From NCBI GenBank assembly GCA_002049455.2, contig KV918770.1, forward strand, positions 124,001-188,000: a stretch of 64,000 nucleotides of DNA. Reading direction: 5' to 3'. The DNA comes from Porphyra umbilicalis (Eukaryota > Rhodophyta > Bangiophyceae > Bangiales > Bangiaceae). Numbering within the stretch: the stretch's first letter is position 1; the number at the start of each line of letters is the position of its first letter. Shown piece after piece: positions 1 to 64,000 of this stretch. The notes beneath the pieces were generated by a model. It was not told where the DNA came from, did no database searches, and saw only the letters and a program-made list of their open reading frames with translations. A program made the translations under genes and the position numbers.

Positions 1-1841
1 ATGGCGTCGTATGCATCAGGAGAATGCATATTCTCCATCCACCCCGTCAGGCGGGCAGCCCTGGTACGACCGTCCGCCGTCCCCGCGAGACGAGACGTGC
101 GATCATCATCCGTGCATTCGGCAACCGGCAAGGGCTCGGGATGCAAAGCACTACCATCGGTGGTGGCGTCGACCATGGTGACTGACAAATGAGGATAACA
201 ACAGAGAGCAACGGAGGGAGGGGGTGGTGTCAAATGTAGCAAGCAAGACTACGAGTTCGGCGCGACGCATGGCTCGTGCCGACGGCAGCATGGTTTCGTG
301 TGGGTCCGAGTTGCCCCACCGTGCTCCTGTGTCATGGTTGGCTCGGGTGAAGCACCTGAACTGTCAGTCGCGAATCCCTCCGCATCCGGATAAGAGACGC
401 GTGCCTCCTTGATCTTTTAAGTGACGGCGAATATGTCCAGAAGAGCCGCCACTCATGCTGTCCAATGACGGAATTGCGTTGTTTATCAACCAATTGCACT
501 GTGAACCTGGATGTTCGCAGATAAGGGCGATATCCGGGACCAGACCAGAAACATCTATACACGGACCCCATTGTCAGATACGCACCGTGTCGTGCACACT
601 TCGCGTCTCCGCTCTTTGCGTGCCGCCTGGCTGTCGCCACACGAGTTGCCTACTTTTCGAAGACGTTCTTCCCCCTCCCTCCCCCCGCCGCTTCGTCCAT
701 CGTCGACCACTCGTACAAGTCGCCACCAACCATGTCGGGATGCCCTCCCACGCCGCCCAGCGACACCGCGGACGCGGCCACGACAATCAATGACCGATCC
801 GACGGGCGCGATGCCGCTAAGTTCAAGAAGCTACCACTGAGTGCCATGGTAAACCCGCTCAACAGAGACTTTGTTACTCGACCACTCCCAAGCAACATTG
901 ACAGCATGATCCGGCTTCCTCGCCGTCTTGTGATTATGCGTCAGCAGAAGCAGCTTACTGGGTCAGCGCGAGGCCTCTGCTGAACGGATTTGCGCCGCTT
1001 GTTCAACAAGAAATACGCTCATCAACGGGCCGCGGGCAAGGTCGGCCTGGCCGGGCAGTTCAACATGTCGGCCAAGGTATTGACTAAAGGTGGATCTCAC
1101 GCATTAATAACTCTGGCGGCGTTGCATGTTCAGGCCTACCAGAGACAGAAACAAACGCACCAGATGCCAAATGTCCCACTTTAGAAAGAACCACCAACTC
1201 GCAAGCTTTCAATCTATGCGCGCCGTTTCGGTGTGTGGACTGCTTTTTGGAGCTTTGTCGTGGGTGCAAAAAAACTAGGGTGCGGATTTTGCGGTACTTT
1301 TTGCGCCCTCGTTGACGCCGTGCTTCCAGTGTGCGCATGTGGGGCGATCTTGGTCATGGAAAGTTGTAATGATGTACATGACGAGCCTAACAGCCAGTCA
1401 GAAGTCAAAATTGAGCGTGAGGGAAGTGCTGGCGGCCGTGACCAAAAGTGAAGCGCCGGCCCTTGGACATGGCCGGATCGTTGCATGTCACTCGTCTGTC
1501 GCACAGATTACGAAGCAGCGGGCTACTGTAAGATTGCATGAGCCCGCCTTTTTTGTCTCATGCAAGCCAGCCGGCCTGATCCGGGTCACTGGCCCGCCCT
1601 CATGATCAGCTTGATCCACCAGAATCGTGCACGAGGATGCAGCGGCGGCCAGCTCTGCGCTCGTCTGCATCCTTGCCCTCCCATTGCAGGTCTAAGCCTG
1701 TGTGCCGAAGACGTGCGTTCTCCTGCCCACGCCGTGCCAACAGGTTTGCTCCGTTCCCCCCCCCCCCCCCCCCCCCCACTTCCCCCCGCCGCCTCCCTCT
1801 GCCTGTGGGTTGGTGGTGTGCCCGTTCCGCGCGCAGTCAGA
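1..1841. other. Unannotated spacer
   Basis: No reading frame in this stretch looks like a protein: the open frames are short, overlap on both strands and have no family resemblance. A 17-nt poly-C/poly-pyrimidine run lies around 1757-1780. A short hairpin (arms GCATGAG and CTCATGC near 1536-1563) was seen but nothing ties it to a function. Confidence 0.5.
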
Positions 1842-2129
1842 ATGACGCGCAAGCGTTCTCCCCGTGAGCGTGGAGTTGCCCCGCCTGCCGGCCAGAGCGC
1901 CAAGCATACCCGTGCGCTCCGCGTTCTCCACACCCGTGCCGCCTGCATTGTACTGTGTGTGCGTGCCTTTTTCCAGCGTGAGTTTGTAACTGGCCGTGCC
2001 ATCAAGCATCGCCAGGTGGCAGAGCGCACTGCAGAGGCTATGGTGCTGAGTCTGTCTGTGACAGTAAGGCCCCATAGAACGCCTGGGGTAGGCCAGAAAC
2101 GCAGCACTCTTCCTTGGCCATCAGCGTAG
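1842..2129 (+). pseudogene. N-terminal HTH fragment of a Tc1/mariner-like (DDE_3-type) transposase
   Basis: The frame from ATG 1842 begins MTRKRSPRERG and then follows the pattern I know from the N-terminal helix-turn-helix of Tc1-like/DDE_3 transposases: a hydrophobic helix, FFQREF, then VAERTAEA and LSLSVTV (the recognition-helix region, about residues 35-74). Such domains bind the element's terminal repeats. Right after the SVT codons there is a GTAAGG splice donor (2064), so the visible coding part is probably a first exon ending at 2063 and the last 22 codons of the open frame are intron. No DDE catalytic domain follows in any frame downstream, so only the 5' exon survives or the rest is lost. 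The family call rests on pattern memory of one short domain. It could also be a host HTH protein. Confidence 0.35.
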
Positions 2130-3427
2130 CACCCTCACTGGAACGTGCAGTTTGGATTCGTGATTTGACAAGCGCGACAGTCTGGCTGCTGCGTGCTTAT
2201 GTTTCTCGGAAATGGATTGGATGACCAAGGAATACGCATTTTATGATCTGGAAGCACACACGCACCAGCCATTCGCGATCGCACCCTCTCTCCCCACCCC
2301 CCCCCCCCCCCCACCACACCCCGTTCCGCCGATCTGCGAACCCACCTCCCTCGCGACCGCGCATTGCCGGCGCTCACCGCGACCACCCCGACATCCGTTG
2401 ATCGTCGACGCAGCCGCAATCAGCCATTTGCCCGCGAGAAGCCCTGCGTTGCACGGTTTCGCGAAGGTGAGTGCCTGGAGATTGATATTTGCTATGAAGT
2501 CTGGGGGTAGCGGCGGCTGGAGCGAGAGGGGGGTGGAGGGGAGGCCGCGTCCGATCAGGAGGGTGCCATCCGTTTGCGTCCAGCGCCTCCAGAAAGAAGA
2601 CCGCTGAGGGGGTGCGCCCGGCTGGACGCTGTCGGCGGCTCGCCGTCGGCTGCTCAATTCGAAGTACCTGCTCACTGCCGGTTCGCCTGCTGCCACTTGC
2701 AATTTCTTTGCTTCTCCGAACTGAAACCAAGTCTGACCCAACGAGTGTTGCCTCACTGACAGAGGGGCTACCGGGTCTGGACCCACTCGAAGATGGTCGC
2801 GAAGACCATTTTCGAGGGCGCCCAACTTCGGGGCCGTACTGTATTACGCACCTTAGCGCAAGTCAAGCCGTGCGCCCTGGCGCTATCGTCATTTCGCCAT
2901 ATGTTTTGGCAATAGCACAGCGCATCTCTATCGGTCAATTCCTTCGCCATATCCATGAGTGGAGCCCCATCACCCACTTCGATGGCCCATGCCTCTTGAA
3001 AGGACAAAGGAGAGCCCTCCAGCACAAGAGATCGCTTGGCAATGTATCAAGTCCCCGCATGTGGTCGCTGAAGGAGGGGGCCGTTGACAACATAATCCTG
3101 GTGGACACGAGACATCTGTCACCCCATCATGCCATTGGCCCACGTGCTTGGCGAAGAGGGTATCTTTCGCTATTTTTTTCGCTATCCTGTGCAGATTTGG
3201 CGAAGGCGATGGCGCATTGGCGAGGAATATGGCGAAATGGCGGACCGATAGAGATGCCCTTCGCCATCCGCCGTCGCAGAATGGCGAAATGGCGCACCGA
3301 TAGACTTGGTCTTACCGTGAGCGGGTGTGATGAGCTGCCTGCTGATGGCGCTCCCGAGACCCGCCACTCAAGTAGGCGGGTCCCCCCTGAGGAGCTGGCC
3401 AGGGTACGGCATGCGATCTACGAGCAA
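2130..3427. other. Spacer with an imperfect inverted repeat
   Basis: No gene is seen. A poly-C run lies near 2296-2314. Around 2922-2955 and 3220-3310 there are imperfect inverted copies of a motif containing CATCTCTATCGGTC and CGCCATAT; the right side carries the motif twice (ATGGCGAAATGGCG followed by ACCGATAG). This may be a very decayed MITE of about 400 bp, but the arms are short and interrupted. Confidence 0.25.
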
Positions 3428-4099
3428 TAGAGAGCGTCGGCAAGTCAAATGTGGGTCGGCGGCGTGGATCGAGGACACGTTTCGTGCCACGTAGCTGCGG
3501 CTACCCACATTTGGAGCCCATTTGTGGCTATCTGGGTCATCCGACCCACGCCAAATACCGGTCGGTGAGGACCACGTGGCCACACACGTGGCTTCAGTTG
3601 TGCCACCACCGCTTTTCCCAGCCCGGGCTTGGCGCCCACCACGGGCGCTTGTGTCTCCAGTTTCGGGTGTATCGAGAAGGCGCATCATCTTGCACCGTAC
3701 AAGCTGCCTTTGTCAACCGGCACCATACCCCCCCCGATGCCGTCACCCCCCCCCTTCCCCCACGCCCTTCACTGTCGGCGCCCCTCCATTCAAAAGTCGC
3801 ACTATGCCTACTGTATCCCATCTCCATCGACCGCCGCCCTGTCATATGGTCGGCCGGGGCGTTTCCCAAAGGGGTAAGGGGTGATGGTGCTGGGGGTGGT
3901 GGTCAATTGGAAGGTGTTGCTCGCACAGAGGTCGCTGCTGTGCGGTTGCGGTAGATGTGGAGAGCTTAAATCGTGTCGACCGTCATTTGGCCACTTGCCG
4001 ACGCTCAATGTGCGTAAGTTGTGGGTACATCCGACGTGGGTCGGCGACCCACATTCTACCCACTTTTGATACCCACGCCCGACTTGCCGACGCTCTCTA
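3428..4099. mobile_element. MITE with 17-bp perfect TIRs and TA duplication
   Basis: The sequence TAGAGAGCGTCGGCAAGTC at 3428-3446 is matched by its exact reverse complement at 4081-4099. Reading the outer TA as a duplicated target leaves perfect 17-bp terminal inverted repeats and an interior of about 670 bp, the structure of a Tc1/mariner-type non-autonomous element. The match continues less perfectly inward: TGTGGGTCGGCG after the left repeat and CGGCGACCCACA before the right one. No transposase frame lies inside. The perfect TIRs suggest a fairly recent insertion. Confidence 0.8.
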
Positions 4100-6794
4100 A
4101 TATCAAATTCCAATGTTGCCTACTTTGAATAGCACCCTGGAGCATCTCAACGCTCCGGAGGACGCAGCTCGTGGCGCGGGCGATGCTCCGGAATGTGGTG
4201 CCGGTGGGTCCGAGGGTTCTTCGGCTGGGCCCGGCGGTGCGGGGGGGGTGGGAGGCAGTGCGGGTGACTCCGCCAATGGGGGAAGGGCCCTATGTGTGGT
4301 CGCCTGCAACCCTGCACCGCGCGATGCAAGATATCAGCTTTTCCTTCAGTCTTGGACCCAACCATTGGAGCATCTCCACCAATGTCGGGTCAACGCCATA
4401 TTGGGCACACGTTGCAGAAACGTGTCTCAAATTCGCCGTTGGCCAGTTCTCGGGGCGGGTAACAATGTCGAACGCGCTGGTAGATCCATTTGATAACAAC
4501 AGCATGTTACTATCACAATTTCAATTTGTGATGTGTCAGCAATCGGGCGATTCGATTGAAATTCGATCTCCGATCGTGTGCGGCCTCGATTGATGTGCTC
4601 AGTAGCCCCCGTTTTTAGGCATAGGAGGGGCGACCATACTCCTGTTTTCGGCGTGTCATCCACAAGTGATCGGCTGCATGGCGACTGTAGGGACCCTTCA
4701 CCGACGTAGGAAGCAATGCCCTGCCCAAGAGAAATGAGGCAACTCCGGAATCGCCATAGCATGCCCGTCGCGCTCGTGCCCCTCATGTCCACGAAAACAG
4801 CCCCCTTCATGCCAGTAACACTGTGTTTCCAAAGCCGATGAACATTACAGAACTAGTGTTCTCCATTCTCAGTAACAGGGTGTTACTGAGCCCTTCTCGC
4901 TATGACCACGAGCCAGAAATCTTATGCCAAGGTGCCCCAAGAGTGTGCTTCCTGTACCCGGTGCAAAAAACCGCATCCGCGAGACTTCGAATTCCTATGC
5001 CGCACAAGGTGGTCTGGTGGTGTATAGTGGTCGCAAGGGGGACACTGGGGGGGGTTCTTCGCGAGTGGCCAAACGACTCCCCAGGGCGTCCGTTTTCTAG
5101 GATCCCTCTACAAGCCCGCGGTGACTGCCATACAAGAGCCAGGTTCATGCAGGTAGTCAAACTAACTTGGTGCTCCTAGGGGCGGCTTCAGACAGCGTCC
5201 CAGCGTCTGCTATGAAGGTCCAATTTGTGCAATATTTACAAATAATAAACTTGTGCTTGCTGCGTACAGCTCGACGGTACAGTCTGGGCAGCACGAAGCA
5301 TGGGTCATGCATAGCTCGTTGTGGTTCTAGGAGAACCATCGAGGGCCCATCCAGCTTGTATTGAGGGAAATGTTGGTTCTATTATTGGCTGCCCTGACAG
5401 GTCGTCCCTGTCATCCCCGTACTCCCACGAGTTCTCGAGGGCACCTCGATTCTGTGCACAGGCAAACGCTGTCGCCGCACAGGCACTGACCGCGAGCTGG
5501 CCTATGCCCCCCCCGCTCGGCCAGTTTGTGTACGCCCCAACCCTCAACAGTGCTCCCGGGTTGCGCGCAGAGCCACAACACGCCAGTTGTGCCCACCTGG
5601 CCGCCTCACACCTGCGCGGATTCCGTAAGGCCGCGAAATGATCCTTTTGGCTCGGGGGCAACACTGCCTGCTGCAACGTCTGCCAGCAGAGGAGACCACT
5701 TTCACTGTGTAGGATGAGTACGCCACCACCGCCGCGACCGTTGCTTGCCCATCGCCGCGGCGGCAGCCACCACCGCCGATGCGGCCAGCCGCATCCCCCC
5801 CGGGGGGTTTCCGCGGTGCGACGGGCGCCTCTGTGTCGCTTCGTGGGTTAGGCGCCCATTTTTAACGTCATGAATTTTCAAGAGTCCATTCCGCCGGTTG
5901 GTCGGACCATCGATCGAGGGGGAGGCCGATCCTCCGACCAATGGAGGTCCAATCGATCGTCAGTTGTGGTGTTACCGTCACAAATTCCCTGGCCTCTAGG
6001 ACAGGGTGCTCTCAGAGTGTAGTGATGCTCACATAGACTTAGATCACGGGACTTGCTCTCCGTTTCAGAGGTGGCAGTTTGCATTCGTGTCCTCAGGGAT
6101 CTGAGGGCGTGTCAGCGTTGGAAGGGTCGCGATGACGCTAAAAGCGAATAGAGTTACGTTGCTGAGAAGGACTGCCCCGCCGCAGGGGTCACAGGGCCCG
6201 GACGGCGCGTGCCCCCCTGCCCCTCCCCACCGCCCCGAGTTGCACGCGGCGACCACGCGCAGCGTCTTCCGAGGTTCGAAGCGCTCACGATAACCCGTGG
6301 ATGATCGTGCCTGCGCGCCGGCTTCTGTTGCGGCGGCGCGTCGGCGGTTGCTGACGCCATCTACCGTCGCGGTTGAAAGCGCCTCTTCGCGCGGCGGTCG
6401 ATTCCACCCGCCCACCCGTGCACCGTGTCGGCTGCCCCGCTCACCGTGCGCAGATGCTCTGCGCGGCGGGGTGACGGTCCTGCCCGTGGGCGTTGCGCCA
6501 CGCCGGCGGGCCGCCGCCGCTGCGGTAGCGGCGGCGGCCCCCCTTTCCCCGCCCAACGCCCCCCCCGCCACGGCAACGTGGCTGTACGTGCCCCCGGGCG
6601 TGCTCGCGGCCATGGAGCCAGCCGGCGTGCCCGTTGCCGATGCGTCGCCGAGCGCGCTACCGCCCTGAAGGCCTGGGTGTTGCACGTACGTGCCTGGAAT
6701 TGGTGTTACTAGAGCTACATAACGTGCACGCGGCGTTGTTAACGGAGGTCAAGCGAATTAAAACACGAATGTACTTGCGTCCGATTCGGGGTCG
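4100..6794. other. Spacer, no recognisable gene
   Basis: Open frames here are short or overlap in antisense, and none resembles a family. GC rises from about 6.2 to 6.6 kb, where Ala/Arg-rich frames are open on both strands, which is what base composition alone would give. Nothing else is seen. Confidence 0.45.
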
Positions 6795-6809
6795 GCGCCG
6801 TTGGCCACC

Positions 6810-6840
6810 GAGTTGCCAACGGAGCCTCCGTTGGCAACTC
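6810..6840. repeat. Perfect 13-bp hairpin
   Basis: GAGTTGCCAACGG at 6810-6822 is followed after 5 nt by its exact reverse complement at 6828-6840. It is flanked by further related inverted pieces (CGTTGGCC and GGCCAACG) between about 6799 and 6860, so the whole region folds back. It may be the tip of a decayed foldback element or a transcript hairpin. No gene adjoins it. Confidence 0.6.
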
Positions 6841-7179
6841 GTTGGCCCTGGGGCCAACGGGTTCTGTGCTCTGATTGGTCCATCGCGGCTGCACGGGGTT
6901 AAATGAGTGACATGTGGCGGTTCATATTGTCCTCAGATTGCCCAATTTATCGTATTTTTGTTTCGACAGCCACCCACGAATGGAATATGGTACCTCTCGG
7001 AACTGGACGGCCGCGTGCCAGCTCGGCCCAAGGGTCCCGATCGTTAGAGCCTGTCACGTATCAATCATGCGGTGGCAAGTACTCGAACGTTGCGTCAGGC
7101 TTGTCAGACGCGCAACGCGCTCCCACTGACACTGGAAAAACAAGAGGATCGGCGCTTATGCCCGCGTGGCGGCCGTGGC

Positions 7180-9560
7180 CAGCGCCGTGCTCGCCCACCC
7201 CCCCCCCACATCACCAAACGGCAGTGGGGGTGGCCCACGGTAGTGCCCACGGCCGCCCTCACCACAGCCAGCACCACACCAGCCACCCTCGCTCGCTCAC
7301 GGCCGCCGCCGCCACCCCACCCACCGCAGTCCCCGCAGTCACCGCCGCCCCCGGCGCCGTCGGATACACCCCTTCCGACTGCAGCCGGCCTCGCGGCTGT
7401 CGGTCGTCGCCGGCCGCGCCGCGCCCGGACCGGCGGCCGCCGCGTCGCCACCAATGTCGGCCGCCGCCGTTCCCTGTCCCGCCGCCGTCCGCAGCCGCCA
7501 CCCCTGTCGTCCTCCCCGCCGCCGCCGCCAGCCGCTGCCGGCCCCTCCCTCAAAGCCCCCGCCACCGTTGGCCGCCACCGCCGGTGTCCGCGGTCGCCGG
7601 CCCCGCTGCCTTTGCCGCAGCCGCCGCCTTCGGCCTGCCCCGCTGCCCCTGCCAACGCCGCCGGCTGCCGCCACGGTTCCCGCCGCCGACGTCCCCGCCC
7701 CCGCCGCCATCGACGGCCGGCGCCGCCGCAACCAACGCCTCCGTCTGCCGCTGGCCTCCGCACTGCCGGGCCCCCACCGCCGCCCCCGCCGTCGCTGCCT
7801 CCCCTGCCGCAGATGACGGCCGCCGCCACCGCGTTCGCCGGCCACGGCTTCGGCCGACTGCCGTCCCCGCCCCCTCCACAGTCCCCGCCCTAGGCGAGCA
7901 CCGTCCCCGCCTTCGCCGCCCCCGCCGCTGCCTTCGCCGCCGCCGACCGCCGCCATCCCCGTCCGGACCGTCGCCGCTCGCCCCCCCCGCCGCCGCTTCC
8001 GACCATCGCCCCCGCCGTAGCCGGTGCCTCCGCCGCCGCAGACCGCCGACAACGCCACCGCTGCCTTCCGCCGGCCACGTTGAACGCCTCCCCCGCCTCC
8101 TCCCCCGTCCTCGCCGTTGCCTTCTGACCGCGTTGAGGCCGTTGTTGTCCGCTCCCCGCACTGCAGCCGCCGAACGCAGCCCCAGCTCTTTCCACAGCCG
8201 CCGACCCCGGCCTCGCCGACCGCCGCCACCCCCGTCCCGACCGTTTCCGCTCGCCCCCCCCGCCGTAGCCTTCGACCGCCGCTCCCGCCGTCGCCGCTTC
8301 CACCGCCGCCGATGCCCGCCTCCGCTTCCGCCCCCGCAGACCGCCGCGCCCGTCGACCGCGGCCCCCACCCTCGCCCCTGTCCCCCCCGCTGCAGCCAGA
8401 GACCGAATCCCCCGTCGGCGCCGCTCCCGCGGCCGCCACCGCCTACCGCCCTCCGCGCCCCCGCCGGCGTCCCCGGAGCGGTCGACCACCGCCGCTGCCA
8501 CATCCGCCGTCGACAGCCGCCTCCCGCCCCGCTTCCACCGACCGCCGAGGCTCCTGACGCCACCGGCGCCCCAGACCGCCGTCCTCGTCCGCGCTGTCTC
8601 CCTTGCCGCGGCCGAGCGCCGGCTCCGCCCTCCCCACACCCATAACAACCGCCGCTGTCCGCCGCCCCCGCTTTCCCCGCTCCCCCGCTATAGACGCCGG
8701 AGTCGGCCGCTCCCGCCGTCTCTGCCGACGCAGTCGTCCACCGCCGCCCGCGCCGCAGCCGCCCCCACCTCTCCAGCAGGCGCCGCCACCTCTGCCATCG
8801 CGCACCGTCGCACCGCCGCCGACCCCGCCGCCGACGACTTTCCGCATCGCCGCCCCGGCCTCCGCCGCTGTCGGCTGGCACCGCCCCCGCCGCCCCTCCC
8901 GCCGTCAGCGGCCGCCTCCTTCACAGCCGCCGCCGATTCCGCCGCCGTCGGCCCGCCCCGCCGCCCCCGCCCCCGTCTTCAGCAGCCGCAGTCCCCCCAC
9001 CCTCCCCTCCGCACCCGCCGCCACCCTTCTCGCCGCCGCCGCCCCCTCTCCCTCAGCCACCGGCCGGCGCCAGTCCCGCCGCACCTGCCGCTGTCTGCAG
9101 CCGCCTCCGGAGGTCCCGCAGCTCTTGAATCCTGCGCCGCCGTCGGGCAGTGCCTAGCTCGCCCCAGCCGCGGTTGGACGCCTCCCCGCCCGTCACCGCC
9201 TCTTCTGCGGCCGCCGCTCCGCTGCTCCTCCCCCCGCCACCGACGGTCGGCGCCATACCCGCCGCCCCTTCCGCCCTCGCCGCCGACTGCCGCCGACGCG
9301 GCTCGCCCAGGGACCGGTTGCAGCCTTCTCTGCCGGCATTTTCTCCGTCTGCCCCCCCCCGCCGCTGCCGCGCTCGCCCGAGCCATCCCCGCCGCTCTCT
9401 GCGTCCGCCATTGCCCCCGCCACCGCTGCCACCTCCCCCACCCCCCTCGCCCCCGCCACACGCGCCGCCCCGTCTCCGAGTGCCGCCAATCCGGCCCCCG
9501 GCGCAGTTTGCCGCTGCCCCAGCCGCCTTCACCGCCGTCGGTGGCCAACCCTACAGTCTC
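7180..9560. repeat. CCG/CCGCC-rich low-complexity block
   Basis: Over 2 kb of almost uninterrupted CCGCC, CCGC and GCCG words. Five or six frames are open for hundreds of codons because A/T-containing stop codons are scarce, so the long frames here (for example from about 6903 on + and 8881 on -) are not evidence of genes. The translated text is Pro/Arg/Ala or Gly/Arg filler with no domain. No clear single period is visible. A repeat-coding exon hidden inside cannot be excluded. Confidence 0.6.
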
Positions 9561-9824
9561 CGCGGACCCCGGATGCCACCCCAGCGGATACTTCCGCCAC
9601 AGGGCGGCCTTGCGCGCGCTGGCGTTGCCGAGCCCCTCCCCAAACCCCAGGAAAGGGTGGGCCTGTGAGTTTAAACGGAGCCTTCTGATTGTTTGAGAGT
9701 GCTAGCAATGATGTGCCATTCTGTCGTTCTTTTGCAGACCGAGAGACAGAGATGAGGACCTTCCAGGCCGAACAAAAAAGGACACCCATGCTCGGTAGAT
9801 GGTGTTTTTCTTCTTGTACGTTGT

Positions 9825-10409
9825 CATGCTGTTTTCTCTCACAAAAGCTCGTCGCGTCCCTTTACCTTACGGCCACTTACTAGCCATAAGACTGGAAAAA
9901 CGGGGTTAGAACTGGGATATCGCCCCCTCCCTGCGGCGCGGAGGCCCCCCCATCAGCGCGTCGGGGGCAGAGCCCTCGAGGCGGACGGGGCAGAGACGTG
10001 ATGCGGCCACGTCATTCAGCAGCGCCGCCGTGAGGGTGAGGGGGGCGGGGGGCGCTCTCGAGCATAGCCGGCGGGCTGTTCCCGACTCATTGCGGTGGCT
10101 GCCGCCGTAGCGGCAGCCGCATGGACCGAAAGTGGCAAGCCCCCCGCGTGTGGCCAAACGGAGGCACTCTCGCGGGACAGAGTGATCCCGCCTACCGCAG
10201 GCGGCCACCACCCGGCGCTGTCCTCAGAGCGGAGGCGTCTGTTGCCCACCTGTCGGTGCCTGCGGGCTGAACTCCGGCCACCGGGACGCTGCTGTTGCGG
10301 ACGGGGTAACTGCGGGAAAGGGTCGCGGGGGTGGGATGGCAGGGTCGAGAGGGATGTGAGCTCTGTATTGGCTGACAACCGATTGGACGTCAGAGCAAAC
10401 CTAGCAATG
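9825..10409. mobile_element. ~590 bp dispersed repeat, copy 1 (MITE-like)
   Basis: This is near-identical by eye, in the same orientation, to 28219-28811. Its right end keeps GCAAACCTAGCAATG (10395-10409), the exact reverse complement of the left end of copy 2 (CATTGCTAGGTTTGC). The ancestral unit therefore had terminal inverted repeats of about 15 bp and was a short non-autonomous DNA transposon. The left end of this copy is eroded. No coding capacity is credible; the antisense frame open in both copies simply reflects their identity. Confidence 0.7.
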
Positions 10410-12143
10410 ATGGACTAACGAAACGTGTCTGTTTTATTGGTGCAACGTGTCTAAATTCGCTTATTGGTCCACGAACCACCCTCTTGTCAATGTATCCGTG
10501 CCCAGGGTTGTAAGTTCATGTTGAATCTACAGATGGTTCGATGAATCAAGTTGGTTTCAAGAAACGAACCAAGCCAAATGACAAACGACTTCGTTGTATT
10601 TATGATTGATTGCCCGGGCAGACAGGAGCTTTCGTTGACCACCTCAAATTGATCAGCGAGGTGGTTCGGCGCTGTGCGGCCGCTCTGACTGCCTCGTTGC
10701 CATACCCCCTGCAGGTCAGTCGCGCTGAGAGTTCTGCTTCCAGACCCTCCTTCATGTCAACTGATGCCGATCGGCTGTGTAGCACCCTAGGCGCTGAGTA
10801 CGTAGATCGATTCATCTGCTGTCAACGTGTGCGTGAATCATAGCCTTTTTGGCTAGAGGATGGATGGGTCGTGGTCGCACCCAGGATTGCGTGGAGTGCA
10901 GCAAGCTGCTTCTCGGACAACGGGGCATCCACTCGTCCTCAACGCCCCGTCTACACGTATCGGTGTTTGGTCCTTTCTGTTTGGTCCCCTCGTCTCCGTT
11001 ACTGCGCGGAGGCCCAGGCGGTTGTCAACGTCGTCGCCCCGGCGTCGGCTCGTATTGTCCCTGACGCGCTTCTGCATCAACGACGCCCGAAGTGGATCAC
11101 CAGAATCGCCGATTCCAGCTTGTTTGCCCATTGCTTTTTGTCCCCACGAACGCCGTTGCCTCGATATATAGCCGAACAAGGAATAATCATACCTGCAGGA
11201 AGCTCTAGGGAAGACGCTTCTTTTGGTGCCAGTTGGGCTCGTAGACTCGAAAAAAAGGGCAGTAATCGATGGGTTGAGCGCACAAAGCGCTTCTCAGCGT
11301 CGAAGTACCCGAAACATTACAGATCAAGTCGATCGATCGGGATGAAGTCGATCGATCGGGATCAAGCTCGCACCAGGTGGTGGCAGTCTGCGAGCGCGCG
11401 CGCGTTCTCGCGGCAGCGTCGGCACATTGTGCGGCACTGGCCATTGTCTCGCAGCCAACAGGTAAAACGACAGTCCCGTCAGCCGCACCCTCCCGCTCTA
11501 ACTCTCGCTCCCGCTCGGTCCTCCCCACTTGCCCAGCATCTCCACTTGCCAAGCAGCGGCTCAAAATGAATCGTGGATACGAATTAACGCGGCCTATCCT
11601 GCCGGGAATGAGTCTCCTCCCCCCGCCACCACTATCTCCCTCGCCGCCGCCGCTGCCTCCCTTGCCCCCACCGCCCCCCACACTGCCTGCACTCTCTTAG
11701 TCCGCACAAGAAGGCTCGACGCCGGTAAAAACCAGCATGCCGCCTCGTCGCCCGATGCCCCCCGCCCCAAAATCCGCCCCAGGTCCCACCTCATACGTCA
11801 CACCTCGTACGTACCCGCGACGCAGCACGGGGCAGCCGACAGTGCAATTGTGGCTCCACCGACACCTGCCATACAGCACCGTCATCCCGCAACTGACGCC
11901 CCCCCGTCGCAGGGAGGAAGGGGCGGAAGGAAGGGGAGGGGGTGTGGGCGGGGGGGACAAAAGCGGAGGGGAGCCACGCGGGAGGAAGGGACGGAAGGAA
12001 GGGGAGGGGGTGTGGGCGAGCGATGGCGCTTGGCGAGGAACAGCAGCAACTCGGTGAGAAGGGCGCGGCGTCCGCGTGGTGGACCATCGATGCAGAGGAC
12101 TCGATCGGACTGCTTAGAATCATGATCGCCATCAGATATCAAG
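10410..12143. other. Spacer
   Basis: No gene is recognised. A 19-bp tandem duplication containing TCGATCGATCGGGAT lies near 11327-11362. From 11.6 to 12.04 kb there are poly-pyrimidine and GGGAGGAAGGGG-type purine tracts, which open long Pro- or Gly-rich frames without meaning. Confidence 0.45.
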
Positions 12144-12546
12144 TATTGCTGATCCCCGAATTTTGTCCTGGTGGACAGAGACTGACTTGCGGACCCACTC
12201 TGTCCACCAATCAGATGCGCCCCTGGGACTGACTTAGTGCTCCTGATTGCTTACATGTGCCCATACAGCCTGAAAATCAATATCAGCTCCTCTTTTTTTC
12301 TGCACTTCTGGGCAGGAGACAGTAGAAAATCTCAAGATCTCGCGTGGGCCGCTTGCTCCGTGCCAAGAAAAGCGGATCCAGCGGCAATACACAGTGAGTT
12401 ATGCTAGATGCAAGGTCCTGCCACCGAATGCGGGCTTTCTATTGGCTTCGATGCCTTCTTACTGTCGTTTTAGACCAATAGAGTGCTTGTATTCACAGTC
12501 AGTCTCTGTCTCTGTCCCCCGGGACAAAATTCGGGGATCAGCAATA
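12144..12546. mobile_element. ~400 bp MITE with ~35-bp TIRs and TA duplication
   Basis: The left end TATTGCTGATCCCCGAATTT (from 12144) is mirrored by the reverse complement ending at 12546 (AAATTCGGGGATCAGCAATA). The match extends inward to GTCC-GG-GGACAGAGAC with only a couple of mismatches, about 35 bp in all. A TA dinucleotide at each outer edge fits a Tc1/mariner-type duplication. The interior has no coding frame. The TIR sequence is unrelated to the MITE at 3428, so this is a separate family. Confidence 0.75.
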
Positions 12547-15500
12547 GCCCGAGTAATCAATCCAATTTTGAGTGATCCATCTTCGCGTCGCTGGAGTAAC
12601 AAAACGACGTCAGTGAAACACAACTTTGGCCTACAGAAAGGGCAAGAAGAACAAAGAAAAAGGCGGCACATGCCGTAAGTAAAAGAACGCTCTGCTCACG
12701 GCCTTCTCAGATCTGCCCTCAGATCTCTTTTCTGACAACATTCCACGACGCTATGCTCCATAGCGAGAAAAGTGATCCAAACACGCGTCAGGGACAATAC
12801 CAGTCGTTTGGATTGTGTCGCGGTGGTGGGGCAGGCAAGCAGGGCTCTGTCGCCGGGACTGCAGCAGGCCTGAGGACTATTCACGGTTCACACGACTCAC
12901 ATTCTGACTCATGATGATTTACATAGTAGAACAGCCAGGAGACTCAGATGCCTGCTCAAGGATTGGAGCACATCGAAGACCCTTCCCAGATTCCGAGTCA
13001 GATCCGTAACACCGCACTCAGCGACTCCCACTTACATTGTCAGCTTCTGTAAATGCGAATGAACAAGTCCATTTTTGCCGATCTTTCTTCACCAATTGCA
13101 CTTCCCATTGAGCGCTGTCGCGCCAACGCTATCCGTCTCTGGAGATGCCGCCGTCGCCGCCGCGCGTGCTTCCTCCCTTTCTGCTAGCAGTCGCCGCGCG
13201 TCGGGCGCGCCTTGCGAGTTCCTGCTCGGCGGCGACCGCAGCAGTGGGCGCGGCCGCCGTTCACCGTCATGGTCGGCAGGTGGGGCCGGCGCTTGGCGCC
13301 GCGGCGGCGCCAGCGCCAACGGCCGCAGCCATGGCCACCACTTCTGGCAGCAGCGACGCCAGCGACTCCGAGCGCTTGCGTGCTGCCACAGAAGCGTCTT
13401 CCACGGCCGGCCATTTACGGTGGGGGACGACCAGAGCCCGCATCGCCCCATCGGCGGCGACGGCCGCGGCAGACTCTCAAGCCCATATTTGTGGCGGTTT
13501 ACCCTTCGATGCTATGCGTTGCTCTCAACTCTTTGCTTAACAATAGTTGTGCAACAGTCGGACAGTGATTGTATGAGAGACCGGCCGTAGGTCGGGAAAA
13601 CGATTTGCTAACCTGCAGTAGACTCGTATGAGAACATGGAACAGGCAGTGAAAGACGGCAAAATACATGTACAGGGACCGAGCGTTACAGCTCTTGCGGT
13701 AGAGATGCGACACCTGTGACCATCAAGCGGCAGCACATGTGGCCATCAAGCGGCGATTGCGCGAGCGCAGCACAACAGACTGCCTACGAATGTGCTTCAA
13801 AAACTTGTACGACTTTCGAAGAGGACTACGGCTGGAGCCGATGGTCATCCAGCTGTCAGCCCGAGGTACCCCTTCCCACTATGCACACACGTTTCTTTGT
13901 ACAGCCGTCCTGAAATGCGCAGTAGGCGTTTTGCAGGCGGATGGTCCCAAAAGTAGAGTGTGGTGCTGTTCGAACGTCTCACTCTGGTCGCTCTGTCGCA
14001 ATTCACAAAAGAGCGCCCCTGCTGTGACATTTAGGAGCCGCCATCAGACGGCTGGACGGTCTTCTGAGAGCAGCTCACACGCACAGGTCCGATTGGCTCG
14101 CGGGGCCTCACTCATGTACGCGCCGGTACAGTGGGAGGCACCTCCCAAACTTTACAACTTCAATCTCCATGGAGGATACCTGTAGCAATGCGCAGGAACG
14201 CAATAGGGTGTCTGGTGTCGGCGTGTAGCTCTGTTTTGGGATGTTTACAATCGGATGGCTTTCCTTCTCGAGAGACCGGCACCATGGCACGTACTGCACA
14301 AGAACCCCATACGAGCCACTATATTTCGAGCCCCAGTCACGGACTCAATGGATACCATTCTATATGTGGTTGAGCGTACGGAGATATTATTAGGATTTAA
14401 TGAGCTTGTCGTACATGCCAAGCTGGCTGCAGCCATCTGAAGCACAGTCGGGATGCTCGTTTGGTGGAGGGCCTTCGACTTGTTTTCAGTCCATCCCGAC
14501 TAAAATCAAGTCAAAGCCCCCGGGAAATCGAAGTTCATTTACAATTACGTCAATCCCGTACACGTTGCTGAGCCGGCTTCTGAGCCAGATCTAAGCAACA
14601 GGTAACCGTGAATCAGCCTCTGCTATGCACACGCTAAATACATCGGCTTCCCGACTCAAGCTCGATGGAGCTCGAGTCAGACAACCCGACTTCCCCAAGC
14701 ACGATCTCAACTACATGAAACGTGGCACGCTAAGTATTAAGCAGAACAAGTACGCCCTTTGACATGTTGCGTTCAACCTGAACGCTTCAGCATTCAAGTG
14801 AATCAGGTTGAATTCCGTTCATGTTTGGCAAACCAAACCAAACGCTGACAACCCTGACCGTGCCCCAAACAACGTCGAATCACCTCGAACCACCCCCGAC
14901 AATTCACATAACTCCTTCACGGTCCAATAGTCCGGGTGGCAGAATAGAGGGTGCATGTTTTATTCGAAGGCGAAATACGGCACGGCACCCCTATTCAGGA
15001 CACGAGGACTATCCTGGACGCCCTCTCATTGGCTGATGGTCAAATGGGATGGATCCACAACGTGTCCCACGGCCTCGGAGCACCTGAAACGAGGACCGGC
15101 AAACGTTCGCACGCTACAGACAGGGCTGTATCTGACATGTGACCGAACGTTTGACCGAACGTTGGACGCTCCCAGACAGACACAGCCGGCTTGAGGCGTC
15201 GGAACGTATGAGCGAGACACGGACGCCGGACGAAGGGACACACCAGTACCTTGACTCCATGGGCTGGACACATGACACCTGAACGAAACGAGCCGTTCAA
15301 CATCGGGGAAAGTGGAGCACACGCGGGCTTGTCACGTTGAAACGGTCTCGTGTTAGTCGCGGTGATGGCGCACTCAGCTAACCGCAAATCGAGTACCCAA
15401 GGTGACGAAGTGTCAAGGACCTTGCACTAAACACGATACGTTGTCCTCGGAGTGGCGAAAAAACGACTGCGGGAGTCAAATCCACAGTGTGTGGCAGGAA

Positions 15501-15855
15501 ATGGTGCTTCGTGACTATCGGTCAACTTTCCGGTAAAGGTGTGTTGGTCAACTGTCCTCCTATTGTGACAGCCTCTGATACGTCCTTGATTGTGGATTGT
15601 GTGGTCCATCAGGGACCGTTCTGTTGAACAGGGGAGCATGCGTCAAACTTCCTCCCCGTTGGTATTATGCGAGGGGCAGCGGCAGGTCCGATGTCCTGTA
15701 TGGACCCGCCGATGCTCAGGGAGGGGTGAGGGCAGCAACGATATGCTGCCCAGTCCCGATGGCATTCTGGAAGTGGGGGGGCCGGCTGCTCAATCCGCGG
15801 CTGCACCCGTCGCGCTCCGTCCGCCAGCGACACGGAGGAGCACCGCGCTCGCGAC
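12547..15855. other. Spacer
   Basis: No gene is identified with confidence. An Ala-rich frame at 13145-13540 (+) contains MATTSGSSDASDSERLRAAT and has gene-like composition, but no domain, splice site or neighbour supports it. Small duplications are present, for example CATCAAGCGGC twice near 13722-13755 and CGAACGTT twice near 15143-15165. Nothing else is seen. Confidence 0.4.
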
Positions 15856-15966
15856 CACGGTAACCGCCGTGCTCGCGACCGCCGTGCTCGCGACCGCCGT
15901 GTTTGCGACCGCCGTGCTCGCGACCGCCGTGCTCACGACCGCCGTACTCGCAACCGCCGTGCTCCC
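15856..15966. repeat. 15-bp minisatellite
   Basis: About seven tandem copies of a 15-bp unit, consensus GCTCGCGACCGCCGT, with single-base variants. It sits just 50 bp upstream of the Harbinger transposase start, in its probable 5' leader or promoter. The unit length is a multiple of three and reads as a five-residue LATAV repeat in one + frame, but no gene is otherwise supported there. Confidence 0.8.
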
Positions 15967-16011
15967 GCCGCCCTGTTCCCATCGTGTGCGCAAGCACAGT
16001 ACTCCAGCTCC

Positions 16012-17850
16012 ATGGACGGCAGTTCCATGGGGGGTGGTTTCATGTCACTTGGCGGATGGGAGGGGGAGGAGGGTGGCAACGACGACGCGGCGACATCAGC
16101 CGTCGTCGCAGCGCATGTTGCTACGCTCCTGGAGTGGCGCCGTCGCGCTATGGCGGCGCGACGTGTGCAGCGCCCGCGATACCGCGGCTTCACGCCTGGC
16201 CGGGCGGTCAACAGGCCCCGCAATTCCGAGCTTGGTCTGCACAGTATTCTGCGGGACTACTTCGGCGTGGATGGCCTTCCCCCAGTTTACGGCCTGCGGG
16301 AGTTTGAGCGTCGTTTTCGCGTGCCTATGCCGGTTTTCCTGCGCATCTACCACGCTATTAAGGACCGCCCGTTCTGGGTACAGAGCGTGGACGGGACAGG
16401 GCGGCCGCAAGCGCATCCTCTGCAAAAGCTGGTTGCAGCGTTCCGGGTGCTCGGGTATGAGGAGTCGTGCGATCGCGCGGACGAGTACGTGCGGCTCTCC
16501 AGTTCAACGATATCTCGGGCGGTGACGCTCTTCACAGAGTTCATCGTGGACGAGTTCAGCCCCCGGTACCTGCGACCGCCCACCACGGCGGAAATCGGTA
16601 ACATCCTCGCCCGCAACGCTGAGCGTGGTTTTCGAGGGTGTCTCGGGTCGCGTGACTGTTCTCACTGGCAGTGGTCCGCTTGCCCCAAGGGGCGTGCGGG
16701 CACCTACCAGTGCCGCGATGGCCAGCGGTTTATCGTGATTGAGGCTATCTGTGACGAGGACACTTGGATATACCACATTTTTTCTGGGTGTCCCGGCAGC
16801 CTGAATGATATTAACGTCCTGTACCAATCTCCGTTGTATATGGATGTGATCACCGGCAAATGGCCCCCGCGTGACTGTCCGTTCACTGTGAATGGCAATA
16901 CTCGCACCTTGCTATATTACCTAGTGGTCGGCATTTATCCTCGCTTCGCGTTTTTCGTCGCCACTTATCCGAACCCCCAAACTCGAGAGCAACGGACTTT
17001 CAACCGCCTGCACGAGGCGCTACGCAAGGACTTGGAGCGCCTCTTTGGGATCCTGACGGCACGCTTCCACATTATGCTGAACCCGTGCCGGTACTGGTCG
17101 GTACCTCGAATGGTGCTGACCACGCAAACCGTTGCAATTTTGCATAACATGGTTGTCGAGACCCGCCGCGACGGGTTTGTGTCGCGGTCGCGCTCGTCGG
17201 TGCACGGGGGGGGTGGCGGCGGGACTGTCGGGACGGTGGCCGCCGGAGCGGCGGAGGCGGATGGGGCGGACGGGGAGGGCGGCACCGCCGATGCGGGCGG
17301 CGCCGCGGGCGCGGGCGCCGCCGGTGGCGGTGGTGAAGCGGCGGGTGGTGGTGGGGCGGGCGGCGCCGACGCGGGCGCGGGCGCCGCCGGTGGCGGTGGT
17401 GGAGCGGCGGGCGCTGGTGGGGCGGGCGGCGGCGACGCTGGCGCGGGCGCCGCCGGTGGCGGTGGTGGAGCGTTGGGCGCTGGTAAGGCGGGCGGCGCCG
17501 ACGCGGGCGCGATCGCCGCCTGTGCCGGCCCTGGAGCGGCGGCTGGTGCTGGGGCCGGCGGCGCCGACGCAGGTGCGGGCACAGCCGGTGGCGGCACTGA
17601 AGCGGGGGGCGCTGGCAGTACGGGGGCCGTCGGGGTTGCTGCGGGTGCGCTAGGGGATCTACAGCAGACCCCCGGCGTTCCGCCCTCTCATGTCGGGGGC
17701 GCTCCAGTGGCGCCAATTAGCGAGTTTGTGCGCATCCTCATGGCCACCGGCGAGGCAAAGTCCGCCGCAGAGCACAAGGCGCTTCGCGACGACCTGTGTG
17801 CGCATGTTTTTGCGCAGCGAGGTGAGCTGCTGGAGCCGTATGTTGATTGA
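16012..17850 (+). CDS. PIF/Harbinger transposase (DDE_Tnp_4 / plant transposon protein type)
   Basis: An uninterrupted 612-aa frame. Residues ~60-390 follow the plant-type PIF/Harbinger transposase: HTH-like region ~95-190, SRDCSHWQW (first Asp, residue 215), GSLNDINVLYQSPL (second Asp, 266), GNTRTLLYY and GIYPRFA, and RKDLERLFG (Glu, 342). Such enzymes act in the nucleus, cut at short TIRs and usually leave 3-bp duplications, helped by a Myb-like partner. From memory, relatives have an Asp in 'DGIYP' where this one has Val (residue 306), so activity is uncertain. Residues ~395-560 are a Gly/Ala low-complexity insert not usual for the family, followed by a normal-looking helical tail (EFVRILMATGEAKS). 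The start is the first ATG, just after the 15-bp minisatellite. No introns are needed. A partner gene lies at 20910-23225 on the other strand. The element's TIRs were not found by eye. Confidence 0.88.
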   Translation: MDGSSMGGGFMSLGGWEGEEGGNDDAATSAVVAAHVATLLEWRRRAMAARRVQRPRYRGFTPGRAVNRPRNSELGLHSILRDYFGVDGLPPVYGLREFERRFRVPMPVFLRIYHAIKDRPFWVQSVDGTGRPQAHPLQKLVAAFRVLGYEESCDRADEYVRLSSSTISRAVTLFTEFIVDEFSPRYLRPPTTAEIGNILARNAERGFRGCLGSRDCSHWQWSACPKGRAGTYQCRDGQRFIVIEAICDEDTWIYHIFSGCPGSLNDINVLYQSPLYMDVITGKWPPRDCPFTVNGNTRTLLYYLVVGIYPRFAFFVATYPNPQTREQRTFNRLHEALRKDLERLFGILTARFHIMLNPCRYWSVPRMVLTTQTVAILHNMVVETRRDGFVSRSRSSVHGGGGGGTVGTVAAGAAEADGADGEGGTADAGGAAGAGAAGGGGEAAGGGGAGGADAGAGAAGGGGGAAGAGGAGGGDAGAGAAGGGGGALGAGKAGGADAGAIAACAGPGAAAGAGAGGADAGAGTAGGGTEAGGAGSTGAVGVAAGALGDLQQTPGVPPSHVGGAPVAPISEFVRILMATGEAKSAAEHKALRDDLCAHVFAQRGELLEPYVD

Positions 17851-18049
17851 GCCTTGTTGTCTTTCCTTTTTTTCCGTCATCTGAATCTTTGTCGCCATCT
17901 TTTTGTGATATGGTACGATGTGCACCATGTTCTCTATTCAGTGGTTTTGTTTCTTACGCTACGTTCGGGAAACGGTGATTCATCAGGTGCGATGGTGTGA
18001 TCCTCTCCTTTTCCTTTCAGATTTTATTTACGATGGCGGCAGCACAGGG

Positions 18050-19320
18050 TTGGGCGGCGGCAGCCGCCGTTCTTGTCGCGCTTGCACGACGGCGGCCGCA
18101 CGAGCAGCCGACCGCCGAAGACGCTTGTGCTACACGGCACCCGCAGCGGCCGCCGCCGAACGTCACTTTGCACGGCGGCCACCGTACTTGTCGTTGCGCT
18201 TCGGCCGCCGCCCTTGGTATTGTTGTGAGGCGGCTGCCTCACCTGCTGTTGTGTCCTGGCGGGGTGCCGGGCGGCACCAGCCACTGGTGTGATTGCACGG
18301 CGGCCGCCGCGCGTCTTGTTGTTGCGCTGCGGCCGCCGTGTCAAAGGGCGCGGCGCGGCGATCGCCGCACATTGGCCGCCGCCGACCCCGTCGCCACGGC
18401 GCGGCAGCCGCCGCACGTGGGCCGGCGCGGTGGCCGCCACACTTGTTGATGCACTGCGGTGGTCACCCTTTGTGTGGTTGCACGGCAGCCGCCGCGCGTC
18501 TTGTTGTTCCGCTGCGGCCGCCGTGTGAACGGGAGCGGCGGGGCGACCGCCGCACGTGTTGTCGCTCAGCGGTGGCCGCCGCACGTGTTGCTGGACCGCA
18601 TCGGCGGCCGCCGACCCCGTCGTCACTGCGCGGCCGCCACCGCACGTGCTCCGGCGCGGCGGCCGCCATACTTGTTGATGCACTGCGGCGGTCGCCCTTG
18701 GTGTGGTTGCACGGCAGCCGCCGCGCGACTTGGTTATCGCTGCGGCCGTCGTGTAAACGGGCGCGGCGGGGCGACAGCCGCACGTGTTGTCGTTCAGCGG
18801 CGGCCGCCGCACGTGTTGCTGGAGCGCATCGGCGGCCGCCAACCCCGTCGTCACGGCGCGGCCGCCGCCGCACGTGGTCCGGCGCGGCGGCCGCCACACT
18901 TGTTGATTCACTGCGCCTCTTGTTGTTGCGCTGCGGCCGCCGTGTAAAAGGGCGCGGCGCGGCGACCGCCGCACGTGTTGTTGCTCAGCGGCGGCCGCCG
19001 CACGTGTTGTCGTGGAGCAGCGCGACGGCCGCCACACTTGTTGCTGCTCTGCGGCGGCCGCCGCCGTTGTTGTCACTTCGCGGCCGCCGCCGCACGAGGT
19101 CCGGCGCGGCGGCCGTTACACTTGTTGATGCGCTACGGCGGTCGCCCTAGGTGTGGTTGCACGGCGGCCGCCGCGCGACTTGGTCATCGCTGCGGCCGCC
19201 GTGTAAACGGGCGCGGCGGGGCGACCGCCGCACGTGTTGTCGCTCAGCGGCGGCCGCCGCACGCGTTGCTGCTGCGTGTTGCTGCAGCGCATCACGACGG
19301 CCGCCGCGCTTGTTAAGGCT
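18050..19320. repeat. ~228-bp GC-rich tandem array (about 5 units)
   Basis: The landmark TTGATGCACTGCGG recurs at about 18445, 18674, 18902 (variant) and 19124 (two units on), a spacing of ~225-229 bp. Each unit carries several GCGGCCGC octamers and the palindrome CACGTG inside GCCGCACGTGTTG. Units differ by scattered substitutions and small length changes. Frames are open on both strands, but their products are Arg/Pro/Ala filler; since 228 is a multiple of three, a decayed repeat protein is possible. The array follows the Harbinger transposase directly. Confidence 0.75.
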
Positions 19321-19329
19321 GTGAAGCAT

Positions 19330-20290
19330 GGCGGATTGCCGCTCATGTCGTAAAGGCCCCGTCCCCTTCCCCAACGCCGGCCACCGCGGCAAGGCCGGGC
19401 CCGTTCCCCCCCCTCTCTCTTGCCACCGCGTCGCCAGAACGGAACCCGTCCCCCCCCACCACACCAGTCATCTCATCGCCGTGCGGCTGCCGGTGGGAGG
19501 CGTCGCGAAAGCGGCGGCCTCCAGCCCTCGCAGTGGGCGCTGGTAGCCGCTGCACACACAGCGCAAAGTCGAGGCACATTTCCTCCCCCCCAATGAATGC
19601 ACCACATCGCCGTCCACGCCGCGCCACCCAGCTGGCCGCGAGGGCGGTGCGCGCACGCGGCCAAAGGTGCGCCACATCCCCACCCCATCTCCCCGCGGGC
19701 GCACACACGCGGTCTGTTGTCGTCCGGCGGTTGGCGGTCTCGCGATCGCTGCGGCCGCCAGCGCTCGCACTGGGCTCTGGTGGCCGCCGGATGTAAGGCG
19801 CAAACACAGGTCCCATCCCTCCCCCCGACGAACGCATTGTCGTGCGCACCGAGCCACTTAGCTGTCGGCGCGGGTGGCACGCGTGGACGCGCGCGGCCTA
19901 AGCTTCGGCGCATACCACCCCCCCTCCACACAGGCACGCAGGCTGTCAGCAGTCGGCCGCCGGTGAGCGGCCTCGCTAAATCGGCGGCCGAGAGCTCTCG
20001 CAGTTTGCGCGCAGGCAGGCGCGGCACACACAGCGCAAATGTTGTACTGGGAGGATCCCCCCCGCCACACCAGCGACCGCGCTGGTGCGGGCCGCGCCAC
20101 TCAGCAGGCCGCGCGAGCGGCGGGCGCGGAGGCACGTGGGCACTGGTCCGCCGCATCCCTCCCCCCCCGCCGCCGGGAGGCACGCGCGCGGTTGCCGCGC
20201 GGCCGCTGGTGGGCGGCCTCGTGGTGGCCGCGGCTGCCAGCGCTCGAAATGTGCGCTGTTGACAGACCCCCGGGCGCCTTTGCAGCCTTG
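19330..20290. repeat. Diverged ~236-bp tandem array (about 4 units)
   Basis: Blocks containing GCGCAAA, then a C-rich tract, then a GCCACxxAGCxGGCCGCG motif, then GGCGGCCTCG and GCxGCGGCCGCCAGCGCTCG recur about every 235-237 bp (for example GCGCAAA near 19561, 19798 and 20034). The units are more diverged than those of the array just before and share no obvious unit with it beyond GC richness. Open frames across it follow the repeat and are not convincing genes. Confidence 0.6.
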
Positions 20291-20909
20291 ATAGGCTGGA
20301 TTGGCTGGATGGTGACAGTCGCCGAGACTGCTGACAGATCGACCACGAAAAGAGTGTATACCCATTAATACGTATTAAGATGAGCCGCGGTGACGACCGA
20401 AAGAGCCCGACGTGCACACCAATGACAGCCGCCCCCCCCCGGCAACTGCGGCTGCACCCTCCCCTGTGGCACGAGAGGCCGATTTGGGGGCCCGCGCGGC
20501 CTGTGGCACGAGCAGCACTGTCTCTCGCCAAGTCGTCAGCCGCCTTCCAGCGTGCGCGCATTGCAAGCCGCCGTGCCAGAGCTGGTCGTGCCACGCGCCC
20601 GTCGTGCCACGCGCCCGTCCCGCACCCAGGCTATTTCGCGAGTACGACGGTGATAGGAAAAAAAAAAAACCCTGCCCAACGGGGAAAAAAAGAAACCATC
20701 TACAGCTATGAGTACACACCCTCAGCACAACACCGACCACGACACTCCCGCACAGACAAAATGCGCGACACATACACAGAAAAACAACGCAAACAAAGAA
20801 GTTCCGTACAAAGATGCACAGCGAGCGACACACAAAGAGCATTTGCGGGCCAAGAAAAAGAGAAAAGACGAGAACACGAACAAGACGAGACGCAACAGTC
20901 ATTGTTAAC
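20291..20909. other. Spacer / 3' flank of the Harbinger partner gene
   Basis: Lower-GC sequence with A-runs (20660-20671 and near 20683). It lies just downstream of the stop of the minus-strand gene at 20910 and may include its 3' untranslated region. No gene is seen. Confidence 0.4.
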
Positions 20910-23225
20910 TCAAGCACCATCTTCCGAGTCGCTCCCGACCGAGTTACTCGACTCGGACGAGGAGCGGCCGCCGTAGCGCGCGAACTTGGCAATAATGTCT
21001 GCGTCAAAGCCGTCAAAGCCGCCGCCGTCGGACGTCGACTCGTCGGACGACGACACCGACGGCGGCGGCAGGTTGCGGCGCTGCTGTGGACGCTCAGGGG
21101 GGGGAGCGGTCTCCGCGGGCCCGGACGTAGAGGCGGCGGCAGCCGCTGGTACAGACAATGCGGCCGCTGCCGCGGACACGAGTGACTTGGACGGCGTGGC
21201 AGCAGTCGCGGCCGCTTCTGGTGACGGCTTGGTCATATCGATGGTCGTCGGCAGCGGGGACGCCAAGGCGGCGGTCGCGTTCTTCAGCTTGGTCGCCATC
21301 GCCCGGCGGCCGCGCAGAGTCGAAGCCGCTTGCCTCGCGGCCACCGGCGGTGTCGGCAAAGTCTTTTTGGCGGCCGCCGCCAATGTGAGCAGCTCAGCAC
21401 CCGCAGCCGGCCTCGGCGGCATAGCGGCGGCCGCCGTAGAGGACGACGCAGCGCCTGGGCTAAGAGCCGGCGACGCAGGAGCGGCGGCCGCCAGCGGCAG
21501 ACCCTGAGATGCACTAAGGGCGGCCGCCGCCGCAAGTGGGCGAGCACGAGACGCAGCCGCGCGAGTAGAAGCAGGCCGAACACGCGATACGGCCGCGGCC
21601 GTCGTCAACGGCCGCGACGGCGGAGCAGTAGCGGCCGCCGCTCCTCGAGCGGCCGCCTTCACCGCGCGAATTGCTGCGAGCCGAGCCCGCGATACGGCCG
21701 CGGCCGCCGTCAACGGCCGCGTCGGCGGAGCAGTAGCAGTAGCGGCCGCCGCTCCTCGAGCGGCCGCCTGCGCCGATGACGCCGCTGCGGCAGCCGCCGA
21801 CAAAGCAGCGGCAGCCGCAATGGCAGAAGAAGCGGTGGGCGTCTTAGACGCTTGCGTTCTGCCCGAAGTGGGAGCAGCACGGCCGCCCCCTGGTGGCAAG
21901 CTCGCCGCCGCCGGTGCCAATGTTGACCTACCGGCAGCCGCCGACAATGCGCGCGCGGCGGAGGCAGAGCCGGCAGCCACCGATGCAGGGGATGAAGATG
22001 CACCTTCGGCGGCCGCCGACGCTGAAGAAGTACCTTCGGCGGCCGCCGACGCTGAAGACGCCCCATCCGCGGCCGCCGGCGCGGCACCTGACAACTTGTC
22101 GGGATGCGTGTTGCCTGAGGGCACCAGGAAGACGTCGCCGTCGCCGTCGAAGGGCATGGCCTTGATCGACTCGGGCACCGCTGCTTCCCCCGAGGCCGAG
22201 ATGTCGTCAACGGGTGACCCGCTCGCCGCCGCACCGGCGGGGGGCGGAGCCGCATCACCAGCCCCGTCGGCGGCGTCGCCCAACACCCCTTCGGCGGCGG
22301 CCAACTCGCCACGAGGCACCTTGATGCCCTCCTTGGCCATCATGTTCTTGGTCTGATGCGCCCAGTACGCCGCCCCCATCGCAGTCTCGCGCATGAAGGG
22401 CTGGCTGAATGCGATCATCATTGTCCGCTGCTCCGTCGCGTCGCCAAGCTTCTCCACCGCGCTGGCGACGCGGCCGATCGTTCGGTCATCCGCAATGGTC
22501 TCGGCGCGGGCACGCTTGGCCGCCTTGGTACCCAGGGGGCGGTCCCCTCACGGCTCGTCGTCACTGTCGATGACGTCGACCGCCGCCAGTGCGCCACCAG
22601 CATTGTTGTCTCCGGCCGCATTCGCTGCGGCCGCCGGTGCCGGGTCGCCGTCGACAGCCTGCTGCTCCGCGGCGTCGCCACCGCCATGGACTCCAGCGGC
22701 GGCCGCCACTCTTGCCGCCGCTTTCAATTGCTTGTCGGTGGCCTTCTTCTGCATGGAGGCAAAGGCGGCGGCCGCCGACTTGAAACGGTCTTGGTCCTTG
22801 AGCTGCTCCCAGTAATGCGCCCAGGGGCACGACACCTGCTTTTTGCGGCGCTTGGTGGTCTTGCCCTTGGCGACATCGTCCTCGTGGTCGCCGCGGATGC
22901 GGCTGTAGATGTTGCTGCTGCAGTAGAGCCCCTCCGCACAGTTGACTAGGTCTGCGTGGGTCGCAATGCCCGTCAGCTTCGAGAGACGCGCCTGCACAAC
23001 ACAGCTGGAGAACTCCATCACGTCGGCCACGATCTTGACCCACTGCTTACCCATCGCGTCAAACCCCCGCTGCTCCCATGCCGCGCCGCCCGGCTCTCCG
23101 CGGAGCAGCTGCAGCCAGCCCGTCAGAACCCGGCGCTAAAAGTCCTTGCCCGACTGGTCGGTCCCACGGATTGGGTTGTTCGCCTCGATAAGCCACGCCT
23201 TGGTTATTGCATCGTTCTCCGCCAT
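20910..23225 (-). pseudogene. PIF/Harbinger ORF1: Myb/SANT-like DNA-binding partner (NAM-associated C-terminal type), two in-frame stops
   Basis: From ATG 23225 one frame runs 772 codons to TGA 20912-20910, broken by TAG at 23138-23136 (codon 30) and TGA at 22550-22548 (codon 226). The N-terminus reads KAWLIEANNPIRGTDQSGKDF, the Myb/SANT-like signature of Harbinger ORF1 proteins. The first stop sits where relatives have the Trp of 'FW.RV', so a single TGG-to-TAG change would explain it. Later come CAEGLYCSSNIY, WAHYWEQLKDQDRFKS, and after the second stop RPLGTKAAKRARAE, the hallmark of the NAM-associated C-terminal domain. The last ~400 codons are Ala-rich and end in an acidic/Ser tail. Known role of the family: binds the transposase and element ends and carries them into the nucleus. 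It lies opposite the transposase at 16012-17850, so the two may be halves of one decayed element. Confidence 0.75.
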
Positions 23226-23764
23226 TGTTCACGCTGGTCCGCGCCCCATGCTGCCTAAAATGCGCGGCCGCCGGCACGACGACGGGTCGCTGGCGGCAGG
23301 GGGGGTCGGCCAACCGTGCGGCGCTGGACGGGTGGCCGACTGACAGCACCGTCGGCAGGGACAGAGTCTGCCACCGGCCGACTGGACGCGCCGGCAGCAG
23401 CGACAGAGTCGGCAGCCGGCCGTCCGACGGCAGCGGCGGCAGGGGTAGAGGCGGCGGCGGCACCAACGGAGTCGGCGGCGGCCAAGTACTGTCCTTGCAC
23501 GTACGCCAAGGCCGCCGCCGCTCTGCTCGAAGCCTGCGCCGCCTCTGTTGCAGCAACACTCGCCTTGGTAGCTTCAACTTTGGCCCGCGCTGCGGCGGCG
23601 ACCGCCGCCCGCTACTTCGCCGACGCGGTCGCCGACTCGGCTGCCGCTGCGGTCGCAGTAGCCGCCGCCTCGGCGGAGGCGACCGCAGCCGCAGAGGCGG
23701 CGGCGACCGAGGTGCGATGAACAGCCGCCCGATCCTGAGGGTTGCAAATGAGGACGAAGCGCCG

Positions 23765-24962
23765 CTATCGGACGGCAGGTTGCGCCCACTGCTGCCGGGG
23801 CGGCCGCTTGCCAAAGAGGGACAGCGCGGTGGTGCTGACAGCCGCAGCCCCGACTGCAGTGACAGAGGGTGCCTCTACTGGAGTTCTCGCCCCGGTGGCC
23901 TCGGGCTTTTCCGCCGCTCGTCGGGTGCCGGCGGGTTGTCCCCCGGCCACCTGGGCGGGCTTAGCGGTCGCTCCTGCCCTGGTTGCTGGCCCACCGACAG
24001 GCCGCCCGCCGCCCACCGACCCGGGCTTGGAGGCGGCTCGTTGAGCGGCGCGCCGCCCGTCCACCTTGGTGGGCTTGGCTGCCGACCGTTGGGCGGCCCG
24101 CCGCCCGTCCACCTTCGCGGGCTTGGCTGCCGACCGTTGGGCGGCCCGCCGCCCGTCCACCTCGGCGGGCTTGGATGCCGACCGTTGGGCGGCGCACCGC
24201 CCGTCCACCTCGGTGGGCTCGGCTGCCGACGGTTGGGCGGCGCGCCGCCGGTCCACCTCTGCGGGCTTGGCTGCCGACCGTTGGGCGGCGCGCCGCCCGT
24301 CCACCTCGGTGGGCTCGGCTGCCGACGGTCGAGCGGCGCGCCGCCCGTCCACCTCTGCGGGCTTGGCTGCCGCCCGTTGGGCGGCGCGCCGCCCGTCCAC
24401 CGCGGCGGGCTTGGCTGACGACGGTCGGTCGGCGCGCCGCCCGTCCACCGCGGTAGGCTTGGCTGCCGACGGTTGGGCGGCGCGCCGCCCGTCCACCTCG
24501 GCGGGCTTGGCCGCCGACCGTTGGGCGGCGCGCCGCTCGTCCACCGCGGCGGGCTTGGCTGACGACGGTCGGTCTGCGCGCCGCCCGTCCACCGCGGCGG
24601 GCTTGGCTGCCGACGGTCGGGCGGCGTGCCGCCTGTCCACCGCGGCGGGCTCAGATGACGACGGTCGGGCGGCGCGCCGCCCGTCCACCGCGGCGGCGTC
24701 CACGGCCGTCGTTCTTGTGGTAGCGCGACGCCCGTCCACGGCGGCGGAGGTGGTCGACGGGTTGGTGGCAGACGACCACTTTGCAGATCTGGACGCGGGG
24801 GGGGGGCGGGCAGCAGCAGTCGCACTGGCAGTGCGCCAAGTGCGAAGCGACCGCGTCGGTCCAGTCGCGAAGCAGCCGCCGATCTTCGTCGTTCCGCCAC
24901 CGCTGCCGCGTCCGCTGGGCCCTCCGCCGCTTGGTGTCGGGAGGCTTCTTCTTCCAAATCAT
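23765..24962 (-). pseudogene. Uncharacterised basic protein with 16-aa repeats (one frameshift at poly-C)
   Basis: From ATG 24962 the frame opens MIWKKKPPDTKRRRAQRTRQ and continues WRNDEDRRLLRDWTDAVASH and HCQCDCCC (possible metal-binding cysteines). A run of ten C on this strand (24806-24797) separates it from another frame that carries about 14 copies of a 16-residue repeat, consensus KPAEVDGRRAAQRSAA, and ends at 23765 in GKRPPRQQWAQPAVR. Both sides look coding while the other frames look like filler, so the poly-C run marks a frameshift or an assembly slip. The repeat is basic and Ala/Pro-rich, like linker-histone tails in composition only. The N-terminal W..DEDRRLL..W pattern faintly recalls SANT domains. 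It has the same strand as, and lies just upstream of, the Harbinger ORF1, so it may be an extra gene of that element or an independent gene. Confidence 0.4.
24035..24735. repeat. 48-bp minisatellite (about 14 units)
   Basis: The unit contains GCGCGCCGCCCGTCCACCTC and GCGGGCTTGGCTGCCGACC and recurs every 48 bp; CCACC starts are spaced 48 apart near 24061, 24109 and 24157. Variants are single-base. It encodes the 16-aa repeats of the overlapping minus-strand frame, so the array probably expanded inside a coding sequence. Confidence 0.85.
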
Positions 24963-26689
24963 TGCGTCGGCAGCCGCCCCGTAATAGGAGAGGACCAACC
25001 ACCGGGGGCGACCACCGGCCACGCGAGCCACGGGCGGTAGCCAGCCGCAGCAGCCGGGGACGGAAGCCGCCCACGCAACCAGCGCGCGGCAGCCGCCCAC
25101 ACCGCCGATGGGCGGCAGGCGCCCACACCACCGACCGCCAGCCGCTGCAGCCGGTGACGGCAGCCGCCCACACAAGCAGCGCGCGGCCGCCGCCCACACC
25201 GCCGACGGGCGGCAGCCGCACACACAACCGGTGAGCGGCCGCCGTTCACACAACCAGCGCGCGGCGGCCGCCCAAACCGCCGACGGGCGGCAGCCGTCCA
25301 CACCACCGGCGCGCGGCCGCCGCCCACTGCACCAAACCGCCGGCGGGCGGACGGAAAGCGCGCGCGCGCCAAGCGCGTCAACGTGTGCCCCCCTCTGGCA
25401 GCGCAGGCGGCCGCCAAGCACGCACTGGCGCGGCAGCCGCCCCCGCCGTGGCCGCACTTGCCGCACCCGCCGCCGCCGCCGCCGCCGCCGCCGCCCGCCG
25501 GAAGCCGCCCACGAAAGGAGGGCCCGGGAGAGGCAAACCGACGTGGGAGACGGAACGGGGTGGTGGGGGGGTATTGCCCCAGAAGGGGCCCTCAAAGCAA
25601 GTCAAAAAGCGCGCGCAAGCTCGAGCCCAAACCCGCCGTGCACCGGCCGCTGTCTAGGCCACGTCCGCCGCAAAAACATGGCTCGCAAAAACAGCGCGCG
25701 CACGACGGGCAGTCGCGTCAGCGACGATGGCGCTGGCGGGGGTGTGACGATACCGCGCAAGAGAGGCGGGTGCTGGGCGGCACGCCGTGGGGGGCAAGAA
25801 GCACGCTTCCAACACGACGGCACGCCCTGCGAGCGTATGCCCCACCACCGACGCCACCGCCACATCCACACCCCGCCCTCAGGGACACGCACCAGGGGTG
25901 GCCCGCGCCCGCGCGGGGCCCAAGACTGAACGCGTCTCCTCGAGCCCCGCCACCACACGCCTGCGCTGGGCCTCGAGGCAGCCGCCGCCACGCTTCTCAG
26001 CACGAGGCCGACGATGCGTGGCGTGACGGCTGCCACGCGCGAGCCCGCCCGAAGAGCTGACAACCCCAGGCCGAGGCCGACCGACCGAGAACATGTGCGT
26101 GGACTCCCCCCCACCACCGAAAAAGAGATACACTCCACCTCTTATTGCTTGAGGCCAAATAGCTGCGGCCGACGCGGATAACTAATGGAAGGTGCGAGCT
26201 AGAGCGAGGCGCCAGAAGCGGGTCACGGGCACAACGCAGAGAGAGGGCTCCAACCGTCGCAGACATGAGCCAATCAAATGGAAGTCAGCTGGATGCACGG
26301 GTTCTGGAGAAATTGTCCTGCTGATGGTGGTTCGCCTCAACCAATGAAAAGTGGCTGTACTGCTGACCATGCGGAAGCGGCAGCCAGGCATCTTGGCCCA
26401 GGTCCCTCAGTGCGAACGGCCAGCAGCGCACGACGCGGCCGCGGTGGGGGGAAGTGTTGGACTCAGACAGCCTGGTCGGGGTGTCATAAGCAGGGCCTGC
26501 GGATCGTTCCTAAAAAGATCCGCGGCGCGCGCATGACGCGAGGCGATCGCGTGGCAAGCCGCAACGCGGTGGCGTTCGCGGCCGCCGTGTCTCGGTCGCG
26601 TCGTCAGCACGACGCGTGCCCCACACGAGACTCGATAGAGACCAGCCCTTCCCACACACAGTCGGACACGTAGGGGCACGACCATGCTC
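24963..26689. other. GC-rich spacer with short degenerate repeats
   Basis: From 25.0 to 25.4 kb short units such as CCGCCGACGGGCGGCAGCCG recur irregularly, and long frames are open on both strands from composition alone. From 25.6 to 26.7 kb the sequence is mixed. No frame resembles a known protein. Confidence 0.45.
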
Positions 26690-27450
26690 GCAGCTGATGG
26701 TGGTGGGCCCTGCCCGCAAGGAGGTGTGACGGCAGGGCACTACCACGCTCGCAGCTGTTTGTGGTGGGCCCTGCCCGGGAGGGGGTGTGGCGGGATGGCA
26801 CCACCACGCTCGCAGCTGTTGGTGGTGGGCCCTGCCGGGAGGGGGTGTGGCGGGGGGGCACGACCACGCTCGCAGCTGTTGGTGGTGGGCCCTGCTGGGG
26901 AGGGGGTGTGGCGGGATGGCACCAACACGCTCCCAGCTGTTGGTGGTGGGCCCTGCTGGGGAGAGGGTGTGGCGGGGGGGCACCACCACGCTGCCAGATT
27001 TTGATGGTGGTGGGCCCTGCTGGGGAGGGGGTGTGGCGGGGGGGCACCACCACGCTAGCAGCTGTTGGTGGTGGGCCCTGCTGGGGAGGGGGTGTGGCGG
27101 GATGGCACCAACACGCTCCCAGCTGTTGGTGGTGGGCCCTGCTTGGGAGGGGGTGTGGCGGGGGGGCACCACCACGCTGCCAAATGTTGGTCGTGGGCCC
27201 TGCTGGGGAGGAGGTGTGGCGGGGGGGCACCACCACGCTCGCAGCTGTTGGTGGTGAGCCCTGCTGGGGAGGGGGTGTGGCCGGATGGCACCAACACGCT
27301 CCGTGCTGTTGGTGGTGGGCCCTGCTGTTGAGAAGGTGTGTTGGGGGGGCACCACCACGCTGCCAGATGTTGGTGGTGGGCCCTGCTGGGGAGGGGGTGT
27401 GGTGGGGGGGCACCACCACGCTCCCAGCTGTTGGTGGTGAGCCCTGCCCG
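26690..27450. repeat. 61-bp minisatellite (about 12 units)
   Basis: The unit carries GGTGGTGGGCCCTGCTGGGG, GGTGTGGCGGG and CACCACCACGCTCGCAGCTG. Starts of GGTGGGCCC at 26702, 26763, 26824, 26884, 26945, 27009, 27070 and 27131 give a period of 60-64, mostly 61 bp. This is not a multiple of three, so unlike several other arrays here it is unlikely to be a coding expansion. The higher-order pattern (units alternating CACCACCACGCT and CACCAACACGCT) suggests duplication of blocks of units. Confidence 0.9.
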
Positions 27451-28218
27451 GGCGATGTGTGGCGGGCGGCCACGAAAAGTCTTGGCGCGCCTGTGCGCTC
27501 GCCACTTTGAGCTGTCCTCCCAGGTGCTTGTCATCCTACAGTCTCGAGCTGTATGTAACAGCTGGTACGGCAGCGCCGCATCACAGAGAGCCACAAACAG
27601 GGATCTCCGGCCGAGACTCGTTGCCCTGGATCTGCCTCCTTTTCTCGATCTCGAGGCCCACGACATTCGTTCTGGGGCGGATCACTCGAATGCCGGTCGA
27701 TCATCTGAGACATCCGTGCCAACGTGCGGCTCCCATGCTCCGTGGTGTGGGCCGGGGGAGAATATGTCTCACTCTTCATTGTGATTCTCAGCGATTTCTC
27801 TCTGGCGAGAGTACCATTGGCTAGGAGAACACCTTCCCCGTGTGCCGTGGCAGCCCGTGGCGCCACCATGTGGCGCTCAATCGACATTTTTAACGACGCT
27901 CTCTCACTTTGTGTCATACATGTGACTCGTGTCTGCATCGTGTCAAACGATCGCTGCCTTTCGTCGGCCTGTCGACCGCAATCTGCAGCGGATCTCGCGG
28001 ATCGCCCCACCTCAGAGGCTCCGAGATTCCGCGGAAAGTTTACTCCAAGGGATTGGGCCACGGACCGCCCACCAACACGAAGGACTATCGATGGAAAAGA
28101 AGCCCGGTACGGAGTAGCTCTATTGCACATATGGCCCATTCCAGGACCATACAATAGGCGGCCCGTGAGGGGGCGCCACGTCCCAAGACCAATCGAGATT
28201 TTAAGGATAGTCCTTTGA
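27451..28218. other. Spacer
   Basis: Frames are open on both strands but none has a domain or gene-like composition. Nothing is seen. Confidence 0.4.
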
Positions 28219-28811
28219 CATTGCTAGGTTTGCTATTTTCTCTCACAAAAGCTCGTCGCGTCCCTTTACCTTACAGCCACTTACTAGCCATAAGACTGGA
28301 AAAATGGGGTTAGAACTGGGATATCGCCCCCTCCCTGCGGCGCGGAGGCCTCCCCATCCGCGCGTCGGGGGCAGAGCCCTCGAGGCGGACGGCGCAGAGA
28401 CGTGATGCGGCCACGTCATTCAGCAGCGCCGCCGTGAGGGTGAGGGGGGCGGGAAGCGCTCTCGAGCATAGCCGGCGGGCTGTTCCCGACTCATTGCGGT
28501 GGCTGCCGCCGTAGCGGCAGCCGCATGGACCGAAAGTGGCAAGCCCCCCGCGTGTGGCCAAACGGAGGCACTCCCGCGGGACAGAGTGATCCCGCCTACC
28601 GCAGGCGGCCACCACCCGGCGCTGTCCTCAGAGCGGAGGCGTCTGTTGCCCACCTGTCGGTGGCTGCGGGTGGAGCTCCGGCCACCGGGACGCTGCTGTT
28701 GCGGACGGGGTAACTGCGGGAAAGGGTCGCGGGGGTGGGATGGCAGGGTCGAGAGGGATGTGAGCTCTGTATTGGCTGCCAACTGATTGTACGTCAAAGC
28801 CAACAGCTACG
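28219..28811. mobile_element. ~590 bp dispersed repeat, copy 2 (MITE-like)
   Basis: Direct repeat of 9825-10409, differing at a small number of positions. Here the left end is intact (CATTGCTAGGTTTGC from 28219), complementary to the intact right end of copy 1, while this copy's right end has drifted (around 28796-28811). Together they define a short DNA element with about 15-bp terminal inverted repeats and no coding capacity. Confidence 0.7.
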
Positions 28812-29674
28812 TTTAGGGCGGAGCCACGAACGTGCCGTTTGGGACACTCGAATAGTGAAATGAAAGTGCCACGTGAGCGCATCCGATTTGGTCCGCGAAG
28901 GCGTTTGACGGACGAGCAAAGATCCGCAATGGAGTTAGGCAGAACGGGGGCTACTAACAGCGAAAGAGGAACACATTGGAGGGATCATCGGTGAACATGC
29001 GAACAGGGTCGGTGAAAGACTGCCAGTCGCAATCCGTTCGCTCTTGATTCCATACAGTTGTTCCACCAAAAACCTAGCACACCCGCGGGACCAATAGTTC
29101 CATCGACATCTCACATGTGCCTCCTCTGCTCTCCAATACTATCTTTTTTCGACCTGCGCTGATGAAACTCCCTCGAACATGACCGATCTACGATGACAGC
29201 GGAGGCGCGGCGGACCTGAGGGACCTTCTCAAGAGGGACATGGGCTTTCTGAAAGAATATTTCCGAGACAGCTAAAGCTGCACCGGATTTCGGAACTCGT
29301 GGCAGGTCCACTGCACGCGTGGCGCGAGAATATCGCCTACGTTCACAAGTGTTGGGCACTATCACGCATGGCAGCAAATTGTTCCCTCGATAGATCCTCC
29401 GGCCCTGCGCTCTCATTGGCGCGGACGTCCACAAGGCACTGCCCACATTCTCGCTGATATGGTGGACCAATGAGAGAGCGCCAGAGTGCCTCTATTGAAA
29501 ACGGGCCCTGCAATAGATGCCTCACGTGTTACCGGCTCACACGCAGCGGGAACGCACGTTACGACTCACTGGAATTGTTTTTTTTGGCAGCCGTCGCCTG
29601 TTTTCGAAATGGGCTCATCACACACAAGCTGGACTGACTCACGAGGCAGCAAAAATCAGCAAGGACTTTTCGGA
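28812..29674. other. Spacer
   Basis: No gene is seen. Near 29595-29670 there is weak inverted similarity to 34949-35000, suggesting that the terminal repeats of the next element once reached further out. Confidence 0.35.
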
Positions 29675-30089
29675 GGCCTTCACTGGCCCCACACGTCGGG
29701 GTGCCAGGCCCGTCGACCAATTTCGCTGTTCCGCCCGTGGCGCGCGTGCCAGGCGTCACACGTCCAGTGTCAATGATCAGAGAGCGGCCCCAGGCGTGTC
29801 GCCCACTTCTGCTGACAGCCAAGTACGAGCAGGACAGAGACCAGTAGATCTCCTTCTCCGCGCCATTTCGAACCGGTGGCAGGTCCATTGCGAAATCATA
29901 GGGAATCGCAGCATCTTTTGACACTATCTTGATCCCTGAACGATGGCCCGACGGTCCAGATCACAGGCCCGTTCTGGGTCGGTCGAGGTCACATGATCAA
30001 ATTTGTGACGATCAGAACGCAGATGTCGACCGGACGCCGGCGTCGTCGATTCGGACCACGTCGCCGCCGCGATCCGCAGCCCCCCCACG
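29675..30089. repeat. Left terminal inverted repeat
   Basis: Reverse complement of 34547-34948. It contains AATTTCGCTGTTCCGCCCGT, TGATCCCTGAACGATGGCCC and AATTTGTGACGATCAGAACG in both arms. A frame starting SKDAAIPYDFAMDLPPVR is open in both arms, but only because the arms are copies of each other. Confidence 0.8.
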
Positions 30090-30491
30090 CCTTGTCAAGA
30101 CCCAGTGTACCGGCTCTTCTGGGTCGCGGCGGAAGCGGCAGCGTCCCATTGGGTTCCCGTTCCAAATACGAGCTACCATTGGTCACTATCAAATTTGTGA
30201 GCGTCAGCTCAAAACATGCCTAAAGCACCGCTCCTTTTCTCGAAACTGCAACGTGGAACAGGTCACTGGCCCCTCCGGTGCCTCGAGAGGGGGGGCTTCC
30301 CTTGCAAGGACCTCTACCTTGGCAAAATCGCCCCCACGGACCCACCCACCAGCACACAATGCGGCGCACCGCACGGACAGGCGCTGCTAGCTCACTCCCA
30401 AAGCATGCTACCACAACACCTGAGCCATAGGTGCATTCCGTCAGCCTCCCCTCCGGCCGGTCCATGACCACAATCAAATCCCTAGCACGCT

Positions 30492-33400
30492 TCAATGAGA
30501 CTGCTTCTGCAGTCGACTCTCATGCGCAATCATGGTATCGGCCGCCCTTGCAAATACCTTCTCTGCCCACAGCTCCCGGTCATGCTCAGCTTTCTTCTGG
30601 GTCTCACTGCGCACGGGAAGCGCGGGCTCGTTGGCGCGCAAGCGCTTATCGCCTGCCTTTGTGGCTGTGTGCGCCCCGTCCTTAGCCGACGCTCGTTTGT
30701 GGGCCACCCTGCCGACTACAGCAGGGCTCGCGTCACGAGCCAGCGCCATGGCACGCAAAAAGAAATCAGTGGACGCGAGGTCCGACCCACCGGGGTAAAG
30801 CCGTGCGGTTTGCGTAAACCGACCGTGCCATGCTTCAAGCCCCTGCACACCGTACAGCCCGATGCTCCCAAACTATTTCAGAAAGTCCGGGGCGTGGGCG
30901 AGTGGGATGTGCAGCTTAGGGGACACGTTGATCCACGCGAATGAGCCCTTCAGGCCGACCACAAAGTCCGTCACATTGGCCCAAAAAGCAGTAGTCTCGT
31001 CGTTCGTCGCAATCGTAGCACGGTTCAGGACCTTTCGGACCCTGTTCCACCTCTTCCATGCGTCTTTGTACGTCTGGAGGTACTGCTTTGCGTGCTCGAC
31101 GCGCCCCGCCTCCACCTCGACGAGTTGCTGCTCCAGCGCAGCGCAAACAGCATCGCTGTGCTCCCCGATCGCGTGGCAATCACGTCTGATAAAGAGGCCA
31201 CCGTGATACGGTACGGGATGCACGCGAGCCTCCGTGTACAGCAACTCCGCCAGTTCGTAGGCAAAGTCGGACGCAGCGCTTCGGTCGCGGCACCTAATGA
31301 CTACCTCCACGCCCAGTCGAAGCAACCGCAAGTTGATCCCAAGTGTGATGTGGAGAGGAATTGGCACAATTTGGCGCGGATGAGGGGAGAGCAGTGGGCG
31401 CCGAGTCACTGAAAAATAATCTTCCTGCGCGGAGTTGGCCGGTGGCGTGGACCAATTGGCGTACTGATCAGCATCTCGCAGAGGCCAAAGCCCCAACACG
31501 TCTTGCAGCGTCCTGTAATTTGCGTCAAGGGTTGCATGGGCCTTAGTCGGCGACCTCGTGCTCTTGCACTGGTTGCACGGCATGGTCGCATTGGGTCCGT
31601 TGTGCCCCGCCACCGTGCACTGCGCCTCATAGTCGCTGGACAGCACTAACCGTGCTGGTCGTCGCTCCACACGCACAACCAGCCCATGACGGAGGAGCTC
31701 TTCGATTTTGGGCGTGTGAAAGGCCATCATGGCCGCGACCTGGGGGTTCTTGTCCTCGTCACACGGGCAGACCGCTGCGAGGATTGTGTTGCAAGGGTTG
31801 TTGGGCCGCTCCTGGTTCATGATGGTGACCACAATTTTCTCAGACGCCGGCTCGCCCCCCTTGTCCAAGCCGACGGTAATGCGAACGTCGGGGACGGTGG
31901 GGGGGGGGGGCGGCCACCCCAAGCCCCGGGGTCAAAGCCGATAGGCACCGTGGCGTCCTCTGCGCGAAGGGGCTTGCCGTCCGGCCCGTTCACAAAACGC
32001 TCAACGAATTTCTCATTGTCACATAGGAAAGTTACCTGCTCCTGTACTGCCAGTGCCGCATCCGTCAGGTGAGCACCCGTGTGTGTCACGACAACACTCT
32101 TAGCTGCTGACGCCGCCATTTCCCGTTTAGCAGCATGCAGCACGTGGCGGCTGGCCAGCCCACTCTTGCGACCACCGAGCGTCCGCCTGATCTTGCTAAA
32201 GGTGGACCAGCTGCGGCCTAGCTCAAAGACCAAGCCGACCTGCTCCCGCACTGATACTGCATTCTCCTTCCGCAGCCCGCCCGCAGAGCCCGAAAATGCG
32301 TCACCCGCCACAGACCTGGCGCCAGCAGTAACTAGCTGTCCCCGCACGGCTGTTTTGCGCTTATTTCGTTGGCTCTTTCTCACCGAAACCTTCTGAGGCG
32401 AGACCTCACGCAAGTACACCTGAGACCGCCCGTTTCGGTGCTGCAGGTGGATGCGGTCCTTGTTGCCCTTCAGGAGAATGGCAGACGCAATCCGCATCAG
32501 GATGGGCTCATTAGGCGATCGCTCGACCCCGTCCCAGATGAAGTAATCAAGGAAGGCCTGACAGCTTGGAACGTCGTCGGCCTGAACCACTGGTGAGGTG
32601 AGTGGGGGGGCAGCATCAACGTCAAGGGCCGGGGTGGGGTGAAGGTGGCGGGCAGTCGTTTGCATCTGCATCTTCAGGTGGCGTGCTCGTGCGTCAGCCT
32701 CAGAGGCTGCACGCAGCGCCGCCTGCTCCCCCTGTCGTGCGCGATTGGCCTCGAGCCACGCCGAGGTGCACGACGTGCAGAGGCAGTCCTTCACGAGGTT
32801 GACTGCGGGCATCGCAACAGATAGAGGTGGGGGATGAGTAGCATTCAACATACATAGGGGGGGGGTGAAAAGGGGTGCCGTGGGTGCCGACAGTGGCAGA
32901 CGCGCTCGCTTGGAGGGAGGAGGGAACGCATCGTGGGGTAGGGAGCAGTCCTTACCACTGGATGCCTCTTGGTCCACAGCCACGCGCTTTGCTGCTCTGC
33001 GTAGCCTTGATGTACAGGCGTCACAGCTGCCCCGTCTACATCGGGAGATAGAAAGCTGGGCCACGCAGTGGCGAGGGGTTCCAGGTGGATCTGTCAACGC
33101 CCCTTCTCGCCACTCAGCCATGTTTGTGCCCTCCTTGAGAAAAAGGCCATTGCATGTGGCGCACTGGTAGGCCCAGACTGGCTCTTCGAATGCCACCATG
33201 ATATCCTCCGCCGTTGCCCTGGACAAGAAAAGAGGGCATGAGGGCAAACCGGACGGGGGGGAGAGAACTGGAGAGCGGGACACACGCATGCAGTAGTTAG
33301 CCCTGCACACGCTTTGCACAAAATTGACGTCTCGTGGCCTCGAGGGGAGTGAATGCGGACAAGAATGCTGGCAGTGCCGAACCACCTGCACCAAGTTCCC

Positions 33401-33624
33401 ACGCTGAGCCGTAGAGACCAAACTTACGTCCGGTTGCCATCCATATCGACCACTTTGTGAACCTCCGCGGGACAACGGCTGCAAGGATGCGGCGTAAGAG
33501 GGTGGCTCCGCTCGGTCGGCGCAAGACTTGAAACCAGTCGCTCCAAGCCACGGTCGGCGACGAGACAGACGAGCGATTTTGCCGACATCCAAAATTGGGA
33601 CTGGTGGTTCCCCACCCCCCTCAT
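30492..33624 (-). pseudogene. DDE transposase-like protein of an uncharacterised, RAG/Transib-reminiscent family
   Basis: It starts at ATG 33624 (MRGVGNHQSQFW). Exon 1 ends at the GTAAGT donor 33427 and joins exon 2 in frame after a CTTTTCTTGTCCAG acceptor. Cys clusters follow (YQCATC, CRRGSCDAC, CLCTSC), then the core: VGLDKGGEPASEK (first Asp), VLSSDYEAQC (second Asp), CNQCKS (CxxC), IPLHITLGINL, LHIPLAHAPDFL, and GVQGLEAWHGRF (Glu). The D, D, CxxC, LHxxLG, E order matches transposon-derived proteins I recall from cnidarians and nematodes, and loosely RAG1/Transib. It is broken twice: a frame change in a C12 run (31910-31899), and TAG at 30875-30873 just before the catalytic Glu block. It lies inside the ~400-bp TIRs. 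The fold call is fairly safe; the superfamily name is not. Confidence 0.6.
33219..33427 (-). other. GT-AG intron in the DDE transposase gene
   Basis: Donor GTAAGTTTGG at 33427 and acceptor TTTTCTTGTCCAG ending at 33219, 209 bp. The flanking codons join in phase (..VDMDGNR-T-ATAEDIMVAF..), while the intron itself is open only in an unrelated frame. Confidence 0.7.
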
Positions 33625-33769
33625 TCAGGTTTCAGCGGGGGGGTCGCATTTGCGTCGCGACGCAAATCGCGATGCACCACTCACAATTTGGCACGTTGCT
33701 CCGTGATTTTCAATGAGTTGCTGTCATGCTCAGACCCAGAAGAGCCACCTTGACTAGGCGTGCCCCCAC

Positions 33770-34545
33770 CCCCTTCACAACCGCCGACGTCGCCGTCGCC
33801 GCGGCTGCGACCGAGTTGTCCCCCCCACCCCCCCCCCTGCCGCCCCACGCTCCCCCCCGCCCCCCCCCCCCCCCTCCTGTTCCAATCACTTCTGTTTCTC
33901 GTGTCGTCTTACATTCGTTTTTCTTGCTTTCTTTTTCGTGGGTCATCTGCCTTGTTCTTCGAGCTCTTCCTTCCTGTCGTAGATAAAAACACACGCCGCT
34001 CCTGTTCTTTTTTGTCTTGGTCATTCTTTTGCGCTGCGGGACTGAGTTTGCGGTCGCTGCAGTTTATTGCACTTCTTTACTGTCGGCATCAGTTCTTCAC
34101 GCCCTTCCACAGCGCGTAAAATGCTGCTTCAAGTCGTGGAGGGAGAAGCCGCCTCGAACTCAGAGTGCACAAACCCACCGCCGTGACCTTTATTCACCCA
34201 TCAGAAAAAAAAAGCACAACGCAAGAGAGCCACCACCGGTGATCAGCACCAACAAGGGAGCGTGACGAGGGCGGCAGTGGTAGAAACGACAAGAAAAAAG
34301 AAAAGCATGTGTTTATCTCAACGACACAGAGGATATGCGCAAAGAACAAGGCAGATGACCCACGAAAAAGAAAGCAAGAAAAACAAATGCAAGACGAGAC
34401 GAGAGACAGAAGTAGTGATTGGAACAGGTGGAAGGGGGGGGGGGCGGGGGGGGGCGTGGGGCTGCAGGGGGGGGGGTGGGGGGGACGCCTCGGTCGCAGC
34501 CGCGGCGACGGCGACGTCGGAGGTGGGGAGGGGGGTGGGGGGGCT
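33770..34545. repeat. Foldback repeat (two ~260-bp inverted arms, ~250-bp centre)
   Basis: The sequence at 33770-34020 is closely matched by the reverse complement of about 34275-34545. Shared landmarks are GCCGACGTCGCCGTCGCCGC, long C runs, TCTTGCTTTCTTTTTCGTGG and CATCTGCCTTGTTCTT. The centre (34020-34270) is unique. The unit sits inside the larger long-TIR element, touching its right arm, so it is either a nested insertion or part of a complex terminus. No coding function is seen. Confidence 0.65.
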
Positions 34546-34546
34546 G

Positions 34547-34948
34547 CGAATCGCGGCGGCGACGTGGTCCGAATCGACGACGCCGGCGTCCGGTCGACAT
34601 CTGCGTTCTGATCGTCACAAATTTGATCATGTGATCTCGACCGACCCAGAACGGGCCTGTGATCTGGACCGTCGGGCCATCGTTCAGGGATCAAGATAGT
34701 GTCAAAAGATGCTGCGATTCCCTATGATTTCGCAATGGACCTGCCACCGGTTCGAAATGGCGCGGAGAAGGAGATCTACTGGTCTCTGACCTGCTCGCAC
34801 TGGGCTGTCAGCCGAAGTGGGCGACACGCCTGGGGCCGCGCTCTGATCATTGACACTAGACGTGTGACGCCTGGCACGCGCGCCACGGGCGGAACAGCGA
34901 AATTGGTCGACGGGCCTGGCACCCCGACGTAGGGGGCTAGTGAAGGCC
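34547..34948. repeat. Right terminal inverted repeat
   Basis: Partner of 29675-30089. Its inner edge abuts a G/C homopolymer-rich stretch belonging to the foldback repeat at 33770-34545. Confidence 0.8.
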
Positions 34949-36699
34949 CTGAAGAGCTCTTCGATGTCATGCGTTGCCGTGTGTGATGGAGCACCCAAAA
35001 TCAATTGAGCACAGAAGTGGGTTTGAGGCTTTTTCTGGGACACGTCACTTACTTTTAGCCGCGCTTGCAAGAAACGAGGAACATATGGGACGCACTTTTG
35101 ATGTCGGGCGAGTGCTAGGTTTTTTGTGGAACGACTGTAGTACGCCACATCGTCCGCCTTTGTGTTTGCTGCATCGAAAGCCAATCTATCTCGCCAGACG
35201 CACATCGACCGATCCTTATCCGATTTTGATGCAGTCTCCGATGCGCATCAGAAGTCCAATCCCAGCCATCGTTGCGATGCGGGTTGACAGCCGACCGGCG
35301 ATGCAGGAAACGGGGGCCTCGCCTGAACTTCGGGGACATGGCGAGACTTGAGGGCTAAGAGAGGCCTATCTTTCATCTTTATTGAGAGATTGAGGAGTTC
35401 GGAAACCCGAAAGCTGACGGCGACCTGATTCTGCGCCCTCCGGAGGCCACGTTGCCTCACTGGCGGGCCCCTGGTGGCGGATTCACCCGACAAGGTCCCT
35501 TCGGCGTGCGCGGCCCGCGCTTGTCTTGACCGTGCGCTCGCTCCCCACCGTGTGGGATCCGTGACGTTGCGCACCACTTCCTTCTAAACCATCGTTTTCG
35601 TGCACCTTGTCGCACATGTGTGCTCGGTACGTGGATGTGTTGCCTTGTCAGTGCTTTGCGAGTTCCGGTGATTGAGTGTCCCGTGGATGAGATGGATCCG
35701 CCGAGGCATGTCTCTGTCTGACGTCGGCGCTTCCAACCGCTACTTTTCTGGACCTTCTATGTGCTTGCGCTTGGACAGTCGCCCTTACAATCGCTGTGTC
35801 ATACTGCCTTTGCTCTTGCTCCTGGCTTCTCCGTAAAGACATGGATGTCCACGATCTTTTGCTCTGCTCTCTGTTTGTTTGTTTATCTTGCTGCCTCACA
35901 GGCGCATCGGTATGTTCTCCGGGGAGGTTGGGGGGGAGAAGTGCGAGTGGATCTGTGAGGAGGGAGCGCTGGGCGTCGTTGGGGGTGGTCAGACCAATGC
36001 CGACCTGTGACATCTAGACTCGTCACAAGCGATATTTTTGCTCTGTGCTAACGTCAGCTTCAGTCGACTGTGCGCTCTGTATTGTGTTCCTCTCTCGTCA
36101 AGGCTTTGTTGGTTTGCCCTCTACATCCTTTCTCTTTTGTACTGCGCGGCTTTTCCACCTGCCGTACCTCATCGTCGTGAAAATGTACCACGTACTGAGA
36201 ACGTGCCTGGGGAGTTCGCCAGAAGTATTGCAGGTTGATCTGAAACGGTCCCAAATGGGCCCGCAGTACGTTATTTGCCGAGATTTGTCGCGTACTGGAC
36301 CCCTGTTCTCCACAGTGTTCTTCCAAATGGGTAAGGTCCCATATTCGCATTTTAGATCCCCAGTACGATCTGACACTGCTCAAAAACGTGTCTGGGAGCC
36401 ATCCGCGCACCTTGTGCACACCCCAGTAGGCATTCTGGAGGCACCCAGAGGCACCCGGAGGCCCCCAGAGGCACTCTGCAGTACGTCCTATGGGATTTAC
36501 CGAGGAGTTGCGTGACAACCTCTTGCGGTGATTCGCGGTTGCGCGCCCAGTTGCTACTCAGCAGGTCGTAAGCCGGATACGCAGCGCACGCGGAAGCGCC
36601 GTCGTAAATAGCCCCTGTTGCGCCACGTTATCGCTCACCGTTGCAGAACGTTGCACACAGACAGGCACTTTACAGGGCGCTCTCACGCTTCATGTGGGG
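34949..36699. other. Spacer
   Basis: No gene is recognised. A short CACCCAGAGGCACCCGGAGG-type duplication lies near 36437-36475. Other frames are short. Confidence 0.4.
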
Positions 36700-36768
36700 A
36701 AGAGGGGGCAGTACGGGCAGTACGGGGCAGTACGTGGGGGAAGGGGGGGGGCAGTACGGGCAGTACTC
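36700..36768. repeat. GGGGCAGTAC-type decamer repeat
   Basis: Imperfect tandem copies of GGGGCAGTAC, related to the array at 39255-39385 inside the intron of the neighbouring gene. The two arrays bracket most of the exons of the minus-strand gene. Confidence 0.7.
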
Positions 36769-36981
36769 CCTCTCTCCCCGCACCCTCGCTCGCCCCTACC
36801 CCGTTCCCCCCGCTCCCTTCGCTCCCCCCGCTCCCCCGCTCCCTTCCCGCCCGCTGGTCCCCATCCCCAACCCCCACCCCCGCAAGCACAGCAAGCAATG
36901 AAGAAGGCCAGAAACAATACCGAAAACAACGCAATAACAAGAGCACAAGCAACGCGAGTAGCAGACACACCATTAAACGCG

Positions 36982-37776
36982 CTATGAGGTGTTACTCTCA
37001 GTCCTCAGAGCGCAAGAGAAAAACTCGGCATCCGATGACTGTTTGTCACTGTCCGCCGGGCCCGCAGTGCGCGCGAACCGGCGCCGCTCCCAGACCTTTT
37101 TCTTGGGCCATCGCACCTCCTCCTCAGAGTCAGAGCGGTCAAAAGGGTGGCGTTTCCAGTTGGGCACTCGCCGCACCCCAGCACCCAGCCGACGCGGCAC
37201 CGAGGGCAGTGGCGGCAAGCTGAGGACTGCCAGCTTGTGCCTCCATCCACCTCCGTCATCCTCGTCACCCCCGCCTCCGCCGCCACCGCCACCGCCTGCC
37301 CCACCGCGCGGCGGCGCATCGACGGGGGCACCCCCCCCGCCGCCACCGCCACCGCCTGATTTACCGCGCGGCGGCGCATCGACGGGGGCACCCCTCCTGC
37401 CGCCACCGCCACCGCTTGCCCCACCGCCTGCCCCACCGCCCGGCGGCGCATGGGCGGGGGCACCCCACCCGCCGCCACCGCCACTACCTGTCCCACCGCC
37501 CGGCGGCGCATCGGCGGGGGCACAACCACCGACTGCGCCACCGCAACCATTACGCCGGCACTGCCATGTGCCGGCGCGTGGCCGCCGCTGCTGCTCGCTC
37601 CACCACCATCTCCGTCCTTTTCATCCCCATCCCCGTCGAGGTCCACGACCTCCTTCCGCGCCGCCACCCAGTTGCGCACCATCTGTCTAAGACTTGCGTG
37701 CTCGCTCTCAGTAACGTCCTCGTCGTCGGCGCGGGCATTCACGTTGACGCCCACGTGGACAGCAGGGGGCTCTCCA
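36982..37776 (-). CDS. Probable 3' coding part of the unknown multi-exon gene, with 20-aa repeats
   Basis: The frame read from about 37776 gives DGEPPAVHVGVNVNARADDE and MVRNWVAARKEVVDLDGDGD, preceded by a plausible acceptor (CCCACTCTCTTTAAG). Four 20-residue repeats follow (consensus VAVAAGGVPPSMRRRAVGQA). A coding-like tail continues in another frame (VPNWKRHPFDRSDSEEEVRW, then WERRRFARTAGPADSDKQSS) and ends near 36982. The change of frame near 37215 may be a missed intron or a frameshift. Acidic and basic stretches suggest a nuclear protein. It follows the exons at 37890-40709 on the same strand and may be the end of the same gene. No family is recognised. Confidence 0.35.
37300..37530. 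repeat. 60-bp repeat (4 units)
   Basis: GCGGCGCATCGACGGGGGCA and variants recur at about 37311, 37371, 37443 and 37503 (one spacing carries an extra 12 bp). It encodes the 20-aa repeats of the overlapping minus-strand frame. Confidence 0.8.
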
Positions 37777-37889
37777 TCTTAAAGAGAGTGGGGAATGGTT
37801 GCTTAGTCGTCCTCGTACTAGTTTGTCTTGAAGAGCTTGGCCCAGAAGTGTCCTGACTCATCAACCTCCACATGCAGATACGTCAACTC

Positions 37890-40709
37890 TTACGCCCAAG
37901 CGGCGCGCCCCGCTTTCATCTTCCCGCCGTGCAGCACGCACTCGATCACCTTCCTCCCGTCCGCAGAGAGGTACTCTTCCTCCAGGCAAATACGAATCTG
38001 CATGGGTCACAGACACACGAGCCACAGAGACAGCACACTCAAGCAACTCCGTGGCTTCTAGTGCCGGTCAGTATCGGCCAGTACCTCAATGGTAGCCCCG
38101 AAAGCGCTTTTGCAACACCCCAGCCACAGTACACTCTCCGTCCATGGCGCCAATAACGTACCTTGCTCAGCACAAAGACCAGCGTGGCGAGCACCGTCGG
38201 GGCCAGTGCGTCTTCGTCATTCCCGTCAGGAAAGTTGTACTTGTCCGGGTCCCCACCACAGTGGGAAATCACAGCCAGGAAGAAGTTGCGGACTTCCCCA
38301 CGCCCGTTGGCTCCCCTGAGGTACCCCCGGCCATGTAAGAACCGCCTTGTCTCCGCCTTGGATGTACCGCCGTAGCCGGTGCCTGCCGTCCGCGCCCAAA
38401 TGATACAGTCCTTGAGGTTAAAGTGTACGTTGTTGCACGTCTTACCTAGACACGGATTGAGCATCTTGGGGCTCGGGAGCTTCGAGTTATTGACCGCGGG
38501 GACGGAATAGTTGGTCAGCAGGAGCTTTTTAGCGTCCTTCTTGTCGACTTTGGCCACCTCCATCACGAAGGCCGCGAGAAACGGCCCGAGGGTCTCGCGG
38601 GAGTGGTACACGTCGTCGTTGGTGGACGGCGCCAGGATGCCATTGTGCATGCGTTTAGTGAGGCAGCTGCGCAGCGCCTGGATCCCTGGCTTGCCCCTCG
38701 AGCCCCTCGGCAGCGCGTCCTCGCTTGCCGTGCCACCCGCAGTGGCCTTTGCCGCTGGCCGCGCCCGGGAAGACAGCTTGCTCGGTGATAGCGGGGTGAC
38801 AGTAGCCGGTGGCTCCCCATCCAAACCAGAGCCGGTAGAATCAGCGCCGTCGGCATCCGCTGAGGGGCTGACTTCGCGACGACGCTTGGCCGCGGGGCCA
38901 AATGTCTTGGCATATGCTTGAGCTGTGTGCCTGGCCATCTCTTGGGCAGCACGTGCCGAGACGAAGCTGTTGTGCGCGGCAATATGCGCCGACATCAGGG
39001 CTTTTGACGAACTGATGCTCCAGGAACGGGGCTCAACCGGTACCGCGACGCCGTCGACACGCAACGTCAGTGCGTTAGCGGAGTCCTCCACCGCTGCCGA
39101 AACCACGCGGTCGCGGAGGCGTTTGCGTAAACGAGACGCCTTGGGCGTTGATGACTGGGTCGGAGTGCCAGCAGCAGCCGAGGTATCGCCATCCTGCTGG
39201 GCTGGCCACTTCGGCCGGGCCAAAAGGTTGACAGCTTAGTCTGGCTGAGAACAAGGGTAGAAATGGGGCAGCACGGGGCAGTAAGGGGGCAGCACGGGGC
39301 AGTAAAGGGGCAGCACACGGCAGTATAGGCGCAGTGAGGGGAAGTAAGGGGCAGTAAGGGGCAGTACGGGGCAGGAAGGGGCAGTTATAGAAAACACTTC
39401 GGTCAGCTGTCGGCACAGGACGCCCATCGGCACACGACACCGCTCCAGTGCGTCAGTATCGACGAAAGCGGAGCACGACAGCTCCGACCTCCATGTAAGA
39501 AGCGACAAGAAAAGCAAAAATAGACGCAAGGCACGCAGTATACATGCCGAGAGAACGTACACCGTTCAGATGGGAGACTGGTGTCCTTGTTGGCCCTCCT
39601 CAGCGCCGATCCTCCCGAGTATCCCCCCGCAGCGGAACCGGGGCGTGCCGACGCGGCAGGTGCGCTTCCAGCGCGGAATCCAGCCTCGCCGCCAGCCATA
39701 CTCGCCGAGTGCGACGCGACCGAGTGGGACAAGTTTCGCTCGTCTTGCGGGGGAGAAGTGGCAGCACACTGCGGGGGAGCAGGCGGCGGGGAAGTGAGAG
39801 CAGGCGGCGGGAAAGTGGCAGCAGGCGCCGGGGGAGTGGCAGCACGCGGCGGGGGAGCTGCAGCACGCGCTGGAGCGACAGCTCGCGTCGAGGGAGTGGA
39901 AGCTCCCGGCGAGGGAGTCGAAACGGGCAGCAGGGCGGCGGCAGAAGGCGGCCGGGCGGGAGCAGCAGGCGGCGGGGACGAGGCAAAAGGCCGCGGGGCG
40001 GAAGCAGCAGGCGGCGGGGAGGGGGCAAAAGGCGACGGGGCGGGGGCAGCAGGCGGCGGGGCGGGCGCAGTAGGCGGCGGGGCAGGGGCAGTAGACGGCG
40101 GAGTGTGGGCAGTAGGCGGCGGGTCGGGGGCAGTAGGCGGCGAGGCGGGGGCAGCAGGCGGCGGGGAAGGGCAGTAGGCGACGGGGCAGGGGCAGCAGGC
40201 GGCGGGGCAAGGGCAGTAGGCGGCGGGGCGGGAGCAGTAGGCGGCGGGGCGGGGGCACCAGACGGCTGGGCGGGGGCAGTAGGCGGCGGGGCGGGGGCAG
40301 TAGGCGGCAGGGCGGGGGCAGTTAGAGGCGGCGCGAGGGCAAGAGGCGGCGGGGCGGGGGCAGTAGGCGGCGGGGCGTGGACAAAAGCAGGCGAGGCGGG
40401 GGCAGCAGGCGGCTGGGCTGGTGCTAAAGGCGGCGAGGCGGTGGCTGCTGCTCCGGAATCGCAGAAAGCGAGGACGGCGGCGCTCAAAAGGGAGGCTGTC
40501 GACTCCCGGCCCTTGTCGGCGGCGGCCGTCGGTGCTCCGTCCGCGACTCGGTCGGCGTCGACGGCCGTCGCCCCAGTCCCTGGTCCATTCCGGCCACCGC
40601 CGGCGGCTGCAGCCGCTGCCCCACGGTCACCACGGCCTCCGGTCTTCTCTTTGTCCAGTACGGTGCCAATGCACACGAGGAGGCGGCCCAAAGAGGAATC
40701 ATTCGCCAT
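37890..40709 (-). CDS. Uncharacterised multi-exon gene (Pro/Ala-rich N-terminus, unknown conserved-looking middle)
   Basis: Proposed exons: 40709-39561 (ATG, MANDSSLGRLLVCIGTVLDK, then seven-residue APAPPPT repeats), 39201-38162 and 37997-37890. Introns 39560-39202 (GTACGT..AG) and 38161-37998 (GTACGT..GCAG) keep phase. Exon 1 changes frame within the 21-bp repeats, so it carries a one-base indel or a sequence error. Exon 2 is complex and gene-like: SKALMSAHIAAHNSFVSA, SRETLGPFLAAFVMEVAKVD, NVHFNLKDCIIWARTAGTGY and GEVRNFFLAVISHCGG. Exon 3 reads IRICLEEEYLSADGRKVIEC to TAA 37892-37890. Reading on past that TAA gives YLHVEVDESGHFWAKLF, so it may be a nonsense change rather than the true end. 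No family is recognised. It may be a host gene or an accessory transposon gene. Confidence 0.45.
39202..39560 (-). other. Intron 1 of the unknown gene, containing a decamer array
   Basis: Donor GTACGTTCTC at 39560; the acceptor ending at 39202 (GAAGTGGCCAG) is the one that restores phase, although TTGTTCTCAG slightly upstream looks stronger. Between 39255 and 39385 the intron holds imperfect copies of GGGGCAGTAC / GGGGCAGCAC. Confidence 0.4.
39760..40450. repeat. 21-bp coding minisatellite
   Basis: Imperfect tandem copies of GCGGGGGCAGTAGGCGGCGG(G), period 21 bp, within exon 1 of the minus-strand gene, where it encodes the seven-residue PPPTAPA repeats. The array is the likely site of the one-base length change that shifts the frame. 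Confidence 0.75.
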
Positions 40710-40884
40710 TCTGCCAATTGCGGGCGCAGGGAGAAGGGGGGTTCATGCGTCTGTGCCGGGTTGGAGGGGGAGGAGGTCCGCGTGGGAGTCAGGGAGAGGG
40801 TCCGTGAGGATGCTGAAAGCCCAACTTTCGCTGTGCGGGTCGCCTCAAGGAGGTATCACAGGCGAACTGACCAGCGGGCTTTAA

Positions 40885-41790
40885 GGACACCCACCAGCAG
40901 TAGTGCGGAGGGACAGGAGGGCCCCCAGAACGCCCGTTGAAGAGTTTTTACCGGGCCAAAGAAAGCCTTTGCCAGAGGTGTTGCTGGGCCGTGGCGCGGG
41001 CCATAAATGGGCCAACGAGACGAACCGTGAGAACGGCCTGGAGGAAGGCCCTTGCCAGCAGTGTTGCCGGGCCGTCTCGCCTGTCCCCATGAAGCCGACA
41101 CGAGCCGGACACGGCGGACAGGACCTGGGCAGCTTGCCTGTCTCCAACCAGGAGTGCTTCGCAGCACCAATCAGTGCTCGCTATCAGTATCGAGCTACCA
41201 TCCCGCGGCCCCGTGCAGATGTGATCAGGTGGCGCCTGATCACCCAGCGCCCTCAGGCAGGCAAAAATGATGGCTCGGTGCCCGCCTGAGACTGAGGGGC
41301 TCTCATCCATTCCCGAGAGGACCATTCGATGCTCCACAATGTCTTGATTAGGGGCCAGTGCTGACAAACTGACAGATACGCTTTCATATTGTGAACCTTG
41401 TGGGATTACCTTTGGTGTTCCTGGGTGGGGTTTCTTTACAGTGAGCATATTTAAATGATGCAATGGTGCCGACCTGCCAGTCTTCCTCCCGACCTGATCG
41501 ACCGCTGCACCTCTTCTCACAGTGGGTCAGCTCCAGGCCCGCTCTGTCCTGCTGACGAGTGCTGATGGCTTGCGTCGATGAGAGTTTCGTGCCGAGCGGC
41601 AGACTGCGGCCGCTGTTTCAGTCGATGCCTCGGACAGCACCGGCATGCGGCACACGCGCACCGTGAGGCAACGCCCACGGAGTGTGAGGGTATCAACACC
41701 ATTTGTAAAGCGTCTGATGCGTCTGAGGAGTCTGGTGAGCCCGGAGGCCATGCTGCTGCAGTTGGGTCTGCCATTTGCATTTAGTCTGAT
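40885..41790. other. Spacer upstream of the CACTA-like gene
   Basis: A diverged ~79-bp direct duplication is visible (AAAGCCTTTGCCAGAGGTGT near 40964 and AAGGCCCTTGCCAGCAGTGT near 41045). No gene is seen. The 5' end of the transposon following it was not located. Confidence 0.4.
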
Positions 41791-43531
41791 GTGTCTGGTG
41801 GCCCTACGGTTGCAATGGGTATTGCCGCGACGGCTGCCACTGCGGCGACGGCTGCCACTGCCGCGACGGCTGGCACGTCTGATGCTGGGGGTGTTGGGGA
41901 CGCTGGGGATGCTTGGGATGCTGGGGGTGTTGGAGGTGTTGGGGGTGTTGGGGGTGTGCGGGACTTTATGGGACTGGAGTCGGAGGTATTCCTGGAGCTC
42001 GCTCGGGCAATGACAGCACCTGCCTCTCCTCCAAAGCAGTCGCCTCGACAAGGTCGCGCCCGGCGAGGCGCCACGTCTGAGAGCACCAGGCGAGCGCGCC
42101 GTGCTGACGCGCAGAACCGTCAACGGGACGTGCGCGCCGTGGAGGCAACACCACCGGTGCCAACCCGACCGATGGATCTTTCGGGGATAATGAGGATACA
42201 ACTGGAGAGGAACATGCGGCTGCGCGTGGGCATGGCCTCGGGAGTGCTGCCGGCGGGGGAGGAGTACGAGACGAGGACAGCGGTACCGAAGCTCAGATTC
42301 CCGGGGCCGGTGGCGATCGGGGTTTGTGTGGGCAGGTTTTCGACCACTACGAGCGTGTTGGGGACGACAGGCGTGCAACCACTGCTTTTCCACAACAAGA
42401 GGGCGGAGGTGGCAGCGGAGGAGGGCGCGCCCCGTGGCTGAGCGAAGACCTGTGGCACGTTTTCACATTTGCCTGCACGTCGGGCGGCGGACGCGGCCTG
42501 TCGCAACAGGAGCTGCGCCGGTGTACCGGTACACCAACTAGGTAGAGGCGGCAAGTTCCGTCTTCCACACGCCATTTACAGCAGCCTTCCACACTGGAAA
42601 CCGCTTTATTGCCGCCGTTTGACGCTTCAAGCGCTTTTTAGTCGCCTCTCTCAACTGGAAAAAGGTTGTTATGGCGGTTGTCGGTCGCAAGTATCCCATC
42701 TTCTTCCGCGACGCGTTCGACGCTGCCCAGGAGGGGATCATGCAAGTGGAGCTAGCGGACCTGTGCTTGGGACCGCCGCCGGCTCCAGCTGACTATGGCG
42801 TTGAGGGGCCACAGTAGGTGCTACTGAGAGGCAGCTGCGACGGGAAGATGTACCGGGAGCACCGAGCCCACGTAGAGGGCACTATGCACGAGGATACGAG
42901 AGTACTGGCGATGCACCTGTACTCTGATTCTACTGCGCTCAGCAGCAGCGGAGCAGTATCGGCGTATCTTTTGCGTATGCGCGTCGTCAACATTAACACC
43001 AAAGACGTGCGATGGGTCACACTAGCGTTCATCCCACAGGTCGAGTCCCAGTTCATAAAGACGCGCAACGGCCATGAGGTGCGTTCCGAGATGCTCCAGC
43101 TGATTTTACACCTCATCTTCCGGGGCAGCGTGCTGGCCAGCCATCGTGGGGCGTGGCTGAACTGACCCGACGGTGGTCAAGTGCGTGTCTCCCCACGTGC
43201 TCTCCTTTACGTATGTGATCAACCTGAGGAGCGTGCCGTAATGAGCCTGAAAGGTACTGGCTGTCTGTTTTCCTGTACGCCCTGCATGGTGGGACAGGAA
43301 GACTCGTGCTCGGCGTCAGGGGCCGATGCTACTAGCAGAGACGTCCAGGAGACGGTACGGGCGCAGCTCAAGAACGCTACGATGGGGACCTTTTGGGGCG
43401 CGGCGGCGAGGCGTGCAGCGGCAGAGTTTAAGCACAGCCTCAACAGCGTGGTCCCTGCGATGGCCGCGTGGGCTGGCCTTGGAAATGGTCCCCGCATGCT
43501 GTACCGATTGCCAGGTTTCGATCGCCTTCAC

Positions 43532-43734
43532 GCACGTCTCTTTGCTTGTCGAGAGTAGAACTGCTCGCTCCTTGCATTTGGTGGGCGGGCGAGCGCCTAT
43601 TTTGGGCGCCTCTCTATCGGTATGCTACCTCGGTCCTGTTCAGTATACGTTCAGTATCTCACTGTGCACGGCCCGTGACATGGCGCGAGGAGCTCTTGTG
43701 GTATTGGTGCTGTGTGTTGTGTGCCCGAGAGTAG
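43532..43734 (+). other. Intron with GC-AG borders in the CACTA-like gene
   Basis: Exon codons ..GFDRLH end at 43531 and VMDTGIN.. begins at 43735 after ..CGAGAGTAG. The donor reads GCACGT where two other introns in this window read GTACGT, so this is either a true GC-AG intron or a donor lost by one T-to-C change. Length 203 bp. Confidence 0.5.
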
Positions 43735-43910
43735 GTCATGGACACTGGTATCAACAGGTCGGTCGCCAGCGAGGTGCCCGTTTACCTCCGCAAAGTGGCA
43801 GAAGGTGGAGTCAATGCGCCGCTTGACACCGTCACAAACACAGAGCGCGGCATCAATATGCTGTTCAAGCACGCGTTGCGTCGTTTGCGAGTGCCGTACA
43901 TCCACCCTGG

Positions 43911-44005
43911 GTACGTTTTGAGCCCTACTGGGTGTGTTTGTTGCTTGGGGGCAGGCAGTGACTCTCGTCCCTTCACCGCATCTGCGTACTGACAAGAACC
44001 TACAG
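43911..44005 (+). other. GT-AG intron in the CACTA-like gene
   Basis: Donor GTACGT at 43911 and acceptor AGAACCTACAG ending at 44005, 95 bp. The junction keeps phase (..PYIHP-G-AISPFWQYGL..) and opens straight into the 420-codon last exon. Confidence 0.6.
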
Positions 44006-45269
44006 TGCTATCAGTCCTTTTTGGCAGTATGGGCTCCTATGTCACAGGTGCTTTGTCCCAGAGGCTACAAGGCAGGCCACAATGACGGGCAGTGAGCACC
44101 GTCATGCCCTTCCATTCCTGCTTTTCGGTGTCGTGGGCGTAGCGGGTGCCCCGGGCAATGGCGACCACCACAGCGCTTTGACTGCGGCTATTTGCGAGCT
44201 CGTTTTCGTGACAAACGCACTCTTTGCCGCAAAGTGTAACAACAAGGGCGGTGGTATTCTGTACTCGATGGAGGTTGTGCTGGCCAAGAAGGCCCACGCG
44301 TGGGTGGTTGACATCTTTCAGCCCGTACTGGGGCCAGTTAACACCACCAAGCTTCACCGTATGTGGGCGCATCTTCTGGAGGAGTCTCGCCTCAGGGGTA
44401 ACGTCGGTGACTGCAACAGTGCGTACAATGAGGCTTTACACAAGGCAGTCAAGGCCGCGTACAAGCTTACCAACAAGAGGAGGGACCAGTTCGTTGAGCA
44501 ACCTGTGCTGAGCGAGCAGGTGTACACCCTGCTCCACGACGAAGGGAAGGACAACGCCGACGCGAAGGAGAAGGGACCAGGGACCGACAAAGACGACTAT
44601 GTCTCGGCAGGGTCACGGCGCAGCCGTCCGCAGCGGCGGCAGCGGCGGCGGCGTTGGTATGTCAAGAAGTATTCTCTTGTTGAGCTGGCCAGGAGCCACA
44701 GTATCCCTGGCTTGCCGGCTGTGCTGTGTCGTCCCGAGAGTACGCTCCTCTGCAGACGCGGAAACCTCTCTTATGGCGACGCCTCTCAACCGAGGCGACG
44801 GCGCGCTCAACACACTATCCGGGCCGCGCCGGGTTTCCATGGGTCTTCGTGGTTTGACTGGCTGCGGTACCGCCGACCAGATGGGGCCATTCGGGTCGGT
44901 CAGGCCGCCCTAGTGGTAACGACGCGGGCCCGCGGCTGGGAGCGGCTGGTGGTGCGGCCAGCGGAAAAGGCTACGGCGAAACCCGGATGTGTGCTGAACA
45001 AGTACGGGTGTGAGCGCCTGCAACGGAATATGGAGGCAGAGGGAGACGCAGTACACCTCGACGTGCTTACGACTGCGGACATTGTGAGCTGGATTGCCGT
45101 CGAGTATGACTGGGAGGACCTCAGTGAGCGCCACGGCGTTACGGTGATGCCGGATGACGTCCTCAAACCGGCGAAGGAGCGACGGGCCTCTCGCTTTTTT
45201 GTTAATGCGTTTGTTGTTCGAGAGGGCCTGGGTGAGTGCGCATCTGAAAGTGTGGACGGCTCCGAGTAA

Positions 45270-47129
45270 AGCCGGTGCAGTAGCTGGGAATTTCATCTCG
45301 GCGGGAGGAGAAGAGTGTGCCGGTCTGGGGAGCGGGGGGGGGTGGGGACGTGCCAGGGAAAGAAAGGTCGGGGCGGGGGCGGGGGGGAAGGAAGAAAAGG
45401 TCGCGGGGCAGTGTTCCACAGTGGTCTCAGGGCATCTATGAGAACTGGACCAGGGCGCTGCTTGGCAGTGTCGGGCATGGGCGCGCGGTGGGGCAGAAGC
45501 ACCCTAGTTGTGAAGTAGGGCGGGGGCATTGGCGCGGCGGAGCGAGGCGGGGGCATTCGCATGGTGGGGGCACGGGCGCGGCGGGGCAGGGGCTTTGGCG
45601 GGGGCATCGGCGGGACCGGGGCATGGGCACGGGCGCGTGGCGGGGCGGGGGCAAGCGCGCGGCGTCGCCGTGAGATCTGCCCCGCCACGCACTCAAGGAT
45701 CACTGAGGATCACAGGGGGCCACGGCCACGTACGTACCGGCCAGCGAACCCCACTACATTTCCGTGATCAACGGCCAAAGTTGATCCGTGACCCGCTGTC
45801 GCTGGCGGGCATTGAATCGTCCCACGAGCTACAATTATCCTTCAAGCCGACCGTGTTGTAGCCTGCTTTGTGAAAGGCTACATTAAGCAGTTTCCCTCCG
45901 CGTCGTCGTAGATTGATGAGGGCTCCGCTTGTTGCCCATGTTCCGTCGTGGCCAGCACAGGGCCGTCTGGGCCAGCAAGAATTTCAGATCGGGAGTAAGA
46001 GTTTCGGCTTGCAGCACGCCCGCAGCACGTGCAGCACGCGTAGCACACCCCCAGTAGCGTGGTACATTTTCGCGACGATCAGTGTCGCGTACCGCAGCAG
46101 CATAGATTCAATCAATAAAATCCGAAAGGACAGGTGTCTCAACGGTGCCCGACATAATTAAATCCCCCGACTGGAAGATGGTAGAGTTATGCATATACCA
46201 TGAAGTTGCTCAGAGGACCTTATCGCCCCGCATCTCCTGGATGCGCATCGCTTCGTCGATCTCAAGTGTAGCGAAAACCGTTACCGATGCACTGTATGCC
46301 GCATCGGGGCCGGCATCGGAAATCGTGAATTGATCGACTGGGACCAAACGCGGACGATGCACGAAAGAGGGCCGCCGGCTGCGATTCCGCCGCGATCAAA
46401 GCGCAGACCGGCATCGATCGTGTGATTGAAGGGGACACGTTTGTAGTTGACATGGCCAATAAGGCCCGAAAACCCGGTCGTCGGCGCGATCGTCGTGCTA
46501 CGACTGTGTCCATCACGAGACAAGTCTGCTGTCCAAGAGGCTCTTGCGCAATCTGGCACAATCTGGTGCCTGACGGGGGTCCCTTCTGCGGCCCAAGGGC
46601 TCCAACGTTGATGTGCGCGTGTGCTGGTGGTCCATGCCCGCGACGGGATGCCCGAGCGGGGGTGTTGCACGGCTGTGATTGAGGCCCAGTTCCACGCGAG
46701 AGAGGCCTAACGGCGACCCCCACAGGCACCAAAACGAGCCGTGGCAGTGCCTCGATTGTAGACAGATGTCACTGGCAGACGGTATTGTTTTGCTTCACCT
46801 AAGAGGCACGCGTCAGCTGTCCAGGCACCGTGCACGCGGATGGTGCAGCGATTGACTGTTTTCTATATGTGGTCAACGTGCACGTGGCGCCAGTCGGGGT
46901 GCCAGTTGGCTGAGGTCGAAGTCGGCATGACGCACGCACGTTCTGTCGGCGCCGGTTGGTGTAGGGGACCTCCATCCGTTGTGATCCGGCACCGATATGT
47001 CCAAGAGAGCTCCACTACCCACCCGCTTTTGTCGCCGCGCGCGTCTTGCCGCCCCTCCCCACCCCCACCCCCTCCTCCGACGTCCACGCACACACGGCGC
47101 GCGTACGCGCCGGCGCACGGCGTGGGGCT
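45270..47129. other. Spacer with a G-rich degenerate repeat
   Basis: From 45.30 to 45.67 kb, irregular units of GGCGGGGGCATTGGCGCGGC-type sequence recur about every 18 bp. From 45.7 to 47.1 kb no gene is recognised. Confidence 0.45.
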
Positions 47130-49556
47130 ATGAATTCCTCTTCGAGCGCGGGCGACACCGGCCGGGCGCGTGTCACGCCGCTGGCAGCCAGCGCAATCCG
47201 AGACATCGAGCGCGCGTGTGCAGAGGCCACGCGGCTGCGGGCCAAAGCCGCAGCGGCATCCACGGCGGCGCGCGACGCGGCCGTGGCACTGAAGGCTGCG
47301 CGCGAGCGGTAGAAGGACCGCGCGTGGGCCATCGAGACCGGCCGGGAAGCCGGTACAAAAGAGGTCCTGCGGCATCAGCACCTTCAAGCGGCCGCGGCGC
47401 CCGGCGGCAAAATGGTGGCGGCGCCTGCCGCGGCGATGCAGCTGCAGGTGGGAGCGGTGGCGGCCGCCCTGAAGACAATGCAGAAGAACCAGGCGGCGGC
47501 TGCCTGAAAGATGGAGGCGGCGGCCGCCATGTTGGAGCAGCAGCCTGCGGTCGCCGCGGTGGCAGTCCTCAAGAACAAAGCGGCGGCCGCCGTCAAGGCG
47601 AATGCGGAGAAAAAGCCGGTCGCGGGCTCCATAGCGGCCGCCGTCAAGGCGGAGGCGGCGGCCGCCGCGGAGAAGCACCGGCTCGCGTGCGCTGCAGCGG
47701 CCGCTGTCAAGGCGGAGGCGGCGGCCGCCGCGGAGGGGCATCCGCGCGCGGGCGCGGCGGCGGCCGCCGTCAAGTACCAGGCGGCGGCGGCCGCAATCAA
47801 GGTGAAGGCGGAGAGGCAGCCGGTCGCGGGCGCGATGGCGGCCGCCGTCAAGGTGGAGGCGGCGGCCGCCGTCAAGGCGGAGGCGGTGGCCCCCGCGGAG
47901 AGGCAGCCGGTCGCGGGCGTGATGGCGGTCGTCTTCAAGGTGGAGGCGGCGGCCGCCGTCACGGTGGATGTGGCGGCCGCCGCGAAGAGGCAGTCGGTCG
48001 CAGGTGCCATGGCGGCCGATATCACGGCAGGGGCGGCGGCCGCCGGAAAGGGGCATCTGCGCGTGGGCGCGGCGGCGGCCGCCGTCAAGAACCATGCGGC
48101 GGCGGCCGCCGTCAAGCACATGGCGAAGGCCAACTTCAAGGACGAGGTGGCGGCCGCCACAGTGCAGGGGCAGCTCGCGGCAGCTGTGGCGACCGATGCG
48201 GAGAAGCAGCCACCCGCGGACGCTACGGCAGCCGCCGGCAACGCGGTGGCATCTGCCATTGCAAAGGCAGAGGGGAAGTCCGCGGCGGAGGAACAGTCGT
48301 TCGAGGGAGCGGTGACGGACGCCGTCAAGGCCAAGGCGGAGGCCGCCGTAGAGGAGCAGCCGCTCGTGGGCGCGGTGGCGGCCGCCTGAATGGCTGTGGC
48401 GGCGGCCTCCATCGAGGCCGAGACGGGGAGCGTGCAGCCGCTGGCGGGCGCGGTGGCCGCCGCTGTGAAGGTCAAGGAGGAGGCCGTCGTCAAGGTCAAC
48501 GCGGCGGCCATTGTTAAGGCCGAGGCGGCAGCGGCTGGTGCGGACGAGCTGCTGCTCGCGGGCGCGGCAGCGGCCGCTATTACGGCCATTTACACGGCAG
48601 CCGCTGAGGAGCATGCGCTGGCGGGCGCAGTGACGGCCGCCTTCAGGGCAGAAGCGGCGGCGGCCGCTATAGAGAATCAACCGCTCGCGGGCGCGGTGGC
48701 GGCCGCCGTCGAGTCAGAGGCGGCGGCCTCCGGCAAGACAGAAGCAGCGGCCGCCGTCAAAGCTGTCGCGCAGAGCGGCGCGACGGCCTCATGAACGTCG
48801 TATGAGTCCAAACCGATCTCTCCTTACTTTGCGCCGACGCCCACGATATCGCCGTAGACATCTTGGCTTGTCCCATCCTCGGGCTTGGAATTGATGCCGT
48901 CGGACGACAGTGCGTCGACGTCTACCGACGCGGATTTCATGACGTGGGCCGCCGTTGTTTCGGGGAGCAAGACGACGGCCGCCGTCCCGTCGGTATTCTC
49001 GCCAGTGGGTGGCATTGGGCTCATGTCAGTGACCGACGCTGTGGAGGACATAAATGCCATCGATTGGCGGTCGTCGTGCCAGCGCGTGCTGGCTGGAGCG
49101 CGTGCGGGACGCGCCCCCGCACCACTGGCGACGGTGGGCACCGGCCTACTGCTTGCTCTTCCCGCTGACGTGCCGCTGCGGAGTGTCCTCGGGGCTGAGG
49201 CGGCGGCAGCTCCTCTCCGCGGCGCGCCTGGAGCCAGGGGCAAGTCGGCGTTTTCTGTGCAGGTGAAGGAGGGCATGAATGTGGCTATCAAGTTCAAGTC
49301 ACTGACGTGCTCTTTACGTCAGCACGTCACATGCCACCTCGCCAGCTTTGGTGTGGAGGTTCACGGTCACGCAGCAGGCACTGCACATAGGCCGCATGCG
49401 CCGCATGCCGATGGTGGGCAGAGGGATGGTCGCGTGGGGTACGAGTGGTACATGCACGGTCACAGTGGCGGTGACGAGACTGCTATTTGGCGCCCTCGTC
49501 GGGTACGGGAGCCTGCCGCGTCCTCCGGGAGGCTCCAAAAGCGCAAGCGTCTGTAG
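47130..49556 (+). pseudogene. Alanine-rich repeat protein, one frame with five in-frame stops
   Basis: A single frame from ATG 47130 (MNSSSSAGDTGRARVTPLAA) reads coding-like for about 810 codons but is cut by TAG 47310, TGA 47505, TGA 48387, TGA 48792 and TAG 48855. Codons ~130-550 are an irregular repeat of about 20-28 residues, consensus EAAAAAEKQPVAGAMAAAVK, with poly-Ala written mostly as GCGGCCGCC. Evenly spaced Lys and Glu suggest a long single helix or coiled coil. After the repeats the frame becomes complex (SPYFAPTPTISP, MPSDDSASTSTDADFMTWAA, FSVQVKEGMNVAIKFKSL). No family is recognised. All five stops are TAG or TGA, as single changes of CAG, CGA or TGG would give. It may be an old host gene or a transposon accessory gene. 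I chose ATG 47130 because upstream codons look non-coding. Confidence 0.5.
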
Positions 49557-50773
49557 TGCGCCTTGTCCATAGCCTCTCTAGTGTGCCTTGTATGTGTCAG
49601 TAGGTGTGGGTGAGAGCGTACGCATATTGGGATAGAGGGACGGTACTAATGCTGACCTCCAAAAAATGATGGTTGCAGAATGGCTGCAATCATTCGACAG
49701 CGTACGTGGACCAATGGAAAGGCAAGAAATCATGCAAGTTCCTTACACAGTCTCATCATGCAGCTCTGCGCACTGGAGACGCTCATCAGGATCTCAAGAA
49801 ATCTGAAGAAGTTTGTTGATCTCATGGGGTCTGGCCCAGAACCCTCTCCATGCCCTCTCCTGGCCCAAGCAAGCGGCCCAAAAATCTCAGGAAATCTCAT
49901 TGTGGGTTGCAATGGCTCCGCGTGACTGGAGCAGGACACGCTGATCGGCTTGCAGGACTACTGGCGCAAACTCTCAGCCGATAGTTCGATCGTGTCTTGT
50001 CGAACAGCCAATCCGGCATCTTTTCTATGCTATGTCGTCGGCTTTGTCTCCATTGTCTCTGCAACCGCCATTTTCTGGAGGTTGGCAATAGATATTCTAA
50101 ACCTCGGCAGGCAGGATATTCATACTCCTTGTGAATTCGACCGACACGTCCTCCTGCGGCTCCTGGGAGGGGTCAACTGTAATTCTATGTTTTACAGCCG
50201 ATCTCCCAAACGTTCCGCCCTGCATCTGTCCCTAAAGTTTTCCATATCGGCCTCTACGTGGTCGAAGAGCCTGATTTGTAACTTCTTTGCCACACTTGGC
50301 ATGCGGACATTTTGGGAGAACGGCTGTAGGGCACCCAGCGCGCAGTGGCCCACACTATCATCCCCTTGTTGGTGCGCCCCTCTGTCGCCGAAGTAGCTGG
50401 CCATGTCGGGAAAGAAAAAGCCGTCACGGAGTCGAAGGCTTCGTCGGACAGGACCAGGCGGGGGTCTCTACCCCCACTGACCGAGTTGCAGCCCACCCTC
50501 GGCCCCGCGCTGCTCGCTTGTTCGAGAAGGAAAGGAGAGCACCCCAGTTTGTTAGTGGGACAAATACACACGACTGCCACACAACTGCGGCTTCCCGCGA
50601 CCACTGCCGCTCCCCAGCTGGCTCGCACCTCTCTTCGTGCAGGGTACCCCCCGTTCCCTCCCACCGGCAGCGCACACGCTCCCTCTTGAAGGTCTTCCCC
50701 AAGACGGCCTCCATGCAATAGCTACACCCCCGCGATCAACCCAACCACCACCGGACCGCCCGCATACGCAACG
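49557..50773. other. Spacer
   Basis: No gene is seen. The sequence is of mixed composition, lower in GC than its flanks. Confidence 0.4.
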
Positions 50774-52039
50774 GTGTGGATTATGCCGAGCGACACCGCC
50801 GCCTCCAGCCACTGGGCCGACACAGCGTCCGCCCCCCCCCCCCCCCCCCCCCCCCGCCCGCTTCGGCCGCAACCGCCGCCAACCCCAACCCAATCAATGG
50901 GAGCACAGCCCCCCCCCCAACACCGAGAAGCACTTGCGCGTCGGCCGCGAAAGTGCCCAACTACCACCCGCAACCAAACCACCCCCGCTGGTGGCAGTGG
51001 CGAAACAGGCAAAGGAGAAGGGCAAGACCGCAGACGCGAGGGCGGCGCCGAAGGCGGCCGATCCGCCACAGGGCTCGCCGCCAAGCGTACAGAAGCGCGA
51101 GCGCGACGTGCGGGTGCCGCGCGGGCGGGGCGCGCGGCCACCGCTGTTGTGCGGCCGGGCACAGAACCCGTGCCGTCTGCCACACAGGGAGGGGCGGCGG
51201 GCATGGCCAATGGCGCGACGGCGCGGGGCGTGGCCGCGTCCGCTGTGGCGCAGCATGCGGCCGCGCGGCGCCTGCCGCGGCGCGCACCGTGGGCACGGCG
51301 GCAGCGACCGAGCGCAAAGAAGCGCGGGTGAGACGTGCAGGCGCCGCACGGGCGGGGTGTGCGGCCGCCGCCGTTGCGCGGTCTGGCACAGAACCCGTGC
51401 CGCCGGCCACACAGGAAAAGGCGCTGGGCCCGGCCAATGGCGCGAGAGCGCGAAGCATGGCCGCGTCTGCTGTGGCGCAGCATGCGGCCGCGCGGCGCCC
51501 GCCGCGGCGCGCACCGTGGGCACGGCGCCAGCGCGCATGCGCGAAGAAGCGCGGGAGAGACCTGCGGGTGCCGCGCGGGCGGGGCGCGCGGCCCCCACCG
51601 TGGTGTGGCCGAGCACAGGCCCCGTGCCGCCGGCCGCACAGATGGGGCGGCGGACCCGGCCAATGGCGCGACGGCAGGGGGCATTGCTGAATGCGCGGCG
51701 GCACTGCATGCGGCCGCGTTGAAAGCTTCACAACGTGCGAAGTCAGCAGCGTGCTGTCCGCTCGCCAAGCTGGAAATGAATCTCACGAGGGTCTGTGGTC
51801 CACACTGCCGTGCGGCCGGTTACTGCGGCCGGCCAATCCCGAAATCGAAGGCCGCGCTTGTGGCTGAAAAAGAGCGGCGCGTTTCCGTGTTGGCGGCTGC
51901 GCGCCGCGCGCTGAGAAAGCTGGAGAAGACTCGCGCGGGGGGCGTCACCGCCGTCCCTATATTGGCGGCCGAACGATTCGCGGCGGCAGGCGTTCCCGAC
52001 GCGCCAAAGGCCCCGCGCGCGGCCGCTTGGCGGCCTTGA
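50774..52039 (+). other. Ala/Arg-rich frames over a ~227-bp tandem repeat; possible decayed gene
   Basis: A C-only run of about 22 nt lies at 50836-50857. From 51092 to about 51685 there are 2.6 tandem copies of a 227-bp unit (GAAGCGCG landmark at 51092, 51319 and 51546) carrying GCGGCCGC and GAACCCGTGCCG. The unit reads Ala-rich in + frames that change between units (GTEPVPSATQGGAAGMANGA, then ASAVAQHAAARR), as expected because 227 is not a multiple of three. The final + frame to 52039 has more complex text (LEMNLTRVCGPHCRAAGYCG, LVAEKERRVSVLAAARRALR). It may be the end of a degraded Ala-rich gene like the one at 47130. No domain is recognised. Confidence 0.35.
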
Positions 52040-52377
52040 CGTGACGCACCATGTGCCGGTCGCCAGCTGCCCAGCTCGCAACGAGGTGCACCGGAAACGC
52101 GGTCGCAGCGGCGTCGTGAGCGGCCCCACACGCGGTGGCCGCGGGCACCGCGACAGCGCATGAGCCAGCTCGCCGCAAGCGGCTGTGCGACGCATCGGCG
52201 GCGCGCGCCGCCACAGTCCGAGGCGCTCTGCCCGCAAAGCTGGCAAGGAGGTCCACAAGTGGCGCGCCCGTGGCCATTCTCTGGGCGGCCGCTTAGGCCG
52301 TGGCCGGTGGAAGAGAGTCGCTCGGGCAACCCGTCCGTGGCCGCGCGCGGCCACTGGGCGGCCGTCGCTTTTCATCG

Positions 52378-52794
52378 TGTTGAAGCGCAGTAGGGATAGA
52401 GGTTTAGAGACCACGGTGAACTGGTTGAGTGTCTCGAGGTTGTGTGTGTGTGTGCGAACGTGCTTTATTGGTTGTCCTAAGATTCCCCGCCTCTCCGAAC
52501 CGAGAGCACCTCTCAAATAGTCCCCACCGGCCCAAGTGCTCCCCCCTCTCGCGCCCACACCGATGCCCACGCCCTCGAACTAAATCGAATCACTCATCAA
52601 ATCAAAATCCACTCAAGCAAAGCGAAGGTCAAATCCAAAACACGCCAAAAGTAACGCCCCAAGAAGACCCAACACAAATGTGTGCAACTTGACCACGTCC
52701 CGCAAATGAACCATCTGCGATACCATAGGGGTTCTCGACCATCATCCATCCGCGAACCGCCAGTGGAGTCGGCGGCGAGCATCACAGTCCAACA
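52378..52794 (-). repeat. Copia 3' LTR
   Basis: 417 bp, TGTTGAAGCGCAG..CAGTCCAACA as read on +. It pairs with 56951-57368 and with the solo LTR at 59687-60104. It contains a short TG run and a conserved central block with CTCTCCGAACCGAGAGCACC. Confidence 0.93.
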
Positions 52795-55700
52795 CTCCTC
52801 CTTGCTTGTTGCCGCGGCGGTTCTTGTACTCAGCAAAGCCCCAAGGCCTCGACATGCCTGTCGTGTTTGGTCTTGCCGTGCTCGTTCGTCATCGGGTCCG
52901 CCATCATGTCGTCAGTTGCACAATGCTCCAGTGTTACCTTGTCCGACGTGATGACCTCGCGCATGAAGTGGCAGCGAATGTCGATGTGCTTGGTGCGCTT
53001 GTGCTCGACGGGTTTCTTGGAGAAGTCAATGCACCCGCTGTTGTCGACCTTGATGTTTATCGGCCCGCCCGAGATCGCTGTCCGCAGCCTTTGAGATGCC
53101 ACGCTTTGCACGAGCTTGTTGAGCCAAACAGCTTCCTTGCTGCTTTCACATAGAGCCATGTACTCGGATTCCATCGTCGACAGCGCCACCGTCTTCTGCA
53201 ACTAAGAACCCCAACTGACGGTTGCTCCGCCGAGGATCAATGTGGAGCCCGTCGTACAATGTTGCGTCTCGTGGTCACCGGCCCAGTCGGCATCACTAAA
53301 GCCTTGTAAAACACAGGAAGAGTTCTTGTCGAAATCCAGCCCCTTCTCCATCAAACCCTTGACATACCGTAGAACGCGCTTGATCGCCGCCCAATGCTCC
53401 TTGCCGTAGCACGAGACAAACCGACTCAGCTTCCCTATGGCGAAGGCGAGGTCAGGACGTGTCCCGACCATCATGTACATTAGGCTGCCGACGGCTTCGC
53501 GGTAGGGCAGCGCGTCGTCGCTCTCGTCGGCCTTGACCAGCTGCAGGCCCACCTCCAGCTGCGTTCTGATCGGGTTGCACTCCGCCATCCCGAACTTCTC
53601 CAGCACTTGCCCCGCGTACTTGCCCTCCGCCAGCTTGAGGGTGCCCAACGCCTTGTCACGCCTAATATTTAGCCCGAGGATGACCTTCGCCTCGCCCAGG
53701 TCCTTCATCTCAAAACGCTTGTGCAAAGCATCCTTAATCTCGTAGATCGCCGCCAGGCTTGATGCCACCAACAGGGTATCGTCGACGTACACCAGGACGA
53801 TGATGATTTCGCCGTCATGCATAAGAAGGTAGAGGCATGCATCCGGGTCAATGTTGTCAAACCCCTGCGACTTGAGGAAGTCGTCGAGCTTGGCGTACAA
53901 CATCTTGGGGGCGTGCTTCAGCCCATACAGCGCTTGAAAGAGACGCCACACCTTGTCAGGATACGTCGGATTGACATAGCCGTCTGGCTGCTCCATGGAG
54001 ACCTCCTTGTCAAGGTCTCCGTTGAGGAAGGCCGTCTTGACGTCCATCTGATGTAGCTTCCACCCGCTCGCCGCAGTCATCGCCAGGATGCATAGGATGG
54101 TGGTGACTTTGGCCGCCGGTGCGAACGTCTCGTTGAAGTCGAGCCCATTGATCTGCCGGTTCCCCATGAAGCACAGGCGTGCCCTGTGCCGCGTCTTGTT
54201 GTTCTCGTTCTTGTGAACCTCGTTCTTGATCTTATACGCCCACTTGCCCTTCAGCACGCGTCGGCTGGCCGGGCGATTCGTCAAGCGCCAAGTCTTGTTC
54301 TGGCGGATGGCCTTCATCTCCTCGTCCAAAGCAATCTGCCACTTCGCCGATTCTTGCCCTTGAACGGCTTGCACGTACGTCGTGGGCGCCTTGTGAGCAA
54401 CCACTCTCACCGAGAGCCAGTACTCCACTGGGGGTCGCCGTGCTCTGCCACCGCGACGCAGCGTGTCTTGAGAGCCGCCACATCCTTGATTGTCGTCCGC
54501 GGACGTGTCAGATCCATCGTCTTGCTCGTCATCAGGCCCTACCATACGTATAATGTGAGTAGGTGTTTTTCCAGGTGTAAGTGTCTGCACTGCAGTACCC
54601 GTAGGCAGCAGGGCGCCTGGCACTCACACGCATATCAACAATTGAGTAGGAAGCCGTGAGTATCTTTCAATTCCGGCCAACAGCGGAGTAAGAGCCAAAA
54701 GAACGCGCCATTGGAATGCAATTATGCCATTCCACCTCCGCCAAGCACCAGTTGATCTTTTGACTTGATTTGAATACTACAACAGTTCTAGTTCACGTGG
54801 TTCCTCTGAACCGTTGTGTGCTCGCCAAAGGACGCCCGTTAGAATTCTCACGCGAGCCGTTGACAACGAAGCAAACAGGAGGACACACGTGACGGAACGG
54901 ATCCCACGTGCTCGGGCCTAAAAGGCGCTTGGCGCTGCTAAAGATTGGCAGCCGTTCCAAGTGAAATAATTTCGGAAATGATTCGTACTCGTGTTTTGAA
55001 GGTATATTTCGTATTGATACACTTGAAGTTACACGTGGCCAGCACTCGTACTCGATTGCAACGATTTGTATATACCGTACCCGCAGCTGAAAACGATAAT
55101 TATGACAGGGTCTGCTTGTCATCCTTGACGTCATTGTACGCATCTACGGTTTCGCCGACGCTTGAAGAACGCAAGCCCGTCTCGAATTCGACGTTTTCGT
55201 CTCCGGGAAGCTCCTCTGCAACTTCTGCAACTTCGCTCACGTTCGTCTCGGCAAACAAGACGCTTCGTGCCTTTACGACCTTGCCGTCGTCCAGGATGAC
55301 CTTGGACGCCTTGCTACCGTCGGCAAAGCCTAAGAAGACGCCCTTTGCCGCCTTGTCGCCAATCTTGCCGTCGATGTGACTCTGGTGCAGCACCACCCAG
55401 CATATCGACCCAAACACCCGCATGTGGCTGACGTTGGGCTGATTTCCGTTGCACAGCTCAAAAGGCGTCTTGCCGATGGGGAGCGCCCGGCTGGTGACGC
55501 GGTTCTTGATGTAGAACGCCGTCTTGATGGCATCCGCCCAAAGATCCTGATCGACGTCCTTGTGTCGCATCATGGTGCGTGCCATCTCCACGAGAACTCG
55601 GTTGAGCCGCTCAGCAACCCCGTTCTGCTGCGGCGTGTCGGGCACCTTGGTCTGGTGCGTCGTGCCGTTCTCAAAGTGGGGAGCCTTGAATGCATTTGAC

Positions 55701-56950
55701 ACATACTCGCCGCCGATGTAGGAGCGCAGGATCTTGATCTTGGTTCCCGTGTGCAGCTGGGCCTTCGTCTGCCACTTCTTGTACGCAGAGATTAGATCAC
55801 TTTTCTTTTGCAAGAAGACGTGGCTGCGGACCCCTTGTCACCTATCGTGACGCTGCGTCGCGTGGTCGTCGGGTAGTCGTTGAAGCACCACCCGCGCATC
55901 CAGCATACGTGTGCAGACGCCGCAGAGTCTACAAGCCACGACTTGAGATGTCATCTCTGTCAGCCGCTTTGCCCACTAGACAGATGGCGTCGTAGTCGTT
56001 GTCGAAACCGTCATCAGCCGCAATCGCGGCCACCTTGTCCTGCCTCTGCTTCTTGGCCTTGAGCTCTGGGCAATCGTGAGAGATATGCCCAAACTTATGG
56101 CAGTAGTAGCACTCGATCTTGGAGCGGTCACCAGGGCGGCCTCGACCTCGATAGTTGGCGCCGACGAGTGCCATGTCGCCAATGCGCCTGGTCTCCGTTG
56201 ACTTGTGCGCCTGACACAGCTCCTCTTGAAGCAAGCGGCTCTTGACAAAGTCGAGGCTTGGCTCGTCCTCGCCCTTGGAGTTGAGAGCCACTAGCAGGTT
56301 CTCGTACTTGGACGTCAGCCTGTCAAGGACGCTCATGGCAACGTCCATCTCCGTCACCTCGCCGCCCATGGCCTTGAGGTTCTCGCCGAGGTTGCGCACG
56401 CGGTTGATGTAGCCCAGCATGCCCTCGCCGACGGTCATTTCGACGGTGTAGAACTCGCATCGCGCCTTCATCTTGCTCTTCAAACTCTTGCGCTGGAAGA
56501 CACCTTGCAGCGTCGACCACATTTTCGCCGTCGTCTTGCAGCCCGACACGTGCTCGAGCTGCTCAGACTCAACAGTGAGCCCGATGATGGCGCTCGCCTT
56601 CGTGGCTCGACGCTCCCAGACAGCCTACTCGCGGTCTTGCGCGTTCGTCGGCTTGCCGTCTTCGTCAAGCATATCGTCCAGGTCGCGCAGCGCGAGGATC
56701 ATCTTCATGCGCTGACTCTACTCGTGCAAGATCGTCTCCGTCAACTTGTTGATCTTGATGCCGCCCATGCCGGCAGCGCCTCCGTCCATGATGTCGTCTT
56801 GTCGAAGCGCCCTACCTCGCCGAGCCGTGCGCCTCGACCGTCACGTCCTTGAACCACCTTGACCTCGTCTTCTTCGCACTTGCCGCGACCACCGCGACAC
56901 CAGCTGGCCCCCATTGCTCTTGTCACCGCCCCGGCTCTGGGCCCATAACC

Positions 56951-57368
56951 TGTTGAAACGCAGTGGGGATAGGGCTTGGGGGACCACGGTGAAGTGGTTG
57001 AGCGGCTTGAGCTTGTGTGTGTGTGTGCGAACGTGAATTGTTGGTTGTCCTAAGGTTCGCCCGCCTCTCCGAACCGAGAGCACCTCTCAAATAGTCCCCA
57101 CCGGCCCAAGTGCTCCCCCCTCTCGCGCCCACACCGACGCCCACGCCCTCGCACTAAATCGAATTACTCACAAAATCAAAAGCCAGTAGAGCAAAGCGAA
57201 CGTCAAATCCAAAGCACGCCAAAAGTAACGCCCCAAGAAGACCCAACACAAATGTGTGCAACTTGACCACGTCTTGCAAATGTACCATCTGCGGTACCAT
57301 AGGGGTTACCGACCATCATCCACCCGCGAACCGCCGGTGAAGTCGGCGACGAGCATCACAGTCCAACA
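56951..57368 (-). repeat. Copia 5' LTR
   Basis: 418 bp, upstream LTR of the minus-oriented element. By eye it is closer to the solo LTR at 59687 than to its own partner, consistent with separate drift since insertion. Confidence 0.93.
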
Positions 57369-57373
57369 CATCG

Positions 57374-58634
57374 TGGTGTGCGCCATCATGTGGCCTTCAG
57401 ACGGAGCAACAACTGCCGGCGAGCACGAGCGACCCCTCGCGTGGCGCCTGCGTGGTTGAGGAAAACTGCATGTGGGGCGGGTGCGCGGGTCACCTGAATA
57501 CGTGGTGTCCGTCTGCGTCTATTGCGGTCAACCTGTCGTTCGTCAATGAGTAAGCTGCGGCCGCCACCCCACTGCCACGGCTCGTCAGGCCGAATGTCAA
57601 CCGCCAGCCGCGTGAGATGTGCACTACTTAGAGAACGGTGTGTCTGCGCGAGCGCGGCGCTGGATGGCCCTGTGTTCGGCCTATGTGTTGCGTGAGGTGC
57701 TCCACTGTGCAGGACGTAGGGCATTGACGCCTGCGTGCGTGGGTGGCCGCGTGAGGCCAAAACGTGAGCGGTGGGACCATGCGTTCCCGATACCAACAGT
57801 GTCTGCCAAGACTGTGACAGAAGAGGTGGCTTTTGGGAGCGTGCTTGAGTGCTTTTGCGTTGGTGAGACAGCCACGGAATACCCAATCAGATGTTGCGTC
57901 GCCCAATTGTTTGACGTCCGCCATCGGCTGACTGAGATCTGACCAGTATCTCGTAACAGCTTGGGCGGCCGGACACCTGTTCACCTGTGCCATCCGTGAT
58001 GGCGGTGGGTCATTGAGGATCACAAGGTACCTGGCGAGATCCGGGCATGCAGCCACCTGTCTGGAGCGACACCGATTGGATGAAATAGGATTTTCGGGTC
58101 CACCGGCGAGGGCGGCGCCGACGTGCTCGTCGTTTAAAGACGGTGGTCCGAAGTGTGAACCACGCCAGGACGTCAGAGCGCGGCTCCTCGGGACCAGCAA
58201 CCTTCACAATCACAAAAGTCCCGCCAGGGTGCGCCCGCCCACTGCCGTGGCTCACCAGTCGAGAGCGCTCAGGTTGGCCCGTCCACGCGGTCGTGATGTA
58301 CTGTGAGACATGGGCTGCAGGAACAGTGACAGCCGCAGCGTAGCGGCCGCCTGCCCGGTGCCCGCGCAGACATTTTGAGCGTCACCCATCCCCACGGCGG
58401 CCTGCGACGTGACCGCTGCGCGTGTTTCGGATATATCCGTCTGGGCGCCTCTGGAGTGAGCCTTCTTGTGTGACGGACCTCAGTTTGTAGAGGGTACGCG
58501 AACGGACGTCGGCGATCACACATTTCTCAGTTCCATCGACCGACGGACTCCGCCGCCACAACGTGCGCGCGCGCATGTTGCCGCGGCGGACCTCGCACGC
58601 AACCCCGCGCACTGTTCTCCCGCTCCACCCCAAC
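57374..58634. other. Spacer
   Basis: No gene is recognised. A weak direct duplication contains CCACTGCCACGGCTC near 57570 and CCACTGCCGTGGCTC near 58240. Confidence 0.4.
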
Positions 58635-59686
58635 ATGGACTGCCCCCCTCCCCCCCCGCCGCAGCCACTGCCTTCGCCGAGGCGTCCGCACTGGTGTTAT
58701 GGGCCTCCTCTGCCCTATGTCAGGAGGACGAAGCCGCGGCGCTGGCTGCGTCAGCTGTGCGTCATGTGCCGGTGGGGGCAGGACATTGGCCTGCACCACC
58801 ATCTGTGCCCGCCCGAATGCCTTCACCCGTGGTCGGCGGCGGCCGTGTCGCGGGTTGTGCGGCCAAAGACGCAGGCGGGTCGGTCTTTCCCGACTCACGC
58901 GTCGAGCTTAGCGCCTTTGCGGACGCTGTCGCCGCCTCAGCGGCCTCTGCGGCCGCCGGTGCGGCCGCTGCAGCTGCAGCGACCGCCGCACGCTGGGCAA
59001 CCAGTTGCGCACCGACCGCTCCTGGACCAAGAGCCTCGACATGTGCACGAGCCACTGGCTCCTCCTAACACATCTCTTCCTCGGTTGGGCTCGGCGTGCG
59101 GCCCTTCACGCGCCTCGCCCACTCGGTGGAGCTCTTCGCGCCCGGTGTACTCCCCACCACGTGCCTCCCCCCCACGGTGGACCTCCCCTCACGCGCCCTA
59201 CCATCCCTCTAGCGCTTCCTACACTCGGTAAGAATCCCGACGCCCCTCACACCCCCTCCCTCGTTTTTTCCACTCTCGGCAGGGCTCTCCCCGCCGCGGT
59301 CTCGGTCCCTCTCGAACGTCTGCGCCGCGGTCGGGTCCCCCGCCCGCGGAGTACGCCCTTCCAGACCATTTGCCCCGTTGTTGGGGCTCGCCCCGTCCGC
59401 CGTACGGGGAGGTTCTTCACAAAGAGGCGACGTATTACGGGAGGCCCCCGCCCCGCTTGCCCAATGTGTTTCACCGTCAAGAGGCAGCGCGGGCGGACGG
59501 GCCGCCGCCGCAGCGGCCGCAGCCGCCGTGGCAGCCAAGAGATTGGCGGCCGCTGGAGCAGCGCCAGCGGCCAATAACACCTCCGCCAGCCAGGCCGGTG
59601 ACTCCGCCCGGGGCACGCCTGCAGAACAGGGACCACCGAGCGACGACCCCTCCGAGGCCGCACGTCGCGGCAGGCCCGTGACTTCC
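58635..59686 (+). CDS. Pro-rich ORF with a possible zinc-binding motif
   Basis: From ATG 58635 the frame reads MDCPPPPPPQPLPSPRRPHW, then CYGPPLPYVRRTKPRRWLRQ and LCVMCRWGQDIGLHHHLCPP, a CxxC...HHHxC arrangement that could bind zinc, followed by a long Pro/Arg/Ser tail to 59231. A splice donor (GTAAGAATCC, 59228) and acceptor (TTTTCCACTCTCGGCAG, ending 59282) frame a 55-bp candidate intron. Beyond it the more coding-like text (PPYGEVLHKEATYYGRPPPR, PQPPWQPRDWRPLEQRQRPI) is in the original frame, which that intron would not keep, so the model is uncertain. The frame stops just before the solo LTR at 59687, which may have split this gene from the Myb-like one downstream. No family is recognised. 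Confidence 0.35.
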
Positions 59687-60104
59687 TGTTGGACTGTGAT
59701 GCTCGTCGCCGGCTCCACTGGCGGTTCGCGGAAGGATGATGGTCGGTGACCCTTCTGGTACCTCACATGGTACATTTGCAAGACGTGGTCAAGTTGCACA
59801 CATTCGTGTTGGGTGATCTTGGGGCGTTACTTTTGGCATGTTTTGGATTTGATCTTCGCTTTGCTCTAGTGGCTTTTGATTTGGTGAGTGATTCGATTTG
59901 GTGCGAGGGCGTGGGCGTCGGTGTGGGCGCGAGAGGGGGGAGCACTTGGGCCGGTGGGGACTATTTGAGAGGTGCTCTCGGTTCGGAGAGGCGGGCGAAC
60001 CTTAGGACAACCAACAAAGCACGTTCGCACACACACACACAAGCTCAAGCCACTCAACCACTTCACCGTGGTCCCCCAACCCCTATCCCCACTGCGTTTC
60101 AACA
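59687..60104 (+). repeat. Solo LTR of the same Copia family
   Basis: 418 bp, in the opposite orientation to the full element at 52378-57368. It is bounded by TGTTG..CAACA and by a perfect 5-bp duplication CTTCC (59682-59686 and 60105-60109). No internal Copia sequence is present, so the element was reduced by LTR-LTR recombination. It lies 6 bp upstream of an ATG (60111), so it may now form the promoter region or leader of the gene that follows. Confidence 0.95.
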
Positions 60105-60595
60105 CTTCCCATGTCACAACCGTCCGAGCCACCTGCAGCACGTGCGGCGCGGCCGCCGGTGGAGGCGGCCGCAGGAATGTCTCCGACGCCTCCGCCACAC
60201 CAGGAGATCCCGACGCCGTCGCCATCAGCAGAGCCGAGCTCAGACGCCCACGAGACGGGGCAAGTGCGACGGACACCGACGGTGCGCACGGACTTCGTCG
60301 GTTCGCTGCTGGCTCAGCTCGCGAGCTCTGCTGCAGCGTCCCCGTCGGCAGCAGACGAAAAGGCGGCCTCGTCCGCGCAATGGCGGCAGCAATGGATTCA
60401 GCAGAACCAACGGCCCCCGCATCCGACGAACGACGATGCCAACGAGGAGGAGGCCGACACGCTCTGCCCCCCGTCGTCGGACGCGTAGTCCGTGGTGCTT
60501 TGGCCTCCCCTGCGGAGGCCTCCAGTGATGTGGATGGCGCGGCGGCCGCAAACGCGGCCGCTGCGTCACCCAACTCCCGGAAAGAATCGGCTTCA

Positions 60596-61909
60596 ATGGC
60601 AGCGATGGAGGCGGATGCCTCTCGGCGGGCGAGTGAGGCGCTAGAAATCGTCGGGCCCGTGCCCAAGAAGGGCAGCAGCTGCAGAATGATGTGGACGGCG
60701 GTTGAGGCGCTCTGCGTTGGTAACGGTTGGGGGCAGACGACGACAGATCCTGTGCTCGGGACCTCTCAGGGTATGGAGGCCTTCTACATCGAGATGGTCG
60801 TCAACATCCGAGTTTCACTGATCAAGGCCGACCTCCCCGAGTTGGACAAGCGCCTGGAGCGGTCGGACACGCGCATTGAGCGCATGTTCCGCTCCGAAAT
60901 CACCAACGCCGTCCACCTGCTCAATGCATGCCTCATCTCCGCGCATCAGCATGAATTGACGGGGTCGCCGACGGACACAGACATGTACATGGCCGCCGTG
61001 GGGCTGTACAACAACAAGGACCCTTACGCCGGCGTGTGCCGGGGGGAGGCGGCCACGCACTGCCTTTTCCACCTGTTGTGGACCAACCTGCGTCACTTCC
61101 CCAAGTTCAGCCCGGAGATGTCCATCAATACCCTCACGAAGTTGCGGTACACGGCCTATGGGGATCCTAGCTTGACGGCAATGGACGACAAGGAGACAGC
61201 CAGCGACGGCCGCAAACGGCCGCCGTCGGCCGCTGGTTTGACTGACCTGCCTGTAGGTACCAAGGCTGCCAAAGCAGCAATGCGCCGGAATGCAAGAGAG
61301 GCGGCGGAGCACGCTCGGGTATCCGCCGCTCTCATCGATGCGTCGGCTTCGCTCGCCAAGTCGTCAGCTGAGTGCAACTCTATGATGCGGGACCAATATG
61401 ACGAGGCCTTTTGGTCACAGCATCACGTTCGAGCCACACGAGAAGAAGAGGCATTGGTACGGGGGCAGCTCCAGCGGCGGTTGCGGCTTACGGACGCGGC
61501 CGCCGGCGGGGCGGCCGCGAAAGAGAACGAAGATCAAGTCAAGGACGTCGAGGTCGTCGATCCGCCCCGGCGGGACGTATCAGACGAGCCGACGCCCGGT
61601 CGTGCTGCTTCTGCGGCTGCTCATGCAGCCTCGCGCAAGGCCGCCATAGAAGCCTCTCGACGGAGCGGGGGGTATGACGTGGCCAAGACGGTCGCTGAGC
61701 GTCCGTTTCGAGCTCGAGCGGCCGCTGGTAACGCGAAGACCCGTCCAACTCGTGGCGGCCGCGCAAGCGCCGCAACCGGTCCAACTTGTGGTGGCGTTGC
61801 GGACGCCGCACTTCCGAGCTCGCGGTGGTCTTCAATGAGCACGCGCGTGCATGACCCAGCTGTGGCGGCCGCAGTTGCAGCCGCTGTGGCCGCGACGCAG
61901 ACCAGCTAA
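60596..61909 (+). CDS. PIF/Harbinger ORF1: Myb/SANT-like partner protein, open copy
   Basis: An open frame, 437 aa if started at ATG 60596. Residues 33-64 carry the Myb/SANT-like block (MMWTAVEALCV, then TTTDPVLGTSQGMEAFY). It continues DKRLERSDTRIERMF, VGLYNNKDPYAGVCRGEAAT and LFHLLWTNLRHFPKFSPEMS, then RKRPPSAAGLTDLPVGTKAA, the 'P.GTKAAK' hallmark of the NAM-associated C-terminal domain, then a helical EEEALVRGQLQRRLRLTDAA region and an Ala-rich tail. The order matches the broken copy at 20910-23225. Role by family: partner of a Harbinger transposase in nuclear import and DNA binding. The start is uncertain: the same frame is open upstream into the solo LTR, and another frame from ATG 60111 (MSQPSEPPAARA) also looks coding until 60488. 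No transposase lies nearby in this window. Confidence 0.72.
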   Translation: MAAMEADASRRASEALEIVGPVPKKGSSCRMMWTAVEALCVGNGWGQTTTDPVLGTSQGMEAFYIEMVVNIRVSLIKADLPELDKRLERSDTRIERMFRSEITNAVHLLNACLISAHQHELTGSPTDTDMYMAAVGLYNNKDPYAGVCRGEAATHCLFHLLWTNLRHFPKFSPEMSINTLTKLRYTAYGDPSLTAMDDKETASDGRKRPPSAAGLTDLPVGTKAAKAAMRRNAREAAEHARVSAALIDASASLAKSSAECNSMMRDQYDEAFWSQHHVRATREEEALVRGQLQRRLRLTDAAAGGAAAKENEDQVKDVEVVDPPRRDVSDEPTPGRAASAAAHAASRKAAIEASRRSGGYDVAKTVAERPFRARAAAGNAKTRPTRGGRASAATGPTCGGVADAALPSSRWSSMSTRVHDPAVAAAVAAAVAATQTS

Positions 61910-61972
61910 GTGAACGGCCGCCAGACGGGCGCGCGCCCCAAGTCCCAGACATCAACCTTGTTGGACTGTATT

Positions 61973-62869
61973 ATGGAAGACACGTTTACCGTGGCGATGG
62001 TGGACGTGGGCGCGACACCATCCATGCGTGACAAGCAAGATTGATTGCCAAGCAACGAAACGGCGCGACACAAGGTAACGCAGGTCGTGCGCATCGACGA
62101 CGCGCATGGCAAGGTGCGGCGACCGGGGCATATGGACAAGGCCCAAGACCAGGCGAACCGCAAGCGTGCAGAAGCGGCTGCCTGCATGCGTCGTGAGGCG
62201 GCCGCGCACGCGGCCGACGGACGAACCACATCGGCGGCCGCATCCAATCCGGTGCACCATGGCGATGTATTTGCGTCCGACGTCATCGTTGTGGACGGGG
62301 ATGACCACGGAAGCCAGACGCGTCGGGCAGCAGCACTCGACGCCTGCCCGGCGCCGAGAAACACGGCTTCCATGCGCACCCAGTATGTGGCATTCAACAA
62401 GACGCCGTCCCATGTGGCGACCATAACGCAAGAGGCAGTTGCTGCTCTCCGGCGCGCCAAGGACACAGCGCCTCAGGGCACCACGCCAATAAACCCTGAC
62501 TTTGACGAGGAGGACGAGCTTCTGCGTCACGCGCGACGCCGCCGCACTGGCGCCGCGACCTCGTCCTCATCGGCGCCAAGCCCCCCTTCCCACCGCTGCC
62601 AGCGTGCTGTGAATCGGCGCCGCATACCGACCCGCACCATCAATGGCTCCTCACCTTCTTCCACTGAGGTCGCGTCAGGCTTTCAGGAGAGTGATGACCC
62701 TGACAACGACCTCGATGACATCTTTGGCAGCGGCACCGAGAAGTGCGTTCTCTTCTTTATGTGCTTCTGCGCCTGAGTGGGATTAGATGTACGACGGAAG
62801 GAAAGGTTTTTTTGCCATAACTGTTGTTTTGTTCTTCGAAACAGGTGTCGCTCATCTTCCAACGATTAA
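61973..62869 (+). CDS. Uncharacterised small gene with one intron and one in-frame TGA
   Basis: ATG 61973 opens MEDTFTVAMVDVGATPSMRD; TGA at 62042-62044 interrupts, then the same frame continues with coding-like text: VTQVVRIDDAHGKVRRPGHM, DVFASDVIVVDGDDHGSQTR, TTPINPDFDEEDELLRHARR and FQESDDPDNDLDDIFGSGTE. A GT-AG intron (62743-62844; donor GTGCGT, acceptor TTCTTCGAAACAG) joins in phase to a short last exon KCRSSSND ending at TAA 62867-62869. It is acidic with basic patches, probably nuclear. It lies in the same frame as, and 60 bp downstream of, the Harbinger ORF1, so it may belong to that element or be the tail of the same ancestral gene. No family is recognised. Confidence 0.4.
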
Positions 62870-62888
62870 ATCTCGCCTCTCATAGTCA

Positions 62889-64000
62889 ATGAACCGACGG
62901 TTTCTTTGCACGCGGCGCTACCGCCTGCTACGCCACCCACGCTGCACACCGTCACGCGGCTTACTCAGAACCGGCGGCCTCTCCATCGAGCGCGTGAAGA
63001 GCCGACCGACGGCCACGGCCGCCGCCGACCGCGCCCAAAGAGCGGCCGCCATCGCCATGGCGTGCGCCGTCCTCTCCTCGTCCTGCTCCAAATCGACCAC
63101 AGCAGGTGGCCGCACAGCGGTGACTTTTACCGCCGAGCTACCATCGGACGCTGGTGAGGACGCCGCCTCCGATGCAGTCGAAGATGCAGCGGTCGCTGCT
63201 GCGGACAGTCCGTCACACGCCGCTGCTGGCACGGCCGCAGCGTCGCCCGCCGGGAAGGTCGCTGCGCCGACCTCCGGCAAGGCCACCGGCACGGCCACAG
63301 CGGCGAGCTCGCCGACTGACACAGCCGCGGATGCGGCGGCGGGCTCAGCAGCGGGCGCGTCAAACCCCATGGCCGCGGGGGCGGCCGCCGGCACGGCTAC
63401 GGCGCCAGCTGCCGGCGAGGCCGCCGGAACGGCCGAGTCGGCAACGTCCGGAAAGGCCGCCGGCACGGCCGCGGCGGCCGGCGCGGCATGGGCCTCGGAA
63501 GCACGCGCTGCGGCGGGCTCGGCAGCAGGCGCGGCGGCGGGCGCGACAGCCCTCATGGCCGCGGCGGCGGCCGCCGGCACAGGTACGGCGCCAGCTGCTG
63601 GCAAGGCCTTTCGTAATATCCGAGGCGGCAACGTCCGGAAAGGCCGCCGGCACGGCCGCGGCGGCCGGCACTGCGGCGGGCTCGGCAGCACGCGCTGCGG
63701 TGGGCTCGGCAGCAGGCTCGGCAGCGGGCGCAACCGCCCGCATGGCTTCTGCGGCGGCCAGTGGCACGGCCAATGCGGTGGCCGGACCAGCACGCGCAAG
63801 AGGCAAAGCTGCTCCACCACCCGCGCCCTCCGCAGCCGCCCACGCGGCCACCGGCAGGGCCACTGTTTCTTCTTGCTGCGACGAGGACAACACGGGCGCC
63901 ACCTCGGCGGCGTCCAGCGAGAAACCCGACAGCCGACGCTTCGCCGGCAGCAGGGCGCGATACGCGGCGGGCAAAACGCTGCGTGATGGGGAAGGGGGAA
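62889..64000. other. Ala-rich repeat region running off the window
   Basis: Units of about 186 bp recur (CATGGCCGCGG-type landmarks near 63369, 63554 and 63741). Frames are open on both strands. The minus strand has the more protein-like ends (SLDAAEVAPVLSSSQQEETV near 63900 and VVDLEQDEERTAHAMAMAAA near 63070), with a change of frame between them, so a minus-strand Ala-rich gene starting beyond the window is the likelier reading. No domain is recognised. Confidence 0.35.

Follow-up and report, generated by a model that had tools for sequence, protein, structure and literature searches.

RAG1, the enzyme of adaptive immunity that shuffles antibody genes, descends from a transposase, and to our knowledge the nearest relatives of its transposase ancestor have been described mainly in animals. 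According to Majorek et al. (2014), DUF1280 corresponds to the Chapaev transposases of animals, which were grouped with RAG1 (PMC3985635). Kojima (2025) united Chapaev with Transib in a CMCT clade whose members have C(2)C and H(3-4)H motifs, mostly CA..TG ends and duplications of 2-5 bp; duplications of 7 and 8 bp are given for KDZ members (PMC12730594). The hallmarks listed for Chapaev itself are CAC/GTG termini, target site duplications of 3-4 bp and C(2)C, LH and H(4)H motifs (PMC4079192), while duplications of 5 bp are reported for Transib/RAGL (PMC7204232). CNEST, a CMC transposon of a basidiomycete fungus, is described as sister to Chapaev and Mirage (PMC12810828). As to the arrangement of the ends, RAG and some Transibs use 12/23 spacers and ProtoRAG uses 27/31 (PMC8355894, PMC8289069), and ProtoRAG favours its unequal pair of split ends (PMC8289069).

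The element described here lies in a stretch of 64,000 nucleotides (the window) from the red alga Porphyra umbilicalis. The whole copy is 3,677 bp long (30086-33762), carries its gene on the minus strand and has boundaries common to copies among loci L009-L028. We consider it likely to be a dead Chapaev-type cut-and-paste transposon (CMC/CMCT), one of a large red-algal population, an assignment made from hallmarks and DUF1280.

Aligned splice sites predict a short first coding exon beginning with ATG (33428-33444, minus strand), a 209-bp GT..AG intron (33219-33427, minus strand) and a second coding exon (30492-33218, minus strand), which a frameshift and a stop interrupt in the window copy. 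All 10 copies compared have GT at the aligned donor, and nine have AG at the aligned acceptor, which is altered in L017. The N-terminus carries a Cys cluster, WAYQCxxC ... CRRGSCDAC (33014-33175, minus strand), with the pattern CxxC...C...CxxC. The preliminary description had noted an intron, a Cys-cluster N-terminus and the motif order GLDKGG, SSDYE, CxxC, LHxxLG, QGLEAWH; all of these features were recovered, the intron as a prediction, with the motifs on the minus strand and in that order. They comprise GLDKGG (31854-31871), with the proposed first catalytic Asp; SSDYE (31626-31640), with the proposed second; the C(2)C pair in PCNQC (31566-31580); the LH motif PLHITLG (31338-31358); PYHGGLFI (31188-31211), which aligns with RMNGNF of RAG1; the H(4)H pair in HIPLAH (30894-30911); and QGLEAWH (30825-30845), with the proposed catalytic Glu aligning with E962 of RAG1. 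The corresponding core residues of the sister copy L013 are D413, D490, C509/C512, H584, H731/H736 and E756.

Comparison of nine divergent copies revealed the same order of D, D, CxxC, H(4)H and E in all nine, with identical spacings of 77 residues from D to D, 19 from D to C and 20 from H to E. In the degenerate copy L033, one H of H(4)H was lost. The LH motif was more variable: its H was kept in 8/9 copies (Q in L040), LH was literally present in five of the nine, and V or S preceded the H in three. The window copy has LH. These motifs are not a product of chance, because order and spacings are kept in all nine copies and dN/dS is 0.19-0.23 in diverged pairs.

In the window copy, the motifs from GLDKGG to QGLEAWH share one frame, with an in-frame stop (30873-30875, minus strand) before the last of them, and the N-terminal half lies in another frame. 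The frame shifts at a run of 12 C on the gene strand (31899-31910), where slippage and assembly error are indistinguishable. With a frameshift and one stop, the window copy is a pseudogene and cannot make the enzyme as read. Judging from the 869-codon frames of sister copies and the predicted first exon, an intact transposase would comprise about 860 residues.

We searched the genome that holds the window (83.8 Mb, 665 contigs). A red-algal host agrees with its phycobilisome linker domains, for which there were 12 matches, four on contig C665, probably the plastid, and eight on other contigs. Light-harvesting proteins gave 10 matches, and the one compared further came closest to red-algal (7y5e) and cryptophyte (ACPI, CAC) entries. 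A DNA search of the whole genome gave 48 matches including the window copy; two further loci matched the whole query at 95% and one its second half at 96%, the other matches being more distant or partial. The preliminary description had proposed looking for intact relatives in algal genomes, and the protein search of this same genome, in which the best 51 of 779 candidates were scored, identified at least 22 other loci with uninterrupted stop-to-stop frames of at least 869 codons; the open frames of sister loci span 869-1,024 codons. Four sister copies (L013-L016) are near-identical, with the 869-codon frame unbroken, and five of five near-identical pairs showed 99.3-99.7% nucleotide identity. 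The family thus has near-identical copies with open frames and was apparently recently mobile in the red alga. Seven shorter derivatives were also observed, 0.7-1.5 kb between ends, each keeping one 2-bp and one 12-bp end of the kinds described below (C2:654760, C17:405786, C18:143992, C183:45267, C299:19312, C328:3231 and C467:37113).

Between subfamilies, dN/dS was low (0.19-0.23 in 5/5 diverged pairs), a rough value because dS exceeds 1 in four of the five. In five near-identical pairs it ranged from 0.25 to 1.23, and these values neither support nor exclude selection because the changes are very few. A low dN/dS between subfamilies is also what a host gene domesticated from a transposase could display. 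The many dispersed copies with common ends and duplications, some of them near-identical, argue against such a gene, and the broken state of the window copy contradicts it for that copy, so that we regard domestication as having a negligible probability.

To delimit the transposon, copies were compared together with their flanks, which revealed true ends of the form CAC...GTG bordered by 4-bp target duplications. Among 13 two-ended copies, eight had an exact 4-bp duplication, two (L009 and L024) matched at three of the four bases and three (L018, L020 and L028) at two or fewer; in two of the eight exact copies, the window copy and L010, the length is ambiguous within a homopolymer. CAC was found at both ends in 11 of the 13; of the other two, L028 has one altered end and L018 has two. 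Both ends of L018 are changed to GACCTTTAGTCAAG. A 707-bp inverted repeat with 94.8% identity surrounds this copy (L018:2336-3042 and 6609-7305), and similar sequence was also seen near another copy (L011:4905-5578).

In the window, flank comparison places the left duplication, CCCC within a C run, at 30082-30085 and the right one, also CCCC, at 33763-33766. The latter is additionally placed by the opposite arm of a foldback repeat into which the element has inserted. The left arm of this repeat is split by the insertion into an outer part, outside the transposon (29675-30085, plus strand), and an inner part (33763-33996, plus strand), and its right arm is uninterrupted (34305-34948, minus strand); the arms measure about 640 bp and the loop about 310 bp. 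At the target site the uninterrupted arm has 7 C, which fits 6 + 5 C minus one 4-bp duplication. When the element and one 4-bp duplication were excised in silico, the arms aligned over 644 columns with 93.6% identity. The foldback repeat forms a family of its own, with at least 42 matches (40 scored of 197 candidates), often in back-to-back pairs. The inverted repeats at 29675-30091 and 34532-34948, which the preliminary description had taken for terminal inverted repeats of about 400 bp, are thus arms of a separate foldback repeat outside the element; the copy-derived ends at 30086 and 33762, together with the independent foldback family, rule them out as element ends.

The window contains further repetitive sequence. 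A 706-codon open frame with Plant_tran / DDE_Tnp_4 (15730-17850) is presumably a PIF/Harbinger-type transposase, and an open frame with RVT_2 (53202-54623) is one that we take to be a Copia-type reverse transcriptase. We also noted a 419-bp repeat in three copies of 91-94% identity (52377-52795, 56951-57369 and 59687-60105, the third inverted), a 574-bp direct repeat of 97% identity (9827-10400 and 28231-28804) and overlapping self-matches with the look of tandem arrays (18285-19314, 23989-24747, 26673-27473 and 37270-37548).

The only Pfam family matched at E <= 0.001 was DUF1280 (PF06918), which 11 of the 12 aligned members matched at E <= 0.1, with a best value of 1.6e-8. Scores exceeded the gathering cut-off of 25 bits in L044 (34.9), L043 (27.0) and many other loci, and the genome as a whole gave 47 matches, the best at 35.3 bits. 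Fourteen control genomes gave no DUF1280 match, which says little because the family is described from animals. The preliminary description had spoken of a poorly described family and an unnamed group of animal transposon proteins. The group is not unnamed, because the family matched is the one equated in print with animal Chapaev (PMC3985635). The further suggestion, that the group extends well outside animals, holds in that a large population exists in a red alga, with the correction that the group already has a name and is most likely of the Chapaev type. The hallmarks found here are CAC/GTG termini, a 4-bp duplication, C(2)C/H(4)H and DUF1280, with LH kept in part; the Cys cluster lies at the N-terminus, where Chapaev carries its Chapa zinc-finger domain.

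These elements could instead form a separate CMC/CMCT superfamily, sister to Chapaev and comparable to CNEST, ESTA or Lanisha. Of the 220 positions in the DUF1280 profile, the matches span only about 40-65, and they often fall below the cut-off, as in the window copy (22.9 bits), L013, L021 and L009, and L040 had no match at E <= 1. Fungal CNEST shows that sister lineages of Chapaev and Mirage exist outside animals (PMC12810828), and split unequal ends are not mentioned for Chapaev in the available part of PMC4079192. Against this stand most of the Chapaev hallmarks and, as weak evidence since a remote relation is possible, the result that 12 members gave no match at E <= 0.1 to any other CMC Pfam family, Transposase_21 (PF02992) included. 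We therefore hold a separate superfamily to be somewhat unlikely and retain the Chapaev-type assignment. Two other families were considered and rejected: KDZ by the 4-bp duplications, against 7-8 bp (PMC12730594), and CACTA/EnSpm by 4-bp duplications and CACGC termini, against 2-3 bp and CACTA.

The likeness to RAG1 proposed in the preliminary description is borne out for the predicted fold and the motif anatomy. The structure predicted for a sister copy matched RAG1, amphioxus RAG1L and HzTransib well above other transposases, and in VIA the structural match to these three spans about 370-450 aligned residues. The VIA list contains no CACTA, Mirage or Chapaev structure, and its output cautions that a common arrangement of helices can give helical models Z-scores of this size. 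Foldseek TM-scores against RAG1 were only 0.32-0.38 when normalized by the query. Confidence in the model is modest (mean pLDDT 56.5, pTM 0.47, 354/869 residues below 50), and the stretch 748-814, which includes the proposed catalytic Glu, has pLDDT below 50. A single-sequence structure prediction of a piece of the window reached a pLDDT of 32.6 and was set aside. The model suggests a RAG1-type core with an RNase H centre.

Sequence profiles gave a mixed picture. In hhalign, a profile of 11 members was colinear with mouse and human RAG1 over 279 columns at a pairwise E of 4.4e-4, compared with 0.95 for the reversed control and 0.045 or worse for all 40 shuffles, but the probability was 34%. 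Searches of PDB sequences by phmmer and by profile did not return RAG1, hmmsearch of the profile giving none at E <= 10; hmmscan gave no RAG1 match, and BbRAGL and HzTransib, both present in PDB, were not recovered by the profile search either. The match of predicted fold and motif spacing to RAG1, BbRAGL and HzTransib raises the question of whether the element is a Transib/RAG-like transposon proper. Its duplications are 4 bp and not 5 bp (PMC7204232), it has the terminal CAC in common and not the rest of the heptamer, and its profile matches DUF1280 while missing the PDB entries of all three proteins. We consider a Transib proper highly improbable, and continue with a Chapaev-type element whose predicted core resembles RAG1.

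The ends of the element are split and unequal. Two 14-bp blocks, CACGCCTAGTCAAG and GGCTCTTCTGGGTC, are common to both ends; they lie 2 bp apart at the gene-5' end and 12 bp apart at the gene-3' end. In the window, the gene-5' end (minus strand) consists of block 1, CACGCCTAGTCAAG (33749-33762), a 2-bp spacer (33747-33748) and block 2, GGCTCTTCTGGGTC (33733-33746); the gene-3' end (plus strand) consists of block 1, here CACGCCTTGTCAAG (30086-30099), a 12-bp spacer (30100-30111) and block 2, GGCTCTTCTGGGTC (30112-30125). We searched the whole genome for the exact block cores (8 and 11 bases), allowing every spacing between 0 and 30. This returned 53 end matches, 28 with a spacer of 2, 24 with a spacer of 12 and one with 18, so that 52/53 had 2 or 12; the reversed end pattern gave no match in the same search. 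The lone 18-bp spacer is at C67:7684. The window 3' end is absent from the exact matches because it has one mismatch. Convergent ends within 15 kb were 2/12 pairs in 18/18 cases, of which seven lie 0.7-1.5 kb apart and two, more than 12 kb apart, may not be single elements.

This uniform 2/12 pairing is explained by descent alone, all copies coming from one ancestor, and the asymmetry may be functionless: one old insertion or deletion, copied ever since. The 12-bp spacer, conserved at 8/12 positions among five subfamilies, may be no more than a stretch that is read. In the deeper subfamilies L041, L043 and L044 the 2-bp end is still recognizable, and L040 keeps block 1 and not block 2; a search for the 3' (12-bp) ends of L039, L040, L041, L043 and L044 found none, and L042 has a CACGCCTAGTTAG end without block 2 on its 3' side. 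On the other hand, the first 44 nt of either end contained no indel in 10/10 pairs of five subfamilies, against 3-8 gap runs per pair in the adjoining stretch, a weak contrast because 44 nt is about a seventh of the adjoining length and the pairs are interdependent. The two spacers differ by 10 bp, or one helical turn, which recalls the 12/23 signals of RAG, and ProtoRAG performs better when its ends are unequal (PMC8289069). We give a functionless asymmetry even chances. By analogy, the 2/12 arrangement may have a role similar to end pairing in RAG and ProtoRAG. The broader proposal, that unequal ends paired one of each kind were not invented by the RAG lineage and are also used by a red-algal Chapaev-type element, appears to us quite unlikely; if true, the root of the 12/23 rule could be as old as the RAG1/Transib/Chapaev clade, or the arrangement could have arisen more than once within it.

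These features suggest a most likely mechanism. One spliced gene would produce a transposase with an N-terminal Cys cluster followed by a RAG1/Transib-like core, containing a split RNase H centre (D413, D490 and E756 in L013), a C(2)C/H(4)H module and, ahead of the Glu, a helical insertion. The Cys/His modules would bind zinc and the centre would be catalytic. The transposase would recognize the split ends, and the unequal spacing may govern their pairing, so that one end of each kind is brought together. Cutting would occur next to the terminal CAC, probably with hairpin formation on the flanks, which we assume by analogy with RAG/Transib. The freed element would then be joined to the target with a 4-bp stagger, giving the 4-bp duplications.

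What is new here is that a red alga harbours a large population of Chapaev-type elements, apparently mobile in the recent past, and that their ends are split and unequal. In the open-access PubMed Central literature searched, as far as its text was available, no occurrence of Chapaev in red algae was reported; titles on a tree and on microsporidia suggest that Chapaev may already have been published from hosts other than animals. Scans with short exact peptide patterns found no relatives in viral contigs (two scans) or in other genome contigs (one scan), which does not show that relatives are absent because of the kind of pattern used. The red-algal population offers an outgroup for the whole RAG1/Transib/Chapaev clade, and a simple element with a single gene and unequal split ends would allow the origin of the 12/23 rule to be tested. 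Should the asymmetry be functionless, the finding would still place a Chapaev-type element in a host group new to it, a modest result.

Compared with known systems, the algal element shares its clade and CAC..GTG ends with CACTA/EnSpm, but differs in having no Transposase_21 match at E <= 0.1, 4-bp duplications and CACGC instead of CACTA. Like fungal CNEST, compared by description only, it is CMC-type, found outside animals and recently mobile (PMC12810828). With RAG1, ProtoRAG RAG1L and Transib it has in common the predicted fold, the terminal CAC and split unequal ends, and with RAG1 the spacings D-C 19 (D708-C727) and H-E 20 (H942-E962), whereas the D-D spacing is 77 against 108. It differs from RAG/Transib in its duplications (4 bp against 5), its spacers (2/12 against 12/23 or 27/31) and its end heptamer, CACGCCT against CACAGTG in RAG (PMC8289069); no second gene was noticed in the element, a RAG2-like gene being outside the search. 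Animal Chapaev differs in host and in the split ends with 2/12 spacing seen in the algal element, and the algal protein is larger, with open frames of 869-1,024 codons against 556 residues in silkworm Chapaev (PMC4079192). With animal Chapaev the red-algal element shares CAC..GTG termini, 4-bp duplications, a DDE core with C(2)C, H(4)H and mostly LH, the DUF1280 segment and an N-terminal Cys-rich region.
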